Origin: Cloeon dipterum
Taxonomy: Eukaryota > Arthropoda > Insecta > Ephemeroptera > Baetidae
Direction of reading: 5' to 3'
Length of the DNA stretch: 64,000 nucleotides
Assembly (NCBI RefSeq): GCF_949628265.1
Contig: NC_088789.1
Span: 682,001 to 746,000 of the forward strand
Part shown: positions 1-64,000 of the stretch, in pieces
Numbering within the stretch: position 1 is the first letter of the stretch
Layout of the letters: each line of letters opens with the position of its first letter
The notes under the pieces: model-generated
The model's input: the letters and a program-made list of their open reading frames with translations, nothing else
Told to the model about the DNA's origin: nothing
Databases searched by the model: none
Made by a program: the position numbers and the translations under genes

Positions 1-1004
1 AAAGGGTTGTAGACAATTATTGAGATAAATATTGAGGTAGGCACTTTGGAATATTAATGTGTTTGAGTGTGATATGAATTCTCGGAACAGACGGAAACTT
101 AACGGAAAATCAACGGAAATTTCTGAATTAATTAAAATACGTCGAGTATTCTAATGTTTGTGAAAGAAACTTGACGCCTGACTTGTTGGGTCGAAATGGC
201 AATAAAACTTGGGTAATATGACGCTAATGTCTTGTCGGGGGGGTCTAATCGAAATGTGAGTGTACTTACAAGAGAACAAGGAAGATAATGGATTCCATGT
301 GTGTCCCGGTTGTCAGCGAATTAGGGTGGGAAAGCAGCGCTGAGGGGTGCTCAGCGCCCAAGTCGGCTGGTGTTCGGTTTCTCAAAATGACAGATTTATG
401 TCGCGGCCAATATACATGTCACGGGGTGACGAGAGAAACAACCTGCTGCTTCGTGTAGCGGGTGTAGAACAAGAGCCCCGAGGCGTCGGGATCCCCCCTC
501 TTTATACCCAAGTCCCGCCCGTGTGCACGCGTGTCTAGACATGACGCCCCATAACTCTGGCGGGTTTTTGACGTTTTGGTCCATTTGCTACTGTTTTTTG
601 TCTATGATTGCGACATCAACGCCTCTTTTCGGAGGGGGACGACTGACATGATTTAATGGGAGGTGGCCCTCGCCACCTTGAAATGACCCGCTCTTCATCA
701 TGTCTGACAGCTACGATGGCGTCGAGAGGGGTCGTTGTCCGTGCCCGATGGCACGTGCAGCGATGCACCTCTGTCAGCCGTGTCGCTTGCTCGCTTTTAG
801 GCAATCGCTCTTGTATCTACTCGGTTGGCTCGGCTCCGTGAGTGAGCGATCACAAGATTGATTTTAGTAATTCGCAAGTTGTGGTTGGCAAGAGTGACGT
901 CACGCTATGTGCACGCAAACAGGGGGGCTGGAGCAAAAGGGGGGCTGGTGCTTGAAAGAGCACAAAATGAATTATAAAAATGTAGCTCATGCAGTGAGTC
1001 TACA
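1..1004 (-). repeat. 3' LTR of the giant retroelement (partial, cut by window start)
   Basis: Matches 16610-17613 at an offset of 16609 with no difference that I could see. Identity stops after TCTACA at 1004, so in element orientation the LTR opens with TGTAGAC. Being 3' it would supply the polyadenylation site, which lies beyond the window. In element orientation the internal sequence next to it has a short G-rich run (about 1011-1016 on this strand) as the only candidate polypurine tract, and it is not a clean one. Confidence 0.93.
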
Positions 1005-2248
1005 TAAATGGACCCCCGTGGATTGTGATATTGGCCCGGACAATATCATTAAATAAACTGGATCACCCAATAAGAACTAAAAGAACACACAATAGAATAA
1101 ACGCAAAGAAAGACGAACCGAAGTACGTATATTAAGGTAAGAAGGGGCGCAAAAATGAAAAAAGAAACGAAAGAATGGTAACCCAAATGTTAAACCGATC
1201 AGGAAAACAGGAAAGAAAACGATAGACATCAAACCAAACATGAAGACAACTAAACTAAAGTAGCCACTCTGGCTGATATTTTAGGACCGAAACATTAAAA
1301 TTAAAGGAAAACGAACAACGCATGGAATAATTAAAAGGGAACGACAACGACCAATGTTGGTCGGGAGTTAGTAAGAAACGCGGCACGCAGGGTTAGTGGT
1401 CCTAAAATAAGGTAAAAATAAAAGAAAGGTGGATATAAGCGCGAGATTTTCCCGTGGGGTAGGAAAGCGAAAAATTCGCCGGCCCTGACTGTAAGAAAGA
1501 CAGGGGGCAGTGATGAGGCCCTTTGACATTTGTTAAACCAAGAACTAAAACTAGGGAGCCAGCGCGGCGCGCGTGACGACTCGTGAGGTCTGAATCCTCC
1601 ATTAAAATTATGGCGAACCCGCGGTTCCGATTAGGTGTATGTGTGGTGTAAGGCCGTGCCTTGACAAACATAAAAGGGGAGCAAACATGGTGCATAAGGG
1701 ACGAATCACAGTTGTGCGACGAGCATAAAATGAGACATAATACAACGAAAATAATAGTACGAAATATCGAGCATGTTGGAAAATGTAAACTGGTGTTACA
1801 ACGTAAAATAATAGCGTTCCACGTACGTGCAAAATTTCACAGAAATGTATCCGGTTATCGTCAATGGAATTATGATGAAATAAAACGACAATGATGAAAT
1901 ACAAGAATTAGTAAAAGTCAAACTTAACTCTATGTTAGGGGCACACTCTAGAAACAAAACTAAATTGAACAAAAAACGAATCACAATACAGGCTAGGGGG
2001 TTAAATTATATAACCTTATCTAAGCTACAGGTAAAAGAAACACCTAATTTAAACAGATTTGAGCCGAACGTCTAAAAAGGGTGTAATGCGGCTTGAAAAT
2101 TATGCTACTTGCTAACGGAAAACGGAACATATATACAATAAAATGTAAATTCGCTTGCCAGAGAAGTTTATGAAACGATGCATAATTACAGAGTTATCTC
2201 CCTGAGAACGCCAGGACTGAAATGCTATCTGTACAAGGATTGGATTAT
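1005..2248. other. Non-coding 3' region of the retroelement
   Basis: About 1.24 kb between the ORF5 stop and the 3' LTR. AT-rich with many short A runs. ORFs are under 100 codons, overlap each other and show no motifs. I see no gene. Confidence 0.5.
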
Positions 2249-3970
2249 TTAGTAGTTGCGTGGTTGGTTATAAAATGCACAACTTAACGCGTTCGCGAGC
2301 GCCGGGTCGCGATAATCGTTAGGGAGGAGAAGCAAGTATTTAGCGACGCACAGGACCTCTGGTGAGAATAGCATGATCGCCAGAGTGGGTCGGGGGGTCA
2401 AATTACCAGCCTCGACTATCATGGGGCTCAGGAAGGAACAGGGCCTGAAGGCCGGTGTACCGTTTGCATTATATAGAATGGGGAAGACATCATGGACGGG
2501 AACCCTTGTCTCACGTACAAAACACGTTGTCAGACCGTGTGTGTGTTTCGTACAGTCGATAAGTTTCGTTGTCAGCCATCGCAACTCCAGATGGGTCAAC
2601 AGTTCAAAAGATGGTCCCTGGTGGAGCCGATGTTGCAGGCGCTCGAGGGTCCTCTGGATGACAACCGCCATGGCCGCTTGTACCGGAATTTCTGGATTGA
2701 GAAGCCGATGCTGGCGGCCCAGCGATCGGACGGCCGTCCACACCACTCGTATTGGTGGTGGAGCGAACTCTGGCTCGCAGCGCAGAGTCCGCAGCAGATC
2801 ATGTGTCCCGTGGTCCCGTGTGAGTCGGACCGCCGCCTGGGCCGGGTTTTCGTCCGCATGACAATAACCCATGAGGAAGGTATATATTTCGAGGGCCTTA
2901 GTGTACGTCAAAGGGCCCTCGTCCTCTGGATCTACCAAGAATTGGTTTGCCAGTTGGAGGAAACCGCAGGCGAAGGTTGACGGGAGTGGGCCGAACTCCG
3001 GGATCGTGAAGTCAGCTGGGGCCGGCGAGAGGCGGTGCTGCAACACCGGTTGAAGGGGGTGCTCCACAATCCTTAATTGGTCCGCGCGCTCGAACTCTAG
3101 GGTGTTTTGAACGGCCTGGGTCAACCCAGGGCTAAGGGTCATCTGTGGCGGCACTCGAAGCGGAGGACCCATGAAAACGGTTTGGCTGTTGTACGTAGCC
3201 ATGGCCACTGAATACGCGATGGTTTTGAGAGTGCAAAGTCGTCTTCGCACAACCCGGGACCCTTCAGCGAAAGGGAAGTCCCGTCCTGATTTATCGAAAA
3301 GAGATGAGGCCATTATCGCCTCCCATGACCTGGCGGTGTCAAGTTCCCGCCGTTTTCGAGGATGAAGATGAAAATCCTCGTTAAATATGTTGGTCGCCGA
3401 GTTATCCAGGTAGAGGCGGGCCAGGTGACGTGGTTGATATCCCCTGGCGTATTTTTTCTGTACTGCCAATTGTTGTCCGTAAGGGTTTCTTCCCCTTTTC
3501 GGTCGGCCTCTATTGGATCTCTTTCGGGGAGGCGGTGGCCGTTGAAGTGAAGGAGACGGGGGGACCGGTGCGGGTGGCAAACAGGCTACCTGATTTGAGG
3601 TTGATGGTGCGCCAAAGATGGCCACCTGTGTGGAGGTTGATGGCGCGTCAAATACGGCCACCTGTGTGGAGGTTGATGGCGCGTCAAATTCGGCCATCTG
3701 TGTTGAGGTTGACGGAGCGCTTAAGGCGGCCGCTAGCGCCGATGTGGGGGGTGTGCGAAGGGCGGCCTGCGATACCCGACCATCAGCGTCGAAGAGGCTT
3801 GGCAGGCGCTCGTTGGATGGACCCGCTCGAGAAAAGGGTGGTCTGCTGGGCGACGAGGGCTCAGGCTCCACCTTCAGGACGAGGGTGATGGCCTCCACGA
3901 TGTCCATGGCAGGAGGGGATGCGGGCGTCGTAGGAGGGGCGGCAGGTGGAGACCAATGGTTGTCGTCCAT
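2249..3970 (-). CDS. Fifth ORF of the retroelement: basic, proline-rich protein of unknown function
   Basis: 573 codons from the ATG at 3970. The frame also opens at 4027, but those 19 codons are read through a poly(A) leader. Residues about 1-150 are proline/serine-rich and hold four 12-residue repeats of the type APSTSTQVA. A basic segment follows (PPPPRKRSNRGRPKR), like a nuclear localisation or nucleic-acid binding patch. The C-terminal 400 residues look globular and helical, with cysteines and no membrane segment. I recognise no family. Its position between env and the 3' LTR is where retroviruses and large errantivirus-like elements carry accessory genes. Complete and uninterrupted, so probably under selection. 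Confidence 0.75.
   Translation of the reverse strand: MDDNHWSPPAAPPTTPASPPAMDIVEAITLVLKVEPEPSSPSRPPFSRAGPSNERLPSLFDADGRVSQAALRTPPTSALAAALSAPSTSTQMAEFDAPSTSTQVAVFDAPSTSTQVAIFGAPSTSNQVACLPPAPVPPSPSLQRPPPPRKRSNRGRPKRGRNPYGQQLAVQKKYARGYQPRHLARLYLDNSATNIFNEDFHLHPRKRRELDTARSWEAIMASSLFDKSGRDFPFAEGSRVVRRRLCTLKTIAYSVAMATYNSQTVFMGPPLRVPPQMTLSPGLTQAVQNTLEFERADQLRIVEHPLQPVLQHRLSPAPADFTIPEFGPLPSTFACGFLQLANQFLVDPEDEGPLTYTKALEIYTFLMGYCHADENPAQAAVRLTRDHGTHDLLRTLRCEPEFAPPPIRVVWTAVRSLGRQHRLLNPEIPVQAAMAVVIQRTLERLQHRLHQGPSFELLTHLELRWLTTKLIDCTKHTHGLTTCFVRETRVPVHDVFPILYNANGTPAFRPCSFLSPMIVEAGNLTPRPTLAIMLFSPEVLCVAKYLLLLPNDYRDPALANALSCAFYNQPRNY
3577..3726 (-). repeat. 36-bp in-frame tandem repeat in the fifth ORF
   Basis: Four units near 3601, 3637, 3673 and 3709, each encoding APST(S)xQ plus five variable residues. 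Period 36 bp keeps the reading frame. Confidence 0.85.
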
Positions 3971-3998
3971 TTTTTTTTTTTTTTGTGTTTTTTTTTTT
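3970..3998 (-). other. Double poly(A) leader abutting the ORF5 start codon
   Basis: On the minus strand an 11-A run, CAC, then a 14-A run touch the ATG at 3970 directly. No splice acceptor is evident next to it. Could be a replication slippage tract or an A-rich leader affecting translation. Confidence 0.6.
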
Positions 3999-4027
3999 GT
4001 ATTCTGTTTGGGTTTATGGACACGCAC

Positions 4028-4648
4028 TCGAAATGTTGGAGGGAATGACAGTCATAAAATTGGGGTAACTTCCAATGAAATAGATAGCAATTCAATCTCT
4101 CAAAAGGAATGTGGCAAGCGAACGAGAAGGGGAGAGAAAAGAAAAGCCTACTGTGGCGGTTGTTGTTGATGTTGTGTGTCTGCGCCTGCGGTTACTTCTT
4201 AGCAAAGAAAGTGATGACCTTGCCTCTCCGGGACGGGGTGCCGGGAGAGAGCGAGTGGCTGACGCAACGGGTGGTCAGCAGCGCTTTGTCAGGATCGTTG
4301 CAAGACCTTCTTGCTTGTATGGTTAATCTGGAAGAATAGAAAGAAATTTTAGCTATACACATATCAGAGTAGGCTTCACGAGTGCCTGTTAACACTTGCA
4401 TTTGAGAAATCTTGGCTACATGAAGGCTGAACATAAGTTAAGCAGGGTGGATTTGGTAGTTTCTGATGCATATTTGCATCGGAATGAAATGATAGAAAGT
4501 TTGACATGAAAGCTTGGCTTTTCCTTGAAGAAAAGGAGAACGCGTGCCTGGGAGAAATAAAAAAAAAAGGAAAATAATAAAAGGGGGTAAACACGAGTAG
4601 ATCTGAACGCACGAGCAAAAGGAAAGAATTATGTCGGGAGGTTGGAAC
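4028..4648. other. Gap between env 2 and ORF5
   Basis: Only short overlapping ORFs on both strands with no recognisable motif. Any splice site for an ORF5 RNA would lie here; I see no single convincing one. Confidence 0.4.
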
Positions 4649-6410
4649 TTAGACTGATCTCTCAGGTAGAATGCTAACTGCGTAATGTTGGACAATATCG
4701 CTTGAGTTACTCACCGTACAGCTGATATTGCGCGTGGCTGCTTCTGACGAGGGTTGTGGGGCTAATAAGGGCGAGGGTGGACGGCCGTGGTTATAAGCAC
4801 GACGGGCTCGGGCCTGAGGGGTAATGGCGGGGGGACCGATAAAGATGATTGGTGGGTCAACGAGGGTGTCTTGTCTTTCCCGATTTTGTCGCCAACACCA
4901 GTGAGTTAATAAGTGGGGGATACTTACTGCGAAGAGACACAGGCAAAAAATAAAACAAGCGAGCAGGGCGATGTTGGGCAAGCCTCGCCCCGCCTTCTTT
5001 TCCTTGGGCCTAGATTCCAGGAATCGAGGGGAAAACGGGGATAATGTCAAACTTGTCTCTCGGATTTTGCTGCAATTAAGAGAAATATTAAAATATTTCA
5101 GAAATACCCGTCCATACCCTTGGACCTCGCAACCTGCGGGAGGGTCAATACACCCGGCATTAGAGGATGTTTGAAGGGTTGAGGTTAGATTAGGAGTCGA
5201 GCAGGCCAATGTATAATTCAGAATTGTGTTGTGAGAGAACAATGCTTTGGTCCCGAATTTTATCACGTTGGGGAGTTTGGGCGAATCAATTAGTTTGCAA
5301 AACGTTTCCGCTCTTTTCCAGTTTTTTACGAAAATCTGACTAAGACAGTGATTATCATGTTTCCTCATTACTTTTAATTTGCTGTAATATGTTGTTGAGT
5401 TGTCAAGTATTTGAAGGTCACGTTTATTGAAGTACACGAACCTGTCATTGATTTGAGAATATGCAAAGAAATCGGGGTTAAAAGAATCTTCTACATCATG
5501 TAGAATTTTCGTGGTGTTTTGAAGTAGCATTGGGTGGAAAAGGGGGAAAAATAGAGTAAATTTTGGACAAGTATTAGTCAGGGATATTATAAAAGTGTGC
5601 CCGATCTCACCGTTAAAATAATTAGTATTGTAGGATTGAAGTCGGGTGTCAAGAAAATTTCGAGGGGGTTTCAGACATTCATAGGATCGCAGAATTCGTA
5701 ATATGGCTTTCTCGCTTCGTTCCTCGTCTAATATTGTTTTCGTGTATTCAGATAATATCGCCGGGAAAATTTGAATTATAGTAAGCAGTTGATTTACCGC
5801 TTTAGTGTAGGCAACTAACAGTGGTTGATGCGTATGATTTGTGGTTGTGGATCCATCTGGATGGACTAGAGAAGCTCGCAAAGTTTGTCCCATGTGGTTA
5901 TTTAAGTAGCTGATGTGTTCCAATGAATCCGATAAACCATATTTTCCAGCCAAATCTACGAAAATCGTTATTGCATCAAGGTCCTGATTCAGAAGGGTTT
6001 GTTCATCTATGCGAATTGCATTCTCGGCGGCCCAGGGGGCTTTGGATAGAGAATTGTTTTCGTATTTTTGTCTTAGCCTCGTTGCTTCTTTGGTTACGGC
6101 AGTGGCTGTTTGATAGACCTCGCCCAATTGCCGTCGAAGGGTAATGTAATGGTGAATAAAATCGCGGATGGCTGGGTTTTGTAAATATGAATAAATCATC
6201 TGGTGAATCTCCCTGACCTTTTCCGTTATAGTTTTTCCGGCCAGCTCGAGTGTATTTAAATCGTATACATATGTAACGGTAACTGGTGATGACAACCTAA
6301 CCGTGCCAATTTCAGCAAAGGTAACGCCCTCTGGGTTCAATGAATAAGCGGTTTCAGTGCCAGAAGTCCAAGGGAAAACTACCAGCAGGCCTAATGCGAT
6401 CCCTCGCCTG
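4649..6410 (-). CDS. Env 2: second env-like membrane glycoprotein
   Basis: Open from a 3' splice site (TTTCAG ending at 6411) to the stop at 4649. There is no in-frame ATG at the N-terminus; the first leucine codon at 6340 is not a convincing start. The first codons after the acceptor encode a basic residue pair followed by a hydrophobic run typical of a signal peptide, so the start codon should come from an upstream exon. The ectodomain has several NXS/T sites and cysteines, a membrane segment near residues 456-478 of the ORF (from 6340), and an 85-residue proline/arginine-rich tail. Its N-terminal layout resembles Env 1 (a GTV... stretch, a VT strand, then D-L-x-x-L helices), but the RXXR site and LFGT motif are absent. 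I infer a diverged env paralogue that cannot fuse membranes by the same mechanism. Confidence 0.75.
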
Positions 6411-6536
6411 CTGAAATCAAAAATAAATGACTCTATCGTAAATGAAAATTCCTCGTGTGTTGTTTGATTGGCTTATGGAAGGTTTGTGGCTACATGGGTG
6501 ATTTATGTGTGTTGAGTGTGTTTGCCTTCATCGCTA

Positions 6537-8289
6537 CTAAGCCTTTTGTATGACAGGACGCTTGGACCGTAACCATTGAATAAAGCACATGAGAACGGCT
6601 GACGCAATTAGTATAACATACGTCTTCCAGTTATTCAATTTTTCCCACCAATAGGCAATTTCTTGCAAATAGAGTCTGATTCTTTGATGCTGGAGTTCTC
6701 CATAAATTTCGTCGATGCTCAAAATTTTCTTTTTACGTAATTGTTTCTGGATGGATTCTAATAAATTTTCTGCTCTAGTGGAATATTGGCTTAATATGGG
6801 TTTTAGAAAATTACTGTAATTGAACCTATTTGCCGTAATAATGGGGGCCTGATCTAGGGGTATGGCGGTGTAATTATAAACCTTTGTATATGTTGGTGTA
6901 ATCAACGAGTTGAACAGTTGTACTTTACATCCATTTTTAACCTTGAGGATACCGGTTCCTTTGATATGGAAATTAGATTGCTGATTTCTTTTCAAACATT
7001 CAATGGCAATGTCTTGACCGGTATTATTCAGCGAATATGCCCAATACGCCACCTCGGCATTTCCCATTATTTTAGTCATAAAATAATTTACTTCAGTAAA
7101 TAGCGCTACTGGGCATAGGGGGAGAACGTCGCTCACTTTATTTTGAAATAAGGCGAGCTGACAGGTAGTAGGCGGGGCGAGTTGTAGAGGAGTGGAGGGG
7201 CTACAGATGATGGGTATTTGTCGAACGCAATCTCTTTTGAATTGTTCCTCTGTTATGGCCCAATAATAATTATTGTTAAACCCGACGGCCAGCAGGGTTT
7301 GCTCAAAATTATATTTTAAGGTGACCGTGGGAAGGGTGGATAGCTCAAAGGGCATAGGTATCAATTTGTATAGGCGAAAAGTATCAGCGATTTTCAGAAT
7401 GGGCATGGTAGCGAAAATTCTAAAACCCTTACGGAGGGGGATGATTGTTTGTATAGTTAACAGACTATAATATTTGTAGAGCTCATTTTTGGGATCGAAC
7501 ATGAATTTGAAATCATTATGTTGCTGAAACTCCACGTTAAAGTTGTGAATGAGTTCTCTCAGAATAGAGGGAGACAACAATTGTGCGCTAACACTTTTAG
7601 CTTTAATTTTTGTGAGGATTAGCTCGGCATTTATGATATCAAGCAATAATCGCTGAGAAGCAGCATTATAATTGTCCTTCAATTCGTTGATTGCTAATTG
7701 AATGGCTAAACCAGCTGTAAATGAAATTTTTTCTCTAAATTGCATTATAGCTGATTGGGCGTGGGAAACGCTTAAGTCCACGTATGCAGTTAGGTTGTTA
7801 ATCATATGAACCAGTACCTGTTGGTTTAAATTTCCGTCACGGATCTTGCTATGAAGCTCATGAAATTGATCCTCGGTGGCTGTCCCGAATAGGAGACCTA
7901 ACACTTGCCCTACTACCGGCATTAGCGCCCTTTCTTCGCGAAGGAAAGTATTAATCTGTGTGGCGCTTTCAAGGAGGGCATTTAATTTGGTCTGGAGAGA
8001 TTTCTGTTTTTGGTGTATGTCGCCAGTTGCTGTTTCTAATTGAGCTTTGGCCTCATTGTACAGTGTAGTATTGTCAATTTCGTGTTGATTTAGCGCCTGA
8101 CTAATTTCTTGCAGTTCTTCTGCTGTACTATCATTAATCTGAGTGAAAGTATCTTTTAAACGGTCTAGCTTCCAATCTAAAGCGATAGTTACGTGCGCAC
8201 TGGCCACGTGCATATTATCTATGGGTACTATAACAGTACCCTGGTTAATCGAGGGTTCCATTCTGTGGTAGCCATGGATCCTCGAGATC
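6537..8289 (-). CDS. env: Env 1: class-I-like fusion glycoprotein of the errantivirus/baculovirus-F type
   Basis: The ORF is 574 codons from the ATG at 8261, and the frame is open back to a good 3' splice site (TTTTGTTTTAG ending at 8290). As in other insect env genes, a spliced RNA with an upstream start and signal peptide is likely; none is encoded here. A furin-type RXXR site (REER, residues 108-111 of the ORF) is followed by a hydrophobic stretch and then LFGTATED, matching the fusion-peptide region of baculovirus F and gypsy-type Env. Next come heptad-rich helices, a cysteine-containing middle, a membrane anchor near residues 547-563 and a short basic tail. Role inferred: envelope protein for membrane fusion. 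It is uninterrupted. Confidence 0.85.
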
Positions 8290-8650
8290 CTAAAACAAAA
8301 ATATATCCATTGAGAGTGAAAGTCCGTCTGATGAAGCCCGTATTTAATTGTATCAATGCCTGAAAGATAGCCGTGAATGTGTTTTGTTTGTATGTGGTGA
8401 AGCTGAATGAAAGTCTCTCTTCTCTTGGAGGTTGTTTAGCTGAATTCCTCATGAAATCTGAATTGATGAAATTATGCGTAATCGGATTCCCGATTTGTCT
8501 CGTATTTTGAAGTCTCTTGAATTTCCCTCACATCTTTACCAGTTTGTTTTGTAGCAGGCCTGCTTTTAAAACTGGGTTTTTAAGAAGTTTGAACTGAAGC
8601 ATGTTGTAAGGGGGTAAGTTGAATCTTTGATTTTCCGCGCAATTTGAAAT
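8290..8650. other. Non-coding stretch between repeat block and env acceptor
   Basis: Contains only short overlapping ORFs without recognisable motifs. Includes the pyrimidine-rich tract leading to the 3' splice site at 8291/8290. Confidence 0.5.
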
Positions 8651-9166
8651 CTGAATTGTATATGAAATACGTGAACTGAATTCTTTCGCATGTTGTGAAA
8701 CCTGAATTGTATCTGAAATTCTTGGACTGAATTTTTCGCACAATGTAAAACCTGACTTGTATCTGAAGTACTGTGAACTGAATTTTGTCAGAAATTTTTC
8801 GCATATCGTAAAACCTGAATTGTATCTGAAATACTGTGAACTGAATTTGTCAGAAATGTTTCGCATATCGTAAAGCCTGAATTGTATCTGAAATACTTGA
8901 ACTGAATTTTGTAAGAAATTTTTCGCATATCGTAAAACCTGAATTGTATCTGAAATACTCGAACTGAATTTGTCAGAAATGTTTCGCCTATCGTAAAGCC
9001 TGAATTGTATCTGAAATACTTGAACTGAATTTTGTAAGAAATTTTTCGCATATCGTAAAACCTGAATTGTATCTGAAATACTCGAACTGAATTTGTCAGA
9101 AATGTTTCGCCTATCGTAAAGCCTGAATTGTATCTGAAATACTTGAACTGAATTTTGTAAGAAATT
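8651..9166. repeat. 62-bp tandem repeat block between pol and env
   Basis: About nine units beginning with cctgaattgtatctgaa start near 8651, 8701, 8751, 8814, 8876, 8938, 8999, 9061 and 9122. Spacing is 61-63 bp in the regular part. Alternate units match best, giving a 123-bp higher-order period. Minus-strand ORFs run through it but shift frame between units and show only repeat-derived peptides, so I do not call a gene. It lies just downstream of the pol stop and upstream of the env splice acceptor. Confidence 0.9.
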
Positions 9167-9253
9167 TGGAACATTGAAGTCGTGAATTCACAGTGTATAA
9201 ACCTTAAAAATATTAAAATGACACGGCTGTCTCGGAAACTCTGAATTTGGCAA

Positions 9254-12200
9254 TTATTGATATCTTTCAGGACGCTTAATCTTAGTTCTATCTCGAAGGC
9301 CTTCACGCCGGGGTGGGTTCTGATTGTCGAAAATCTTTTTCCATATCTTGAGTTCATTATGTAAATTTCGTTCGTTTTCAGATTCGTCGGATAGGGCAAG
9401 CTCTGTATGCGCAGAACTTTTATCTTCCTCCTCCGCAGAATCCGGACTTTCCTTAGGCAATGGATTTGCTTTTTCATACATTTCTCGTTTCTCATTCATG
9501 ATAGTGAGATTGGCCGATATAGTTTCGGCACTTTGACTAGAAATTTTCTTTGGCGAATGTGACTGCTCGGAGTCGGAATCAGTTTGATTGCTCGGAGAGG
9601 CTGTAACAGAGCCGGTCTCGCTTGATGAATGAGCTGTCTCGACAGGCACCCATGTTTTACTTGAATTTGAAAAACAATTGCACGAACGGTTGGATCTTTT
9701 CTTCTCAGTTTTGCATTTCGCTGACTTGGATTTGTTGTTTTTCTTTTTCCTTACCAACTGTAATTTCGGTTTGATCTGACCCACAAATGGCTTGATTTTA
9801 TCTATGTGAGTCCGCACCACATTATTTAAATGCGGGCTTTCGAGGTAAATCGTACGATCTCTTTTTATAGCCACGACCCGAAATGGGCCAGCCATGACTT
9901 TGTGATATTTCAATCCTCTTTTCATTAACCTGTCGGAACAGTCAAACCACACGTATTGATTGACATTGAATTGGCGTCTTTTAGCGTGTTTGTTGAAAAG
10001 CCGCGTGGCCTTTTCGGCATATTTCTGTGTGTTCTTATGATACTGTTTTTTGGTGGCATGAACGCGGTTGTGCAATTTGGTTAGAAAATCCGCTTCGCCG
10101 TACTCTGGCTCAGGTTGTTGTGCAAAAAAGGAGAGCATAGGAAATCTGAAAGATGTGTAGTGTTCCAGAAAGTAGGGGGTAAATCCAGTGGCTGCATTTA
10201 CCGTGGCCGCGTGCACCGCATTCGCTATTTGCAAAATGATTTCCCAGTTATTATCCTTCAGCTCTTCCAGCGCGCCGCAAACAGTATAGAATGTGGTTTT
10301 AAAAGTGCGCTCCTGAATTCCGGCACCTCGTTTAGAATAAGGTACTATGAAAGTGGGCGTCGCCCCCATTAATCTACATAGACTGCGAAATAATTCGGCT
10401 TTCAGTTGCGCGCCGTTATCCATGCGCAGTCGGCTCACAGTTCCATATTTCAAAAAATGTTCGAGCAAAATTTTGGCCACGTCTTCCGCTGTTATTCTGG
10501 CTAAGGGATATGAGCTGATCCGTCTAGAATGTAAATTTAGCACGTTGACATAGTAGCGATTTCCCGATTCGCTGAGCGGGAGAGGACCGCAAATGTCTAA
10601 AGCGGCGGCTTCTGAAATATCCTGTGGATAATAAGCTGCGTCCATGGGGTATCGTGGAATAACGGTTTTCCTGCGGCTGCACACATGGCACGTTTTTACA
10701 AAGGCTTCCGCCTCACGTTGCATCCCTGGCCAGTAATAAAAACGCCTAACTACCGTGTATAATCGCTCCGCGCCTGTGTGAGGTATCATTACTGGAATAT
10801 AATGAAAGGCGTAAAAGATGTGTCTCCGCAGGGTTGGTGGGACAATTATGGCATCAGTATTATGCAGAGCATCTGCTTTTCGATAAAGAAGGCCGTTTGC
10901 CTTAAAATAAATTTCATTAGCTTTCACTTCAGATGCTAATTTTTCTGTCAGCTCGATTAGGGCAGGGTCGCGTTCTTGTTCTGCCTGTAGTAAATCCTCA
11001 GATATGTAGGGTAGATATTCTGGAATGTTTGGATCTTCATAATTTTCGTGCATATTTTTGAATTTATCAGGAACGACAGCGCGTACGCGGCGAGATAACA
11101 GATCTGCGAAAATATTGTCTTTTCCTGGGATATGTTGGAAAGTTAAAGAGAATTCGCTGAGATAAAGGACATATTTCGCGACTCGGGGATTAATTTTCTT
11201 GGATGTGGCCAGGAAAATTAAACTTTTGTGATCGGTCAAGATAACGATCTTTTGTCCCTTAATGATCCGTTCAAATTTTTTCAAGGAATAATACACAGCG
11301 AACAATTCCAATTGATAAATCGACAAGAACTTCTTCCCCATTTTGATACGAGTGGATGCAAAGGCTATTGGGTGAAGTTTGTCGTTTAGCATTTGCAAAA
11401 GTACGCCTGACGCGAAGCGCGTCGAGGCGTCACATGCTAGGTAAAATGTCTCGCCAAAATTAGGGTGTATGGTAATGGGTTTGGAAGCCAAGGCGTTTCG
11501 TAATCTCTCAAATCCATCCTGGCATTCCTGGGTCCATATGAAAGGTTGGTTCTTTTTGGTCAATTGTAATAATGGTTCTGCATATTCCATGTAGCGTGGA
11601 ATTAATTCCATATAATATCCTGTGAGACCTAGGAAACTCTTAATCAGCTTCACTGATTTAGGAGGGTCGAGAGTTAGCATTTTGTCCACCTTGCGGGGGT
11701 CACAGGTTAGCCCTCTGTTGGATACCTGGTAACCTAGGAAAATTAATTCCTTTTTTGCCAATTCCACCTTTTCTATGCCGAGCTTGATTTTGTGCTTCAA
11801 TGTGACCCGTAAAAATTTACGCGTTAACTCTAAGTGATCTTCTGGATCTTTTGAATGCAGAACAATATCGTCGGCATACAGAATGAGCGATTTTGTTTGA
11901 ATTAATTCGTCATAAATTGGGTAAAGAGCTTCCGCTAAATGACTCGGAGATACGGCTAGTCCGAAAGGCAGCCTGTTGTACACATATCGTTGTGTTTCAA
12001 CGGTAATTGCCAAAAGCTCTTGCGACTCTGGATGAATGGGGATGCGATGAAAAGCGGCGGAAATGTCAAATGAGCTGAACAATGCGCTGCCGTGAAAATG
12101 CGACAGGGCTTCAGCTACGGAGGCGGTCAGAGAAAATCGCTCTCTTATTATGTTATTCAAACACCTGAAATCAACTACCATCCGCACCTTTTCTTTGTTG

Positions 12201-14007
12201 CCTGCTTTGGTTCGAACCAGAAAATATGGCGAATTGTATTTCGTGCTCTTGGTGGGCTGCAAAATTCCTTTGTCAATCATTAATTGCACTTGTTCCTTCA
12301 CCTGGGCTCGCGATCGTTCGTCAAGCCTAAACTGTTTGATAAAAACTGGTTTGTCGGATTCCACAGTGAATTTTACTTCAGGAGTTTCCATAATAGTTTC
12401 ATCCTGTTCGCCAAAATAGAAGCATTCGTGAAATTCTTGAAATATTTCAGCATATCCGGACCGAAAAGGTTCGGGCATGCTTGAAATTTTGAATTTGGTC
12501 ATGAGAATCTGAACACGCTCTTGAGGAGTGAACTGAATGTCAATGTTTTTTGCAAACTCGAAGTTTTCTGAATCTTCTATAACGGAGTAGGCTCGTCGCG
12601 CGCGGCCGATTATATCTCCGGCGTGTATGTGCGCCGTTTCGCCGCCATAGTTAATAACGCACACAGGCAAGACGCGCCCCTTTTTGATATATGAGACGCT
12701 CTCTGGTAAGTGAATCGCTGCTCTGGTGTCGGGCTCTAGCAGCATGGAGTCGCGCAAGTGCAAATGAACATTCTCACTTAAGTATGTATTGATAATGCGA
12801 CTACTTAGTGAGTTAATAGAATAATTTTTCGCGCTGTACACTTCGCTACTTGTGTCGAGGGAGAAATTTTCTGAGTCGACATTTTCGAGTTTGCGCTGAC
12901 ATTCGGTGCAATTCAAACTTAAATTAAGATTGCTGGAAGAAACGCCACTACTCGGGCTTAATGATCGGCAATTCGGGATCTTTGTTTGGAGCATTGCGTT
13001 GATATGATTTTGATTTGCAATTCCTTTGTCGTTGTTCTGCAGAGGTGTTATCTGTACGGATGACCCTCGTTGCAGGAAAGCAATTTGACCTTGTTTAGTG
13101 GCTGTCATTGTCTGCGGCCTAATTTCTTCCACGCGAGAAAAAATTTGGTGAGGAGAGACACTGGTGATCGGCCGGCAAATCGGAGCGTCCACGCGGTGGC
13201 CCTGCCCGCGGTTTATTATGCGCACTTGCGGAGGAGTACTGGGCGAAAATAAAGTGGATGTGTCTAATTCAGTATCCATTTCCTGCTGCCACATCTTTAG
13301 CACTAAGTCGAGCGTAGGTAACTGCTCTTGTACCTCCTGCTGTTGTTTTTGTATAAAGGCTTGTTGATTTGCTAACCATACATTTACTTTGTCTGGAGGG
13401 CCTTGGACCCCGGTCTCGTTGCCTATCAACGAGTGGACTTCTGTCTGATTGCGACGTTTTACTACTGCTGGGTAAATTGCATTATGCGTTACGAATTCAG
13501 CGGGTAAAATATAATTTTGCCATTCGATGCGTCGTTGGCCGAAATTAATTTTGAGTTTAAGCTGACTTGCGAATTCTGCTCCTATCAAACCGTATGTAAC
13601 AGGGGAGCCTTCTTTCATTACTGTGAAATTTACAAAATTAATGAAAGTGCCCCATTTAACCAATAATAAGATATCACCTTCTAATTCTAATTTCTTGCCT
13701 GTTAGTTCAGACAAAGGCTGCGAAGGACGCAATTTGCCTCTTGCTGATTTGGGCAAAAATCCGTAGGGAATTAATGCTACTAAACTTGCTCCTGTGTCAA
13801 GAGCGAATTGCCCGGTAATGACATTGTTTTCATGAAAAATTTGCATATTGAGATATATTCCGGAACCGCGATGTTCTATCCTTGTAAGTTCCGTAGCATT
13901 GTAATTTTCTTCTCGGGTCCCTACAGAGTTAGGCACCATTCGGACGCTTCCGGCGGCGTTTGGCCCATTGCGGGCCTGGCAAGGCCCGCCGGGCCCTCCC
14001 CGTTTTT
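9254..14007 (-). CDS. pol: Pol polyprotein: protease, reverse transcriptase, RNase H, integrase
   Basis: The longest ORF here, with its first ATG at 13939 and an open frame back to the slippery site, so it is probably made as Gag-Pol. Visible in order, counted from 13939: aspartic protease motif LDTGAS (residues about 47-52); reverse transcriptase with the YADDIV catalytic box (about 688); RNase H with DAST (about 834) and LTDHKS; integrase HHCC zinc finger (about 1055-1090); then the DDE core with aspartates at DICGPL and MDNGAQ and glutamate at GIQERTF (about 1113-1210); a GPF-type module (AGPFRVV) near 1310; and a serine/lysine-rich tail. All catalytic residues are present, so the enzyme looks intact. 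The tail overlaps no other gene. Confidence 0.95.
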
Positions 14008-15840
14008 TGGAGGCTCACCTTGGCATGCAGCAGGCGGCTGACGTACCATGTTCACTTTGCGCGTGTTCTCCGTGTTTGGCACATTATCATGTCGCAACAG
14101 CCCTGTAGGATTTTGAGATTGAATCGGGGGATTATTGCTGGAGACATTTCCTGCCAGATTGGTTGGCGGATATGTATTAGGTTGGTGCGGAGGCTGCTGG
14201 GGCTGTTGTTGGGGCTGCGGAGGCCGTTGCTGTTGCTGCTGCTGCTGTTGACCTTGTTGATTGTTATTTTTCTGTTTTTCTGCTTCCCATTTTCGACAGA
14301 CTCGGTGGAGGTGCCCTTTCACTCCGCAGTAGTGACACGCTGAAGTTTTATGAGGGCAATAATATCGGCGATGGCCCGTGGATCCGCATCCAAAACATGC
14401 ATCAACGCGAGGAAAAGCGTTAGCGTCACCCCTTCCTGCATTGTTATTACCCTGTTTGTTAAATCTCGGTGGAAGCGGCTCAGGCGGCGTTATTTGTTGC
14501 TGCTGCTCTCGCCATTGTAACTCAGTAACTCGATCTTCTTGATACACCCGATCCTGCTGAGTTCGCAAGTGAGGTGCTTGGTAGAATCTTCCGTAATTGC
14601 TCTCATAATGGGCCCCCTGTGGAGCAACGTCCCTTCTTTCAGCGTTGAAAAGCACATGTGTGGCTACTTGGGCGGGATTCGAATGCCCTAGGGTGACAAA
14701 ATTCACATCCGGCGTGGGCTCATGGGTTATCATCTGGGTCACAGCTTGCACTTTGCGTTTGTCAACGACCTTAGGCAGGAATTCATGGTTATGAGGGTCC
14801 ACGCTATTGTTTAGCAATTGCTGCCGCTGCTTCAAAGCGGCTTCTTCTCTTTTGGCCAGCCGTACCGCGTCCTCGAATGTCTTTGGCTGATTGTGCCGGA
14901 CGAAAGTTGCAAGTTCTGGGGTTAATCCAGTAATGAATACCCCGCGGGCATGCTGCATTACAATATGCTGGTAATTTTCCTTTTCCTTACCGGCCACATC
15001 AGGAGGAATTGACGCTAGTGCGGCTACAAGCACGCGCTGAGCAAAATCATCTACGCTCTCAGTGTGTTTCATGCGCAAATTCATTAACTCTTGATAAGAT
15101 AACATTACGTCAGACGGGGGGGAATATTTTTCCAGCATTTTCTGCTTGAATTTGTCGTAATTGGTTTCATGAATTAACCCGGTGTAGCGCACAAAAGCGA
15201 GCGCCTTGTCGCGTAACCGAGTGTGCGCGACCATTAATTTTACATCAGGAGAAACTCCGTAAAATTTGGCCATTCGATCCAAGGTGTTAAAGAAGTCAGT
15301 GATATGATATTGTTCAGTGTGTCCAGGAAAACTCTGGACTACATGAGTTAAGGTGCCAAGTGCACGCGACTCGCTCCCACTCAGGGGCCGTTTCTTGCCA
15401 TCGTCCGGCAGTGCTGGTGTATCCGAATTATTTTCACTTTCGGGTTTTTCGCCGTTTTCGGCATCATCGTAGGAAGAGCTTGAACTGTGCTCTGCAGCTT
15501 CTGTTGGTTTTCCCGTAGGCTCGGTATCTGACCTTTCGCCTTTTTCCGACTTCAGTCCTCCTGACAGAAAACGTTTGGCTTTGATCCTTTTCCGCGAGTT
15601 GGATCTGCGCGCGTGGTTACCGCCTTCAAATTGAATTGACATTTTCTTTACGTATTCGGTCATTTGCTCCATTTGTTTGGACAAATTGGAATTTTCTCGC
15701 CGTAATCGGTCTTGTTCGTGATGCATATTTTCAATTTCCTTAACCAGATCTTCTGAATTAAGATCTTTCTCGTCTCCCGCGGACTTATTAGCCGCATGAT
15801 TTAGATCCGAATCGCTACCTGAGAAACCCGATGTCGCCAT
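13921..15840 (-). CDS. gag: Gag polyprotein of the giant retroelement
   Basis: 639 codons from the ATG at 15840. The frame is open 31 codons further upstream to another ATG at 15933, but the context (MATSGFSG) and the leader position favour 15840. The N-terminal third is polar with a coiled-coil-like stretch (about residues 40-75) and a basic patch. The middle resembles a retrotransposon capsid domain (about residues 165-340). The C-terminal part has a polyglutamine/proline run and two zinc knuckles of the form CX2CX4HX4C (CFGCGSTGHRRYYC and CHYCGVKGHLHRVC), which bind genomic RNA. Gag forms the particle. It ends 19 bp inside pol, and a slippery site lies 81 bp before its stop codon. Confidence 0.93.
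   Translation of the reverse strand: MATSGFSGSDSDLNHAANKSAGDEKDLNSEDLVKEIENMHHEQDRLRRENSNLSKQMEQMTEYVKKMSIQFEGGNHARRSNSRKRIKAKRFLSGGLKSEKGERSDTEPTGKPTEAAEHSSSSSYDDAENGEKPESENNSDTPALPDDGKKRPLSGSESRALGTLTHVVQSFPGHTEQYHITDFFNTLDRMAKFYGVSPDVKLMVAHTRLRDKALAFVRYTGLIHETNYDKFKQKMLEKYSPPSDVMLSYQELMNLRMKHTESVDDFAQRVLVAALASIPPDVAGKEKENYQHIVMQHARGVFITGLTPELATFVRHNQPKTFEDAVRLAKREEAALKQRQQLLNNSVDPHNHEFLPKVVDKRKVQAVTQMITHEPTPDVNFVTLGHSNPAQVATHVLFNAERRDVAPQGAHYESNYGRFYQAPHLRTQQDRVYQEDRVTELQWREQQQQITPPEPLPPRFNKQGNNNAGRGDANAFPRVDACFGCGSTGHRRYYCPHKTSACHYCGVKGHLHRVCRKWEAEKQKNNNQQGQQQQQQQQRPPQPQQQPQQPPHQPNTYPPTNLAGNVSSNNPPIQSQNPTGLLRHDNVPNTENTRKVNMVRQPPAACQGEPPKNGEGPAGLARPAMGQTPPEASEWCLTL
13970..14008 (-). promoter_or_regulatory. 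-1 ribosomal frameshift signal (gag to pol)
   Basis: On the minus strand the heptamer A AAA AAC (14008-14002) sits exactly in the gag reading frame as X XXY YYZ. It is followed after 12 nt by a perfect 8-bp GC-rich hairpin, GCGGGCCT / AGGCCCGC (13989-13982 with 13977-13970) with a 4-nt loop. The pol frame is -1 relative to gag and is open from the heptamer through to the first pol ATG. This is the classic retroviral arrangement. Confidence 0.85.
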
Positions 15841-16609
15841 CGTGATATATCTCAATTGCTCACTTAAATTAGTTAATGTAATTTTTACTCTGTAGAAAGA
15901 AATATTTCGACACGTTCTGATAACGAGTTGCAATCCTTTCCAAATTCACCAGTTTAAATTCCAGTTCCCCATAAGGGATGCCATAAAAATACACTATGTA
16001 GCCTCGCTCAAGGTGTTGATAGAGCGAATAAATTACACAGCAGATTTTGAGTTTGAGTTCGGGGTGTACTGGAAGGACTGGCGAACAAGGGAGAGAAAGA
16101 AGCAACTCACCGTGTGTGTGTGTGTGTCACGAAATCGGTTCGGCTGGACTCGGCGGTCACTCGCTCAGCGCGGCAGCTTCGACAGGCCAGGCCCGAGGGG
16201 GGTGCTGACGGCACGGCTCTCCCTTTCTTCCTTGGTGCGGAGATATGAACTCTCGCTACTCTCTCAGCGGGTGTCTTTAGAATATTTCTTTCTGATTCTG
16301 ATAACTCTCTTTTGGCCGATTAACTTTCCTCGCCTGAATGGGAAAGCACTTTTACTTTAAATTGGCCGTCCTGTGAGACTTCAGCACTAGTCTTCCACGC
16401 ATTAAATGGGAAAACACATTTACGTTAAACTTATCAATTTCGTTTAATTCCAAATTTGAGCAGAATGGAGATATATCGGCGGGACAGAAACGAACGAATT
16501 AGCGTTTACAAACTTTGGAAAAATGGTTTATTTCACATAAACTATTCGAGCGATACAGTAATATTTTAAGAATATGCAGAACTAGACAACTGAGAAATGG
16601 CGATTATGG
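15841..16609. other. Rest of 5' LTR plus gag leader
   Basis: No convincing gene. Contains a short (GT)n run near 16112-16126 and the AATAAA noted above. The primer-binding site must lie here, but I could not match any tRNA 3' end with confidence. Confidence 0.5.
16527..16532 (-). terminator. Candidate LTR polyadenylation signal
   Basis: AATAAA on the minus strand about 580 bp downstream of the LTR TATA box. It falls just left of the minimum LTR, in the part whose partner copy is outside the window, so it fits R/U5 only if the LTR extends further left, as I infer. Confidence 0.4.
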
Positions 16610-17109
16610 AAAGGGTTGTAGACAATTATTGAGATAAATATTGAGGTAGGCACTTTGGAATATTAATGTGTTTGAGTGTGATATGAATTCTCGGAACAGA
16701 CGGAAACTTAACGGAAAATCAACGGAAATTTCTGAATTAATTAAAATACGTCGAGTATTCTAATGTTTGTGAAAGAAACTTGACGCCTGACTTGTTGGGT
16801 CGAAATGGCAATAAAACTTGGGTAATATGACGCTAATGTCTTGTCGGGGGGGTCTAATCGAAATGTGAGTGTACTTACAAGAGAACAAGGAAGATAATGG
16901 ATTCCATGTGTGTCCCGGTTGTCAGCGAATTAGGGTGGGAAAGCAGCGCTGAGGGGTGCTCAGCGCCCAAGTCGGCTGGTGTTCGGTTTCTCAAAATGAC
17001 AGATTTATGTCGCGGCCAATATACATGTCACGGGGTGACGAGAGAAACAACCTGCTGCTTCGTGTAGCGGGTGTAGAACAAGAGCCCCGAGGCGTCGGGA
17101 TCCCCCCTC

Positions 17110-17115
17110 TTTATA
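17110..17115 (-). promoter_or_regulatory. TATA box in 5' LTR
   Basis: TATAAA on the minus strand in GC-rich surroundings, with the same site at 501-506 in the other LTR. It is placed to drive the genomic RNA leftward into gag. Start site inferred 25-30 bp downstream, near 17080. Confidence 0.6.
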
Positions 17116-17503
17116 CCCAAGTCCCGCCCGTGTGCACGCGTGTCTAGACATGACGCCCCATAACTCTGGCGGGTTTTTGACGTTTTGGTCCATTTGCTAC
17201 TGTTTTTTGTCTATGATTGCGACATCAACGCCTCTTTTCGGAGGGGGACGACTGACATGATTTAATGGGAGGTGGCCCTCGCCACCTTGAAATGACCCGC
17301 TCTTCATCATGTCTGACAGCTACGATGGCGTCGAGAGGGGTCGTTGTCCGTGCCCGATGGCACGTGCAGCGATGCACCTCTGTCAGCCGTGTCGCTTGCT
17401 CGCTTTTAGGCAATCGCTCTTGTATCTACTCGGTTGGCTCGGCTCCGTGAGTGAGCGATCACAAGATTGATTTTAGTAATTCGCAAGTTGTGGTTGGCAA
17501 GAG

Positions 17504-17511
17504 TGACGTCA
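17504..17511. promoter_or_regulatory. CRE/ATF-type palindrome TGACGTCA in LTR U3
   Basis: A perfect 8-bp palindrome about 390 bp upstream of the LTR TATA box, duplicated at 895-902 in the other LTR. It matches the consensus site of CREB/ATF bZIP factors. Binding is inferred only. Confidence 0.4.
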
Positions 17512-18135
17512 CGCTATGTGCACGCAAACAGGGGGGCTGGAGCAAAAGGGGGGCTGGTGCTTGAAAGAGCACAAAATGAATTATAAAAATGTAGCTCATG
17601 CAGTGAGTCTACACTCGGCTTCCCCGGCGTGCAGCGGCGAAACGTTATGCGACGACAGAGCGACAATGACTCTAGGTCGTGAGGGGCTCTAGCGCAGTAG
17701 CTTGTCAGGGCGACGTGACCCTAAGACATCAGTAGCGCGAGCAGTGAAGGCGAAAGATTCGACTCATAGACCGATTAGCAAAATTTGAAAAGCGTATGTT
17801 GAGCACTCAAGGAATTACATGGCTTCACAAAGGGATTAAAATTACAAACTTGTGGGCAAGAATGCGCGTTAACAATTTAAACAAATTCACGGCGAGTTAA
17901 GAATTACTGGAATCTATCACTGGCTATGAAATGTTCGTTGCGAATGAAATTTGGGAAATGTCACTGGCTCGAAATATAAATTTTACCACATAAAAGTTCT
18001 CTCAAATAATTGTTGAAATATCTGAAGTTGTTGGGCTGCGTTGGAAGGTGGATTCGGAATTTCAGGGCGTGAGGAATGTCATCTTCTCATCTCAAATTTC
18101 CTGAATTTCCGCGTCTATGGGCAAATTTCCGTGCG

Positions 18136-18152
18136 TCACGTCGGGGTCACCA
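18136..18152 (-). other. tRNA-Trp-type primer-binding site
   Basis: On the minus strand TGGTGACCCCGACGTGA, which is the complement of the 3' end of insect tRNA-Trp as I remember it (…TCACGTCGGGGTCACCA). Two bases separate it from the LTR. Confidence 0.75.
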
Positions 18153-18154
18153 AA

Positions 18155-18587
18155 TGTGGGTTACTCGGTTCGAGCCAAAAGGAAATGCATCTGGTTCCTT
18201 TGTAGACGAAGATTTAATCCATAATTAAGACTGTAAAGTTTTACATAATAAATATTCACAATAAAATCTCAAAGGAAAGTCAATATATAAACAATTAATT
18301 AACGCATCAATATGCGAGTCGAGAATAACAATAATTATTATCACAGTTAAATACAATGCTTACCCCGGTATTATCTTCGGGTCTATAAGTTATTACAAGC
18401 GTCATATATGCGCACGACATTATACTCCCGGCCGGAGAGGTAAATGCGACATGACCGTATGCGTGCGTAGGTGAGCGGTCAGTGAAGGTGTATTATACAG
18501 GGTAAATGAGAAAAGCTTATCATACAGTTACAAGTGACATCTAAAGGTTACAAACTAAGTTAACGCCAATAAGCGGGAACCGCTACA
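18155..18587 (-). repeat. LTR of the interrupted element
   Basis: 433 bp bounded by TG and CA, defined by the adjacent primer site on one side and by TGTAGCGG (minus strand) on the other. No second copy in the window, so the outer edge is inferred. Confidence 0.6.
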
Positions 18588-18599
18588 TGCTCAACGTTT

Positions 18600-19100
18600 G
18601 CGTCCGAAAAAATTCGGCGTTAAACAAATTTATCAACTTCTTTTGGCACATTTAGAATCAAATGGCATATGACAGTGTCATGATCAGAAAGAATATTTGA
18701 CTGTGCAACACATGAAAATTGCTCGGCATCGTCAAAGTTGGCAAATACTAAGTCAATTAGAGTGTGCCTCCAGCCGCACGCACCTGCGAGTTATCATGGA
18801 ATCATTTAACAAAAAGAATCCAAATTTATCAAACAGGCTAATTAATCTTTTTGAGTGTTTGGTATTAGAAAGCATATTTATGTTGAAGTCACCACAAAAA
18901 AACACTTTTTTTGCCAGCTGGAGGATATCTTTTCTAAATTGTTTCCAAGGTTTGTGAAAATGCGTGGAAATTTTGAATTATTTAGTGGATTCGATTTGTA
19001 CCAGTCAATAAAAAAATTGAGATCAACGGAGCCTATATCGAGTTCTTTCAGTCCAGCACACGCAGCACAGCCCTCCAATGCGCAAAACACAGCCTATGAG
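18600..19100 (-). pseudogene. Broken endonuclease fragment of a non-LTR retrotransposon
   Basis: Minus-strand translation shows AP-endonuclease hallmarks: FCGDFNINM near 18880-18905, HTLIDLVFANFDD near 18735-18775, and ILSDHDTVICHL near 18665-18700. The second and third motifs are out of frame with the first, because a frameshift falls near 18770 just before HTLID. No reverse transcriptase follows. This is a truncated, dead copy of the jockey/CR1-like kind, lying next to the LTR at 18587. Confidence 0.8.
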
Positions 19101-19627
19101 CACAGCATCTGTTTCAACAAACGAAGAACAAATTAGAAATTAAATTGAGCTTGGTTCCTCATAAAAACACATCGTTAAAATTTATTTATATGGATAAAAA
19201 CGCCTAAAAATAAGTAAATCATGCATTCCGACCACCACGCGCCCTTCGCCGCGAGGACAGCGCGCCACGGGATGCCTCTATGGCTCCTATATATTAATAT
19301 ACAATACAAATTACCCTAACCGCCCCTTGGGGTAGAAGTATATATACGTGTCGCGCTCGCCGGGATTAGGGGATTGTGGTAACTTGCTTAGGGTCTTTGT
19401 CGGAGACATAGGAGCAATTCAGGAAAACCACGTTTCGATGGAGATTGATGGCCATAGAGAGTAATTGAGTTAAAAATTGTGAAAAGCGTCAAAGCGTGAG
19501 GCGATTCCTCCAGAAGGGTTTCATTTCAACAACTACAGATGCTTTTTCTGTCTGTCCTCTGATTTTGGGGGCTGGAAGACTTTTTAATTAAATTGTACAC
19601 TCACCTTTTCAGCCTTGACCCTCCACG
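19101..19627. other. Intergenic stretch
   Basis: No gene seen. Just left of the stop at 19628 there is a consensus 5' splice site on the minus strand (AAAAG|GTGAGT at 19608-19600), noted in the findings. Confidence 0.4.
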
Positions 19628-22600
19628 TTAGGCAGGAATCCTGCCTATGCCTGGAATCGCTCCCTCTGGCAGTGGTGACAACGAAACGTCTATTTTCCGG
19701 CCGTTCAGTGAAATAATGAACGGAGGCCCACCAAATTGGAACTTAATTAGAGTTCCATTGATTGTCAAACGCTTGCATTTGTTAATAAATCGAACAACGA
19801 GCTGTTCGCCACTACCAATATCCGCGAGTTGTTTCTCGCCGTCTAGGTAGAGGGTGGTGGATCGCCCAAGGGACGGGAAGTTCATTTGCACCTGGGGACA
19901 GAACAAACATAATTTTTGATACAGCGGCTGCTATTCTTAGTCGAGAGTTTATCCGCTGTTGTCCGGATTCTTTCGTCGGACGTCCAGACTATTTCTTACT
20001 ATGATTTTAGGCTTTATAGGGATAGGAACAATTAAACGAGTGTTTTCCCTCATTCAGCATCATTGTTAACTAACTTTTATTTACGGCAGGGCTGGCAACT
20101 AGTGGCGAGCCAACATAACATTATATCAATTTTTAGAAACAAATAGGATTTCTAGTCAAAGCTAGAATGGTACTCTTCGCAATGGCATATTATATTCCAG
20201 GGTTTTTACTTCCCAAAATGTGTGTAAATTGGATTTCTCAACTTTTGAATGAAAGACCGTGAACTATTCTTGCCTAAAAAGTAAGTAAAACACGCACCAT
20301 AACCTATTCGTAGTTTATTAGAATTGAGAATAGGATTTTTCCAACTTGCTTTATGTAAAAAGCTGCAATAAACAATGATATGTGTAGTTGCGGGGTGGCT
20401 GGGAAGGAGGAAGGAAAGAACTGCTCAGTTCGGCTACTATATAGACTCTTTCATTTCACACTCTGCACTCTCTGCGTGCACACATTTATGAAATACCTGA
20501 GTGGATATTTGGGATATAACAAAATCTTCCCCCTTTTTTGAAATTGTGAAAAATAAAAAATTAGAACAATTTGGAATTAAATGTTACAAAGGGAAATAAA
20601 CAAGAAAAACTGAAAATCAAATTACATAATTGGAAATCATTTTAAGTTTGGAACTGAAATTCAATTTGTATTTGAAAATCGAATTAAGTTATTGCTTTGG
20701 CATAAATTAATTTAGATTGAAATTTTGAAACTGAATTTGTTAAGTAACCGAGATTTTTAACACAAAGGTAACGGCACGAAATTACACTTGGCAAGTTTAT
20801 TTTTTCTTCTCATCTGCATTGGCCCATCAGACACCTCAGGCTCTCGGTAGCCTGGTACATCAAACGACCCCTGGGGAAACCATCATCCCAGGTTGACGGG
20901 CCGAGAACGCGGCTGCGCCCTCCGACTCACTCACAATGACACGCGGATGCGTGCCAGCTGGTCTCGTTGTGGTTTTCGTTTCTGCTTTTGCTTCTTTTGT
21001 AATTTTATGACAATTCGTGTATGAACTTGTCCCGCTGCTCTTCTAATGCCGAACCATCTCTCGTTGAAACTTGTATTTCGTTGAAATATTTTTTTTTTCG
21101 AAATTGTATAGTTTCTTCTTGATGAAACGCCCCGGGACACCCACGCAAAGGAGCCCTGAATCGGCGATCGCGTCGTGCCTCGCGCCCCGATCCCTTACTG
21201 GATTGTCTCTAGTCAGTCACAGTCACCTTTTCCTCCCGGCGGAAAATTTTATCTCATCCTCGTCGCCACTTGAAATGTATGTAGTTGCGGGATGGCCGGG
21301 AAGGAGGAAGGAAAGAACTGCTCAGTTCGGCTACTATAGAGATAGACTATTTTATTTCACACTCTGCACTCTCTGCGTGCACACATTCATGAAATACCTG
21401 AGTGGATATTTGGGATATAACAAACAATAGTAGGACTATACACGCACATATGATGTGTGTCCTCTGTAGAGGGTGCAGCGGCAAAGATTCCACCTTACCA
21501 CGGACAGACTCTCGCAGCAAAATAACATTCATTCCCAGAGGTTGAACTTTTTTCCCCCCATAAAATCCGCAAGCGCTGAGAGATGTAACAAAGAAAAAGA
21601 GAAATCGGGGACGCTAGCAGAGCTATAGAGCACGAAAATGCCGTCACCGACGCAGCAGATATAAATAAACAGAAAAATTTTCAAAAGGATTTCCGACCAT
21701 TTCATGAAAAATACAAAGTAAACAAAAATACAACAACGAATTTTACTTCAAAGCCTGTGCACGAGCTACACACACACACACACGCACACAAATACTGAGG
21801 GGCGACACGCTTGTCATACCTGGGTATTATTGTTAGTTCTTGTATAGTTTAAATTAAGTGTTTCGGATGTTACAAATCGCGTTTAAGCTTTTTATCAAAT
21901 ATCAGAACTAAAGTAACTATTACAGCACTCAATCTTTGGCACAATTCGATTCCCCTCAAAGAAACCTTTATTTATTTTTTCTCGCTGAAAACCTAAATTC
22001 TTTTTACTAAAAACCTTTCCCCGTAAAGTGAAAAATTGGACATATTAAAAAAACAGTGTCAATAAGAGTACCGCCGGACATGAATTGAATTATATCGATT
22101 TAAAAATGGCTGGATATAAAATGCACATACCTGTCCTGCGCAGAGGTGTAAGCATGGGGAGGGGTCAATGTGATATTCCGGCCTCTGTCCAAGAAGCATC
22201 ACTTCTTCTTGTCTTTCGCCTAAAAAAATGCCGATAGGCTGCCCGCCGTACTCGCACTTGTAGCTGAAGTTGTTGACTTGCAGCTCATCACGCGTTGGTG
22301 CTTTACTCAGCTTGAATTCGTGAGGATGCTGATCACCACGGACCCTCAAGTGCGTAGCTGGACTACCAACTGTGAGCTCAACATCCGCCTGCTCACCGTT
22401 ACCGAACTGAATTCTAATTGTTCGACGTTCTGGTCTGTACGAGAGCAGGTGCGGATCATCGCCTCTGAAAACACGAAAATAATCCAAAAGATAGACAAAA
22501 AGATTGATTCCAATTTTGGGAAATTAATGGAATTAATTCTGGTCGGATATTCCTAACAAAATGGATATTTTTGTTCAATTTTTCCAAACCTCATCAGAGA

Positions 22601-25600
22601 AGTTTAAATGGACCAAAATTTCTGTGACGAAACGTTTATTCTGTAGATTAATTGTTAAAGCAATAGAAGATTTTTTAGTCATTTTGACTGCCAAATTTCA
22701 TTTCAGAGAGGGTAAAAAGTAGTTCATTAATTCTAAAACAGTTCCAATAGAGTGGTTTTAAAATACCAAGCAAAATTTCTGGTGTTACAATCAAAAGACC
22801 TTCGATCTTGACCAAAGCTCCCCTGAGGTCACTTGAGCCCTAATTCACACGCTCAATGCCCGCACAAAAATCCAGAATGTGCGGTTTAAAAATTAAAATA
22901 TAGTATATACCTGAGCATGACGACGTCAAATTCCGTGACGTGCCGCACAGGTTTCATTTCCCCGTCAATTAAGACTTGCCGGCGAAGGGTGTCAACAGCG
23001 TCAGCAATGTCATAAGGTTCTGCTTGTTGCAAGTTATAAATAGCTGGCGGGGTGGACTGTGGGAATGAGGAGAAGGGCGCAACGGAGATGAGGGCGGGAG
23101 GTGGCGAGATCTGGTAGACCCGGAAAAAGCTGTCTTCTTCTGCTTCCACCTCGAGCTGCTCAGTCTTTTCATCAGCATCAATAAAGCTAAATTGATAAAA
23201 GGCTGTGAACAGAATTTTCAAGATCAATGGCTATATACCGAACAATTATTTCAAGGAATGGTTTTAGAATTGTCATTTGGCAGTTTCGAGTTTTAGAGTG
23301 GCTAAATAATTTAAAAATAAATTTAATATTTTACACTGTTCTTGTATTATTATAAATAAATGCAACCAATACTATATGTTTAACCATCATTATTTGGTGC
23401 ATATTATGTGCAAATTCAGATGTAGGAATTGGTTGCATTTAATTATAATAATAAAAGAACAGTGTAAAATATTAAATTTATTATTAACTTATTAATAAAC
23501 ATAATCAAGTTATTTTGATTTAACTAAAAACCGATTTAATGCTTTTTTTCAAATAAACCTAAATGATTTTTTATACAATCTTCATATTAGCAGTTTTATT
23601 TTTTTGAAGGTTTATTCTACAAAGAAAATATTAATATTTATTATTCTAACTATTTTTGGACATACTTGATTGGTGTCACGCTTAATTTATTGAGATAGAG
23701 ATTAAAAATATGAAAAAATAATTTTTTTCGGATTTCCAGGCGGTGGTTAAGGATTCGAAGGGGGTTGGCACCCTTATGATCACTTGCATTAACTAGGGGA
23801 GGTCATTACGTATCAAACGATGTGCGGTTTTTGTAAATCAGACCCATAGAAGCTGAGATTAAGCGGAAAACGTGTTTTTTTATTTACGATTAAGAGACCC
23901 GAAAAACATCGATTTTTAACACTCAATTCAAAATATCTTGTAAACGAAGTAAATATGTAACTCCAATTTTTTATATGTTGTTACCATGGATATGAGGCAC
24001 ATTTTAGCTATTTTGAATTTCCAAAATTTTATGTACTTGGGTATGTGGGATTTTCTTGAAAGGTTTGACCCCAATTTCGTGACCTTGACCTTTGACCTAC
24101 GAAGTTGGTCATCGTGGAAAAGTTGTTTGGCATTAAACGTAGCATATTTTGGATACCAAATTTTTGTGTTTACCACAAACAGAGTCAAAGTTACAAATCG
24201 CTAAAAACATCACCTTTTTCAAAAATCTCAAATTTTGATCCCCGTAAAATGAGCAATTTTTGGAATTTTCACCTAATATTTTAGGGTTAAACTATGGTCC
24301 CCTAGGGCAACATCTCCACCGAATTTTATCAAAATCTGAAGACCACTTGCCAAACAGTGGTTCATTTAATATGGATCCTTCCCTATGAAAGAACACCAAG
24401 CTTGATGAAATTGCAAAAATTCGTAAATTTTTATCTCAGGGTCACGTATGGGAGGGACCCAGAAACTCATAAAGTCAATTTCGACCTTCCTAGGTCTACC
24501 CTATAGGTTCTCTTCACGTGTCTAAGCAAATATAATGCGAAAAGCGTCCTTGCGCCAAGCGCGGCGCAGTGAGCGCTGCTGGTTATTTTGCTAGTACCAT
24601 TTTTTTGCTCTTTTCATCAGCTGCCCGAGCCCGCGGGGAGGGCGCGCACTGCACTGGCACGAATGCTGAAACCCGGGTCCCAATAACACCGCGAACGGAT
24701 AACATGGGCGCACCAGGCCGCACAAGGACCCAGCCCACTCAAGGGCCACTTGCCTCCGCACCGAGGACTGCATTGAAACGCTAGACATTCGTCCCGTCAA
24801 GCCAAATCACGCATGCTGGAAAGGTGCAAACCAGCAAGTAGCGAGTCGCCTCCCAGCCCGTTGAGCAATTTGAGCATTTCGAGTCACTAAACTAACCACT
24901 TTTTGCCATCTCTGACATTGGGTAGCCAGTATTAAATCTCCGAACCTAAAATAAGGCTATATGTGCGCGTGCTCCGTCTTGGCCAAGGAGATGGCGAGAT
25001 TGAGTCACGTGACACAGCTTAACCTGCATGTGATTCACTTCTTCTGCTGTGTGTCGCCTGCCCAAGCTGTAGAGCCTTCTTCTTTCTCGGTTGTTTCATT
25101 TCTCCTGGTAAACAATTCCGTTTTTATCAGTGCTTTTTGTTGTTCCAACAAAAATTAAACTTATTTTGTTTTGGAACATCATTGCATTATTGAGAAACTT
25201 TTGTTGAGTAGCAACGGAAGTTGGGTTTCAGAGCCGCTACACGACACACGACAATTGAACGGAGTGTGCTGTTCATTTTAATATTCTTGCCTTCCTTGGG
25301 AGAAAAATGATGTTTTTGAGGGTATATATGATCTTTTTAATATATTAACTGTTACCATATATTAATTATGAATTATTGTGCAGCATATTATCTTAGCCCT
25401 TTTTGTGCTAATGGTAAGCTCATCAAGAAATGATATTAAACCACCAGAAATGGAAATTTGGAAACACGTCGAAGAATTTATGAGGGTATTTTTTTTTTTT
25501 TGGAAAATGTTCGAATTAAATCTATTGAATGTGAATTTCTTATTTTGTACAGAAAACGTTCAGATTGTTCGATCAAACAGACCGTGACGACTTCCTCCTG

Positions 25601-28600
25601 ATCCTTGGAGACATCGATGGCGAAAGTAGCGAATTAAGCCTTTTCCTGACAGGTGCTCGCGATCTAACAAAACGCGCTAAAAGATACGACCATATCTACT
25701 TTCCGTTCTCTGCTGTGGACAGGTGGAGTGGCGTTTTAGTAATCGACTTGCCAAGCTTTGCTGTGTTTCACGACGTCCACGTCGATCTCATGATGGCTTT
25801 CGCGCACAAAGTCATTTTGGAGAAGGCAAAAAAACTGAAAATATTGCTTGTAATGCCAGATAAGGGAAAAAAAGAAATTGTGAGGTTCTGGAGTCTTGCG
25901 ATGAAACTGGTAGCAATTTTAGATGAAAATCTCAATGACATTTCAAGTGCAATCACTCTCGTTGGTGTAAATAAGCCGAAGAAATCTGAGGACAAAGTTC
26001 AATTGATGCTGAAGAATGTGGTGAAAACTTTGAGGAAAGACATGGACTTCATGAAAGACACGATTATCGCAACCTACGGAAATAAGTCAGAAGAATGGAT
26101 CAAACAACAAATTTGGGGGACACAGGAGTTGATGTTTATCATCAATGAAGAGAGTTTGTTCGCAGTGTTCCAAAGGCCAGGCAAAAATGGAACTTTTTGG
26201 TCGGAAAAAAATCGCAAAAATCTGCGTGAACTTTTCTTCGACACGGATTACTATGCCAAAGTGTATCAAGATTTTAAAGTTATAGTGGACGCAAGAACAA
26301 AGGATTACTTCTCTTATATTGATATGTCGGAGTTTGTTAACAAACGTGTGCTTAGAAGATGTACCAAAAAGATTGTCACAGATGAACTTCCTGGACGTAT
26401 TATGGATTCCAACATAACACAATTAAAATTGTCCTACGCCGAGTATGTTTCAAAGTTTAATATTTACATGGCAGGTGCAAAATATATAGATTTCTGCTTA
26501 AAAGTAAAATCGGATGCGAAAGTCTGGAACAAATTGAAATTCGAACTTGAAAAGTTGGACTTTTTTGAACAGCTGAAAGGTAAAAACAGCACACTTAGGG
26601 ATTTTGGTTTGGATTATTCGTTTGTCAAGGAAACTCAACAAAATTGCAAGCTCGCTTTAGATAAGCGGTCAACTAGAACATAGGAATATGTTTTGGATTG
26701 ATTAATCATAATTTGGTTATTCACTTTAATGTTAATTGTAATCACAGAATAAATGTTTTGAGCTGTTTATTGCAATAAATTTTGGAATTTTAGTGTATTT
26801 CCCCAGCCTCGTTAAAGTCAACATATTTAGTCACTTTAAAAAAATTTGTTCAAATAGAGTAATAGATCAATTTAACGCCTAAATAAATCGCCACCCACTG
26901 CTTCGAAACACTGATAAGAATGCATTTAGACATCACCAAAAGTTTTTGACTATCGATATAAATCGATATATATCGTCTGAAAAATATCGATGTTAAAATA
27001 TCGTACTATATAACCTATGTTAAGCCACAAAAAACATCGATAAAAATCGATAAATATCGTCAGAAAAAATATCGATATTTAATATTGATTTTTATTTGGC
27101 CATGTCTAAATGCATTAACAAAAGTAAAGCCAGCGGGCTCATTTAATTTAAAAGAATAAAATTATGGAAGAATTCTAATGCTTCTTCCTCGTCAGTTTAA
27201 TCAACAAAAATGAACTTCGAAGTTTGGACTTGTAAACAATATCGTTGGGAAGAAAAACAATAGAGTTATTTATTGGTAAAGTTAAGTGTATATTGCTTAA
27301 ATTTTCTTGGAAAATCTACAGAGGAGTCAATTCAATTCATTTATTTGACTTTTAGCATTCGTGCTAATGCAGTGCGCGCCCTTCTCGGTCCTCGGACAAC
27401 GGACAGGGATAAAAAGCGAAAACAATTGGTGCAATTTGAAATTAGCAGAGAAATTTAAATTATGAAATCGGGTGTGTACGAGACGACTCATCCCATCGAG
27501 AGTTGGTAAAATAAATTTTACAATTTGTTGCGTCCCACTGGCGAAAAATAAAAGAAAGGAATAAGAGGCTTATAAAACAGTTTCTTTTACTCTTTAGTCG
27601 TCTGGTTTGGAAAAAATAAGTTGCTGAATTAAAATTTTCAAATCAATTTCAAAAGTTTGTGAATACATATTTTATTTAAAAAACCAAGTGTTTATCCTTT
27701 GAAGTTTGAACTCTTAACCATTCCGTGTTATATACCGCACACAAACGATTTGTTTGATTTTTTGCCACTGTCACTGCGTTGTTGACTGTGACTATAGCGG
27801 AGTGGCAATATCTGCTGTTAAGTGCTAGAGCCTCTACTTGAAACGCACGACGCAGTGCTACACGACACACGACAGTCTCAAATTCTCATATCCCCCAAAG
27901 AATTAAGATGGGCTTGCTAATGGTAAAAATTATATTTTTTTCCTCTTTTTATCCCTGTCCGAGGACCGGGAAGGGCGCGCACTGTACTAGCACGAATGCT
28001 GAATTCCGATTGCCAATAACACCGCGAACGGATTGAATGGGCGCACCAGGCCGCACAGGGACCCAGCCCACTCAAGGGCCACTTGCCTCCGCACCGAGGA
28101 CTGCAATGAAACGCTAGACATTCGTCCCGTGATGCCAAATCATGCATGGTGGAAGCGTGCACCGTGCGAACCAGAAATTAGCGAGTTTTCCTAAGGCTAT
28201 GCAAACGGTAACCATCCAGCTACCGTCTGCACTGACAATCATAGTTTTGCTTGTAAGCAACATTGATTGCAGTCGGTATATTGTATATTGCATGCGGAAA
28301 CAGTAGCGGTTAAATTTAGAAGCAAAGGGCAAAATGTATATACTTACGGCACTCCTCAGTCTCGGCACATTTTAGAAGTCGGCGTCGGTTGTTCTCCTCC
28401 AACTGCTGCATAAACCGTTTGCCGACAGTTTGTAGATGCTTTTCGAACCTATGTGGAACACAAAAATATTTGAATTGGTATATTTAAAACCCTAATCATT
28501 TTGAACAGGAAACATTTCCAACAGTTTTCATCCCAGTATTCACGTGTCACGCAGATATGGCGTCTGATAGAGTACGGTGATAAATTAAAAAAACGTGAAA

Positions 28601-31600
28601 TCGTCCTGTTCCTGTTAAAGCACAACATTCAACAAACACCCAAATTTTCATTTTCGAATTGATTGTTGACCTTTGAAAGTTGCGCAATTTTACCGGGACC
28701 AGGACGAAATGAAATTGGTTTGCAAAATTTATCATGAAATTACCTTCAGCACAATGGATATTTTTTGTTATTTCCTTACTAAATGCTGATTGTGCTGATA
28801 ATTTGCAATTCAACCGTTAGATGGCACATCAGGCTAATGGAAAATGTAACAAAATACGCGAGAATGAAATTATTTTTCAGCGCTTCTGATTGGTCGCTGG
28901 ACTTTCTCCTGATTTAGCCTCCATTATTTCGACGCCATATTGAATTCTGACCGGCGGGAAAACCAACGCAACAACAGCTACTCAAACTAATCACCTTTGT
29001 TTGTCCTCTTCGGTGATTTTCTCCGTTTGCAGTTCAAGCTGCTGATTGCTTTCACTATTAAGCACAGCCAAATGAACGGGGGCGGAGGAAGAGGCAGAAC
29101 TGCCAGAGGCGTTTGAAGCGCTCAATCTGCGCTGCTCGCTGCGGCAGCTTTCCGTATTGCTGCTTGATGACTGTCGGCGTTGTCTGCACGCACGCTCTGC
29201 TGCTCAATAGTAAAATCATCAATACTCCGCATCGTAGGCCGTATTGTACGCATTTTGGGACAGGAAAAAATAAAGCTCTGTTTTATCTGTCTCATAATTC
29301 ATTTCAAGCCTTCATAGAAAGATTTGAGTTCAATGTATTTATTCTCTTTAAAAAACATTTGAATGGCACATAAAATCATCACAGATTGGGACTAGGAAAA
29401 ATTAAAAAAATATACATATTTCAAGCAAAACAATATGGTGTGTGCTTTTGCTAATATTTTCTAGACATCCCATGAAAAATTGAAAGGTTTTTTTCATTTT
29501 CTCAAAAGTCTAATGCAGAGGCTTTCCTGCTAAAATTGCGAGAGAAACACAGAGGTTAATACGATGGACCGAAATGCAGATATATAAGAGAAGAGGGTGA
29601 AGAATTACCTTCCGCCTCAGCAGCACGTTCTGCACAACGCAGCGCATATCTCTTGTTGCGCGCTTCGTTCCGTCTCTGCGTATCTTCATGTCTGCAGGAA
29701 AAACCAAACGTTTTATTTTCGATGAGTACGCTTTTAGCAATAATCTCATCTGCATATTGCGACACATGCATAAGCAAAAGGCTAATTTTCTCGATAAATA
29801 ACAATTAATTAACCGATGTCCCACTTGCTTACCTGTCTATTATATTTTTGTCGCAAGTCCTGCGACGTTTCGTGGCCGTGGTAATCGTTTGTTCAAGTGC
29901 CAGCCGCTTCAAGTTGCAGGTGGAACTCGATGTTCCAGGTCGAGGATCTCGGGTATCCTCTGCAAAAATTAATTTTTTTCTCCTTCCTGACTTCAATTTT
30001 TTTGTTTCAAAAGTCAGACCAAACAGATCAGTTTTGCCGCTGTCGCTTTACCTTTTATACCAATTAAGTGGACACTGCTAATGTTTAGAAAATCCTGCTG
30101 TGTAAATGTATTGAAGGAACGAAATTTATAGCTCTGGGAGAGAAGATTTTTCCTTTAGAAATCTCTCTTCTTCAAGAGAAAACAAGAAAAAAACTCGAAT
30201 TATTTTATTAATTTCTATAATTTTTATTTATTTACAATTTACGATGTCAATTTGGTTGTTAACATTAGCCGTTCAAATTTGTAAAAGGAGGCCAAAAGTG
30301 TACTATTGTTAACGATTTATTTATTAAGCACATTTCCTGAAATAATACAGTAATTTTAAATGCGTGAGTGACTTACCTGGCTCATCGTCAGATGAGCAGT
30401 TTGAAGGGCCATCCCGACTAGAAGAGCGACAATCCCTCTGTTTGTTTTCGCCGAGCCGACTCAGGTTGATGCGGAATTTGACCTCATCGTCTGAAGACGA
30501 GGTCGACTCTGATGAGTAGTCTGACAGCTAGAAAATTCATTACGAAGTTTTTTAATGTAACAAAATAATTTTTAACACTATAAAACATCTTAATGTACGT
30601 GAAAATAATGATTTTGGTGAAATTGATCGAGCGTTATTTTGTACTGATTGTTTACCACAAAGTAGTGTAATTAATACGAACAATGCTGCCCGTTATGTGT
30701 CGTTTTCAAGTGCGCGCGCAAATTATTATAGCAACAAAACGGATCGGGGGAAGAGTATATAGGTAATATATTCAGGTGATTCCGGTAATTGGCGAATCGA
30801 CCGTTAGATGGCAAATGAGGCAAATGGAAATTAACAAAATAAGCGGGAATGAAATTATTAGGTTGGCACGCCTCTTTTTTGACGCTTTTGATTGGCCGCT
30901 AGACTGTCTCCTGATTGGCCTCAAATATTTCGACGCCATATTCACTTCTGACCGGCGGGAACCAACAAAGATCGCAATCCGGACCCCGGTGACGAATTTT
31001 TACGTCCATGTAGAGGATAAAAAGCAATTTTGTTGCTCTTTGGTTTAAATAAGGTATAACGTTGTTTAGTTCATTGGCTTAAGATTAAATCAGACACGTA
31101 ATTATTCGAAAAGAGAATAATTTATTTTAATTTTTTTATGACTCTATTCCTTCTACTATCTCCCCTACACACAAGCGCTATCAAAATTTGAATTGTTTAA
31201 GTTCCGCTCGAACCAATTTATTGTGAATTTTTACTGTGAGAGTGCACCTTCGCCTATTTAAAAATAGACGAGCCTATTTCCTGAGCAGGCACTAAGTGGG
31301 GGCGAGTGCATATGTATTCGCCTGCAGGTAAATTTGTCAGAAGCCCAAACACCTTGACTGGCGAAGCACAAATCGTGTAGATGGTGTGCATTCGGCCAAC
31401 TTGCGACTTCCATTCTGAGTCGGATCCGATTTAATTTCTAAGCTGTACTACAACGTAAGTTACAGTTTTAATTTTTGGGCTTCCTATTTTCCCAAGTGAC
31501 TTCTGGGCACTTGATTCAATTTTGGCTGCTTTCTGACAAATTGCTTGTAACCCCAGGTGCCCTGCGGGGCCGTTCTGTACTGTTTGAATCGACGGCCTGC

Positions 31601-34600
31601 GGAGCCTTCCCGGGCGTCGTACGGGCGGCGGGTTTGGACCCTCGACACCCTGAGTCCAACCAAGACCATCTACCCGGTCCTCGCCGTGCAGCCACAGCGA
31701 CCACCATACTTTTTGAGCAACAGGAGAACATCGCCTACAGTTATTTTGTGATCGGAACTCGACCTTTGTTTCCAGTGATGAGTACAAAATTATTTTTTTG
31801 ATAGCGCTAGTTCACACACCACGATTGTCAACCCCTACTAACCTCTTCCTTTTTTTATATACTTGCCAAGACAAAAGATGACACGTCACAATACAATTTT
31901 TAGTCTTTTGTAATAAACTGGCAGCAGTATTTTTTTCATTTTCTTGAATTGTCACTAGTTTCATTTTCTTTATTTCACCCAGAAATTTGAATTTCGTGTC
32001 AATTAGATTTACGAATCGGATGGCCGCAGCGAACCCTTGAAATTAATTTGATTTAAATCCTGGATGAGAATTCAGTTGCGTACCTTTTGCTTATTTAAGG
32101 TTAAAATTTAAATAAATAAGCTGGCATTCCTTACTTTTCAACTAAAATTTAGATTAATGGCATTTGGCCATCATAAAGGGAAGAAAATTAAATTAATTTC
32201 TTAAAATCTGCCTACACTCTTTGGCCTGTTACTGACCTTAGAGGCGCCTTGACCAGGCGCCAATATCGACAGTCAAGAGCACCGTATATTTTACAAAATT
32301 GGCATTTATTTTCAATTAAAAATATCGGAAATTAGACCCCCTCGGATTTTTTTCATGAAAACGTAGAAATGTAGCCCTGAATTTAAGGATTTGTGTTGGG
32401 CGTCCAGCACGACAACATCATCCGGCGATTTTACTTTCGTAATTTACGTCGGAATTTGATCTGTAGCCCCACATGTTATGCATATGATTACTTAGAAAAA
32501 TAAACTAGCTTTCCAGTGAGGTGATTAAATTTTTTTTTGTCAAGTCTCAAGTAATAGCGGCGCGCGAAAAGAAAATACAAAATTTTTAAATATTGACACT
32601 TTTGCCAATCTCAAATTTCGGGTTCTAACCATCAGAATTGCAAAAACTATACCCACCGTTGGACTCGTCTCGACCTACCCTAACCAGCTGAAAGTTTTAG
32701 GGGTGCTTTTACCCCCTAACCCTAAGTTGATATACTTAAACCCCCTTAAAAAAAGTAATGTAGCGTCCTATATTGCCAGTCGGTCTAGGAGTTTTAAATT
32801 GTAAGATGGTCCGAAATGGTCCGAGGCAAGTGGCCCTTGAGTGGGCTGGGTCCCTGTGCAGCCTGGTGCGCCCATGTTATCCGTTCGCGGTGTTATTGGG
32901 ACCCGGGTTTCAGCATTCGTGCTAGTGCAGTGCGCGCCCTTCCCGGTCCTCGGACAGGGATAAAATGAGCAAAAAAAAAAAATAAAAAAAAGAAATTATG
33001 GCCTGTAGGATGCGTTAGTGTTGCCGTCCGTCGCTTCGATCTCTCTTTTTAATATTTCGGGGGAGCGATGTTAGTTTCTCAAGCTGGCACATGTGTTCGC
33101 GCTACAAGAACAAAGCGTGGGTTAACAGTGGGATGCCAGGCGAGGGAAGAGGGTCAAATAGCCTCCTCGCAACAAAAATTACTGTTAACCCAGAATAAAT
33201 ACAGCAGGCCCGGACTGGTAATCGGGCGCACCGGGCGAAACCCCGGTGGGCCGCGGCCGAAGTGGGCCGCCCGGACCGCCCAATATTTCCAAGACTGTCG
33301 AGCGGCCCGCGTTTGTGGCTGTCGCGGCCCATATTTTTTTAGTGGCTTTCCCGTGTTGGGACTGGGGCTGGAGGCAACACACGCTCTTATTATTCAGTTC
33401 CTTGTTTTAGCTAAAATAATTTCAAAATCATAGGAAAAATCTTTTTAAAAAAAATCGAAAAAATAAAGTTTCATTTTCGTTACGTTTTTTGCATACCCAT
33501 ACCTGCCCATCGCTTTGGCCGTCCGGCCCGTTCCTCATTATCATATTTCTGTTGGGGAGTGAGCAAACGGGAAAAACTATCATCTCCTTATATTTTTTTC
33601 GTTTTTGCACACAGGAATAGAAATTAAACCGAGAGCTTGATCAGGTACTAGGAATCGGTTGCTCCCACTCCGAGAGTGAAAAATTCGCTATGCGTGTTTG
33701 AAACTAGCGCGGAAATTATTGAATGCATTATTTGGGCTGCGTTTTAATTAGATTTTTTGATGAAAATAGGCCAACAAACGGCCGAGGGAGCTAAAACTTC
33801 TTTTTTTCCATTTTAGAACTTTTGACCGGCGGCAGGCGTGCCTGGCGAACTAAAACCAAAGCGGCTGGCCAAGATTTTGCCAGGCTGGCTGTTGTGAGTG
33901 CTCTAGTATACGTTTCTAATTTTATTTAGAAGTCAAATATTTAAAAAATTATCAAGAAAAAAATTAATGTCAAACTGATTTGTTCAAAAGGGAAAAAAGG
34001 TAATATTAATCTGACAATCTGACAAAAATATTTAGTGCTCTGAATCTGAACCTCGTATAAGAGTGAATTTTGAGCAACACAGATTTTAACAACGCAACCT
34101 TATTCAACTGTCAAGTTTTCCCAGTTTTCCAAACTAATTAGGCCAGAATAGGTCGATTATTGATCCATTTGACGTCACTCCATCCATTTCAGATGATATA
34201 TATTTAAACTGCACAACTAAATAATCCGTACAATTAAAAATCAGTTGACATGAATGGCAGCTTCCTCGGTGAATAGCGAGCTTTATATTTTTCCGCATTT
34301 CTACAGAACATAAATATCCTGCTCTACTAGTTTCGGCTCACAGAAAATTTTTTCACTGTGAGTATCAAAATGCTGTTCTCAAATTAATAATGCAACTTTG
34401 GGTCTCACAGTCACAGTGAGTATCAGAGGCGGCCGGACGCTTCTCGTACTCACTGTGAGATCGAAACACTCGTTCTCAGTTGAGACTGAAGCGAGCGGCG
34501 ATTTTTGTCATCACAGTGCTGAGTACGAGAAGCGGCCGATCGCTTTTGATACCTTTTCTTGCGCAAAAAAATCAAGAAATGAATTCATTCCATTTTCCCC

Positions 34601-35413
34601 TTGTGAAAATCTAAGATTTTTGGTGGGAAGTGGTCAAAATTTCCTCTACTGTACGCATTTTTTTCTTTTAAATTGCCATTTGCTGCTTCAATTTCTCCAA
34701 AAAGTTTTCTGAAAATTTTTGAAGTCGAGGTCATGAGCAAATAATTAGAAAATTATTGAAAACTGAGATTTAAATATGGTCTGCAAGAAAATGGTAAAAA
34801 ATCGAAAAAAACTTTTTACCACTGCACCGCGTTTTTTTAAATGCCGGTCTTTTCCAACCCTGCTCTCTATCCATCGAGGAAGCTGCCTTTTATTTCAATT
34901 GAAAATTATAAAAGTTCGGGGGGGGGGGGAGGTAGTGGGCCGCGGTGGCTCGGTGGGCCGCGAAAATCAAAAGTCCCCGGAACAAAATTTGGTGCCAGTC
35001 CGGGCCTGAAATACAGAATAATAATATAAAATGTATGCAACCCGCTTTGAATTAAAAAGGTTTAAGCAACCGGCAGTACTGATCAAAGGAAGTTATGCAA
35101 CCAGCTTATCATGTTAAGTGCCGTTCCTAGCCTGAAGGGTGAAACCCGTGCAATTTAAGCACAGTGTTTTGCTTTACGTTTCCTGCCATGTTTTGTTATA
35201 GGTTTTGTTATATGTTTTGTTACAGTTTTGGATTCAAAATTTTTGTTAAGGGTTTAGATCTCCGAACTGCTCGAATACCTCCTATTACTTTCACGCTCCT
35301 GAGGGTGCCTTAACAATGCGAGCCAACGGGCTGGTAAAGTAATAATAAGCATAATAAGTAAGTAAAAGTAATAATGGTAATAATGAAAAAGCTTCTGGGA
35401 AATTACTTACCAT
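19628..35413 (-). CDS. Nine-exon gene of unknown function (520 aa)
   Basis: Exons: 35413-35411 (ATG only, directly at a GTAAGT donor), 30527-30377, 29959-29833, 29691-29609, 29202-28995, 28448-28348, 23202-22911, 22464-22131, 19891-19628. All introns are GT-AG, phases agree, and the total is 1563 nt. The N-terminal half is serine/acid-rich (SDYSSES..., SSDDE), then basic and coiled-coil-like (EEDKQRFEKHLQ, MQQLEENNRRRLL). The C-terminal half contains two related segments, KCEYGGQPIGIFLGER and KFQFGGPPFIISLNGRK. I do not recognise the family. The GGPP-type segments faintly recall mRNA 3'-processing factor Pcf11, but no CID is visible, so I give no name. Introns 1 and 6 are 4.9 and 5.1 kb and full of repeats; intron 6 holds another gene on the opposite strand. 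Confidence 0.72.
20383..21422 (-). mobile_element. Small non-autonomous LTR element (TRIM-like)
   Basis: Two direct repeats of about 140 bp, 20383-20521 and 21280-21422, each TGTAGTTGCGG...GGATATAACA, flank 758 bp. Next to the left copy is a pyrimidine run (aaatcttccccctttttt) that is a polypurine tract on the minus strand. Next to the right copy the minus strand reads AAGTGGCGACGAGGATGAG, in the primer-site position. So it is oriented leftward. The inside has no pol; a 69-codon basic ORF near 20931-21140 may be a gag remnant. I found no matching target duplication. It sits in the last intron of the nine-exon gene. Confidence 0.75.
21423..22130. other. Intron sequence with (CA)n run
   Basis: Holds a short CA microsatellite near 21769-21790 and otherwise nothing recognisable. 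Confidence 0.4.
23305..23493. mobile_element. Fold-back MITE of about 189 bp
   Basis: Two arms of about 66 bp are near-perfect inverted copies. The left arm runs from aataattt through aatattttacactgttctt to aaatgcaaccaat; the right arm is its reverse complement, ending at 23493. The loop is about 57 bp. No coding capacity. AT-rich, in intron 6 of the nine-exon gene. Confidence 0.85.
23494..24604. other. Intron sequence, repeat-like
   Basis: No gene. Includes TGACCTTGACCTTTGACCT near 24079-24097, tandem half-sites of the nuclear-receptor type (TGACCT). It may belong to a repeat rather than an enhancer. Confidence 0.3.
24605..24850 (+). repeat. GC-rich dispersed repeat, copy A
   Basis: Shares with copy C (27940-28190) nearly the whole stretch ggcgcgcactg...agcacgaatgctga...caataacaccgcgaacgga...gggcgcaccaggccgcac...cccactcaagggccacttgcc...gctagacattcgtcccg. 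Far higher in GC than its surroundings. No ORF. Confidence 0.85.
25307..26683 (+). CDS. Secreted protein of unknown family, nested gene (415 aa)
   Basis: Exons 25307-25321, 25384-25485 and 25553-26683, with GT-AG introns of 62 and 67 nt, all phase 0, total 1248 nt. The first exon gives only MMFLR. Joined to the second it makes an N-terminal hydrophobic run ending near VSSSRN that looks like a signal peptide. The rest (about 390 residues) is hydrophilic, lysine-rich, with few cysteines and no repeats or membrane segments. I recognise no domain. AATAAA at 26747 lies 64 bp after the stop. The gene sits on the opposite strand inside intron 6 of the nine-exon gene. The start rests on splice-site reading only; no TATA box is evident. 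Confidence 0.75.
26919..27116. mobile_element. MITE rich in ATCGAT motifs
   Basis: Terminal inverted repeats aatgcatttagacat (26919-26933) and atgtctaaatgcatt (27102-27116). Inside, many ATCGAT/TATCG words recur (near 26955-27080), several as TATCGATA. No ORF. Confidence 0.7.
27353..27425 (-). repeat. GC-rich dispersed repeat, copy B (partial, inverted)
   Basis: gcattcgtgctaatgcagtgcgcgccc...gacagggataaaaag is the reverse complement of the start of copies A and C. It faces copy C across about 515 bp. Confidence 0.8.
27940..28190 (+). repeat. GC-rich dispersed repeat, copy C
   Basis: Full-length partner of copy A, described there. Together with inverted copy B it makes a structure from 27353 to 28190 with ends facing each other. 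Confidence 0.85.
28811..28966 (+). repeat. Dispersed repeat, copy 1 of a second family
   Basis: Shares tcaaccgttagatgg, then gcgcttctgattggtcgctggac, then atttcgacgccatattga and tctgaccggcggga with 30793-30967 in the same order and orientation. No ORF. Confidence 0.8.
30793..30967 (+). repeat. Dispersed repeat, copy 2 of the second family
   Basis: Diverged partner of 28811-28966, in intron 1 of the nine-exon gene, about 2 kb away. Confidence 0.8.
31049..32825. other. Intron 1 sequence with a GC-rich island
   Basis: 31540-31700 is markedly GC-rich and open on both strands for 60-110 codons without start/stop logic or motifs that I can name. It could be an old processed pseudogene or a SINE. 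The rest is AT-rich with nothing recognisable. Confidence 0.3.
32826..32968 (-). repeat. GC-rich dispersed repeat, copy D (inverted)
   Basis: Reverse complement of the first 145 bp of copies A and C (ggcccttgagtgggctgggt... to ...cctcggacagggataaa). Confidence 0.85.
33205..35008. mobile_element. Non-autonomous hAT-like DNA transposon with 8-bp target duplication
   Basis: Terminal inverted repeats CAGGCCCGGACTGG at 33205 and CCAGTCCGGGCCTG ending at 35008, 1804 bp apart. They are flanked by a perfect 8-bp direct repeat AAATACAG (33197-33204 and 35009-35016), the target duplication length of the hAT superfamily. Just inside both ends are gtgggccgc-rich subterminal runs. No transposase ORF. Inside, 34415-34465 is an inverted repeat (tcacagtgagta / tactcactgtga), perhaps a nested small element. 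Confidence 0.9.
35009..35410. other. Start of intron 1, no feature seen
   Basis: From the right target duplication to the first donor of the nine-exon gene. No ORF or motif that I recognise. Confidence 0.4.
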
Positions 35414-36016
35414 AGTTGTGAAAGTGCAGAAGTTCTAAATACTAATCACTTATATCTCAGCAGGGAGCTACGTCGTTTACGCTCTGCACTGGTCGATCTG
35501 CACGCGTTAAAGTCTCTGCTCTAACTAGCTGCTGCCGCCTAAGGAGAGTAAAGGTTACTCTCCTTACTGCCGCCGTGCTGCCGCTATCCAGCATCTTTTT
35601 TGGGCTATCATGACTAATAAAAAACCGGTATTTTCTGTGTAATGGAAATATTAATTGGTTATTCCCAAGAAAATATAGTTTTCAAAAAAAAAATTCATGT
35701 GAAATGATATTTAAAAAAACCAATCTAAAATTATGAAATATTTAATATTTCAGTGCCGAAGGATATTTAGTTATAACCGGTACTAATGCTGCTGTGTATC
35801 GGAATGTGACCAATCACAGATAACATACATAACACACACACACTCGTTCTTACGACCGCGTCGCCACCTACTGGAAATTGGATAAACCTTTAATCAAAAC
35901 AAAATCATCTCTTTTCTGCCCGCCACTAACTAAGCTAACTTGTCGGCGGTTTCTTTGCAAAATCCACAGTTTCTGTTTGTATTTTGCGTTAAGAATTAGT
36001 TCCACTGCGAAAAGCA
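35414..36016. promoter_or_regulatory. Shared promoter region of the nine-exon gene and RNF113A
   Basis: 603 bp separate the two divergent start codons. No TATA box stands out. Includes a short CA run near 35832-35842. Both start sites must lie here. Confidence 0.45.
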
Positions 36017-37426
<1,410 letters not shown>

Positions 37427-37513
37427 GGTTGGTGAATTAAAGTGCAAATCGATTTTTAACATTAAACAAAAATATAGAAGCGATTTATTAGCTCTCATTC
37501 AACATAACATCAG

Positions 37514-38951
37514 TTATTCTTGGCTCGGACGCTCGATTCCTCTCACAGTGTAGCCGTAACCATACCTCGGAGCAGCCTGAAAACACAAAAGTTATTTTTG
37601 AGCGGCAAGAACAATTTGTTGGTTAAATTGGACTAAAGTTGAGCGCTGTTAAATTCACCCAAATGATTTAATGTCAGGTCGTCGTGACCATTTTTAATTG
37701 TAAAAGAAGTAGTGACTCTGAATAGTGTGTAAAATTGAGAGTTTCCTACAATTTATTGATTTCCTGTGTTTTTATACCTGTCCAAGAAATATTAATGGAA
37801 CTCTTGCTTCTATTCTTGCAAATTCCTTTTGCCACATTCATGAGAAAAACTTGAAATATAAAACTCATTTAAGTTGCAAAAGAGTTCATATTTCGCGCGG
37901 TCACGGTTTTTTCGCCATTTTCATCTCTTCAGACGGATCAACCCCAAATTTCAAATACTGACCACATTAACGGTGAAGATCTGCTCGCGGTAGAGGCGAG
38001 CGTGGGCAGGGTTGAGGGGTGGCAGCGGGGGCAGGTGCTGGTGCTGGTAGGAAATGGCGTTGGTGGCGGCGACGCCAGCGTGGTAGGCGAGCACCTGGCC
38101 CTGCTGCGTGGCCGGCAGCAGGTTGATCTCGTGGTACGGCTTCTCGGGGGCGGGAGGGGCAGGGGGGCCGTTGCGCACCAGGCTGTGGCTGACGCGGCTG
38201 CTCGACTGCTCGTCGTGCTGCGTCTGGCCCTGGTAGGCGTAGCGCACGGCGCCGTTCGCCAACTCGGTCACTTGCTGCTTCAGCTCGTGATCGCTCTGCT
38301 CGGCGGCGCCGCTGGCCGGCGCCTCGGTCGACACCACCTCGTTCTCGGCCGCTGCCACTGGTTCTTCGACCTGAAATAAAGATTTTTAAACAGGAGCCGA
38401 TTACAAAATCCTAAAAACACGATTTGTGACACTTATAAATTTTGGTTTCGGGGCCCAGGCGGGGCCCTTTGGGCCCGACGGTACTGATTCGAGCACCAAT
38501 CGATGCCCCTTGGTGATAAGCGTCCGCCCATGTTCGGTTTTCCAAAATCGGACCATTTTTAGAATTTATACAAATTTTTTCGGTTCATTTTTCGAGAAAG
38601 CAAAAATTCTTAAAATAATTTTCCACAATTAAACTATAGTAATTACAAAAGAAAAACAGTTAATTTAATTTTAAATCGATTTCTACCTTGTTTGAAGACA
38701 CAACCTTTGCAGCAGTTTCGGCAACGAGGGCGTCGGCAGTGGTGGTGACCTCCGCGGCGTCGTCGACGTCGTTGTAGTAGTTGAGGGAGACTTGGTATTC
38801 AGGTTGGTTGATGTTGACCGTGGTGGCGGCGGGCAAGCACTGTGCCACGGCCAGCAGGCCCAAAAACGCAAACATCTGAATCAGAAATAAATCAAACAAT
38901 ATTTTTTCGACAATTTAAAAAATGCGGAAAACGCACAACTCTGGTTGCCAT
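37514..38951 (-). CDS. Secreted cuticle-like protein (223 aa)
   Basis: Exons 38951-38940, 38875-38687, 38370-37963 and 37576-37514, all phase 0, sum 672 nt. The first two exons encode MATR plus a hydrophobic signal peptide (MFAFLGLLAVAQC). The mature part is rich in valine, alanine, glutamine and proline (NGPPAPPAPEK), with YAYQGQTQ and a final RYGYGYTVRG, a composition like insect cuticle proteins. No chitin-binding RR consensus is visible. If exon 3 is read through instead of spliced, it stops at 37951. I prefer the spliced end because the phase fits and AATAAA lies about 30 bp after the TAA. A TATA box and initiator lie just upstream. Confidence 0.75.
38451..38570 (-). repeat. GC-rich intronic repeat, partner of 50600-50705
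   Basis: gggcccaggcggggccctttgggcc...cgatgccccttggtg...gcgtccg...cggttttcca matches the reverse complement of 50600-50705 in the same order. It lies in the intron between exons 2 and 3 of the cuticle-like gene. Confidence 0.8.
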
Positions 38952-38974
38952 TGTGTTGAGATGTGAGACGAGCG

Positions 38975-39011
38975 ACTGAATGCCTGTCGGGCAGGGATGC
39001 ACGCTTTTATA
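38975..39011 (-). promoter_or_regulatory. TATA box plus TCAGT initiator of the cuticle-like gene
   Basis: TATAAAA at 39011-39005 and TCAGT at 38979-38975 on the minus strand, about 34 bp apart, as in arthropod core promoters. It predicts a 5' leader of about 26 nt before the ATG at 38951. Confidence 0.75.
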
Positions 39012-39149
39012 CCTTGCACTTTCACCCGACAAGTGCAAACTAATTATTACGAAACGCAATGTGGGGCAAGGCCGGGGTGTCGGGTGGCGATTCATTTTGC
39101 AAACACCCCTTAGACTTGATACACCTGGGTATCAAATCTCTCAATCAGC

Positions 39150-39190
39150 CAGCAGATGTTCACACACACACACACACACGCGCGCGCACC
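39150..39190. repeat. (CA)n/(CG)n microsatellite
   Basis: A run of CA changing to CGCG upstream of the cuticle-like gene promoter. 39012-39446 otherwise shows no gene. Confidence 0.8.
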
Positions 39191-39446
39191 AGTCTCACTT
39201 TCCATTCAATACTCTGATTGCGGTTAGGTAAACAAACAGATTGTTTTGTACTCGATGTAAGGAGTTTTTATCGAGACGGAGAAATTAAATTAATTAAATT
39301 TGGATAAGCTATTAAATAAATTTCATTTTAAATTTGTAATTAAATCTTTAAATTTATTTTAAGTTAACGATGATATATGAGTAAAATGATACTTTAAGAA
39401 AAATATTTTGACAAAGGAATGAGCGATTTTTATGCAAATATAAAGA

Positions 39447-42400
39447 TCAGAACTCCCAAGATTCCAGCCAGCGGACAGACTGCATCGTGCTGTTGGGGTC
39501 GTTTCCAGAAGCTCCAGTCATCCCGTACGCCAGAGGAGCAAACAGATAAAAGCTGGAAACAGATTCATTCCACGACCGTGTTAAGTTTCATAGAAAGATT
39601 TGTTCAAACATAAAAAATAGAATCGGAATTTTCAAGTAAAATTACCTGTATGCCAGAGACGAGGCAAATAAACCAAGCAAGCAGTGCCGGAACACAAAAG
39701 CCACCTTTTCAGCCAGCAGCTCTTTCACAACTTCTAGGATGTAGCTGATAATTACCCCTGTGAAAATAAAAATTACAAAATTTAATTAAACTTGAGAAAA
39801 ATGACAAACTCAACAAGTGCCTAAGATTTTCGATTTCTCATGTGATCCATAACGAGAAAATGTAAAAATCACGTTTTCGACGTTAAAAATTAGGATTGTG
39901 ATAGGCTTGTCTCGTATTTGGTCTTAAAATTATCCCAGATAAACTTCACGTAGCTTGAAGAGCCATTTATTCGAATTTTTGCCCTGGACCCGAGATATGG
40001 CCAGCGGAAATCATAGAAAAATTCGGATTTTTCGAAGAATCTGCAGAAATAAATACATGAAAATTTTAATTTTCTTTCAATTATGTACCTGAGAGCATGG
40101 AATTGAACATGAGTGCTGGGAAATAGTGGTGGAAGTAGAGGACGCGGCCCATGATCCAGAATGGAAAGTAGTGGAGCGCCCAGCCAACGAGCAGCCACAC
40201 GCCGGCCGCCAGTTTTTTGTGCTCGTGGCTTCGCACTTCCGGCGAACGCTGGTGCCGTAGCAGCTGGAAGAAGTAAACGCTGCAGAAGAGGGCCAGGAAG
40301 CCCAGGTTGGACCACCAGACCACAGGGTTGCCCAGCAGGTAGATCCGATACTGGTTGCCGGAGAAGAACTGACCCTGAAATAAAAATTATGAAATTATTA
40401 CAAAAAATCATGCTTTTTGGGTTGAAAGTGGATTTCCTTGAAAAATGAAATGAAATTCTATTTTATATACTGATTTAAAATATTATGCTTGCCTTGAGAG
40501 TCGTTTAAAGGTAGATTCAGATTTTTTTAAACCTAAAAATTGGGGTGTAAGCTATAAAATTACCAATTATTGTAAAAAAAACCCTTTGTGAGTTTTAAAC
40601 ATGACTTTTTTTCATGAATTAGATCAGGATTGATGAGAGTTATCAAAAAAGACCAAAATTTTGAAAGTGGACCACCAAGACACCATTCTAAAAAAATTTA
40701 AAAACCAGCAAAAATAGAACTCCAATAATTTTTTCAGATTCTCTTGCAGTTAGTGTTAAAAAATTAACTCTTTTTGTGCAAACCTTGTAATTAATAGGCC
40801 ACTGCCAGGGTTTGGAGGTGACCTCGCCCTCCTTGGGCTTGAGACCGGCGTTGCCCTGCAACATGACGGCGTGCGACTCTAGAAACCGTTCCCAAAAGCT
40901 CGGCGCGTACACTTGCACGGTCACGTTTGGCACTGCAAATAAATCCATTTGTCATTGCACGGTTTCGAAACGCATTAATTCTATTACATTTGGGCGAAAA
41001 GTTGTCTTCGACATTCCACAGAGCGTTCTTGTCCCTGAAGTTGGGGTTGCACGACACCTCCTGCTGTTCAAAACCCCTGAAATGCGAATAATGAAGAATT
41101 GCTAAGACTTTTTTGGCTTTTGTGATTACCATTTTGGCAGCTGCTTTCCTGAGGTGGTCAACACGCACTTCTGCAGGTGATGAATCAGTCGGAACTTGCT
41201 GGTGACTGTCAGCACGGGCTGGTTTTTCACTCCGCCGTCTATGTGCACCACCCAAACGTCATTTGCATCGCCAGTTCCATTCTAAACGTAAAAAAATTCA
41301 CAACTTTATTTTGCACATTCCGAAAAAATCTATATTGACAATAATAATCCATATCTATAAAATTTAATATCACCCAAAAGCAAATTTAATAACCAAAATG
41401 TAGACAAAAAAATTGAACAATTATTTTAAAATCTTGATTTATATCTCCATCTGTCTGGAAAAAAATTATTTATACAAATTCGTTTTTTTCTGAACACCAT
41501 TCATGTTTTTTTCCAATTATATAAGGTTTAAGAAAATTATAAAAATTCATGAGAATTCAAGCAAAAATTTATCCTCATTTGATGCCCAAAAAACACAGAA
41601 TATAACATTCTTCTCTGACATTTTGAGTCAAAATGCTGGTATGGCCGAAGTAAAAGGCCAAAAGTCATAACAAAATATCGCCGTACCTCTCCATATCCAG
41701 TGACTTGCAAGTGTTTCCTCGTCATTGGCGCTGGCTCTTTGTGCGAGTGCAAATTTCTCTTGGTGACCAAGTGCTCAAGACGGACGTACTGCCCATGCCG
41801 CAGAATTTGAACCTCGTCTTTGTCTTCCGGCTCGATTTCAGCAATTGATTTTATGGCCCACTTGTTGTTTTCGTCCTTGTGCGTGTAAGCCGTGATCTGC
41901 TGCTGGTGAGCACCCACCCCTTCAGGGTAGAGGTGCCAGTGGGAGTGCAGGTAGCCGCCTCCCGTCCGGTGGTTCTTCAGCGACACCACAGCTCCGTAAG
42001 AAACCTCTGTAATTTATTTCAACATAATTTAAAAAATCAGAACCACCATTTGTTTGCATTTAAAACTATTAAAAATTTAAATTTGAAGGAATAACATCAT
42101 TAGGGTGGAAATATGGTCATCTAAAACCCGGCAGATCATTAGGGGAGGTCAATACGAGTCGAAAAGTGTGCCGCTTTGAAAATTCTGACTCGAGAACTCG
42201 AGATATGGCCAAGATAAAACTCACCCTTTAGTGTTCGAAGCCACCGGAAGATAACGCCACCGTATAATTTGGATTTAAAGGCATTTCCGCTGCGATTTCA
42301 GACTCAGTCCTGTCACTTTGCATTTTTTACTTAATATGCTTTCTTTTGACGTGCTGAAAACCAAAATTGGCTATGCAAATCCCCATAAAATCAAGAAAAT

Positions 42401-44018
42401 GACTTTTTAAATCTAAAAAATATTTTCCGACGCTTATGCGGCGAATGGCTGGATTGATTTTGGTTTTGAGCACGTCTAAAGAAATTATTCTAAGAGCAGA
42501 ATGCACAGCAGCACGATTTGAGTTTTAAATCGCAACGAAAGTGCCTTAAAAATCGAAAGAAACCACTAGCACCATCTATTGGTGGCTTCAAACACTAGAG
42601 AAATTTTAGAGAAATTTAATTTGTTACCTCTGGGCATGCTGGCATTATGCAGGGAATTTCCAATGAGCTGCGACTGGAAAGCCGAGCTGTAAAACCCGTC
42701 TCCATTTCCACTAAAAGAAATTCAAAAACTACAAGTCAATGATAATTATTATTTTCGGTCTGCTTACGTGTGATTCAACACTTTGAGGTGGACATAGAAG
42801 AAGCAGACATAAAGCAGAATTGGCAGGAGAATCAGGCACAAAGCTCTGGCCACAAAGTGCTTCAAAACATGAGTCAGCTGAGGAGAAAAATATTTATAAA
42901 AGAGTAAGGATTAAGTAAAAGCTTTTTTACTGGTTGACTGGTGTCGCCGAGAATGTTCCACAGCTGAGATGCAGTGTGCAGACCAACAAGCAACACCACA
43001 AACAGCCCCACGAATTTCACACTGATCGAACCAGCCAGCATCACGCCGGTCCAGACGAGCCAAAAATACCACTGCGCAGAAAATGCTCTACAAAAGGCAA
43101 AAAATAATTTAAAAAAATTGCAAGCAAACTGGTAAATTGCACAGAAAAATGAATTTAGTAGGAATTTTCATCCACAAGAGTAAAAAATTAATAAAAAATA
43201 ATTTTACTTGTAGGTCTGAGATCCAACTTTGGCCATTCCAAGCACGGATCCCATGACGAAAAAGAGCAAAATCGGGTCCAATAAAATATACTGGTTGAGC
43301 GTAATCAGTCCAACATCTGCAAATACACCAAATCAGCAAAATCCGAGCGAATCTCTTGTCCAAATTACCAAGCAGAAAGAGAGTGGAGGCCAGAAATGAG
43401 GCTTCCAGGGACTCGGTCAGTTCCCACACGGTCACGAAGGCAAAAGGTACGGTCGCTGCTCCTAGCAAGGTGCAGAACTGAAATATAAACCGTCAGGAAT
43501 CTGGCTAAACCCTAATCTTTGAACCGACCAGTCGCATTCCCAGGTAGTTTACATTTTCGTAAACGTCTCCAGGCTTTTCAAAGGGAAATTGCCCATCGTA
43601 GCCAGTCAGGTAGCCGGATAAACCTATTAACATCTGAATAATCATCAAAATTAAACACGAACTAAAATTATAGAGAGAAGAATACATACTTTTCCAAGGG
43701 GGGGATGGACGTCGAAGAAGAAGGTCCTCTTTATGTACCAACTGCCCATTTTCCCGAAATGCGTTTCATCCCAGCTAAAAATTTAAATTGTTAAAAAAAT
43801 TTGGGGAAATATTATTTATGATATATTTACCAAACGTGCTCAGGCTCCGCAATTTTGTACAGTCTTGTGAGCAACGTCGCAACGACAATTACGCCAAACG
43901 CGAACCACCATCTAAATAAACAATGAATTTGACAAAAAATCCTAGAAAACATTGACCATACATACTCTTTGGAGTTCTTTTTGGCAGCCGGTTTCGTTCT
44001 CTCCTTTAATTCAGACAT
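39447..44018 (-). CDS. POMT2: Protein O-mannosyl-transferase 2
   Basis: Sixteen exons (44018-43966, 43911-43831, 43774-43690, 43633-43529, 43477-43369, 43316-43208, 43087-42931, 42877-42768, 42710-42628, 42006-41687, 41281-41130, 41076-40988, 40932-40784, 40374-40089, 39757-39646, 39552-39447) sum to 2106 nt, 701 aa; human POMT2 has 750. The PMT signature WDETHFGK, with the catalytic Asp-Glu pair, and [10 protein letters not shown] lie in the first third. MIR repeats follow ([27 protein letters not shown]), then a multi-span C-terminus ([20 protein letters not shown]) ending in RWLESWEF. It transfers mannose from Dol-P-Man to Ser/Thr (e.g. dystroglycan) in the ER, together with POMT1. Drosophila orthologue: twisted. 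Confidence 0.96.
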
Positions 44019-44454
44019 TTTTCCTTCTTCAAATCAAAGCATATTACATTTATTCTGAAAATTAAACAAAAAATGTAGCAAATTCTTCGATAATAATCGA
44101 TTTTCCAAACCTCCGACGCTACGAGAGGACAAGGGTCCGATGCCACATTTCCAGGCAGACAGAAATAACAGTAACGGGACCTGAAAAACAGGCTCCAGTT
44201 TCAGCTTCAGGTTGTTCTCCGCGTTCTCCGCATCTCGCTCTTCTCCTCTCCTCTCCAAGTCTCCAGCTTTGTTTACGTCGCTGGGAAAGAGGCGTGCCGC
44301 GCCACCGATTCCAGTGCTGTGATTGGTCGAGAGCCGCGGATAATTCAAAAAGTGTGTATGTGTCAAGCGCTGGGCAAAGTCGGCAAACAAAGAACCTCGT
44401 TTTTACCGTTTTTACTGATTTTAGCCTTTTCGCCGGATAAATCACGATCTCAGG
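44019..44454. promoter_or_regulatory. Bidirectional POMT2-DPM3 promoter region
   Basis: 436 bp between divergent start codons. GC content is moderate and I see no clear TATA box at either end. Both genes serve the dolichol-phosphate-mannose pathway. Confidence 0.6.
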
Positions 44455-44848
44455 ATGACGATGCTGATGCAGTGGCTGCAAGTGTTGGTGCCGGCTGGCG
44501 TCCTCTGGCTCTCGGTCGCCGCCACCTTCCTCAAGGACAAGAGCTTTTTTGAGCAGGAGTCGGCGTTCGTGCAGTTTCTCCTTCTGCTGCCTTTGCTAGC
44601 ATTGATTGCACTTGGGGTGGGTAGTAAAGAAATTTTCAAATCTTCAAAACCGAATGAGATGGTTTACAGGTGTACGCAGCCGGCACAGTTCTGTACAAAA
44701 CCTTTACTTTTAATGATTGCACGGAAGCTTCAAAGGATTTGCAAAAAGTAAACTAAATTTTAACTGATTCCATGAATTTTGAATTTTTATATCATAGGAT
44801 GTTGCAGAGGCCAAGGAATTCCTCAAAAAGAACAAACTCGTCGACTGA
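44455..44848 (+). CDS. DPM3: Dolichol-phosphate mannosyltransferase subunit 3
   Basis: Exons 44455-44616, 44670-44747 and 44798-44848 sum to 291 nt, 96 aa (human 92). Two membrane helices (about residues 7-25 and 38-60) are followed by a short cytosolic coiled helix. The match to DPM3 is seen in the MT-L-QWL start, YA-GTVLYK-FTFNDC and the EA-EFL-KN tail. DPM3 anchors the catalytic DPM1 subunit to the ER membrane. It converges with PSMD9, 150 bp away. Confidence 0.88.
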
Positions 44849-44998
44849 TAATCAACACTTCTTCCATTATAATGTAAATTTGTGTATTAAATTAAAATTC
44901 CAAACGTATTTTAATCTGAAATTTTATTCAGACATCAATTTACAATTAGAAAAAAATTGTCACGTCAGTCCTCGCACATTCCATCTTGAATAATTTAT

Positions 44999-45809
44999 TT
45001 ATCGTTCAACATTTTCCACTGGTATGATGTTGCACCCAAGAAGGCCTCTGCCGCTCCACGTCTTGGGCGTCAACCTGAGGCTGACGTAGGTGCCCTGTCG
45101 CCTGACCTTGACGTGGATTGGCATGTTCACAGACGCCTGCACCACCTTGTTGACGTCCTGCAGGTCTTTGAAGTTGCGCCAGTTGACTGTCCCGAACTCC
45201 ACGATCAAATCTTCCAGCTGCAGACCCTAAAATTTAATTAAAAATCAGTTTATATTAGTTCTTAAAAAGGCGCCATTCATTTCTTACAGCATGTTCGGCT
45301 GGAGAGTTGGGAACCACCAGGTTGACCCGCACGAATGGCTCTCCTGTGGCCTCAAAGTTGTTTTCTCCAGCAACCGTGAAGCGTTCGATGTTGGTTTTGC
45401 GAATTTCAGCATGTACATCATGCAGACCGCTTTCAATTTGCTGCATGAGAGCCTTGTGGTCGTTTTGCAAGCCTGAAAATCCATAAATTAGCTTTATGAT
45501 ATTAATAAATTTTAATTAACATACAAATTATTCTGTGTCTGGCATGTCGAACTTGGTAAACGTCGATGTCGCTCCTGGGGAATCCTTGGTTGTCGATCAA
45601 ATCTCCATGCATGCCGACGTTTTTGTTCTAAAAAATAATCCTGAATTAATTCAGTCAATTTTTACTTGAATTGAAGCAAGAACCTGTTCGAGAACTGAAG
45701 TTAACTGTCTAATATTTGCTTCGATTTCGTCCTTTTGCTTAATTAATTCCAAAACGGCGTTCCTGGTCAAATGTGCAGAATCATCATCGACACAAACCTC
45801 CATGTCCAT
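44999..45809 (-). CDS. PSMD9: 26S proteasome non-ATPase regulatory subunit 9 (p27 assembly chaperone)
   Basis: Exons 45809-45684, 45627-45525, 45472-45288 and 45226-44999 sum to 642 nt, 213 aa (human 223). An N-terminal coiled coil (KQKDEIEANIRQL) is followed by the family signature FPRSDIDVYQVR.ARH and a C-terminal PDZ-like domain with IVEFGTVN and GLLGCNIIPV. The protein is a chaperone for assembly of the proteasome base (Rpt4-Rpt5 module). The ATG at 45809 is chosen as the first methionine of the conserved region; two Met codons lie close together. Confidence 0.93.
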
Positions 45810-46710
45810 GCTGAAGTTTGAGGGTGTCTTTATTAGAAAAACTGGTGTTTCGCGCCTGCAAAATTCGAAATTAATGGCTGATTCGGCATCTAAAGAAAAT
45901 TTGAATCTAATCACATAGCGTTTCCTACTTAATTATATTTTTGAAAATGTTTACCACTGCGTGTTATTTATTTCACTAGTCCAAAACTTTCAAAGAAAAG
46001 ATGATGCGATAAGGAATAAAAAAAAGTGTTTTGAACACCCGCCAAAATCAAACTAACTACAAATTATATGGTATTTTTAATTTTGGCGGGTTTCACTTGA
46101 CATGATATCCTCTCCTTTTCGTACTCGCTATTGTTTTGCAACAAAATTTTTTGTATATTTTTTTCAGGAGTTGAGGTTTTCAAGCCAAGCACTTAAAATT
46201 TTTTTCAATTTTCCATAATTTTTTCGAGTAATTGAAACACATTTTTAACAGTAAAGAAAGTTAAACATCCATTTGAATCAAAAGATCACAAAAACCTCTA
46301 AGTATTGCAAGCAAAACTCTTCTCCCTTGCCAAACCCCTGTGTGCATCTGGGGGCTGGCTGCTGGCTCGATCATGTGTTTTTGTTCGATTGATCGCCGCG
46401 ACGTCCGCCTCCCTTGCCTCGTTTTCGAAACGTATACATTATTTGACGGAATAATGTTGACTTAATTTGATTATAAGCGTCAAGTACGTTCGCTCAAGCG
46501 CCACACTTCGCAGGATTTAATCCTCACGTTAACACGCTCGCTGCTCGCACGTCGAAAATAAAACACAGCAGTCGTGTGCGCTGGTGTTTGGCAAAGGTCT
46601 TATCATTTTTTCTTCCTTGCAGCGGGCAGGCGTTCGAGGTGGCTGGCTGAAAACAACAAACTTCCAAGGAGCAACGACAACTCCGGCGCGTTCTGTATGT
46701 TGGCTCGGTT
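45810..46710. promoter_or_regulatory. Intergenic region between divergent PSMD9 and TXNDC11
   Basis: About 900 bp. AT-rich in the half nearer PSMD9, GC-richer near TXNDC11. No TATA box or other gene that I can support. Confidence 0.4.
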
Positions 46711-49700
46711 ATGTCTTCGACTGTCGACGACGCTCCGGATCATGCTGACACTGCTGAAAAGGAGAAACGTGGCACAGACACCTACGCGACATACGCTAAC
46801 ATGTTTTTCTACGTGAGAGAAGTCTGCTTCTTCCTGACCATCGCCGTCACGTCGTATGCCGCCATCCACAATGCGTGAGTAATTAAGTTAATCGAATGGA
46901 ATATTTAATTATGTAATTGCGTCTGCAGGCCGCCGCTGGTGTCCCACACGAACGCGGCAGTGCCGTTTTTCAAGCAGAACGCGCACATCGTCGACTTCTA
47001 CACCGGCGACCTGAGCCCGGCGTTCGAGAAGATCTCCGAGTCGGACCTGACGTTTGTCATGTACTACGCGCCCTGGGACGCGGAGAGCCAGGTCGTTCGG
47101 GCCGAGTTCGAACTGCTGGCCGCTTACTACAGCCACGAGGTAGAATTTCCGGCAGGAAAAATATAAATTAGGGTCTGATTTAACCTGAAACAGGTGCACT
47201 TTGTGGCCGTCAACTGCTGGCACCCTTCAGGCGAGTGCAGACGCCACTTCAACAAGGTGCATCACTTTCCGGTGCTGATCGCGTATCCGTCGCTGCGCAG
47301 CAAGGGCATCCAGTATCGCGGCGTCAAGAAGGCCTACCACATGGCCAGGTTCCTCAAAGTCGTCCTCAGGCCGCTCATCAGGGTTCACAATCAGCAGGAT
47401 GTGCTCGCGTTGATTACCAAACACGACGTGAGCGATTATTTGGATTTGTAAACTTTTCCAACCTGATAAATTAACTAAAACTCTGGATATCGGATTGTTT
47501 AGATTGCCCAGAACGTTTAATTTAAAAACACACAAATAAGATTCTTTCAAGTAATTCAAAAAATACTGGGTAGTTTTTAGTTCATTTTATTTTTTAATTT
47601 TTCAAAGCTTGTCAATATTTTTTTTTTAATTTTGAACGGTTTCTGAGATTTTGTGGCTTGCTGGATGCGGAAAATTCCCTTCCAATGAGTTTTAAAAGCC
47701 TAATTTTTAAGGCTAAATCAAACAAAAACTACTATTAATTTGTAACATTTTGAATTTATCAATGGCAGATTTTTATATTTTCGCTGTGGTAATTTTAACA
47801 GGCGGTGATGGTGAGCTGCGTGGACATATCAAGCAGCAAGTCTGGCTACCTGGCGGCATACACGTCGGCCCTGAGAGCCCTGGAGAGGGACCCTCTGCAG
47901 GAGGTGAGCTTCGCGGTGGCCACCAGCCGAAAAACTTGCTTGACGCTGGGCTTTGACGAGGACGTAGCCCTGCCGAGTGCCAAATTGCATCTTTGGAACG
48001 AAACAATCGTAAGGACTTGCTACTTTTGTTGTAGTTATTTGTTAAAATTTGCGTCAGGACTACGAAGGCGACTGGCAGAGTGACAGGCTGGTCAAGTGGG
48101 TCTTCAGCAACATCCACCAGGTGGCCGTGTGGGTGACCCTGCCGGGCAGCAAGTCCATGTCGCTGGCGCCGTACGTCGAGGAGGGACCCGCCCTCGTCAT
48201 GTTCACCCCGAGAAACCCCTTTTTCGCCACTTCCCCCTACTTTGACCTGGTAGGTCTCTTTTTGCCAGTTCCTCGGGAAGAAAGTCACAGTTTCGATAGG
48301 ATTTTATTTATTTTTTTGCTCTGCAGTTGCGCGAGATCGGACTGGAGTACTACAATTGCAACAACAACAGTCTGGTCTCCTCTCTGGCGCAACACTTGGC
48401 CACTCGACGAGCAAGTAGGCTTTCTTTTCCTCTTGAGACCAAGTGTCGAATGCTCCTAATGGTCTCACGTGTGATGTTTTGCAGCGAGCAAGACGGAGCA
48501 TCGAAACGAAGAGAAGCTGTGCTTCACGCCAATCGCCAAGGGCGACAACTACTGCCCGCGCACCACCAGCGCGCCCACTTGCGCCACCGTCACCCTGCCG
48601 GCGGCCATCAACTTCACCATTAGCACCAGGCTGCTCAGGGAGAAGGCTGAAAAGCTCAAGTGGGACACCAGTTGCGAGGTAATCATTTATTTTTTTGTAG
48701 ATCAACTCGTGTGCTTTTGTTTGACTCCAAATGAGACGCGGATGGCTACAGCTATTTTGATTTAATTAACAATTTCATTTCCGAAAAACCAGCTAGATCG
48801 CCTCAAATATAATAACAAAAATCTTACAAATCAGCTTTAAAACTTGAACTTATTTGTTTTCGCTATGTAAGGTTGACATGGATACAAATAAAGACATTTC
48901 TGACCAGGATGCACAGCAGAGACTGCGAAGCGAGCTTTGGAAGGCAGAGAACTGCCTGGTGCCTCTGGCAGAGGAGCGGCTGGTCGTTCCAAACGTGAAC
49001 AGCACGTCCATCACGATCGACCCAAAGGTGCTGGCTCTGCGCAGCACGCACAAGCAGCTTGAGTGCAAGCGGCTGCTGCTCGGCAGACGACTCCACGTGC
49101 CCGTCTTTCCTAAGAAGGCTTCCCCCAACGTTAGCAATTTCAAATTAATTTAAGAATTGAAGGAAATTTATGATTTTTTTGTGGTTAGGAGGGATTCGAT
49201 TTCGGGCAGCTGCGAGGGCTGTCTTGCAGCAACAACAGGTCGCTGTCACTCCTCGCAGTGGATTCGCTCGAGTTTGAAGCGTTCGCTAAATACCTCGGCG
49301 TCGACACCTCTCGCACGCCTGATCGAACAGCCGTCGTCATTTTCAACGCAGCCGTGAGTCCAATTTTCCATAAATTTGATACAGAGAATTGAATTTTATT
49401 TATTTAAAGGCCGAGACAATCAACGTGTTGAGCGGCCCGATTTTGAAAGCGACGCTGTCCTCCTTCCTGGTCAACCACACGTCGAACACCCTGCCCAGGT
49501 CCATTCGAACCTTCCACAGGGAAGAGTACCAGCGTGCCTGTCCTTCAGGCTCGTTCTGCGTGCGCGAACTCAATTCCAGCAACTTCTTGCCGACAGTTTT
49601 GAACGACTCCGAGGTCAGCAAATTCAATTTTGCTTTCTTAAATAAATTTAACGAGTTTGTTTAGGACGTGGTTGTGTTGTTCCACTCGCCGTTGTGCGGC

Positions 49701-51062
49701 ATGTGCGGCAGCGCCAGCCTCACCTTCCTCACGATCGCCAGGTTGTTCAGGAAGACGTGCAACCTGCGCTTTGTGCGCGTCGACGGCGAGAACAACGACC
49801 TGCCGTGGCACTACACTATGGAATCCTACCCTGCCATCCTCTTCTTCCCAGCCCAGAGGTACAGAAAATCACCCTAGAAATTTATTTTTTACCGAATTGG
49901 TCATTTTCAGGAAATCTGAGAGCCGCATTTTTCCAAAAACAAAGGTGGTCAGCGTGCAGACCCTGACGCACTTTGTGCTGGCCAACCTGCGGCCTGAGTC
50001 GCGCCTCCAATCGCTGCTCAGTCTGCACGGCAATAAGAGGCAGGCCAGGCTCCACACCCTCACCGCCCTCCACGGCCTCAACTCGCAATACAGACTTTCA
50101 AAGTTGAACAGTAAGGAATCATCTGACTATTTCACCAAACATTTTAATAAGAAATAGTAGCAATTAATTAGGTCTAGCAAATTTTAACTATTTCTTGCGA
50201 AATAATTGACAAATTAAATTCAACTCCCAAAATAAGGCGAAAGTTTGGATAAATTGTAGAATTCCTTGGGCCCTTCAGACCTCCAGACCGCAAATAAAAC
50301 AGTCTGGGGCCTAATGTCAGGTCGCGCGACCCGAGGAAGGTCAGTTGAAGGCAAGGATGAAAAATCCTCGTCGATCCTAGCCAAGTGGGCTCGAAATTAC
50401 TGAAAAAGCATTTAAAACTTGCCTTTGAGCGGAACTCTGGCCTGGGGTACCCTGAAAAAAGGCCGTAAGGGTAACGCAGGTCAAAGACCTGTCCAATGAG
50501 GGTTCATGGTGGACGATCAGACCAACGGCCGAATTTAAATAAAAATAAAACTTGTAAATTTGGATTTTTTTTTTAAATCTGAGAAAATTTTAAAGTGGTC
50601 CTATTATGGAAAACCGTACATTGTCGGACGCGCCCCACCAAGGGGCATCGAGTGGCACCCAGATCGGCGCCGTCCGGCCCAAAGGGCCCCACCTGGGCCC
50701 GAAAACATATAATTGAAATGTCACAAATCGACTTAAAAACTCATTACTTGGCTTGTATGGGTCTTAGATTAAAAAACCAAAAATACTCCCCGGCAAATTT
50801 TGCGTCTTTTAGACCCCATTGCCGCCTCCGCCCGCCCCCAAAATCAGCGCCATATTTTTTTAATATTTATTGTGATTTTTCGTCTTTTGAACAATCTCGA
50901 TTTTACTTTTCAGGGTCTTCGATATTGTCGAGGCGGCGATTGAAGCAGCGGTCGCAGTACCTGCGGCTGCTGCACCTGGCGCTGAGTGACGCGCGGCTGG
51001 AGGCGGAGGCGACCGCCAGCCTGAACAGGTACTACCGCCTCTCGACCAATTTGCGGGCGTGA
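46711..51062 (+). CDS. TXNDC11: Thioredoxin domain-containing protein 11
   Basis: Thirteen exons (46711-46874, 46929-47139, 47194-47427, 47802-48008, 48058-48249, 48327-48414, 48485-48678, 48872-49129, 49189-49353, 49410-49613, 49665-49858, 49911-50110, 50914-51062) sum to 2460 nt, 819 aa. A membrane anchor lies near residues 35-55. The first thioredoxin-like fold has YAPWD but no CXXC (WDAES). A second thioredoxin domain in the last third has an intact PLCGMC site and FPA. A leucine-rich coiled coil ends the protein. Human TXNDC11 is an ER redox partner of EDEM in glycoprotein degradation and of DUOX maturation. AATAAA at 51329. The family name rests on this domain order; other TXNDC-like proteins are possible. 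Confidence 0.8.
50320..50560 (+). repeat. Intronic dispersed repeat, partner of 56230-56485
   Basis: In TXNDC11 intron 12. Shares cgaaattactgaaaaagcattt, ggggtaccctgaaaaa, gacctgtccaatgagggt and gacgatcaga.caa.ggcc in order with 56230-56485. Confidence 0.85.
50600..50705 (+). repeat. GC-rich intronic repeat, partner of 38451-38570
   Basis: Inverted relative to 38451-38570; described there. No coding capacity. Confidence 0.8.
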
Positions 51063-51503
51063 GACAGGACGAAGAAGACAAAAATACTCGTTGGACAATA
51101 CTCTGGTCTCGGCCGCAGCGCAGCGCAGCGGGCGGCTTCGAAGGAAGAACTGCGGCACTGTGTACGCTTGCTATGGCACTCCTTGTGATATGTAAATATT
51201 TTTATTCTGCGCGCGGAGTAGTGCTAGGTACCTACATATTTTTGTAAACGCATTTCTCACGGCCACGAGCCTGATACATTTTTGTACGTTGTGCATTATT
51301 GTTCATTTTAATCGTTTTCAAATGTTTTAATAAAGTTGATGTTTCCTCACAATCAGTGCATTTAACGGGTTTTGTTTCATCAAAACAAAGTTTATTGTAA
51401 ATGCATTTTTAATGTCAACAAACGAGGTAATTAAATTGCACTTGAGTTACGGCAAGGAGAAGGAGCTAGGCTCTTTGATGCACGTAATGTTGTTTATAGA
51501 TTC
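51063..51503. other. Convergent 3' ends of TXNDC11 and ENGASE
   Basis: TXNDC11 AATAAA at 51329-51334. No other gene. A 67-codon plus-strand ORF crossing the last ENGASE exon is an antisense shadow. Confidence 0.6.
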
Positions 51504-54450
51504 TCAATTTAAGGAGATGGACAGCCAGCCAAGCAGCACGTCCGTCGCGTTGGGGTCCAAAGCGACGCAAATTTCGGTGATTTTGTATCTTCGTCCCCTT
51601 GCCGGCACCACATAATTCCTTTGAGTTTGATGAGAATAATTAGTTTGTATTTTTACTCTTGAGGTCCAAAATTAATTTTTCTGGCTCAAATGATTCGTCT
51701 CAAAGATGAAAATGACGAATTTTACTCTTTAAGGGATTACAAAATTTGGTTCTTTTTCCAATCTTAGCAGAAAAAAAATAACAATTTTTGACTTGCCTCA
51801 GTTTCCAGCCGGTTTTCTCATCCAACAACTCATTCATTCCTTTAGTTTCAGAGCCGAAATACTCGTCTCTGCAAATTTATATAAAAAAAAAATTGCCAAA
51901 GAACGACTCAAATTTAAATAAACATACCGATAACCTCCTCCGGCAGCATCGAGGAAGAGCAAGCCGAGAGCGAGATCCTTGGGCGCCTCTTTTCCCTCTT
52001 GACTACTTTTGATGGCGTAAGAAATGCTCAGCTCGTCCTGCTCACCCACGTGGAACGAGCAGAAGAACAACCTAGACACAGATTAATTCATTGCCATCGA
52101 AATTAGAATTAACATTACTTGTGGTAGATGCGTTGGCCGAAGACCTCGATGTTGGTCGGGCGCTGGAGGCGGAGACAGCCGCCGCCGTGGTAGGCGTCCT
52201 TGGGCCAGTGCTGCACGCAGCCGCTGAACTTGGTGGTCACCTTCTCCTTGCTCACGGCGTCGCCCTTCGGCAGTTGCGACGCGTCCTCCACGCAAATCGG
52301 CAAACACGGCTGCGGCATCTGCAGGCTCAGGTTGTGCCACGGCTGCTGGCTTTCCACCTCAAATTAAATCACAACTGAACCCGTTTATTCAATAACATTA
52401 TTTTGAATTGCTACCTTTCCGCGTTTGTACTTTCTCTCGCCGTATCCCTGGCAGAAGGACGTGTCAAAGGGCAGGCCGGACGGTCCGTGGACGTGCAGCA
52501 GCGGCCACAGTTTGCGCCAGAAAGTGTATTCGAGCGGCGTGAAGTTCTCCAGCGCCCAGCACTCGTGCACCCAGCCCTGCGCGAATAAGGCCACTGACAG
52601 GCCCTGGGCTCTCGCCTTCTCAACCGCCTGTATTCGAATAACTAAATTTCAGTTGTGTCATTTTTAAATTAATTTTTTTAAATTAATAAAATATACTTGA
52701 TCTTTGAGCGATCCAAAAAATGCTAAAAACTTTAGTAAATTAAATTTAGTGACTTTTATAAAGTCATAAAACGATTTTTATCAAATAAATTTATGACTAA
52801 TATTTGTTGGCAAATTAAGCCAACATTCGTCGGTTTAAGAGAAAAATAACTGAAGAACTGATCCAAAAATTTATAATTACATTTCAATAATTGAATTTTC
52901 CCTTACGGCACTGGTGTTAAATCCGCCGCCGCCGTAGCAGTTGCGTCCGAAGACATCAACCCCGACGTAGACGTCGAGGGCCCTGACCTCGGCCTGCCGG
53001 ACGCTCCTGGCCAGTCCGTCCTCCTTCCACACGTAGTTGAGGAAGATGCCGTCGCAGACGTCAAAGAACAGCCTTGCACACCGCCGGTTAAACTGTCAAT
53101 TTCTTTAAGTTCTAAGTGCTCTGCTACTTGTTCTCGGCGTTGAGCTCGTTCTGCCACTTGAGGCCGCCGTCCCTGGTCACGCTGTCGTACCAGATCACCT
53201 GCGAGTGGCTGATCTCGCGGTGCATCGCCTCCGTCAGCTCCTGAAGCAGCTCTTTGAGCACGGCCACGTCTTTCGGCTCCACCGTGTTCTCCACGTTTAT
53301 CAGCCAGCCGTCCATGCCGTAGTGCTTGCACATGCTCACCAGCTGGTTTACGAACTGCGACCGCCGCTCTTTCAAGCCGTGAAGCACCTCTTCCAACAGT
53401 TTCTTTCCAGAGTCCCACTCGGTTATCACCGTACCTGCAGACAAAAATAATCACCTTCTTATTTTAGATTTAAATTCATTGCCAAAAATCATTTTGATTT
53501 AAATTGATATTAAAGGACACATGGTACATTCAAGAACTAAAATTTGGGCGTATTTATCTGTAAGGGCTAACAATCAAAATGTCGTTGGAAATTTTTGAAT
53601 TGGCCCCCACGTTAGCCATCAAGCGCTGGACAAAAAGATCAACTGAGCGGTGATGGCGTCATAGTGTAATATGGCCGCCCTCTTATTTTTGGCTTTAGAC
53701 TCCTAACGCGGAAGCCGATTTCAAAAATTCCAGAATTTGAAGCTTCACAAAAACAAATAATATTTTTACAAATATCTGCTTCCTTTAAGAGCAATTAGTT
53801 CCATTATTTCCGATAAAAATATATGAAATTTTAATCAGTTTAAGGGCAAATATTTGTTTTTTGAGCCAAATCCAATAAAGAAAAAATACCTAGGATTAAG
53901 ACACCGTGGAGGTGCGCCGCGTTGACCCAAACTGGAGGCGCAATCGTCACGAACTTGTGGCTGAAGTAGACAAAAATGTCCACGCCAGCCCAGTGGAAGA
54001 ACCGGTAGTCAGCATGCTTATCACTTCCATACACAAACCTGTCAGGAAAATTTGTTTGTGAAATTCCTGGAGAGCTAAAAATATAAAATGCACAATCCTT
54101 GGATTTTTAAGAAATGATAATGAAAATTAAATCAATTTCTAATTCTGTAGTTTTTAGCGTTTTCAGCTTTCAGCACACCTGTCGTCGAGGTATCCGCCCT
54201 TCATGTCGTGGCAGACGAGCGTTCTGGGCACGGTGCGCCTGTCGAGCAGCTTGGTCGGCCGCCACTGCGTCTGGTGGCAGAGGTGCGACGTGCCGACGCT
54301 GCTGCACGCAGTCCTCGGCGACAGCGGCCGCAGCGGCCACGGCCGCTCGTCCGGCCGCCAATCGAGCACCTCCTGCACGCTCAGCAGGGGCACGCACTCG
54401 GTGCAGTCACCCTTGCACGGAGACTTGCACAGTTCCTCGTACATGTCCAT
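51504..54450 (-). CDS. ENGASE: Cytosolic endo-beta-N-acetylglucosaminidase (GH85)
   Basis: Nine exons (54450-54179, 54038-53890, 53434-53128, 53072-52907, 52627-52415, 52357-52119, 52071-51928, 51868-51797, 51618-51504) sum to 1677 nt, 558 aa. GH85 hallmarks in order: LVCHDMKGGYLDDR, IDxFVYFSH-like VDIFVYFSH, TVITEW, then DGWLINVEN with the catalytic Asn/Glu pair, WYDSV, FFDVCDGIFLNY, DVYVGVDVFGR and VALFAQGWV. It cleaves the chitobiose core of N-glycans released from misfolded glycoproteins. Shorter than the human enzyme (743 aa) at both ends. The last intron uses a GC donor (AG|GCAAGT at 51796). The frame is open upstream of 54450 to an acceptor near 54467, so a 5' exon may add residues. 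Confidence 0.93.
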
Positions 54451-54551
54451 CACTGTCCAGAAATCCTGCAGACGAGGGGAAAATTACATATCATACCTAA
54501 AATTGAAAGTGTTTTTACGAGAACGGCCAGGAAAAAACATTTATAATACAT

Positions 54552-55440
54552 AATTATAGTTTAAAATCACACGAGCATAACCGTAAAAAGTGTGATTTAC
54601 TCTTTTTAGTGACTATCCCGGGCAACCAGGAAAGAATCACGGAGTAGGAATGTGTGGAATAAAATAAAGTGTTATCATCATGATCAAAGTCGCAGATAAT
54701 CGTCATGACGTACACAAGACAGAGTTGCGCCAATTCTGTACATACATATTTACAAATGGCAACGCAAGAAATTAAATTACCTTGATCTAATAGATAAAAT
54801 TTCAGCTTGTTTTTGCCGTGGATTTCATGCTGTCCAGAGCTTTAGTATATAGAAGTTAGAATAATAAACAAAAATCAGGTGATGGCAGGATGGGACAAAA
54901 TGTGGGCGGGGCTGAGTTCATATTGTTGCCACCTATCTATGTGAGAATATTTAATCAAAAACCAGATTTGATTGGCTAAATGATGTCAGTTTGATAAACG
55001 ACCTAATTAAATTATAGTTTTTAATAAATATATTATTTAAATCATTTAATATGTACTACTGAACTATTCTCAAAGAATTTTCTTAAACTCTGCATGGTTG
55101 GTACGACTGGCTTTGTGGGTGTGCCTTTCCGAACGTGTTTTGGGAGTAAAATTAATTGTAGAATTTTTGTCTCATCTTCTCCTGTGTTTGTTCTTTGTGG
55201 CAATATTTTAGTCGTTTGCAGCGTTTTTCTTTGCGAAAAGAATGAACGAATGCTTTTGTCAGAGATCTCCCTTGAGTTTACTAGCTGCAGCGCAGACGCA
55301 TGATAAATAAGCCGGTAAGGAAACTGAAAAAAATTCCTATCACAAATTTTTCAGAATCTTTGTGGTTTTCCTGCATCAGTCGGAAGTAAAAAATGATTTT
55401 GGTTGCAGAATTCTCTCGTCTAAAGCGTCACATCTGGAGA
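54552..55440. promoter_or_regulatory. Intergenic region between ENGASE and the glycosyltransferase-like gene
   Basis: Divergent start codons. An intron acceptor (TTTTGGTTGCAG, ending at 55408) before the ATG at 55441 suggests a 5' untranslated exon. No TATA box recognised. Confidence 0.4.
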
Positions 55441-57616
55441 ATGAGGACCAAGAACTTCGTGGTCTTCTTGGTCTGCATCATCTGCACCAGTGTTTATTTG
55501 TGTTTGTTCGGCAGTCAGCGGCCGACCATAGAGAATATCGTGTCCCAGACGCACAAGCAGCTGAACAACTTGAAATCTTTCAAAGTAACCTGGATTTTGG
55601 TTTTAAATTTTTTTACCAATGGCTTTGTTTTGCAGGAAAATTTAATCGATGGCGAGGAGAAGACGCTGGAGGTGGATCTCAAGTACTTGAACCTGATCGG
55701 CCTGAAAAGGCCTCCGCCTGTCAAGTACTACCCCGCAGATGCGTGGACAAACTCCAGCCTGCCCGTGATTGTCACAGCCGTAAAGAATCAAATTAACCTG
55801 ATTTTTACGTAGGTTTATTGATTTTTGTTCAGGTGACGTATGACGAGGAGTTTAACGCGATTGGATTCGTGCGGAACGCCCAGCACTTTGCGCCAAACCA
55901 CACCGTCATGGTGTACAATTTGGGGCTTGGACAGGCTGAGCTTGAAAATGTGTTTTTTGTTTTCATTGAAAGACTCTGTTCTTACAAATTGATTTTTTGC
56001 AGGTTTTGCGGCATTGTAACCATTCCCGGTGCGTGGTTGTCATGTTCGACTTGAGCCAGTTTCCCTCGCACGTTGATGACAACAAACTGCACGCCTACAG
56101 ACCGCTTGTCATTGCGGATGCGGTCATCAGGTAGGACAATTCGAGTCTACCACGACGCAGAAATATTTTCGGCTTGGTGTCCATCGAGGAGGCGAAATGA
56201 CCCAAAATACTCATAATATAACCAGTCAAATGCCGTCCTGAGCTGGATCTCAGGTAGCATGACCTTAAAAAGGTCGTTGACAGGAAGGTTAAAAAATCGT
56301 CACCGAGTGTGCTCAAAATTACTGAAAAGCATTAAAAACCTGCCTCTCAGGTCGCGGGGTACCCTGAAAAAGGTCGTTGTGGTACTTTAGATCAAAGCCC
56401 CGTCCGAGACCTGTCCAATGAGGGGTCATAGTTGACGATCAGACGAATGGCCAAATTTAAATAAAAATATAATCATTTTCGCCGGTGAAGCTGATAGAAA
56501 AATAATTTTAATTTTTCTATGGGCGCGAAAAATCTGAAAATCGGTTTCCAGCTCTGTGGAAGATCTGCGCGTGCGATGTAGTCGGTGGAAACCCGTTATG
56601 GGCCTCTGTACGGAAAAAAATCGAATATTCCATTTCCCATATGTAATCCTTATGGAAATTGAAAAAAATCACAATTTTTCAAAGGTAAAAATTAGGATTT
56701 TGATTGGATCTAGTTAATGATTCTAGTTAAATTTTACGTCGTCTAAACGTGTGGGGTGTCGAATTTTGTTCCCTAAATCGCGAGATAGGGCGACTGGAAG
56801 CCGGAAATTATTGTAAATCTGAAAATTTTGACTATTAAAAATTAAACTTTTACAGTGATTTTGATAAAATTTTCATAAGTCTTGCTCCATCTAATGCCTA
56901 GCTCAGGGTTCTTTCGAGGGGCCGTATTTGTTAATTTTTTATGGCTAAGATGACAAAAAAAACAGCCCATTAAAAATGCTATATCAATTTGTGCCTGGTT
57001 TTAGGGCCGGTGTGATTTTGTACATGGACAGCGACCAGCGTCTGACGAACGGTCGGCTGGAGGTGCTGCAGGCGGCGGCCGAGCGGGGCGGCGGCGTGGT
57101 GAGCTGGCCGACGCGCTACGCCGCCTCCACCCTGACGCACCCCAAGATGTTCGACTTCTTCCGCACGACGCCGGACAACTTCCTCTTCGTGCCGATGGTG
57201 CTCTCTTCGCGGCTGCTCGTTCAAAACACCAAGCTGGTGCAGGAAAAGCTGCTTCTGCCGTGGGTGCAGTGCGCGCTGACCGCCGAGTGCCTCGCCCCCG
57301 TCGGCTCCCAGTCCTCCGGCTGCAGGTGAACTCTCGTGACCTAATTTGTTATCAATTACCTAAATATATTTGCGTATTTAGATTCGACAAAAAGCCGCAG
57401 TACCGATACTCGGGCTGCCACCGGTACGACAATTCTGCGTTGAACCTGGCGCTGGCCCTGGCGTTCAACTTCGACGACTCCAAGTACCTGTTCCCTGGCA
57501 AGGAGTCGTTTTTCCGGCAGGCAAAGAGCGCTGAGGAGGGCAGCTCGGAGACGAGCGCCAACCTGACGGGGCTGGTGTCCAACCGAAACATCACTCCTCC
57601 AGACCAAAACTCATAG
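55441..57616 (+). CDS. Type II membrane glycosyltransferase-like protein (DUF1647-like)
   Basis: Exons 55441-55584, 55636-55779, 55833-55949, 56003-56130, 57005-57325 and 57382-57616 sum to 1089 nt, 362 aa. A basic start (MRTK) precedes a single membrane helix (about residues 6-24), as in Golgi type II enzymes. The lumenal part has LPVIVTAVTYDEEF, VMVYNLGLG, HAYRPLVIADAV and VILYMDSDQR, the last like the DXD metal site of GT-A folds. This order recalls the nematode/insect DUF1647 family, which has no assigned reaction that I know of. Several NXS/T sites. AATAAA at 57844. An in-frame ATG at 55393 lies in what reads as a 3' splice site, so I chose 55441. Confidence 0.75.
56230..56485 (+). repeat. 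Intronic dispersed repeat, partner of 50320-50560
   Basis: Fills part of the unusually long (874 nt) fourth intron of the glycosyltransferase-like gene; the other introns are about 50 nt. Same order and orientation as the TXNDC11 copy. Confidence 0.85.
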
Positions 57617-58098
57617 ACTCACATTGGCAGCGTTCGTTTCTCCCACCCTATATCTATCTCTCTCTTGACGAAATGCGCTTGTTATTACGCGCGCGGTACT
57701 GATTTTGCCCCTGAATTTCATTTATTGTGATTCTGTTAAATATTGGAGAGTGCGGATAAGTGTTCACGTTCTGTTTTCCATTACTCTCGGAAGACGGACT
57801 TTGTGTGTGAATGAGTTGAGTGTGTTGATGAGCGTTTTCTGCAAATAAAAACGTGATTTATTTACAGTGAGAAATGTTTTTATTGGTATTTTTCGCTATA
57901 TTTTGAATTTTAGACTGAAATTTTCGGTTTTCCTGTCGAACTAGTCATGGACCATTTGAAAGGTGTTGGGCAAATTAAATATTACTGGACGACAAAAATT
58001 ATTTTATGGTTTTTTTTTAAAACTTGAGGATTAAAAAATATTTTTAAGAGCGTAAAAACTGAAAGACCTATAATGATCAAATTTTCGTAACTTCCAAT

Positions 58099-58395
58099 CG
58101 ATTCCAGAGGGTCGAAATAGGTGGGGTAAATAGTTTTTCCGGCCGTAAAATTGTTTGTGACGTGCGAGCAGAGGCGCAAAGCAAAACTCACGTTGCTTTG
58201 GCGCGTTTTTGTCGCTACTGCGCATGACGTCACAGCTGCCAATGCCATGCTTCGTGCGTTTCAGCTGGGAGGGGGTGACGCTTGCGCATTAGCGACCAAA
58301 AGCGTGCCAACGCAACGTGCGCTTAACTTTACGCATCTGCTCACGCGTCTCAAACAAGTTTTCGTGTGAACGAATAATTTCAACCCTCTGGAATG
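58099..58395. mobile_element. Fold-back MITE, copy 1
   Basis: Ends cgattccagagggtcgaaat and ...caaccctctggaat are inverted. Subterminal tttttccggcc and inner palindromic parts (ttgcgcatt...; gcgtttttgtcgct / agcgaccaaaagcg) add to the fold-back. No ORF of substance. Confidence 0.7.
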
Positions 58396-60865
58396 TGGTT
58401 TCAGTGGCAGTTTTATTGAGTTTAAATAGATAACTCTATAAATTTCAAACCTGAATAAAATATATTTCTTGCAATTCTTGTAAATAATATGTAACAAATA
58501 AATAATATATAAATTTTGGATGTAAATTGAAACAAAGTAAATTTTTAAACAACTTTCAATTGATTTATTTGATATCCAACACCAGACAAAATCTATACAA
58601 GTTTTCAACAATTGTTCAACATCAATCTCATAAACAAACATGACCTGCAAACAACACTCCTTTGAGGGAGCGAAAAAAATAGATACAAATGTTTCCTCCC
58701 TCGCAAAAGTTCTTGCAGTGCGTTCTATTAAAAAACAAACACATGTTTTTCCCTTCAAAGCAACCGGCATAGTAGTGCCATGAATTGTTTGCTCGTGCTT
58801 CTAACAGAGTAAATATAGAATCCAGACAGACGCATTGTGGCAACTTGTTTACTATAGGCAAAAATCAACATCCCTTTTGAAAACTTCTAGCCGGGGATTG
58901 TTCCCCATGAGAGGATATAATAATTTTAAAAAATTGCAATGTTAATTAAAAAATGGTTATATACGTGAAAGCCATCTACAATTAGCAAGGATTTCCAATT
59001 TTCGAGCACTTTTTGATCTAATTTTTTTTTTTAAAGTAAAAAGGGCACGTTTTTACCATCCGATTTTAACTGGTAGAAATTACCAGCATAATTGAATGGA
59101 CATAGTTAATTAAAATTTAGCTAATGAATGCATTCAATGGAAAATAAAACTATACTTCAAGCGCTATTTCGTCTGCCTGGAACAAAAAGTAATAAATTCC
59201 TCCCTCAAAGATTGGAAATTGATTAGGTATGAACATTTATGCGGCGATGACGCAGCGACGAGCATAACGAACTCGTTGCTTTTGACGCTGACGAGCAAGC
59301 CTTTGGTGCTTTTACGCGGCGATGAGATGAGCTACACATTTAATAATTTTGTTTTTGAGCTCCACGACATTTTATTGATTACCCTGAAGCCCGCCCGTTC
59401 GCGCGCTGCATTTAATAACGGGAGCATCGTTATAGAAACCAGACTCGGCGGAGCAGAAGCTTTTGATTAATATTCATGAGAAAGCACTCCAGTTCGCTAA
59501 AATCGGACTGATTTATTTGAAAATTATGTCGTTGTCGAGGTGAGGTACATTACCCTGAAGTCAGGTGATATGCCGGGAAAACGTTTCGTTAAAGTGCGTG
59601 TATATCACATTGAGATTGTTATTAATTTAAACAGTCAACATGCAACAAACAACAAACACGTGTGTGTGTCTTAAGATTACGCGGCTAAGCTTCTCCTTTT
59701 CCCCTTATTTCGATAAAAGTTGTAATAAAAATACAATCATTGTAACAGCGCAGTGTCGTCCTGCCTGCCCTCTTCACGGAACATGTATGTACATATTTTA
59801 TAGAAATGTGTTCGTTGACCTCTTCTACTCTGACATTTACGAAAAAAGTCATTTTTATCGCCGAGTGTGCTGACACAATTTATTGTCGGAGACTAATATA
59901 ATCTTCTTCAAATCAATATAATTGGTTATATGTACATATATTAGACTAAAACACTGTGTGAGAATCGTGGATGGGGCGTCAAGGGGGAATTTTCTGATGT
60001 TTTAGATTTTTGTTTGGTTGAAGTTTTTTTATTTTTAACATTCACCGCTTTCAAGATTTTGATTTGATATTTATTTTTTTGTTGGTTATTTAATATCCTG
60101 AAAAATTGTTTATGTTTAGTTAAATTCTTGCGCAATAGTTTGAAAATAGGTCGTGCAGGTTGCATAACTCAGCGTTTCTGCAGGCGTTTTCATTCACGTC
60201 ATGTTAAAAAATGATTCTCTCGATGGTTCCGAAGTTCTGACATGATTATGTTAAAGTACAAATCTTCAGCGCGCGTCACTTTTTTATTCACTTTAATTGT
60301 TAGTAAGGAGAAACTGAGACCTTTATTAAATCGCGTGAAAAAAAATACACGGTTATTGAATGTCTGTCATAAAATGATTATTTAAATCAGATAAACTCTG
60401 TTGACGTCCCACTTCACGAGGATTGGGGGTTGAATTGCTTTGTGCATATTTTAAATGATTGTCGAAAACACAACTATTTTCCAAATAATTTTTGAGCATT
60501 GCTTTGGTCCACTCTGACGTATTTCAAATAAATAAATTAATAATCACCGTAATATTTCTGTTCTTTAAAAAAATCGTCCATACTTTTTTAGTTTCATCGA
60601 ATCGTTTGAAATAATTTTTTAAATTTTTACAGAAGCAAAAATTACATAACATCATCATTTAACCTTTAAAACTCTTTACTTAATTGATTTTCGTATTTTT
60701 TAGTAAAATTTTCAAGTAATTTAGAAGAGCAGACGTTGCCGCATGAAATTCGGCAATCAAAAATAGGGGTGTCGAGGGACAAAAAGTCGCAAATTGATGT
60801 GTCGACGAGATGAAAAAGTGCGTGTAGAGCAGCGAGTCGGGGTCGATCCATTTGTCGGATTGGGT
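58396..60865. other. Intergenic region before the opsin 3' end
   Basis: Convergent gene ends on both sides. AT-rich, with a GC-richer patch at 59235-59470 (83-codon open frame, no motif). I see no gene that I can support. Opsin 3' UTR must occupy the right part. Confidence 0.4.
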
Positions 60866-63800
60866 TCAGAGCGAGGCGGCGGCCTGGCTGCCAAGGGACG
60901 CGTTTTCCGAGTGCGGCGTCGGGGCCGGCGGCTCTTTGATGTGCAGCCACGGCCACCTCGAGTTGAGCTCTGCGCGGTACCGCGGGTGGCTGATGGCGTA
61001 CACGTACGGGTCCACGCACGCCACCAGCTTGCAGAACAGCGCCGGCACCATCGACACTTCCGGCCTCAGCAGCGCCCTGCGAAACAACAAAAGTGGCCCT
61101 TTTATTTTCCGGTCACCTAATGGACTTAAAAATAAAAGGGACAATTCCTGTGTGCACCCTGATATGGCTTTCAAAGGGTCAAATTGAACATTTGTTCCGA
61201 CTTGGAGTGAGCAGATCTTGAAGATTGGAGTTTCAGGGCTACCCTTACGCCAGGGTTCGATTTCTTACCTTTCCTGATGGTCTTATCTTACCTCAGGGCA
61301 CTTTCTGAGCGCAAAAAGCAACTAATCGTGCAATTTTGATTTCATCACTTTTCACCCAAATCCAAAAATACCCGTTTTCAAATATTTCAAAAAAGATGAA
61401 AAATTTTCATTTCAATTTTGTCAGCTCTGATTGTGAGAGAGAGGTGATATTAATTTTTATTTGGACGCATATAATAGCACTCTAGCCTTGCATAAATTCA
61501 ATTCGATCCTCTTGCACATTATTTTCGGACAAAGCACGCGTCCCCGGCTTCTTCGTATCAGCGGAAAAACTTGTCAAACTTCTGAGAAGGACGCTTTTGG
61601 AACGCTCTTTCGGTGAAGCAAGTTTTTTTTCTAATCAGAGCAAAACGCTGTGTGACGCCAGCCAAAGTTTGGGGGATTTTTATTTAAAAAACAACCGACA
61701 ATAGCATTAAAGTTGGAAGTTTTGAAAAGAAGGGCGATTTTTATAGATCAGGAATTGGGAATTGAAGACGTCTGATTAACGTTCAGTAAACAAATGAACG
61801 CAATTTTAAGACTTTTAAATTTTTCCTCCGTGATTTTAGCAGGGTTTGAAAACGTGGTGTTTTTGTTCTGAAATAAAACACTCTCTCGACGGCTTTTTTC
61901 GTCAATTTCATTTTCTAACATTTAAATATTAATTCGGCGATTGGAAATGATGAAAAAAAACGTTAGACGTTTTCGTTTACTTTGCACAAATTTCAAAAAA
62001 GATTAATCACCGGCCGTTTATGAGCATAATTCTATATTTTAATGCAACGACAATTAAGGAGTATACTTTATGTTGCGATAGAAATTCAATTCAGACCTTT
62101 GCTCACCGTTAAAGTTTTATTGCACTCGACATTTTTCTGCTCCAACTAGAGCCTTCATTTATCATGAGGGTTATTTGCGCCACTTTCGGCTTTCGAGTCG
62201 TTTTGTATCGGAAGTGCGGAATAACCCTTCGTGATAAGGGTAGCAGTTGGAGCTACCACTTGTCGACAGCAATAAAACGAAAGCGACTTTAATTCCAGTC
62301 GCTGTAAAGTGATTTTGTATCTCTCTTCGCGTTCGCGAACTGTGCAGCTGGCTCTTTCCGACCCTCAGGCTTTTCAAATTAAAAAAAGTTGCTCGATTTT
62401 TCCAAAGATGGCCTAATTTCAGAATATCTTTAGGAAAAATGGTTAAATTGCAAGTCAATTTTCCCTTAAACCTATTTTTAAAAAAATTCCAGCCAATTTT
62501 TCAAATATTTTGAAGTTTAACAATGAATTTTAAAGTATGTAACAGCCCTTGAAAATGACAAAAATAGTTTTTTTGGCTTTAGTTCTTTAGATTATACAAA
62601 TAAAAAAAACTGACGCTCCTTTTTACGAACTATTGATACAATTTAAAAATCGTAATTGAAAGATTTAATTTTAAAGCCGTGCTGTCAATTTTGAGTGAAT
62701 AAAGAGTCAATTTTTTAAATCTAACTCCATGCTCATGCTCGGAAGGAATTTAATTTGGAGAGCAAATGCAGAACTCACGTAGAAAAAACATCAATTGGGA
62801 CATTTTCCCTGTTGAGGAAGTAGCGCAGCATCTGTTTGAAACGGCAGAACCATTAAACATTCTCCGTATTACACACACAATTTTCACCGTCCGTTGATAA
62901 AAAGAACTCGTTAAAAAGCAGGCCTGTGCAGTGCAGAATGCTGATTTTTATCACTGCTGGTAAATTGAGTCATTTCCCGGAATATTAAACAAAGAGATAA
63001 ATTGTCAGTTTCCTCTCAAATTGGGAGCGCTTTATTTTACAGAGAGAAATTTATATTTGGATTTATGAAATATTTCGTCTGCATTTAACAATAAAATATC
63101 CATTTTTGATATTGAATCATTGAATGTGTTGGTAAAAAAATTAAATTTTTGGCAGAAAAATGTATATTTCTTAAAATTTAATTTTTTGGAAGCATTCGCA
63201 GTATTTTTATCCTGTTTTTCGATAGAAATAATAATTCTTCCTCAAATTTGTATTAATTGAAAGGAAGATATGGGTAAAAGTTTTATTCTATTGTGGCGAA
63301 GATTTTTATTTAAATTATATTTTAGCGCAATAAATTAAAAAATTTAGCAATAAATTAATTTATTAGGTGTTTGTAGCGTTAAAGACTGCCCTTGACGAAA
63401 TTTCTGATCACACCAATCGATTCTTGAGGGTCGAATTAATAAAATGGATATTTTTCCGGCCAAAAACAATTTGAATGCGAGAAGTGCGCATGCGTCAGAG
63501 CTGAGTTCTGTTCTGGGTTGAGCAATTGCAGAGACCGCAGCTGTACGAATGACTTCTTTGTCAGATCCAGCCTGCTCTGACGCATGCGCACTTCTAGCAT
63601 TCAAATTGTTTTGGCCGGAAAAAAAGTTCGCAAGTCGCGCTGCACTTTTTGGTCGGAAAAAATTCACTTTACCTAATTCGACCCTCAACAATGATTGATG
63701 TGCTCAGAAACTTTGTCATCAGACGGACTTTAAAATTCTGGAATCTTTAAATTGCTTAATTGGTGTTCATTCGATGCAAATCAAGAAAAAAAGAGGAAAA

Positions 63801-63983
63801 AAATTCACCTGACATTTGAACTTACTGATTTCCAAAGACGCCTATGAGTGCGACGATGGCGTAGGGTGTCCACGAGATGACGTAGAGGAGGCAGATGCCG
63901 ATGGCGGCGCGGGCGATGCGGATCTCGGCCGAGGTGTTGGCCTTCATTCGCCGGCGCAGCGACTCGACGTTCATCTTTTTCGC
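60866..63983 (-). CDS. Opsin, short-wavelength insect type (last two exons; gene continues beyond the window)
   Basis: Exons 63983-63826 and 61076-60866 (stop TGA), split by a 2749-nt intron; a 3' splice site at 63985/63984 shows more exons lie to the right. The first covers the third cytoplasmic loop and helix 6 ([29 protein letters not shown]). The second starts in helix 7 with [21 protein letters not shown], where the lysine is the retinal Schiff-base residue. KKMNVESL and YAISHPRYR are typical of the UV/blue clade (Drosophila Rh3-Rh5-like) rather than long-wavelength opsins. The C-terminal tail is serine/alanine-rich. Function: photoreceptor GPCR coupled to Gq. Whether UV or blue cannot be told, since helix 2 is outside. 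Confidence 0.93.
63414..63697. mobile_element. Fold-back MITE, copy 2, in the opsin intron
   Basis: Inverted ends caatcgattcttgagggtcgaatta and taattcgaccctcaacaatgattg, with inner arms aatttgaatgcgagaagtgcgcatgcgtcagag / ctctgacgcatgcgcacttctagcattcaaatt. Shares the ...gagggtcgaa... end and ttttccggcc with 58099-58395. Confidence 0.8.
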
Positions 63984-64000
63984 CTGCAAGCATGAAAACA

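What the first reader, a model, noticed from the sequence alone, without database searches (positions are those of the whole stretch)
1..17613. Retroelement with two env-like genes and a fifth ORF
Seen: five long uninterrupted minus-strand ORFs between LTRs, with gag and pol followed by two separate membrane-glycoprotein ORFs and a soluble, basic ORF. Known: insect errantiviruses and Ty3/gypsy relatives normally carry at most one env and span about 7-9 kb. Inference: this is a structurally complex endogenous retrovirus that duplicated env and gained an accessory gene, more like a complex retrovirus in layout. The best candidate here for an undescribed system.
Basis: partly seen in the sequence, partly recalled or inferred. 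Interest (0 to 1): 0.88.

Follow-up and report, generated by a model that had tools for sequence, protein, structure and literature searches.

The report
Large endogenous retrovirus, two envelope genes
A young, complete 18,224-base endogenous retrovirus, probably of a fly, carries two different envelope-type genes of one family plus a conserved fifth gene of unknown ancestry, where the fly relatives described in the papers looked at carry at most one envelope gene.

Summary
It is one intact insertion of 18,224 bp (611 bp beyond the window), with LTRs of 1,615 and 1,617 bp that differ by no substitution and a 5-bp target duplication. Order: LTR, gag, pol (slippery site at the overlap), tandem repeats, env1, env2, ORF5, LTR. 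A second full-length insertion on C8 has the same order and its own target duplication, so this is no assembly join.

env1 belongs to the baculovirus-F family. env2 also matches an F profile, weakly but above 60 of 60 shuffles, without a recognisable fusion peptide. The two are not detectably sisters, so 'env duplicated' is unproven. ORF5 has no known relative but is under purifying selection (33 synonymous, 12 nonsynonymous changes); its block differs 10-fold more between the two copies than the rest, which suggests recombination. pol is at most 29% identical to the other elements matched.

Not shown: RNA, splicing, infectivity, a signal peptide for env1, a clade name. Verdict: new variant of a known kind.

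The parts
15997..17613 (-). 5' LTR (1,617 bp, TGTAG...CTACA ends); TATA-like box at 17115
   Evidence: Direct repeat, no substitution against the 3' LTR, one 2-bp gap; TATA string
17614..17618 (.). Target-site duplication CTCGG, right copy; left copy just outside the window at C4:681385-681389
15950..15984 (-). Candidate short first exon of subgenomic mRNAs: ATG at 15984, donor-like site after 15950, phase 2
   Evidence: Sequence and phase count; first ATG also present in the C8 and C4:25.12 Mb copies; splicing itself not shown
13921..15840 (-). gag, 639 aa: Ty3-type capsid and CCHC motifs
   Evidence: Pfam Retrotrans_gag 3e-07 and Ty3_capsid 6.1e-07 above cut-off; zf-CCHC below cut-off
14002..14008 (-). 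-1 frameshift slippery heptamer A AAA AAC in gag phase, at the gag/pol overlap
13962..13995 (-). Predicted hairpin downstream of the slippery site
   Evidence: Part of the fold of 13925-14012: -42.1 kcal/mol, z -1.79, 9 of 200 shuffles as good
9254..14014 (-). pol frame, 1586 aa: protease (DTGA motif only), RT (YADD), RNase H, integrase
   Evidence: Pfam RVT_1 2.9e-25, RT_RNaseH_2 5.3e-24, Integrase_H2C2 3e-14, rve 1.7e-07 just under cut-off; Ty3 best in PDB 2.7e-59; motifs
8627..9206 (-). Tandem array of 61/62-bp (123-bp higher-order) units between pol and env1
6537..8261 (-). env1: baculovirus-F-type glycoprotein; frame open to 8435; candidate splice acceptor, first exon base 8289
   Evidence: acceptor
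7881..7940 (-). env1 RxxR cleavage-like site (7929-7940) and fusion-peptide-like stretch (7881-7928)
   Evidence: Aligned with the RQKR site and following stretch of P0001; similar LFGT stretch in L067
4649..6472 (-). env2: second, divergent F-type glycoprotein; candidate acceptor first exon base 6410; signal-peptide-like stretch about 6347-6409 (by eye); membrane anchor 4895-4993
   Evidence: F-profile match over residues 284-460; hydropathy; acceptor
2249..3970 (-). ORF5, 573 aa, basic, no family match; 36-bp repeats at 3597-3720
   Evidence: Purifying selection, 33 synonymous and 12 nonsynonymous; repeats; no Pfam match and no credible PDB relative
3494..3511 (-). AT-hook-like RGRPKR in ORF5 (motif recalled, no library match)
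   Evidence: RGRP core kept in window, C8 and L032 rows; position
1..1004 (-). 3' LTR, part inside the window; continues to C4:681390

Best explanation
A recent, full-length proviral insertion of a Ty3/gypsy (Metaviridae) endogenous retrovirus with a five-gene layout. Gag-Pol is probably made by -1 frameshifting at A AAA AAC. The two envelope genes and ORF5 are probably made from spliced subgenomic RNAs that start in the LTR; a short peptide exon just inside the 5' LTR is in phase with one good acceptor each of env1 and env2 (inferred). env1 is the likely fusogen: F family, RxxR site, fusion-peptide region, membrane anchor. env2 is a second F-family surface glycoprotein that lacks a recognisable fusion peptide and may serve attachment, help in fusion, or superinfection exclusion (inferred). 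ORF5 is a conserved, probably nuclear, nucleic-acid-binding accessory protein (inferred from basic charge and an AT-hook-like motif). Different versions of the element have met and recombined, leaving ORF5 as a swapped block (inferred from the substitution pattern).
For: LTR pair without substitution and 5-bp TSD; second full-length insertion with its own TSD GTATT and identical LTRs (1615 of 1615); env1 and env2 proteins from their searched starts 100% identical in it, ORF5 97%. Pol domains. env1 as F-type: one protein hit, P0001, E 0.03, that carries PF12259, pairwise E 5e-11, F profile built without it 68 bits, E 8.6e-23 among 4 targets, hhalign 86 against shuffles 16.1 +/- 2.5. env2 as F-type: 16 bits, E 6.3e-7 among 4 targets, hhalign 38.7 against 16.4 +/- 2.2, 0 of 60 shuffles reach it, decoys gag and ORF5 negative. 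ORF5 selection between the two full copies (dN/dS 0.12); against old broken copies dN/dS was 0.14-0.35 in the six aligned stretches of over 200 codons, which come from overlapping loci. Divergent block 58/2397 against 33/14327, P 3e-27. Slippery site in phase. Splicing of env to a short peptide exon upstream of gag is published for two subclades of D. melanogaster ERVs (PMC12992720, passages).
Against: No RNA evidence for any transcript. No signal peptide was found for env1: the scan of 17120-8150 listed 4 hydrophobic ATG starts, all inside gag's span, 3 of them sharing one donor-like site, none convincing. The genome search with Pfam's own Baculo_F model (8 matches) did not list env1 or env2, nor did hmmscan. 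env2's F match covers only residues 284-460; an earlier two-sequence profile gave only E 0.07 with 2 of 60 shuffles as good. Both structure models failed (mean pLDDT 35.7 and 29.9). env1 is found in only two, nearly identical insertions. Shorter aligned stretches of ORF5 and env2 in broken copies gave dN/dS up to 0.59, as expected for dead copies. The frameshift hairpin is only moderately better than shuffles. The C8 copy's pol is interrupted by a 56-bp insertion. The block of extra differences could also be gene conversion or a mutation hotspot.
Confidence: 0.68

Rival explanations
1. The 18 kb is a composite: one retroelement nested in, or mis-joined with, another, so that env2 and ORF5 do not belong to it.
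For: Unusual length; nested and inverted pieces of this family do exist at C4:25.11-25.14 Mb.
Against: Single LTR pair and TSD around the whole; no further LTR of the family inside; second insertion with the same order and a different TSD; env2 and ORF5 parts follow each other also in the old C5:0.977-0.979 Mb copy.
Confidence: 0.04
2. env2 is not an envelope but a host-derived or decoy F-like membrane protein, for example a receptor blocker.
For: No RxxR site with a fusion peptide at the expected place; its tree branch is very long (3.98); four open F-like ORFs of 491-653 aa stand elsewhere in this genome, three of them within about 15 kb, so host-side F relatives may exist.
Against: It lies between env1 and ORF5 in both full insertions and shows no specific closeness to those ORFs. 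This rival and an accessory-envelope role are hard to tell apart by sequence.
Confidence: 0.25
3. The two env genes are an in-element tandem duplication.
For: Same family, adjacent, and a shared cysteine spacing found in 21 of 5000 shuffles of env2 (chosen after looking).
Against: No significant direct similarity; the tree joins env1 with P0001 (92/91), not with env2, though long branches make this weak.
Confidence: 0.3
4. ORF5 is a passenger captured from the host, without a role in the element.
For: GC3 0.60 against 0.41-0.47 in the other genes; no known family.
Against: Purifying selection between the two full copies; the six-frame search found it only at 4 loci that also hold env2 sequence.
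Confidence: 0.08

Closest known systems
Errantiviruses / insect endogenous retroviruses (gypsy, ZAM, 17.6, Tirant)
   Same: gag-pol read by frameshift, F-type env related to baculovirus F, env expressed by splicing in the known ones (PMC4276936 and PMC12992720, passages)
   Different: The D. melanogaster lineages with env have it as a third ORF (PMC12992720 passage); here two F-type genes, a fifth ORF and 18.2 kb. pol is 25-29% identical to the other elements matched in this genome
Osvaldo/Ulysses group of Drosophila Ty3/gypsy elements
   Same: Long LTRs and a retrovirus-like layout for Osvaldo (recalled, and the title of the 1999 paper in a reference list)
   Different: No reference sequence was on hand, so membership was not tested
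MDG1-group elements with sORF1/sORF2
   Same: Fly Metaviridae with extra accessory ORFs outside gag-pol (PMC11952523, passages)
   Different: Their accessory ORFs are about 110 aa and upstream of gag; no Envelope
Bdelloid rotifer LTR elements with captured extra ORFs
   Same: Modular capture of env-like and other ORFs (PMC5408684, passages)
   Different: Described as varied ORF3 types; a find of 'two env' in the text gave 0
Baculovirus F / Fb proteins
   Same: env1 and env2 match an F profile; some baculovirus F homologues lack fusion function (recalled)
   Different: Encoded in an LTR retroelement

Membership tests
Ty3/gypsy (Metaviridae) | LTRs, gag with Ty3-type capsid, pol in the order PR-RT-RH-IN | tested here: met
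   protease by the DTGA motif only
Ty3/gypsy (Metaviridae) | Short target-site duplication on integration | tested here: met
   5 bp at 5 of 6 insertion sites examined, the match at the sixth (L017) is partial; the other LTR loci were not examined
Errantivirus / iERV | Third ORF encoding an F-type envelope | tested here: met
   env1:
Errantivirus / iERV | env expressed from a spliced subgenomic RNA | not testable with these tools
   Only in-phase candidate donor and acceptors
Errantivirus / iERV | pol falls in the gypsy/gypsy clade | tested here: inconclusive
   12-row tree without named references: sister to L057/L060 at 81/90 on a long branch; L060's pol is followed by an F-env fragment
   Two F-type genes, 18,224 bp
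Osvaldo/Ulysses group | pol clusters with Osvaldo, Ulysses or Isis | not testable with these tools
Baculo_F family (env1) | Match to PF12259 or to an F profile | tested here: met
   No direct match to Pfam's model; F profile built here without env1 8.6e-23
Baculo_F family (env2) | Match to an F profile above controls | tested here: met
   6.3e-7, 0 of 60 shuffles; residues 284-460 only; no direct match to Pfam's model
Baculo_F family (env2) | Cleavage site and fusion peptide | tested here: not met
   No RxxR site followed by a hydrophobic stretch at the expected place (by eye)
Complex retroviruses | Regulatory/accessory proteins from multiply spliced RNA acting on the LTR or on export | not tested
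   ORF5 is conserved; its function is unknown

The most novel reading that the evidence does not exclude
A complex insect retrovirus: two F-family glycoproteins with divided labour (a cleavable fusogen, env1, and a non-fusogenic partner, env2) plus a nuclear accessory protein, ORF5, that acts on the 1.6-kb LTR or on viral RNA. It would be complexity comparable to lentiviruses or spumaviruses, evolved independently in Metaviridae.
Probability: 0.3. Interest if true: 0.85.

Novelty: new variant of a known kind. Interest (0 to 1): 0.64.

Why it matters
In the passages read, Metaviridae of D. melanogaster are described as gag-pol with or without one F-type env. A young element with two divergent F genes and a selectively maintained fifth gene of no known family shows that an insect retrovirus can carry a complex gene set, gives a natural case for dividing attachment from fusion within one glycoprotein family, and offers an accessory protein whose target could be host control such as the piRNA pathway (speculation). 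The divergent ORF5 block suggests that element variants recombined.

Tried and rejected
Assembly join: rejected (TSDs; second insertion). ORF5 as chance ORF: rejected (0 of 500 shuffles; selection). Database relatives: env2 none of 7552 candidates, ORF5 none of the 7995 scored, env1 one of the 7992 scored; viral contigs none for env1, ORF5, alignment A1, P0001 or pol (env2 and gag were not sought there); Pfam none credible for env1, env2, ORF5; NCBIfam none credible; PDB none credible for the three or for A1 and P0001; gag only weak PDB matches, best E 0.019. Structure prediction of env2 and ORF5: useless confidence, so no fold search was made; the env2 job used an alignment with env1 and P0001, which presumes kinship. 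Signal peptide for env1: not found. Primer-binding site and polypurine tract: looked at by eye, no convincing match, not tested against tRNAs. Clade naming of pol: not possible without references. env1-env2 comparison with a two-sequence profile: inconclusive, superseded. The first ORF5 selection count (36 synonymous, 23 nonsynonymous) included codons upstream of the presumed start, where the two copies' frames differ; one search starts at that ATG.
Full report
WHAT IS THERE. The finding lies on contig C4 of an unnamed 190-Mb genome (window = C4:682001-746000). Five contigs of 33-43 Mb suggest a drosophilid; this is inference, the species was not identified. On the minus strand five long ORFs lie between direct repeats. 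The repeat continues beyond the window start: the LTRs are 1,615 and 1,617 bp, with no substitution between them and one 2-bp gap. They begin TGTAG and end CTACA, and CTCGG stands on both outer sides. The element is C4:681390-699613, 18,224 bp, 611 bp of it left of the window.

GENES. gag matches Retrotrans_gag and Ty3_capsid above Pfam's cut-offs; pol matches RVT_1, RNase H and integrase zinc-binding above the cut-offs, with the integrase core just below. Ty3 is pol's best solved relative (E 2.7e-59). gag and pol overlap in the -1 relation at A AAA AAC in the correct phase, followed by a predicted hairpin (z -1.79, 9 of 200 shuffles as good). Between pol and env1 lies an array of 61/62-bp units.

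ENV1. Pfam, NCBIfam and PDB give nothing credible directly. The large protein search gave one hit among 7992 scored candidates, P0001, E 0.03, which carries PF12259 Baculo_F. Pairwise E is 5e-11, and six cysteines and the RxxR site line up. The same genome holds 8 matches to PF12259; env1 and env2 are not among them. From P0001 and six of these eight I built an F profile without env1: env1 scores 68 bits, E 8.6e-23 among four targets, and hhalign gives 86 against shuffles of 16.1 +/- 2.5. env1 thus belongs to the F family. A puzzle remains: no signal peptide was found.

ENV2. It has a signal-peptide-like stretch that lies upstream of its first ATG (by eye), 11 N-glycosylation motifs in its open frame and one strong membrane anchor. 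The same F profile gives 16 bits, E 6.3e-7 among four targets; hhalign gives 38.7, E 5e-4, probability 31, against shuffles of 16.4 +/- 2.2 with 0 of 60 reaching it; gag and ORF5 are negative. The match covers residues 284-460, the cysteine-rich part. No cleavage site with a fusion peptide is recognisable. A smaller profile had been inconclusive. In a nine-row tree env2 stands alone on a branch of 3.98 and env1 joins P0001 (92/91), with a long-branch warning. So both are F-type, but a recent in-element duplication is not shown.

ORF5. 573 aa from an ATG at 3970, basic, with 36-bp repeats and an AT-hook-like RGRPKR (motif recalled). It has no credible relative in Pfam, NCBIfam, PDB, viral contigs or the protein collection. 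In its own genome it is found only at 4 loci that also hold env2 sequence. Between the window and C8 copies there are 33 synonymous and 12 nonsynonymous changes, dN/dS 0.12, binomial P 2.8e-11. Its GC3 is 0.60 against 0.41-0.47 in the other four genes.

COPIES. LTR search: 19 matches. Internal parts: pol of this family at 3 loci, env1 at 2, env2 at 4, ORF5 at 4; these tool counts are lower bounds, and the gag search did not complete. C8 holds the second full-length insertion: TSD GTATT, LTRs 1615 of 1615 identical, env1 and env2 proteins identical over the searched lengths, pol interrupted by a 56-bp insertion. Solo LTRs L014, L015 and L019 have 5-bp TSDs; L017, also examined, matches only in part and shows none. 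Old, broken copies lie at C4:25.11-25.14 Mb, in part inverted, and at C5:0.977-0.979 Mb. env1 was not found at the two old 3' loci, which are truncated.

RECOMBINATION. Window and C8 copies differ at 58 of 2,397 sites from ORF5 to the end of the env2-ORF5 gap, but at 33 of 14,327 elsewhere, the tandem array (15 of 755) left out (Fisher P 3e-27); the env2 block has 0 differences in 1,888. Mutation after insertion would spread evenly, so the block most likely came by recombination between two lineages, as retroviruses do by template switching; gene conversion is not excluded. Neither copy's ORF5 is consistently the older form: at the differing sites L031 sides with the window copy 25 to 16, L032 with C8 23 to 15.

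EXPRESSION MODEL (inferred). Just inside the 5' LTR an ATG at 15984 opens a 35-nt coding stretch that ends at a donor-like site after 15950 (7 of 9 consensus letters; a stronger one, 8 of 9, lies in the LTR after 16111). Acceptor-like sites before env1 (8289) and env2 (6410) both continue in the phase that this exon needs; for both to fit by chance is about 1 in 9, and other donors and acceptors in other phases were also listed. In D. melanogaster ERVs env is spliced to a short peptide exon upstream of gag in two subclades (PMC12992720, passages). No RNA was seen.

RELATION TO KNOWN ELEMENTS. The 26 other matches among the 30 scored pol matches are 25-29% identical (30 of 207 candidates were scored). 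In a tree with 11 of them the pol is sister to L057/L060 at 81/90 on a branch of 1.6, and L060's pol is followed by an F-env fragment (L071); in 1.25 kb beyond that fragment no minus-strand ORF over 80 aa and no match to env2 or ORF5 was seen. So the nearest kin seems to be an F-env element, but the support is modest and clade names need references that were not held.

NOVELTY. In the listings of seven paper searches and in passages of eight papers (none read whole) I saw no insect LTR element with two env genes; most subscription papers and Repbase are outside this library, so it may already have a name. I call it a new variant of a known kind.

Noticed in passing
L068, L069, L070 (C2:5017724-5032892) and L067 (C2:22771454-22773016): Four long F-type (PF12259) ORFs, three of them within about 15 kb, with signal-peptide-like starts (by eye); they may be host genes derived from envelopes. 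L067 keeps a fusion-peptide-like stretch.
   Followed up: partly
C4:25108973-25137232 (L016, L021, L026, L031, L032, L034, L049, L050): A cluster of broken, nested and inverted pieces of this family, of a kind that could feed piRNAs.
   Followed up: partly
window 8627-9206: Tandem 61/62-bp array between pol and env1; together with the ORF5 block it is the most variable part between the two full copies.
   Followed up: partly
L048 around 4203-4258 (C8): 56-bp insertion that interrupts pol in the C8 copy.
   Followed up: partly
window 41537-42013, minus strand: ORF with a MIR domain (Pfam 3.4e-14), probably an exon of a host gene.
   Followed up: no
window 20378-20523 and 21275-21424: Two 93-96% identical direct-repeat stretches about 900 bp apart outside the element.
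   Followed up: no
window 23305-23493: Inverted repeat with 66-bp arms, 94% complementary, 57 bp apart.
   Followed up: no
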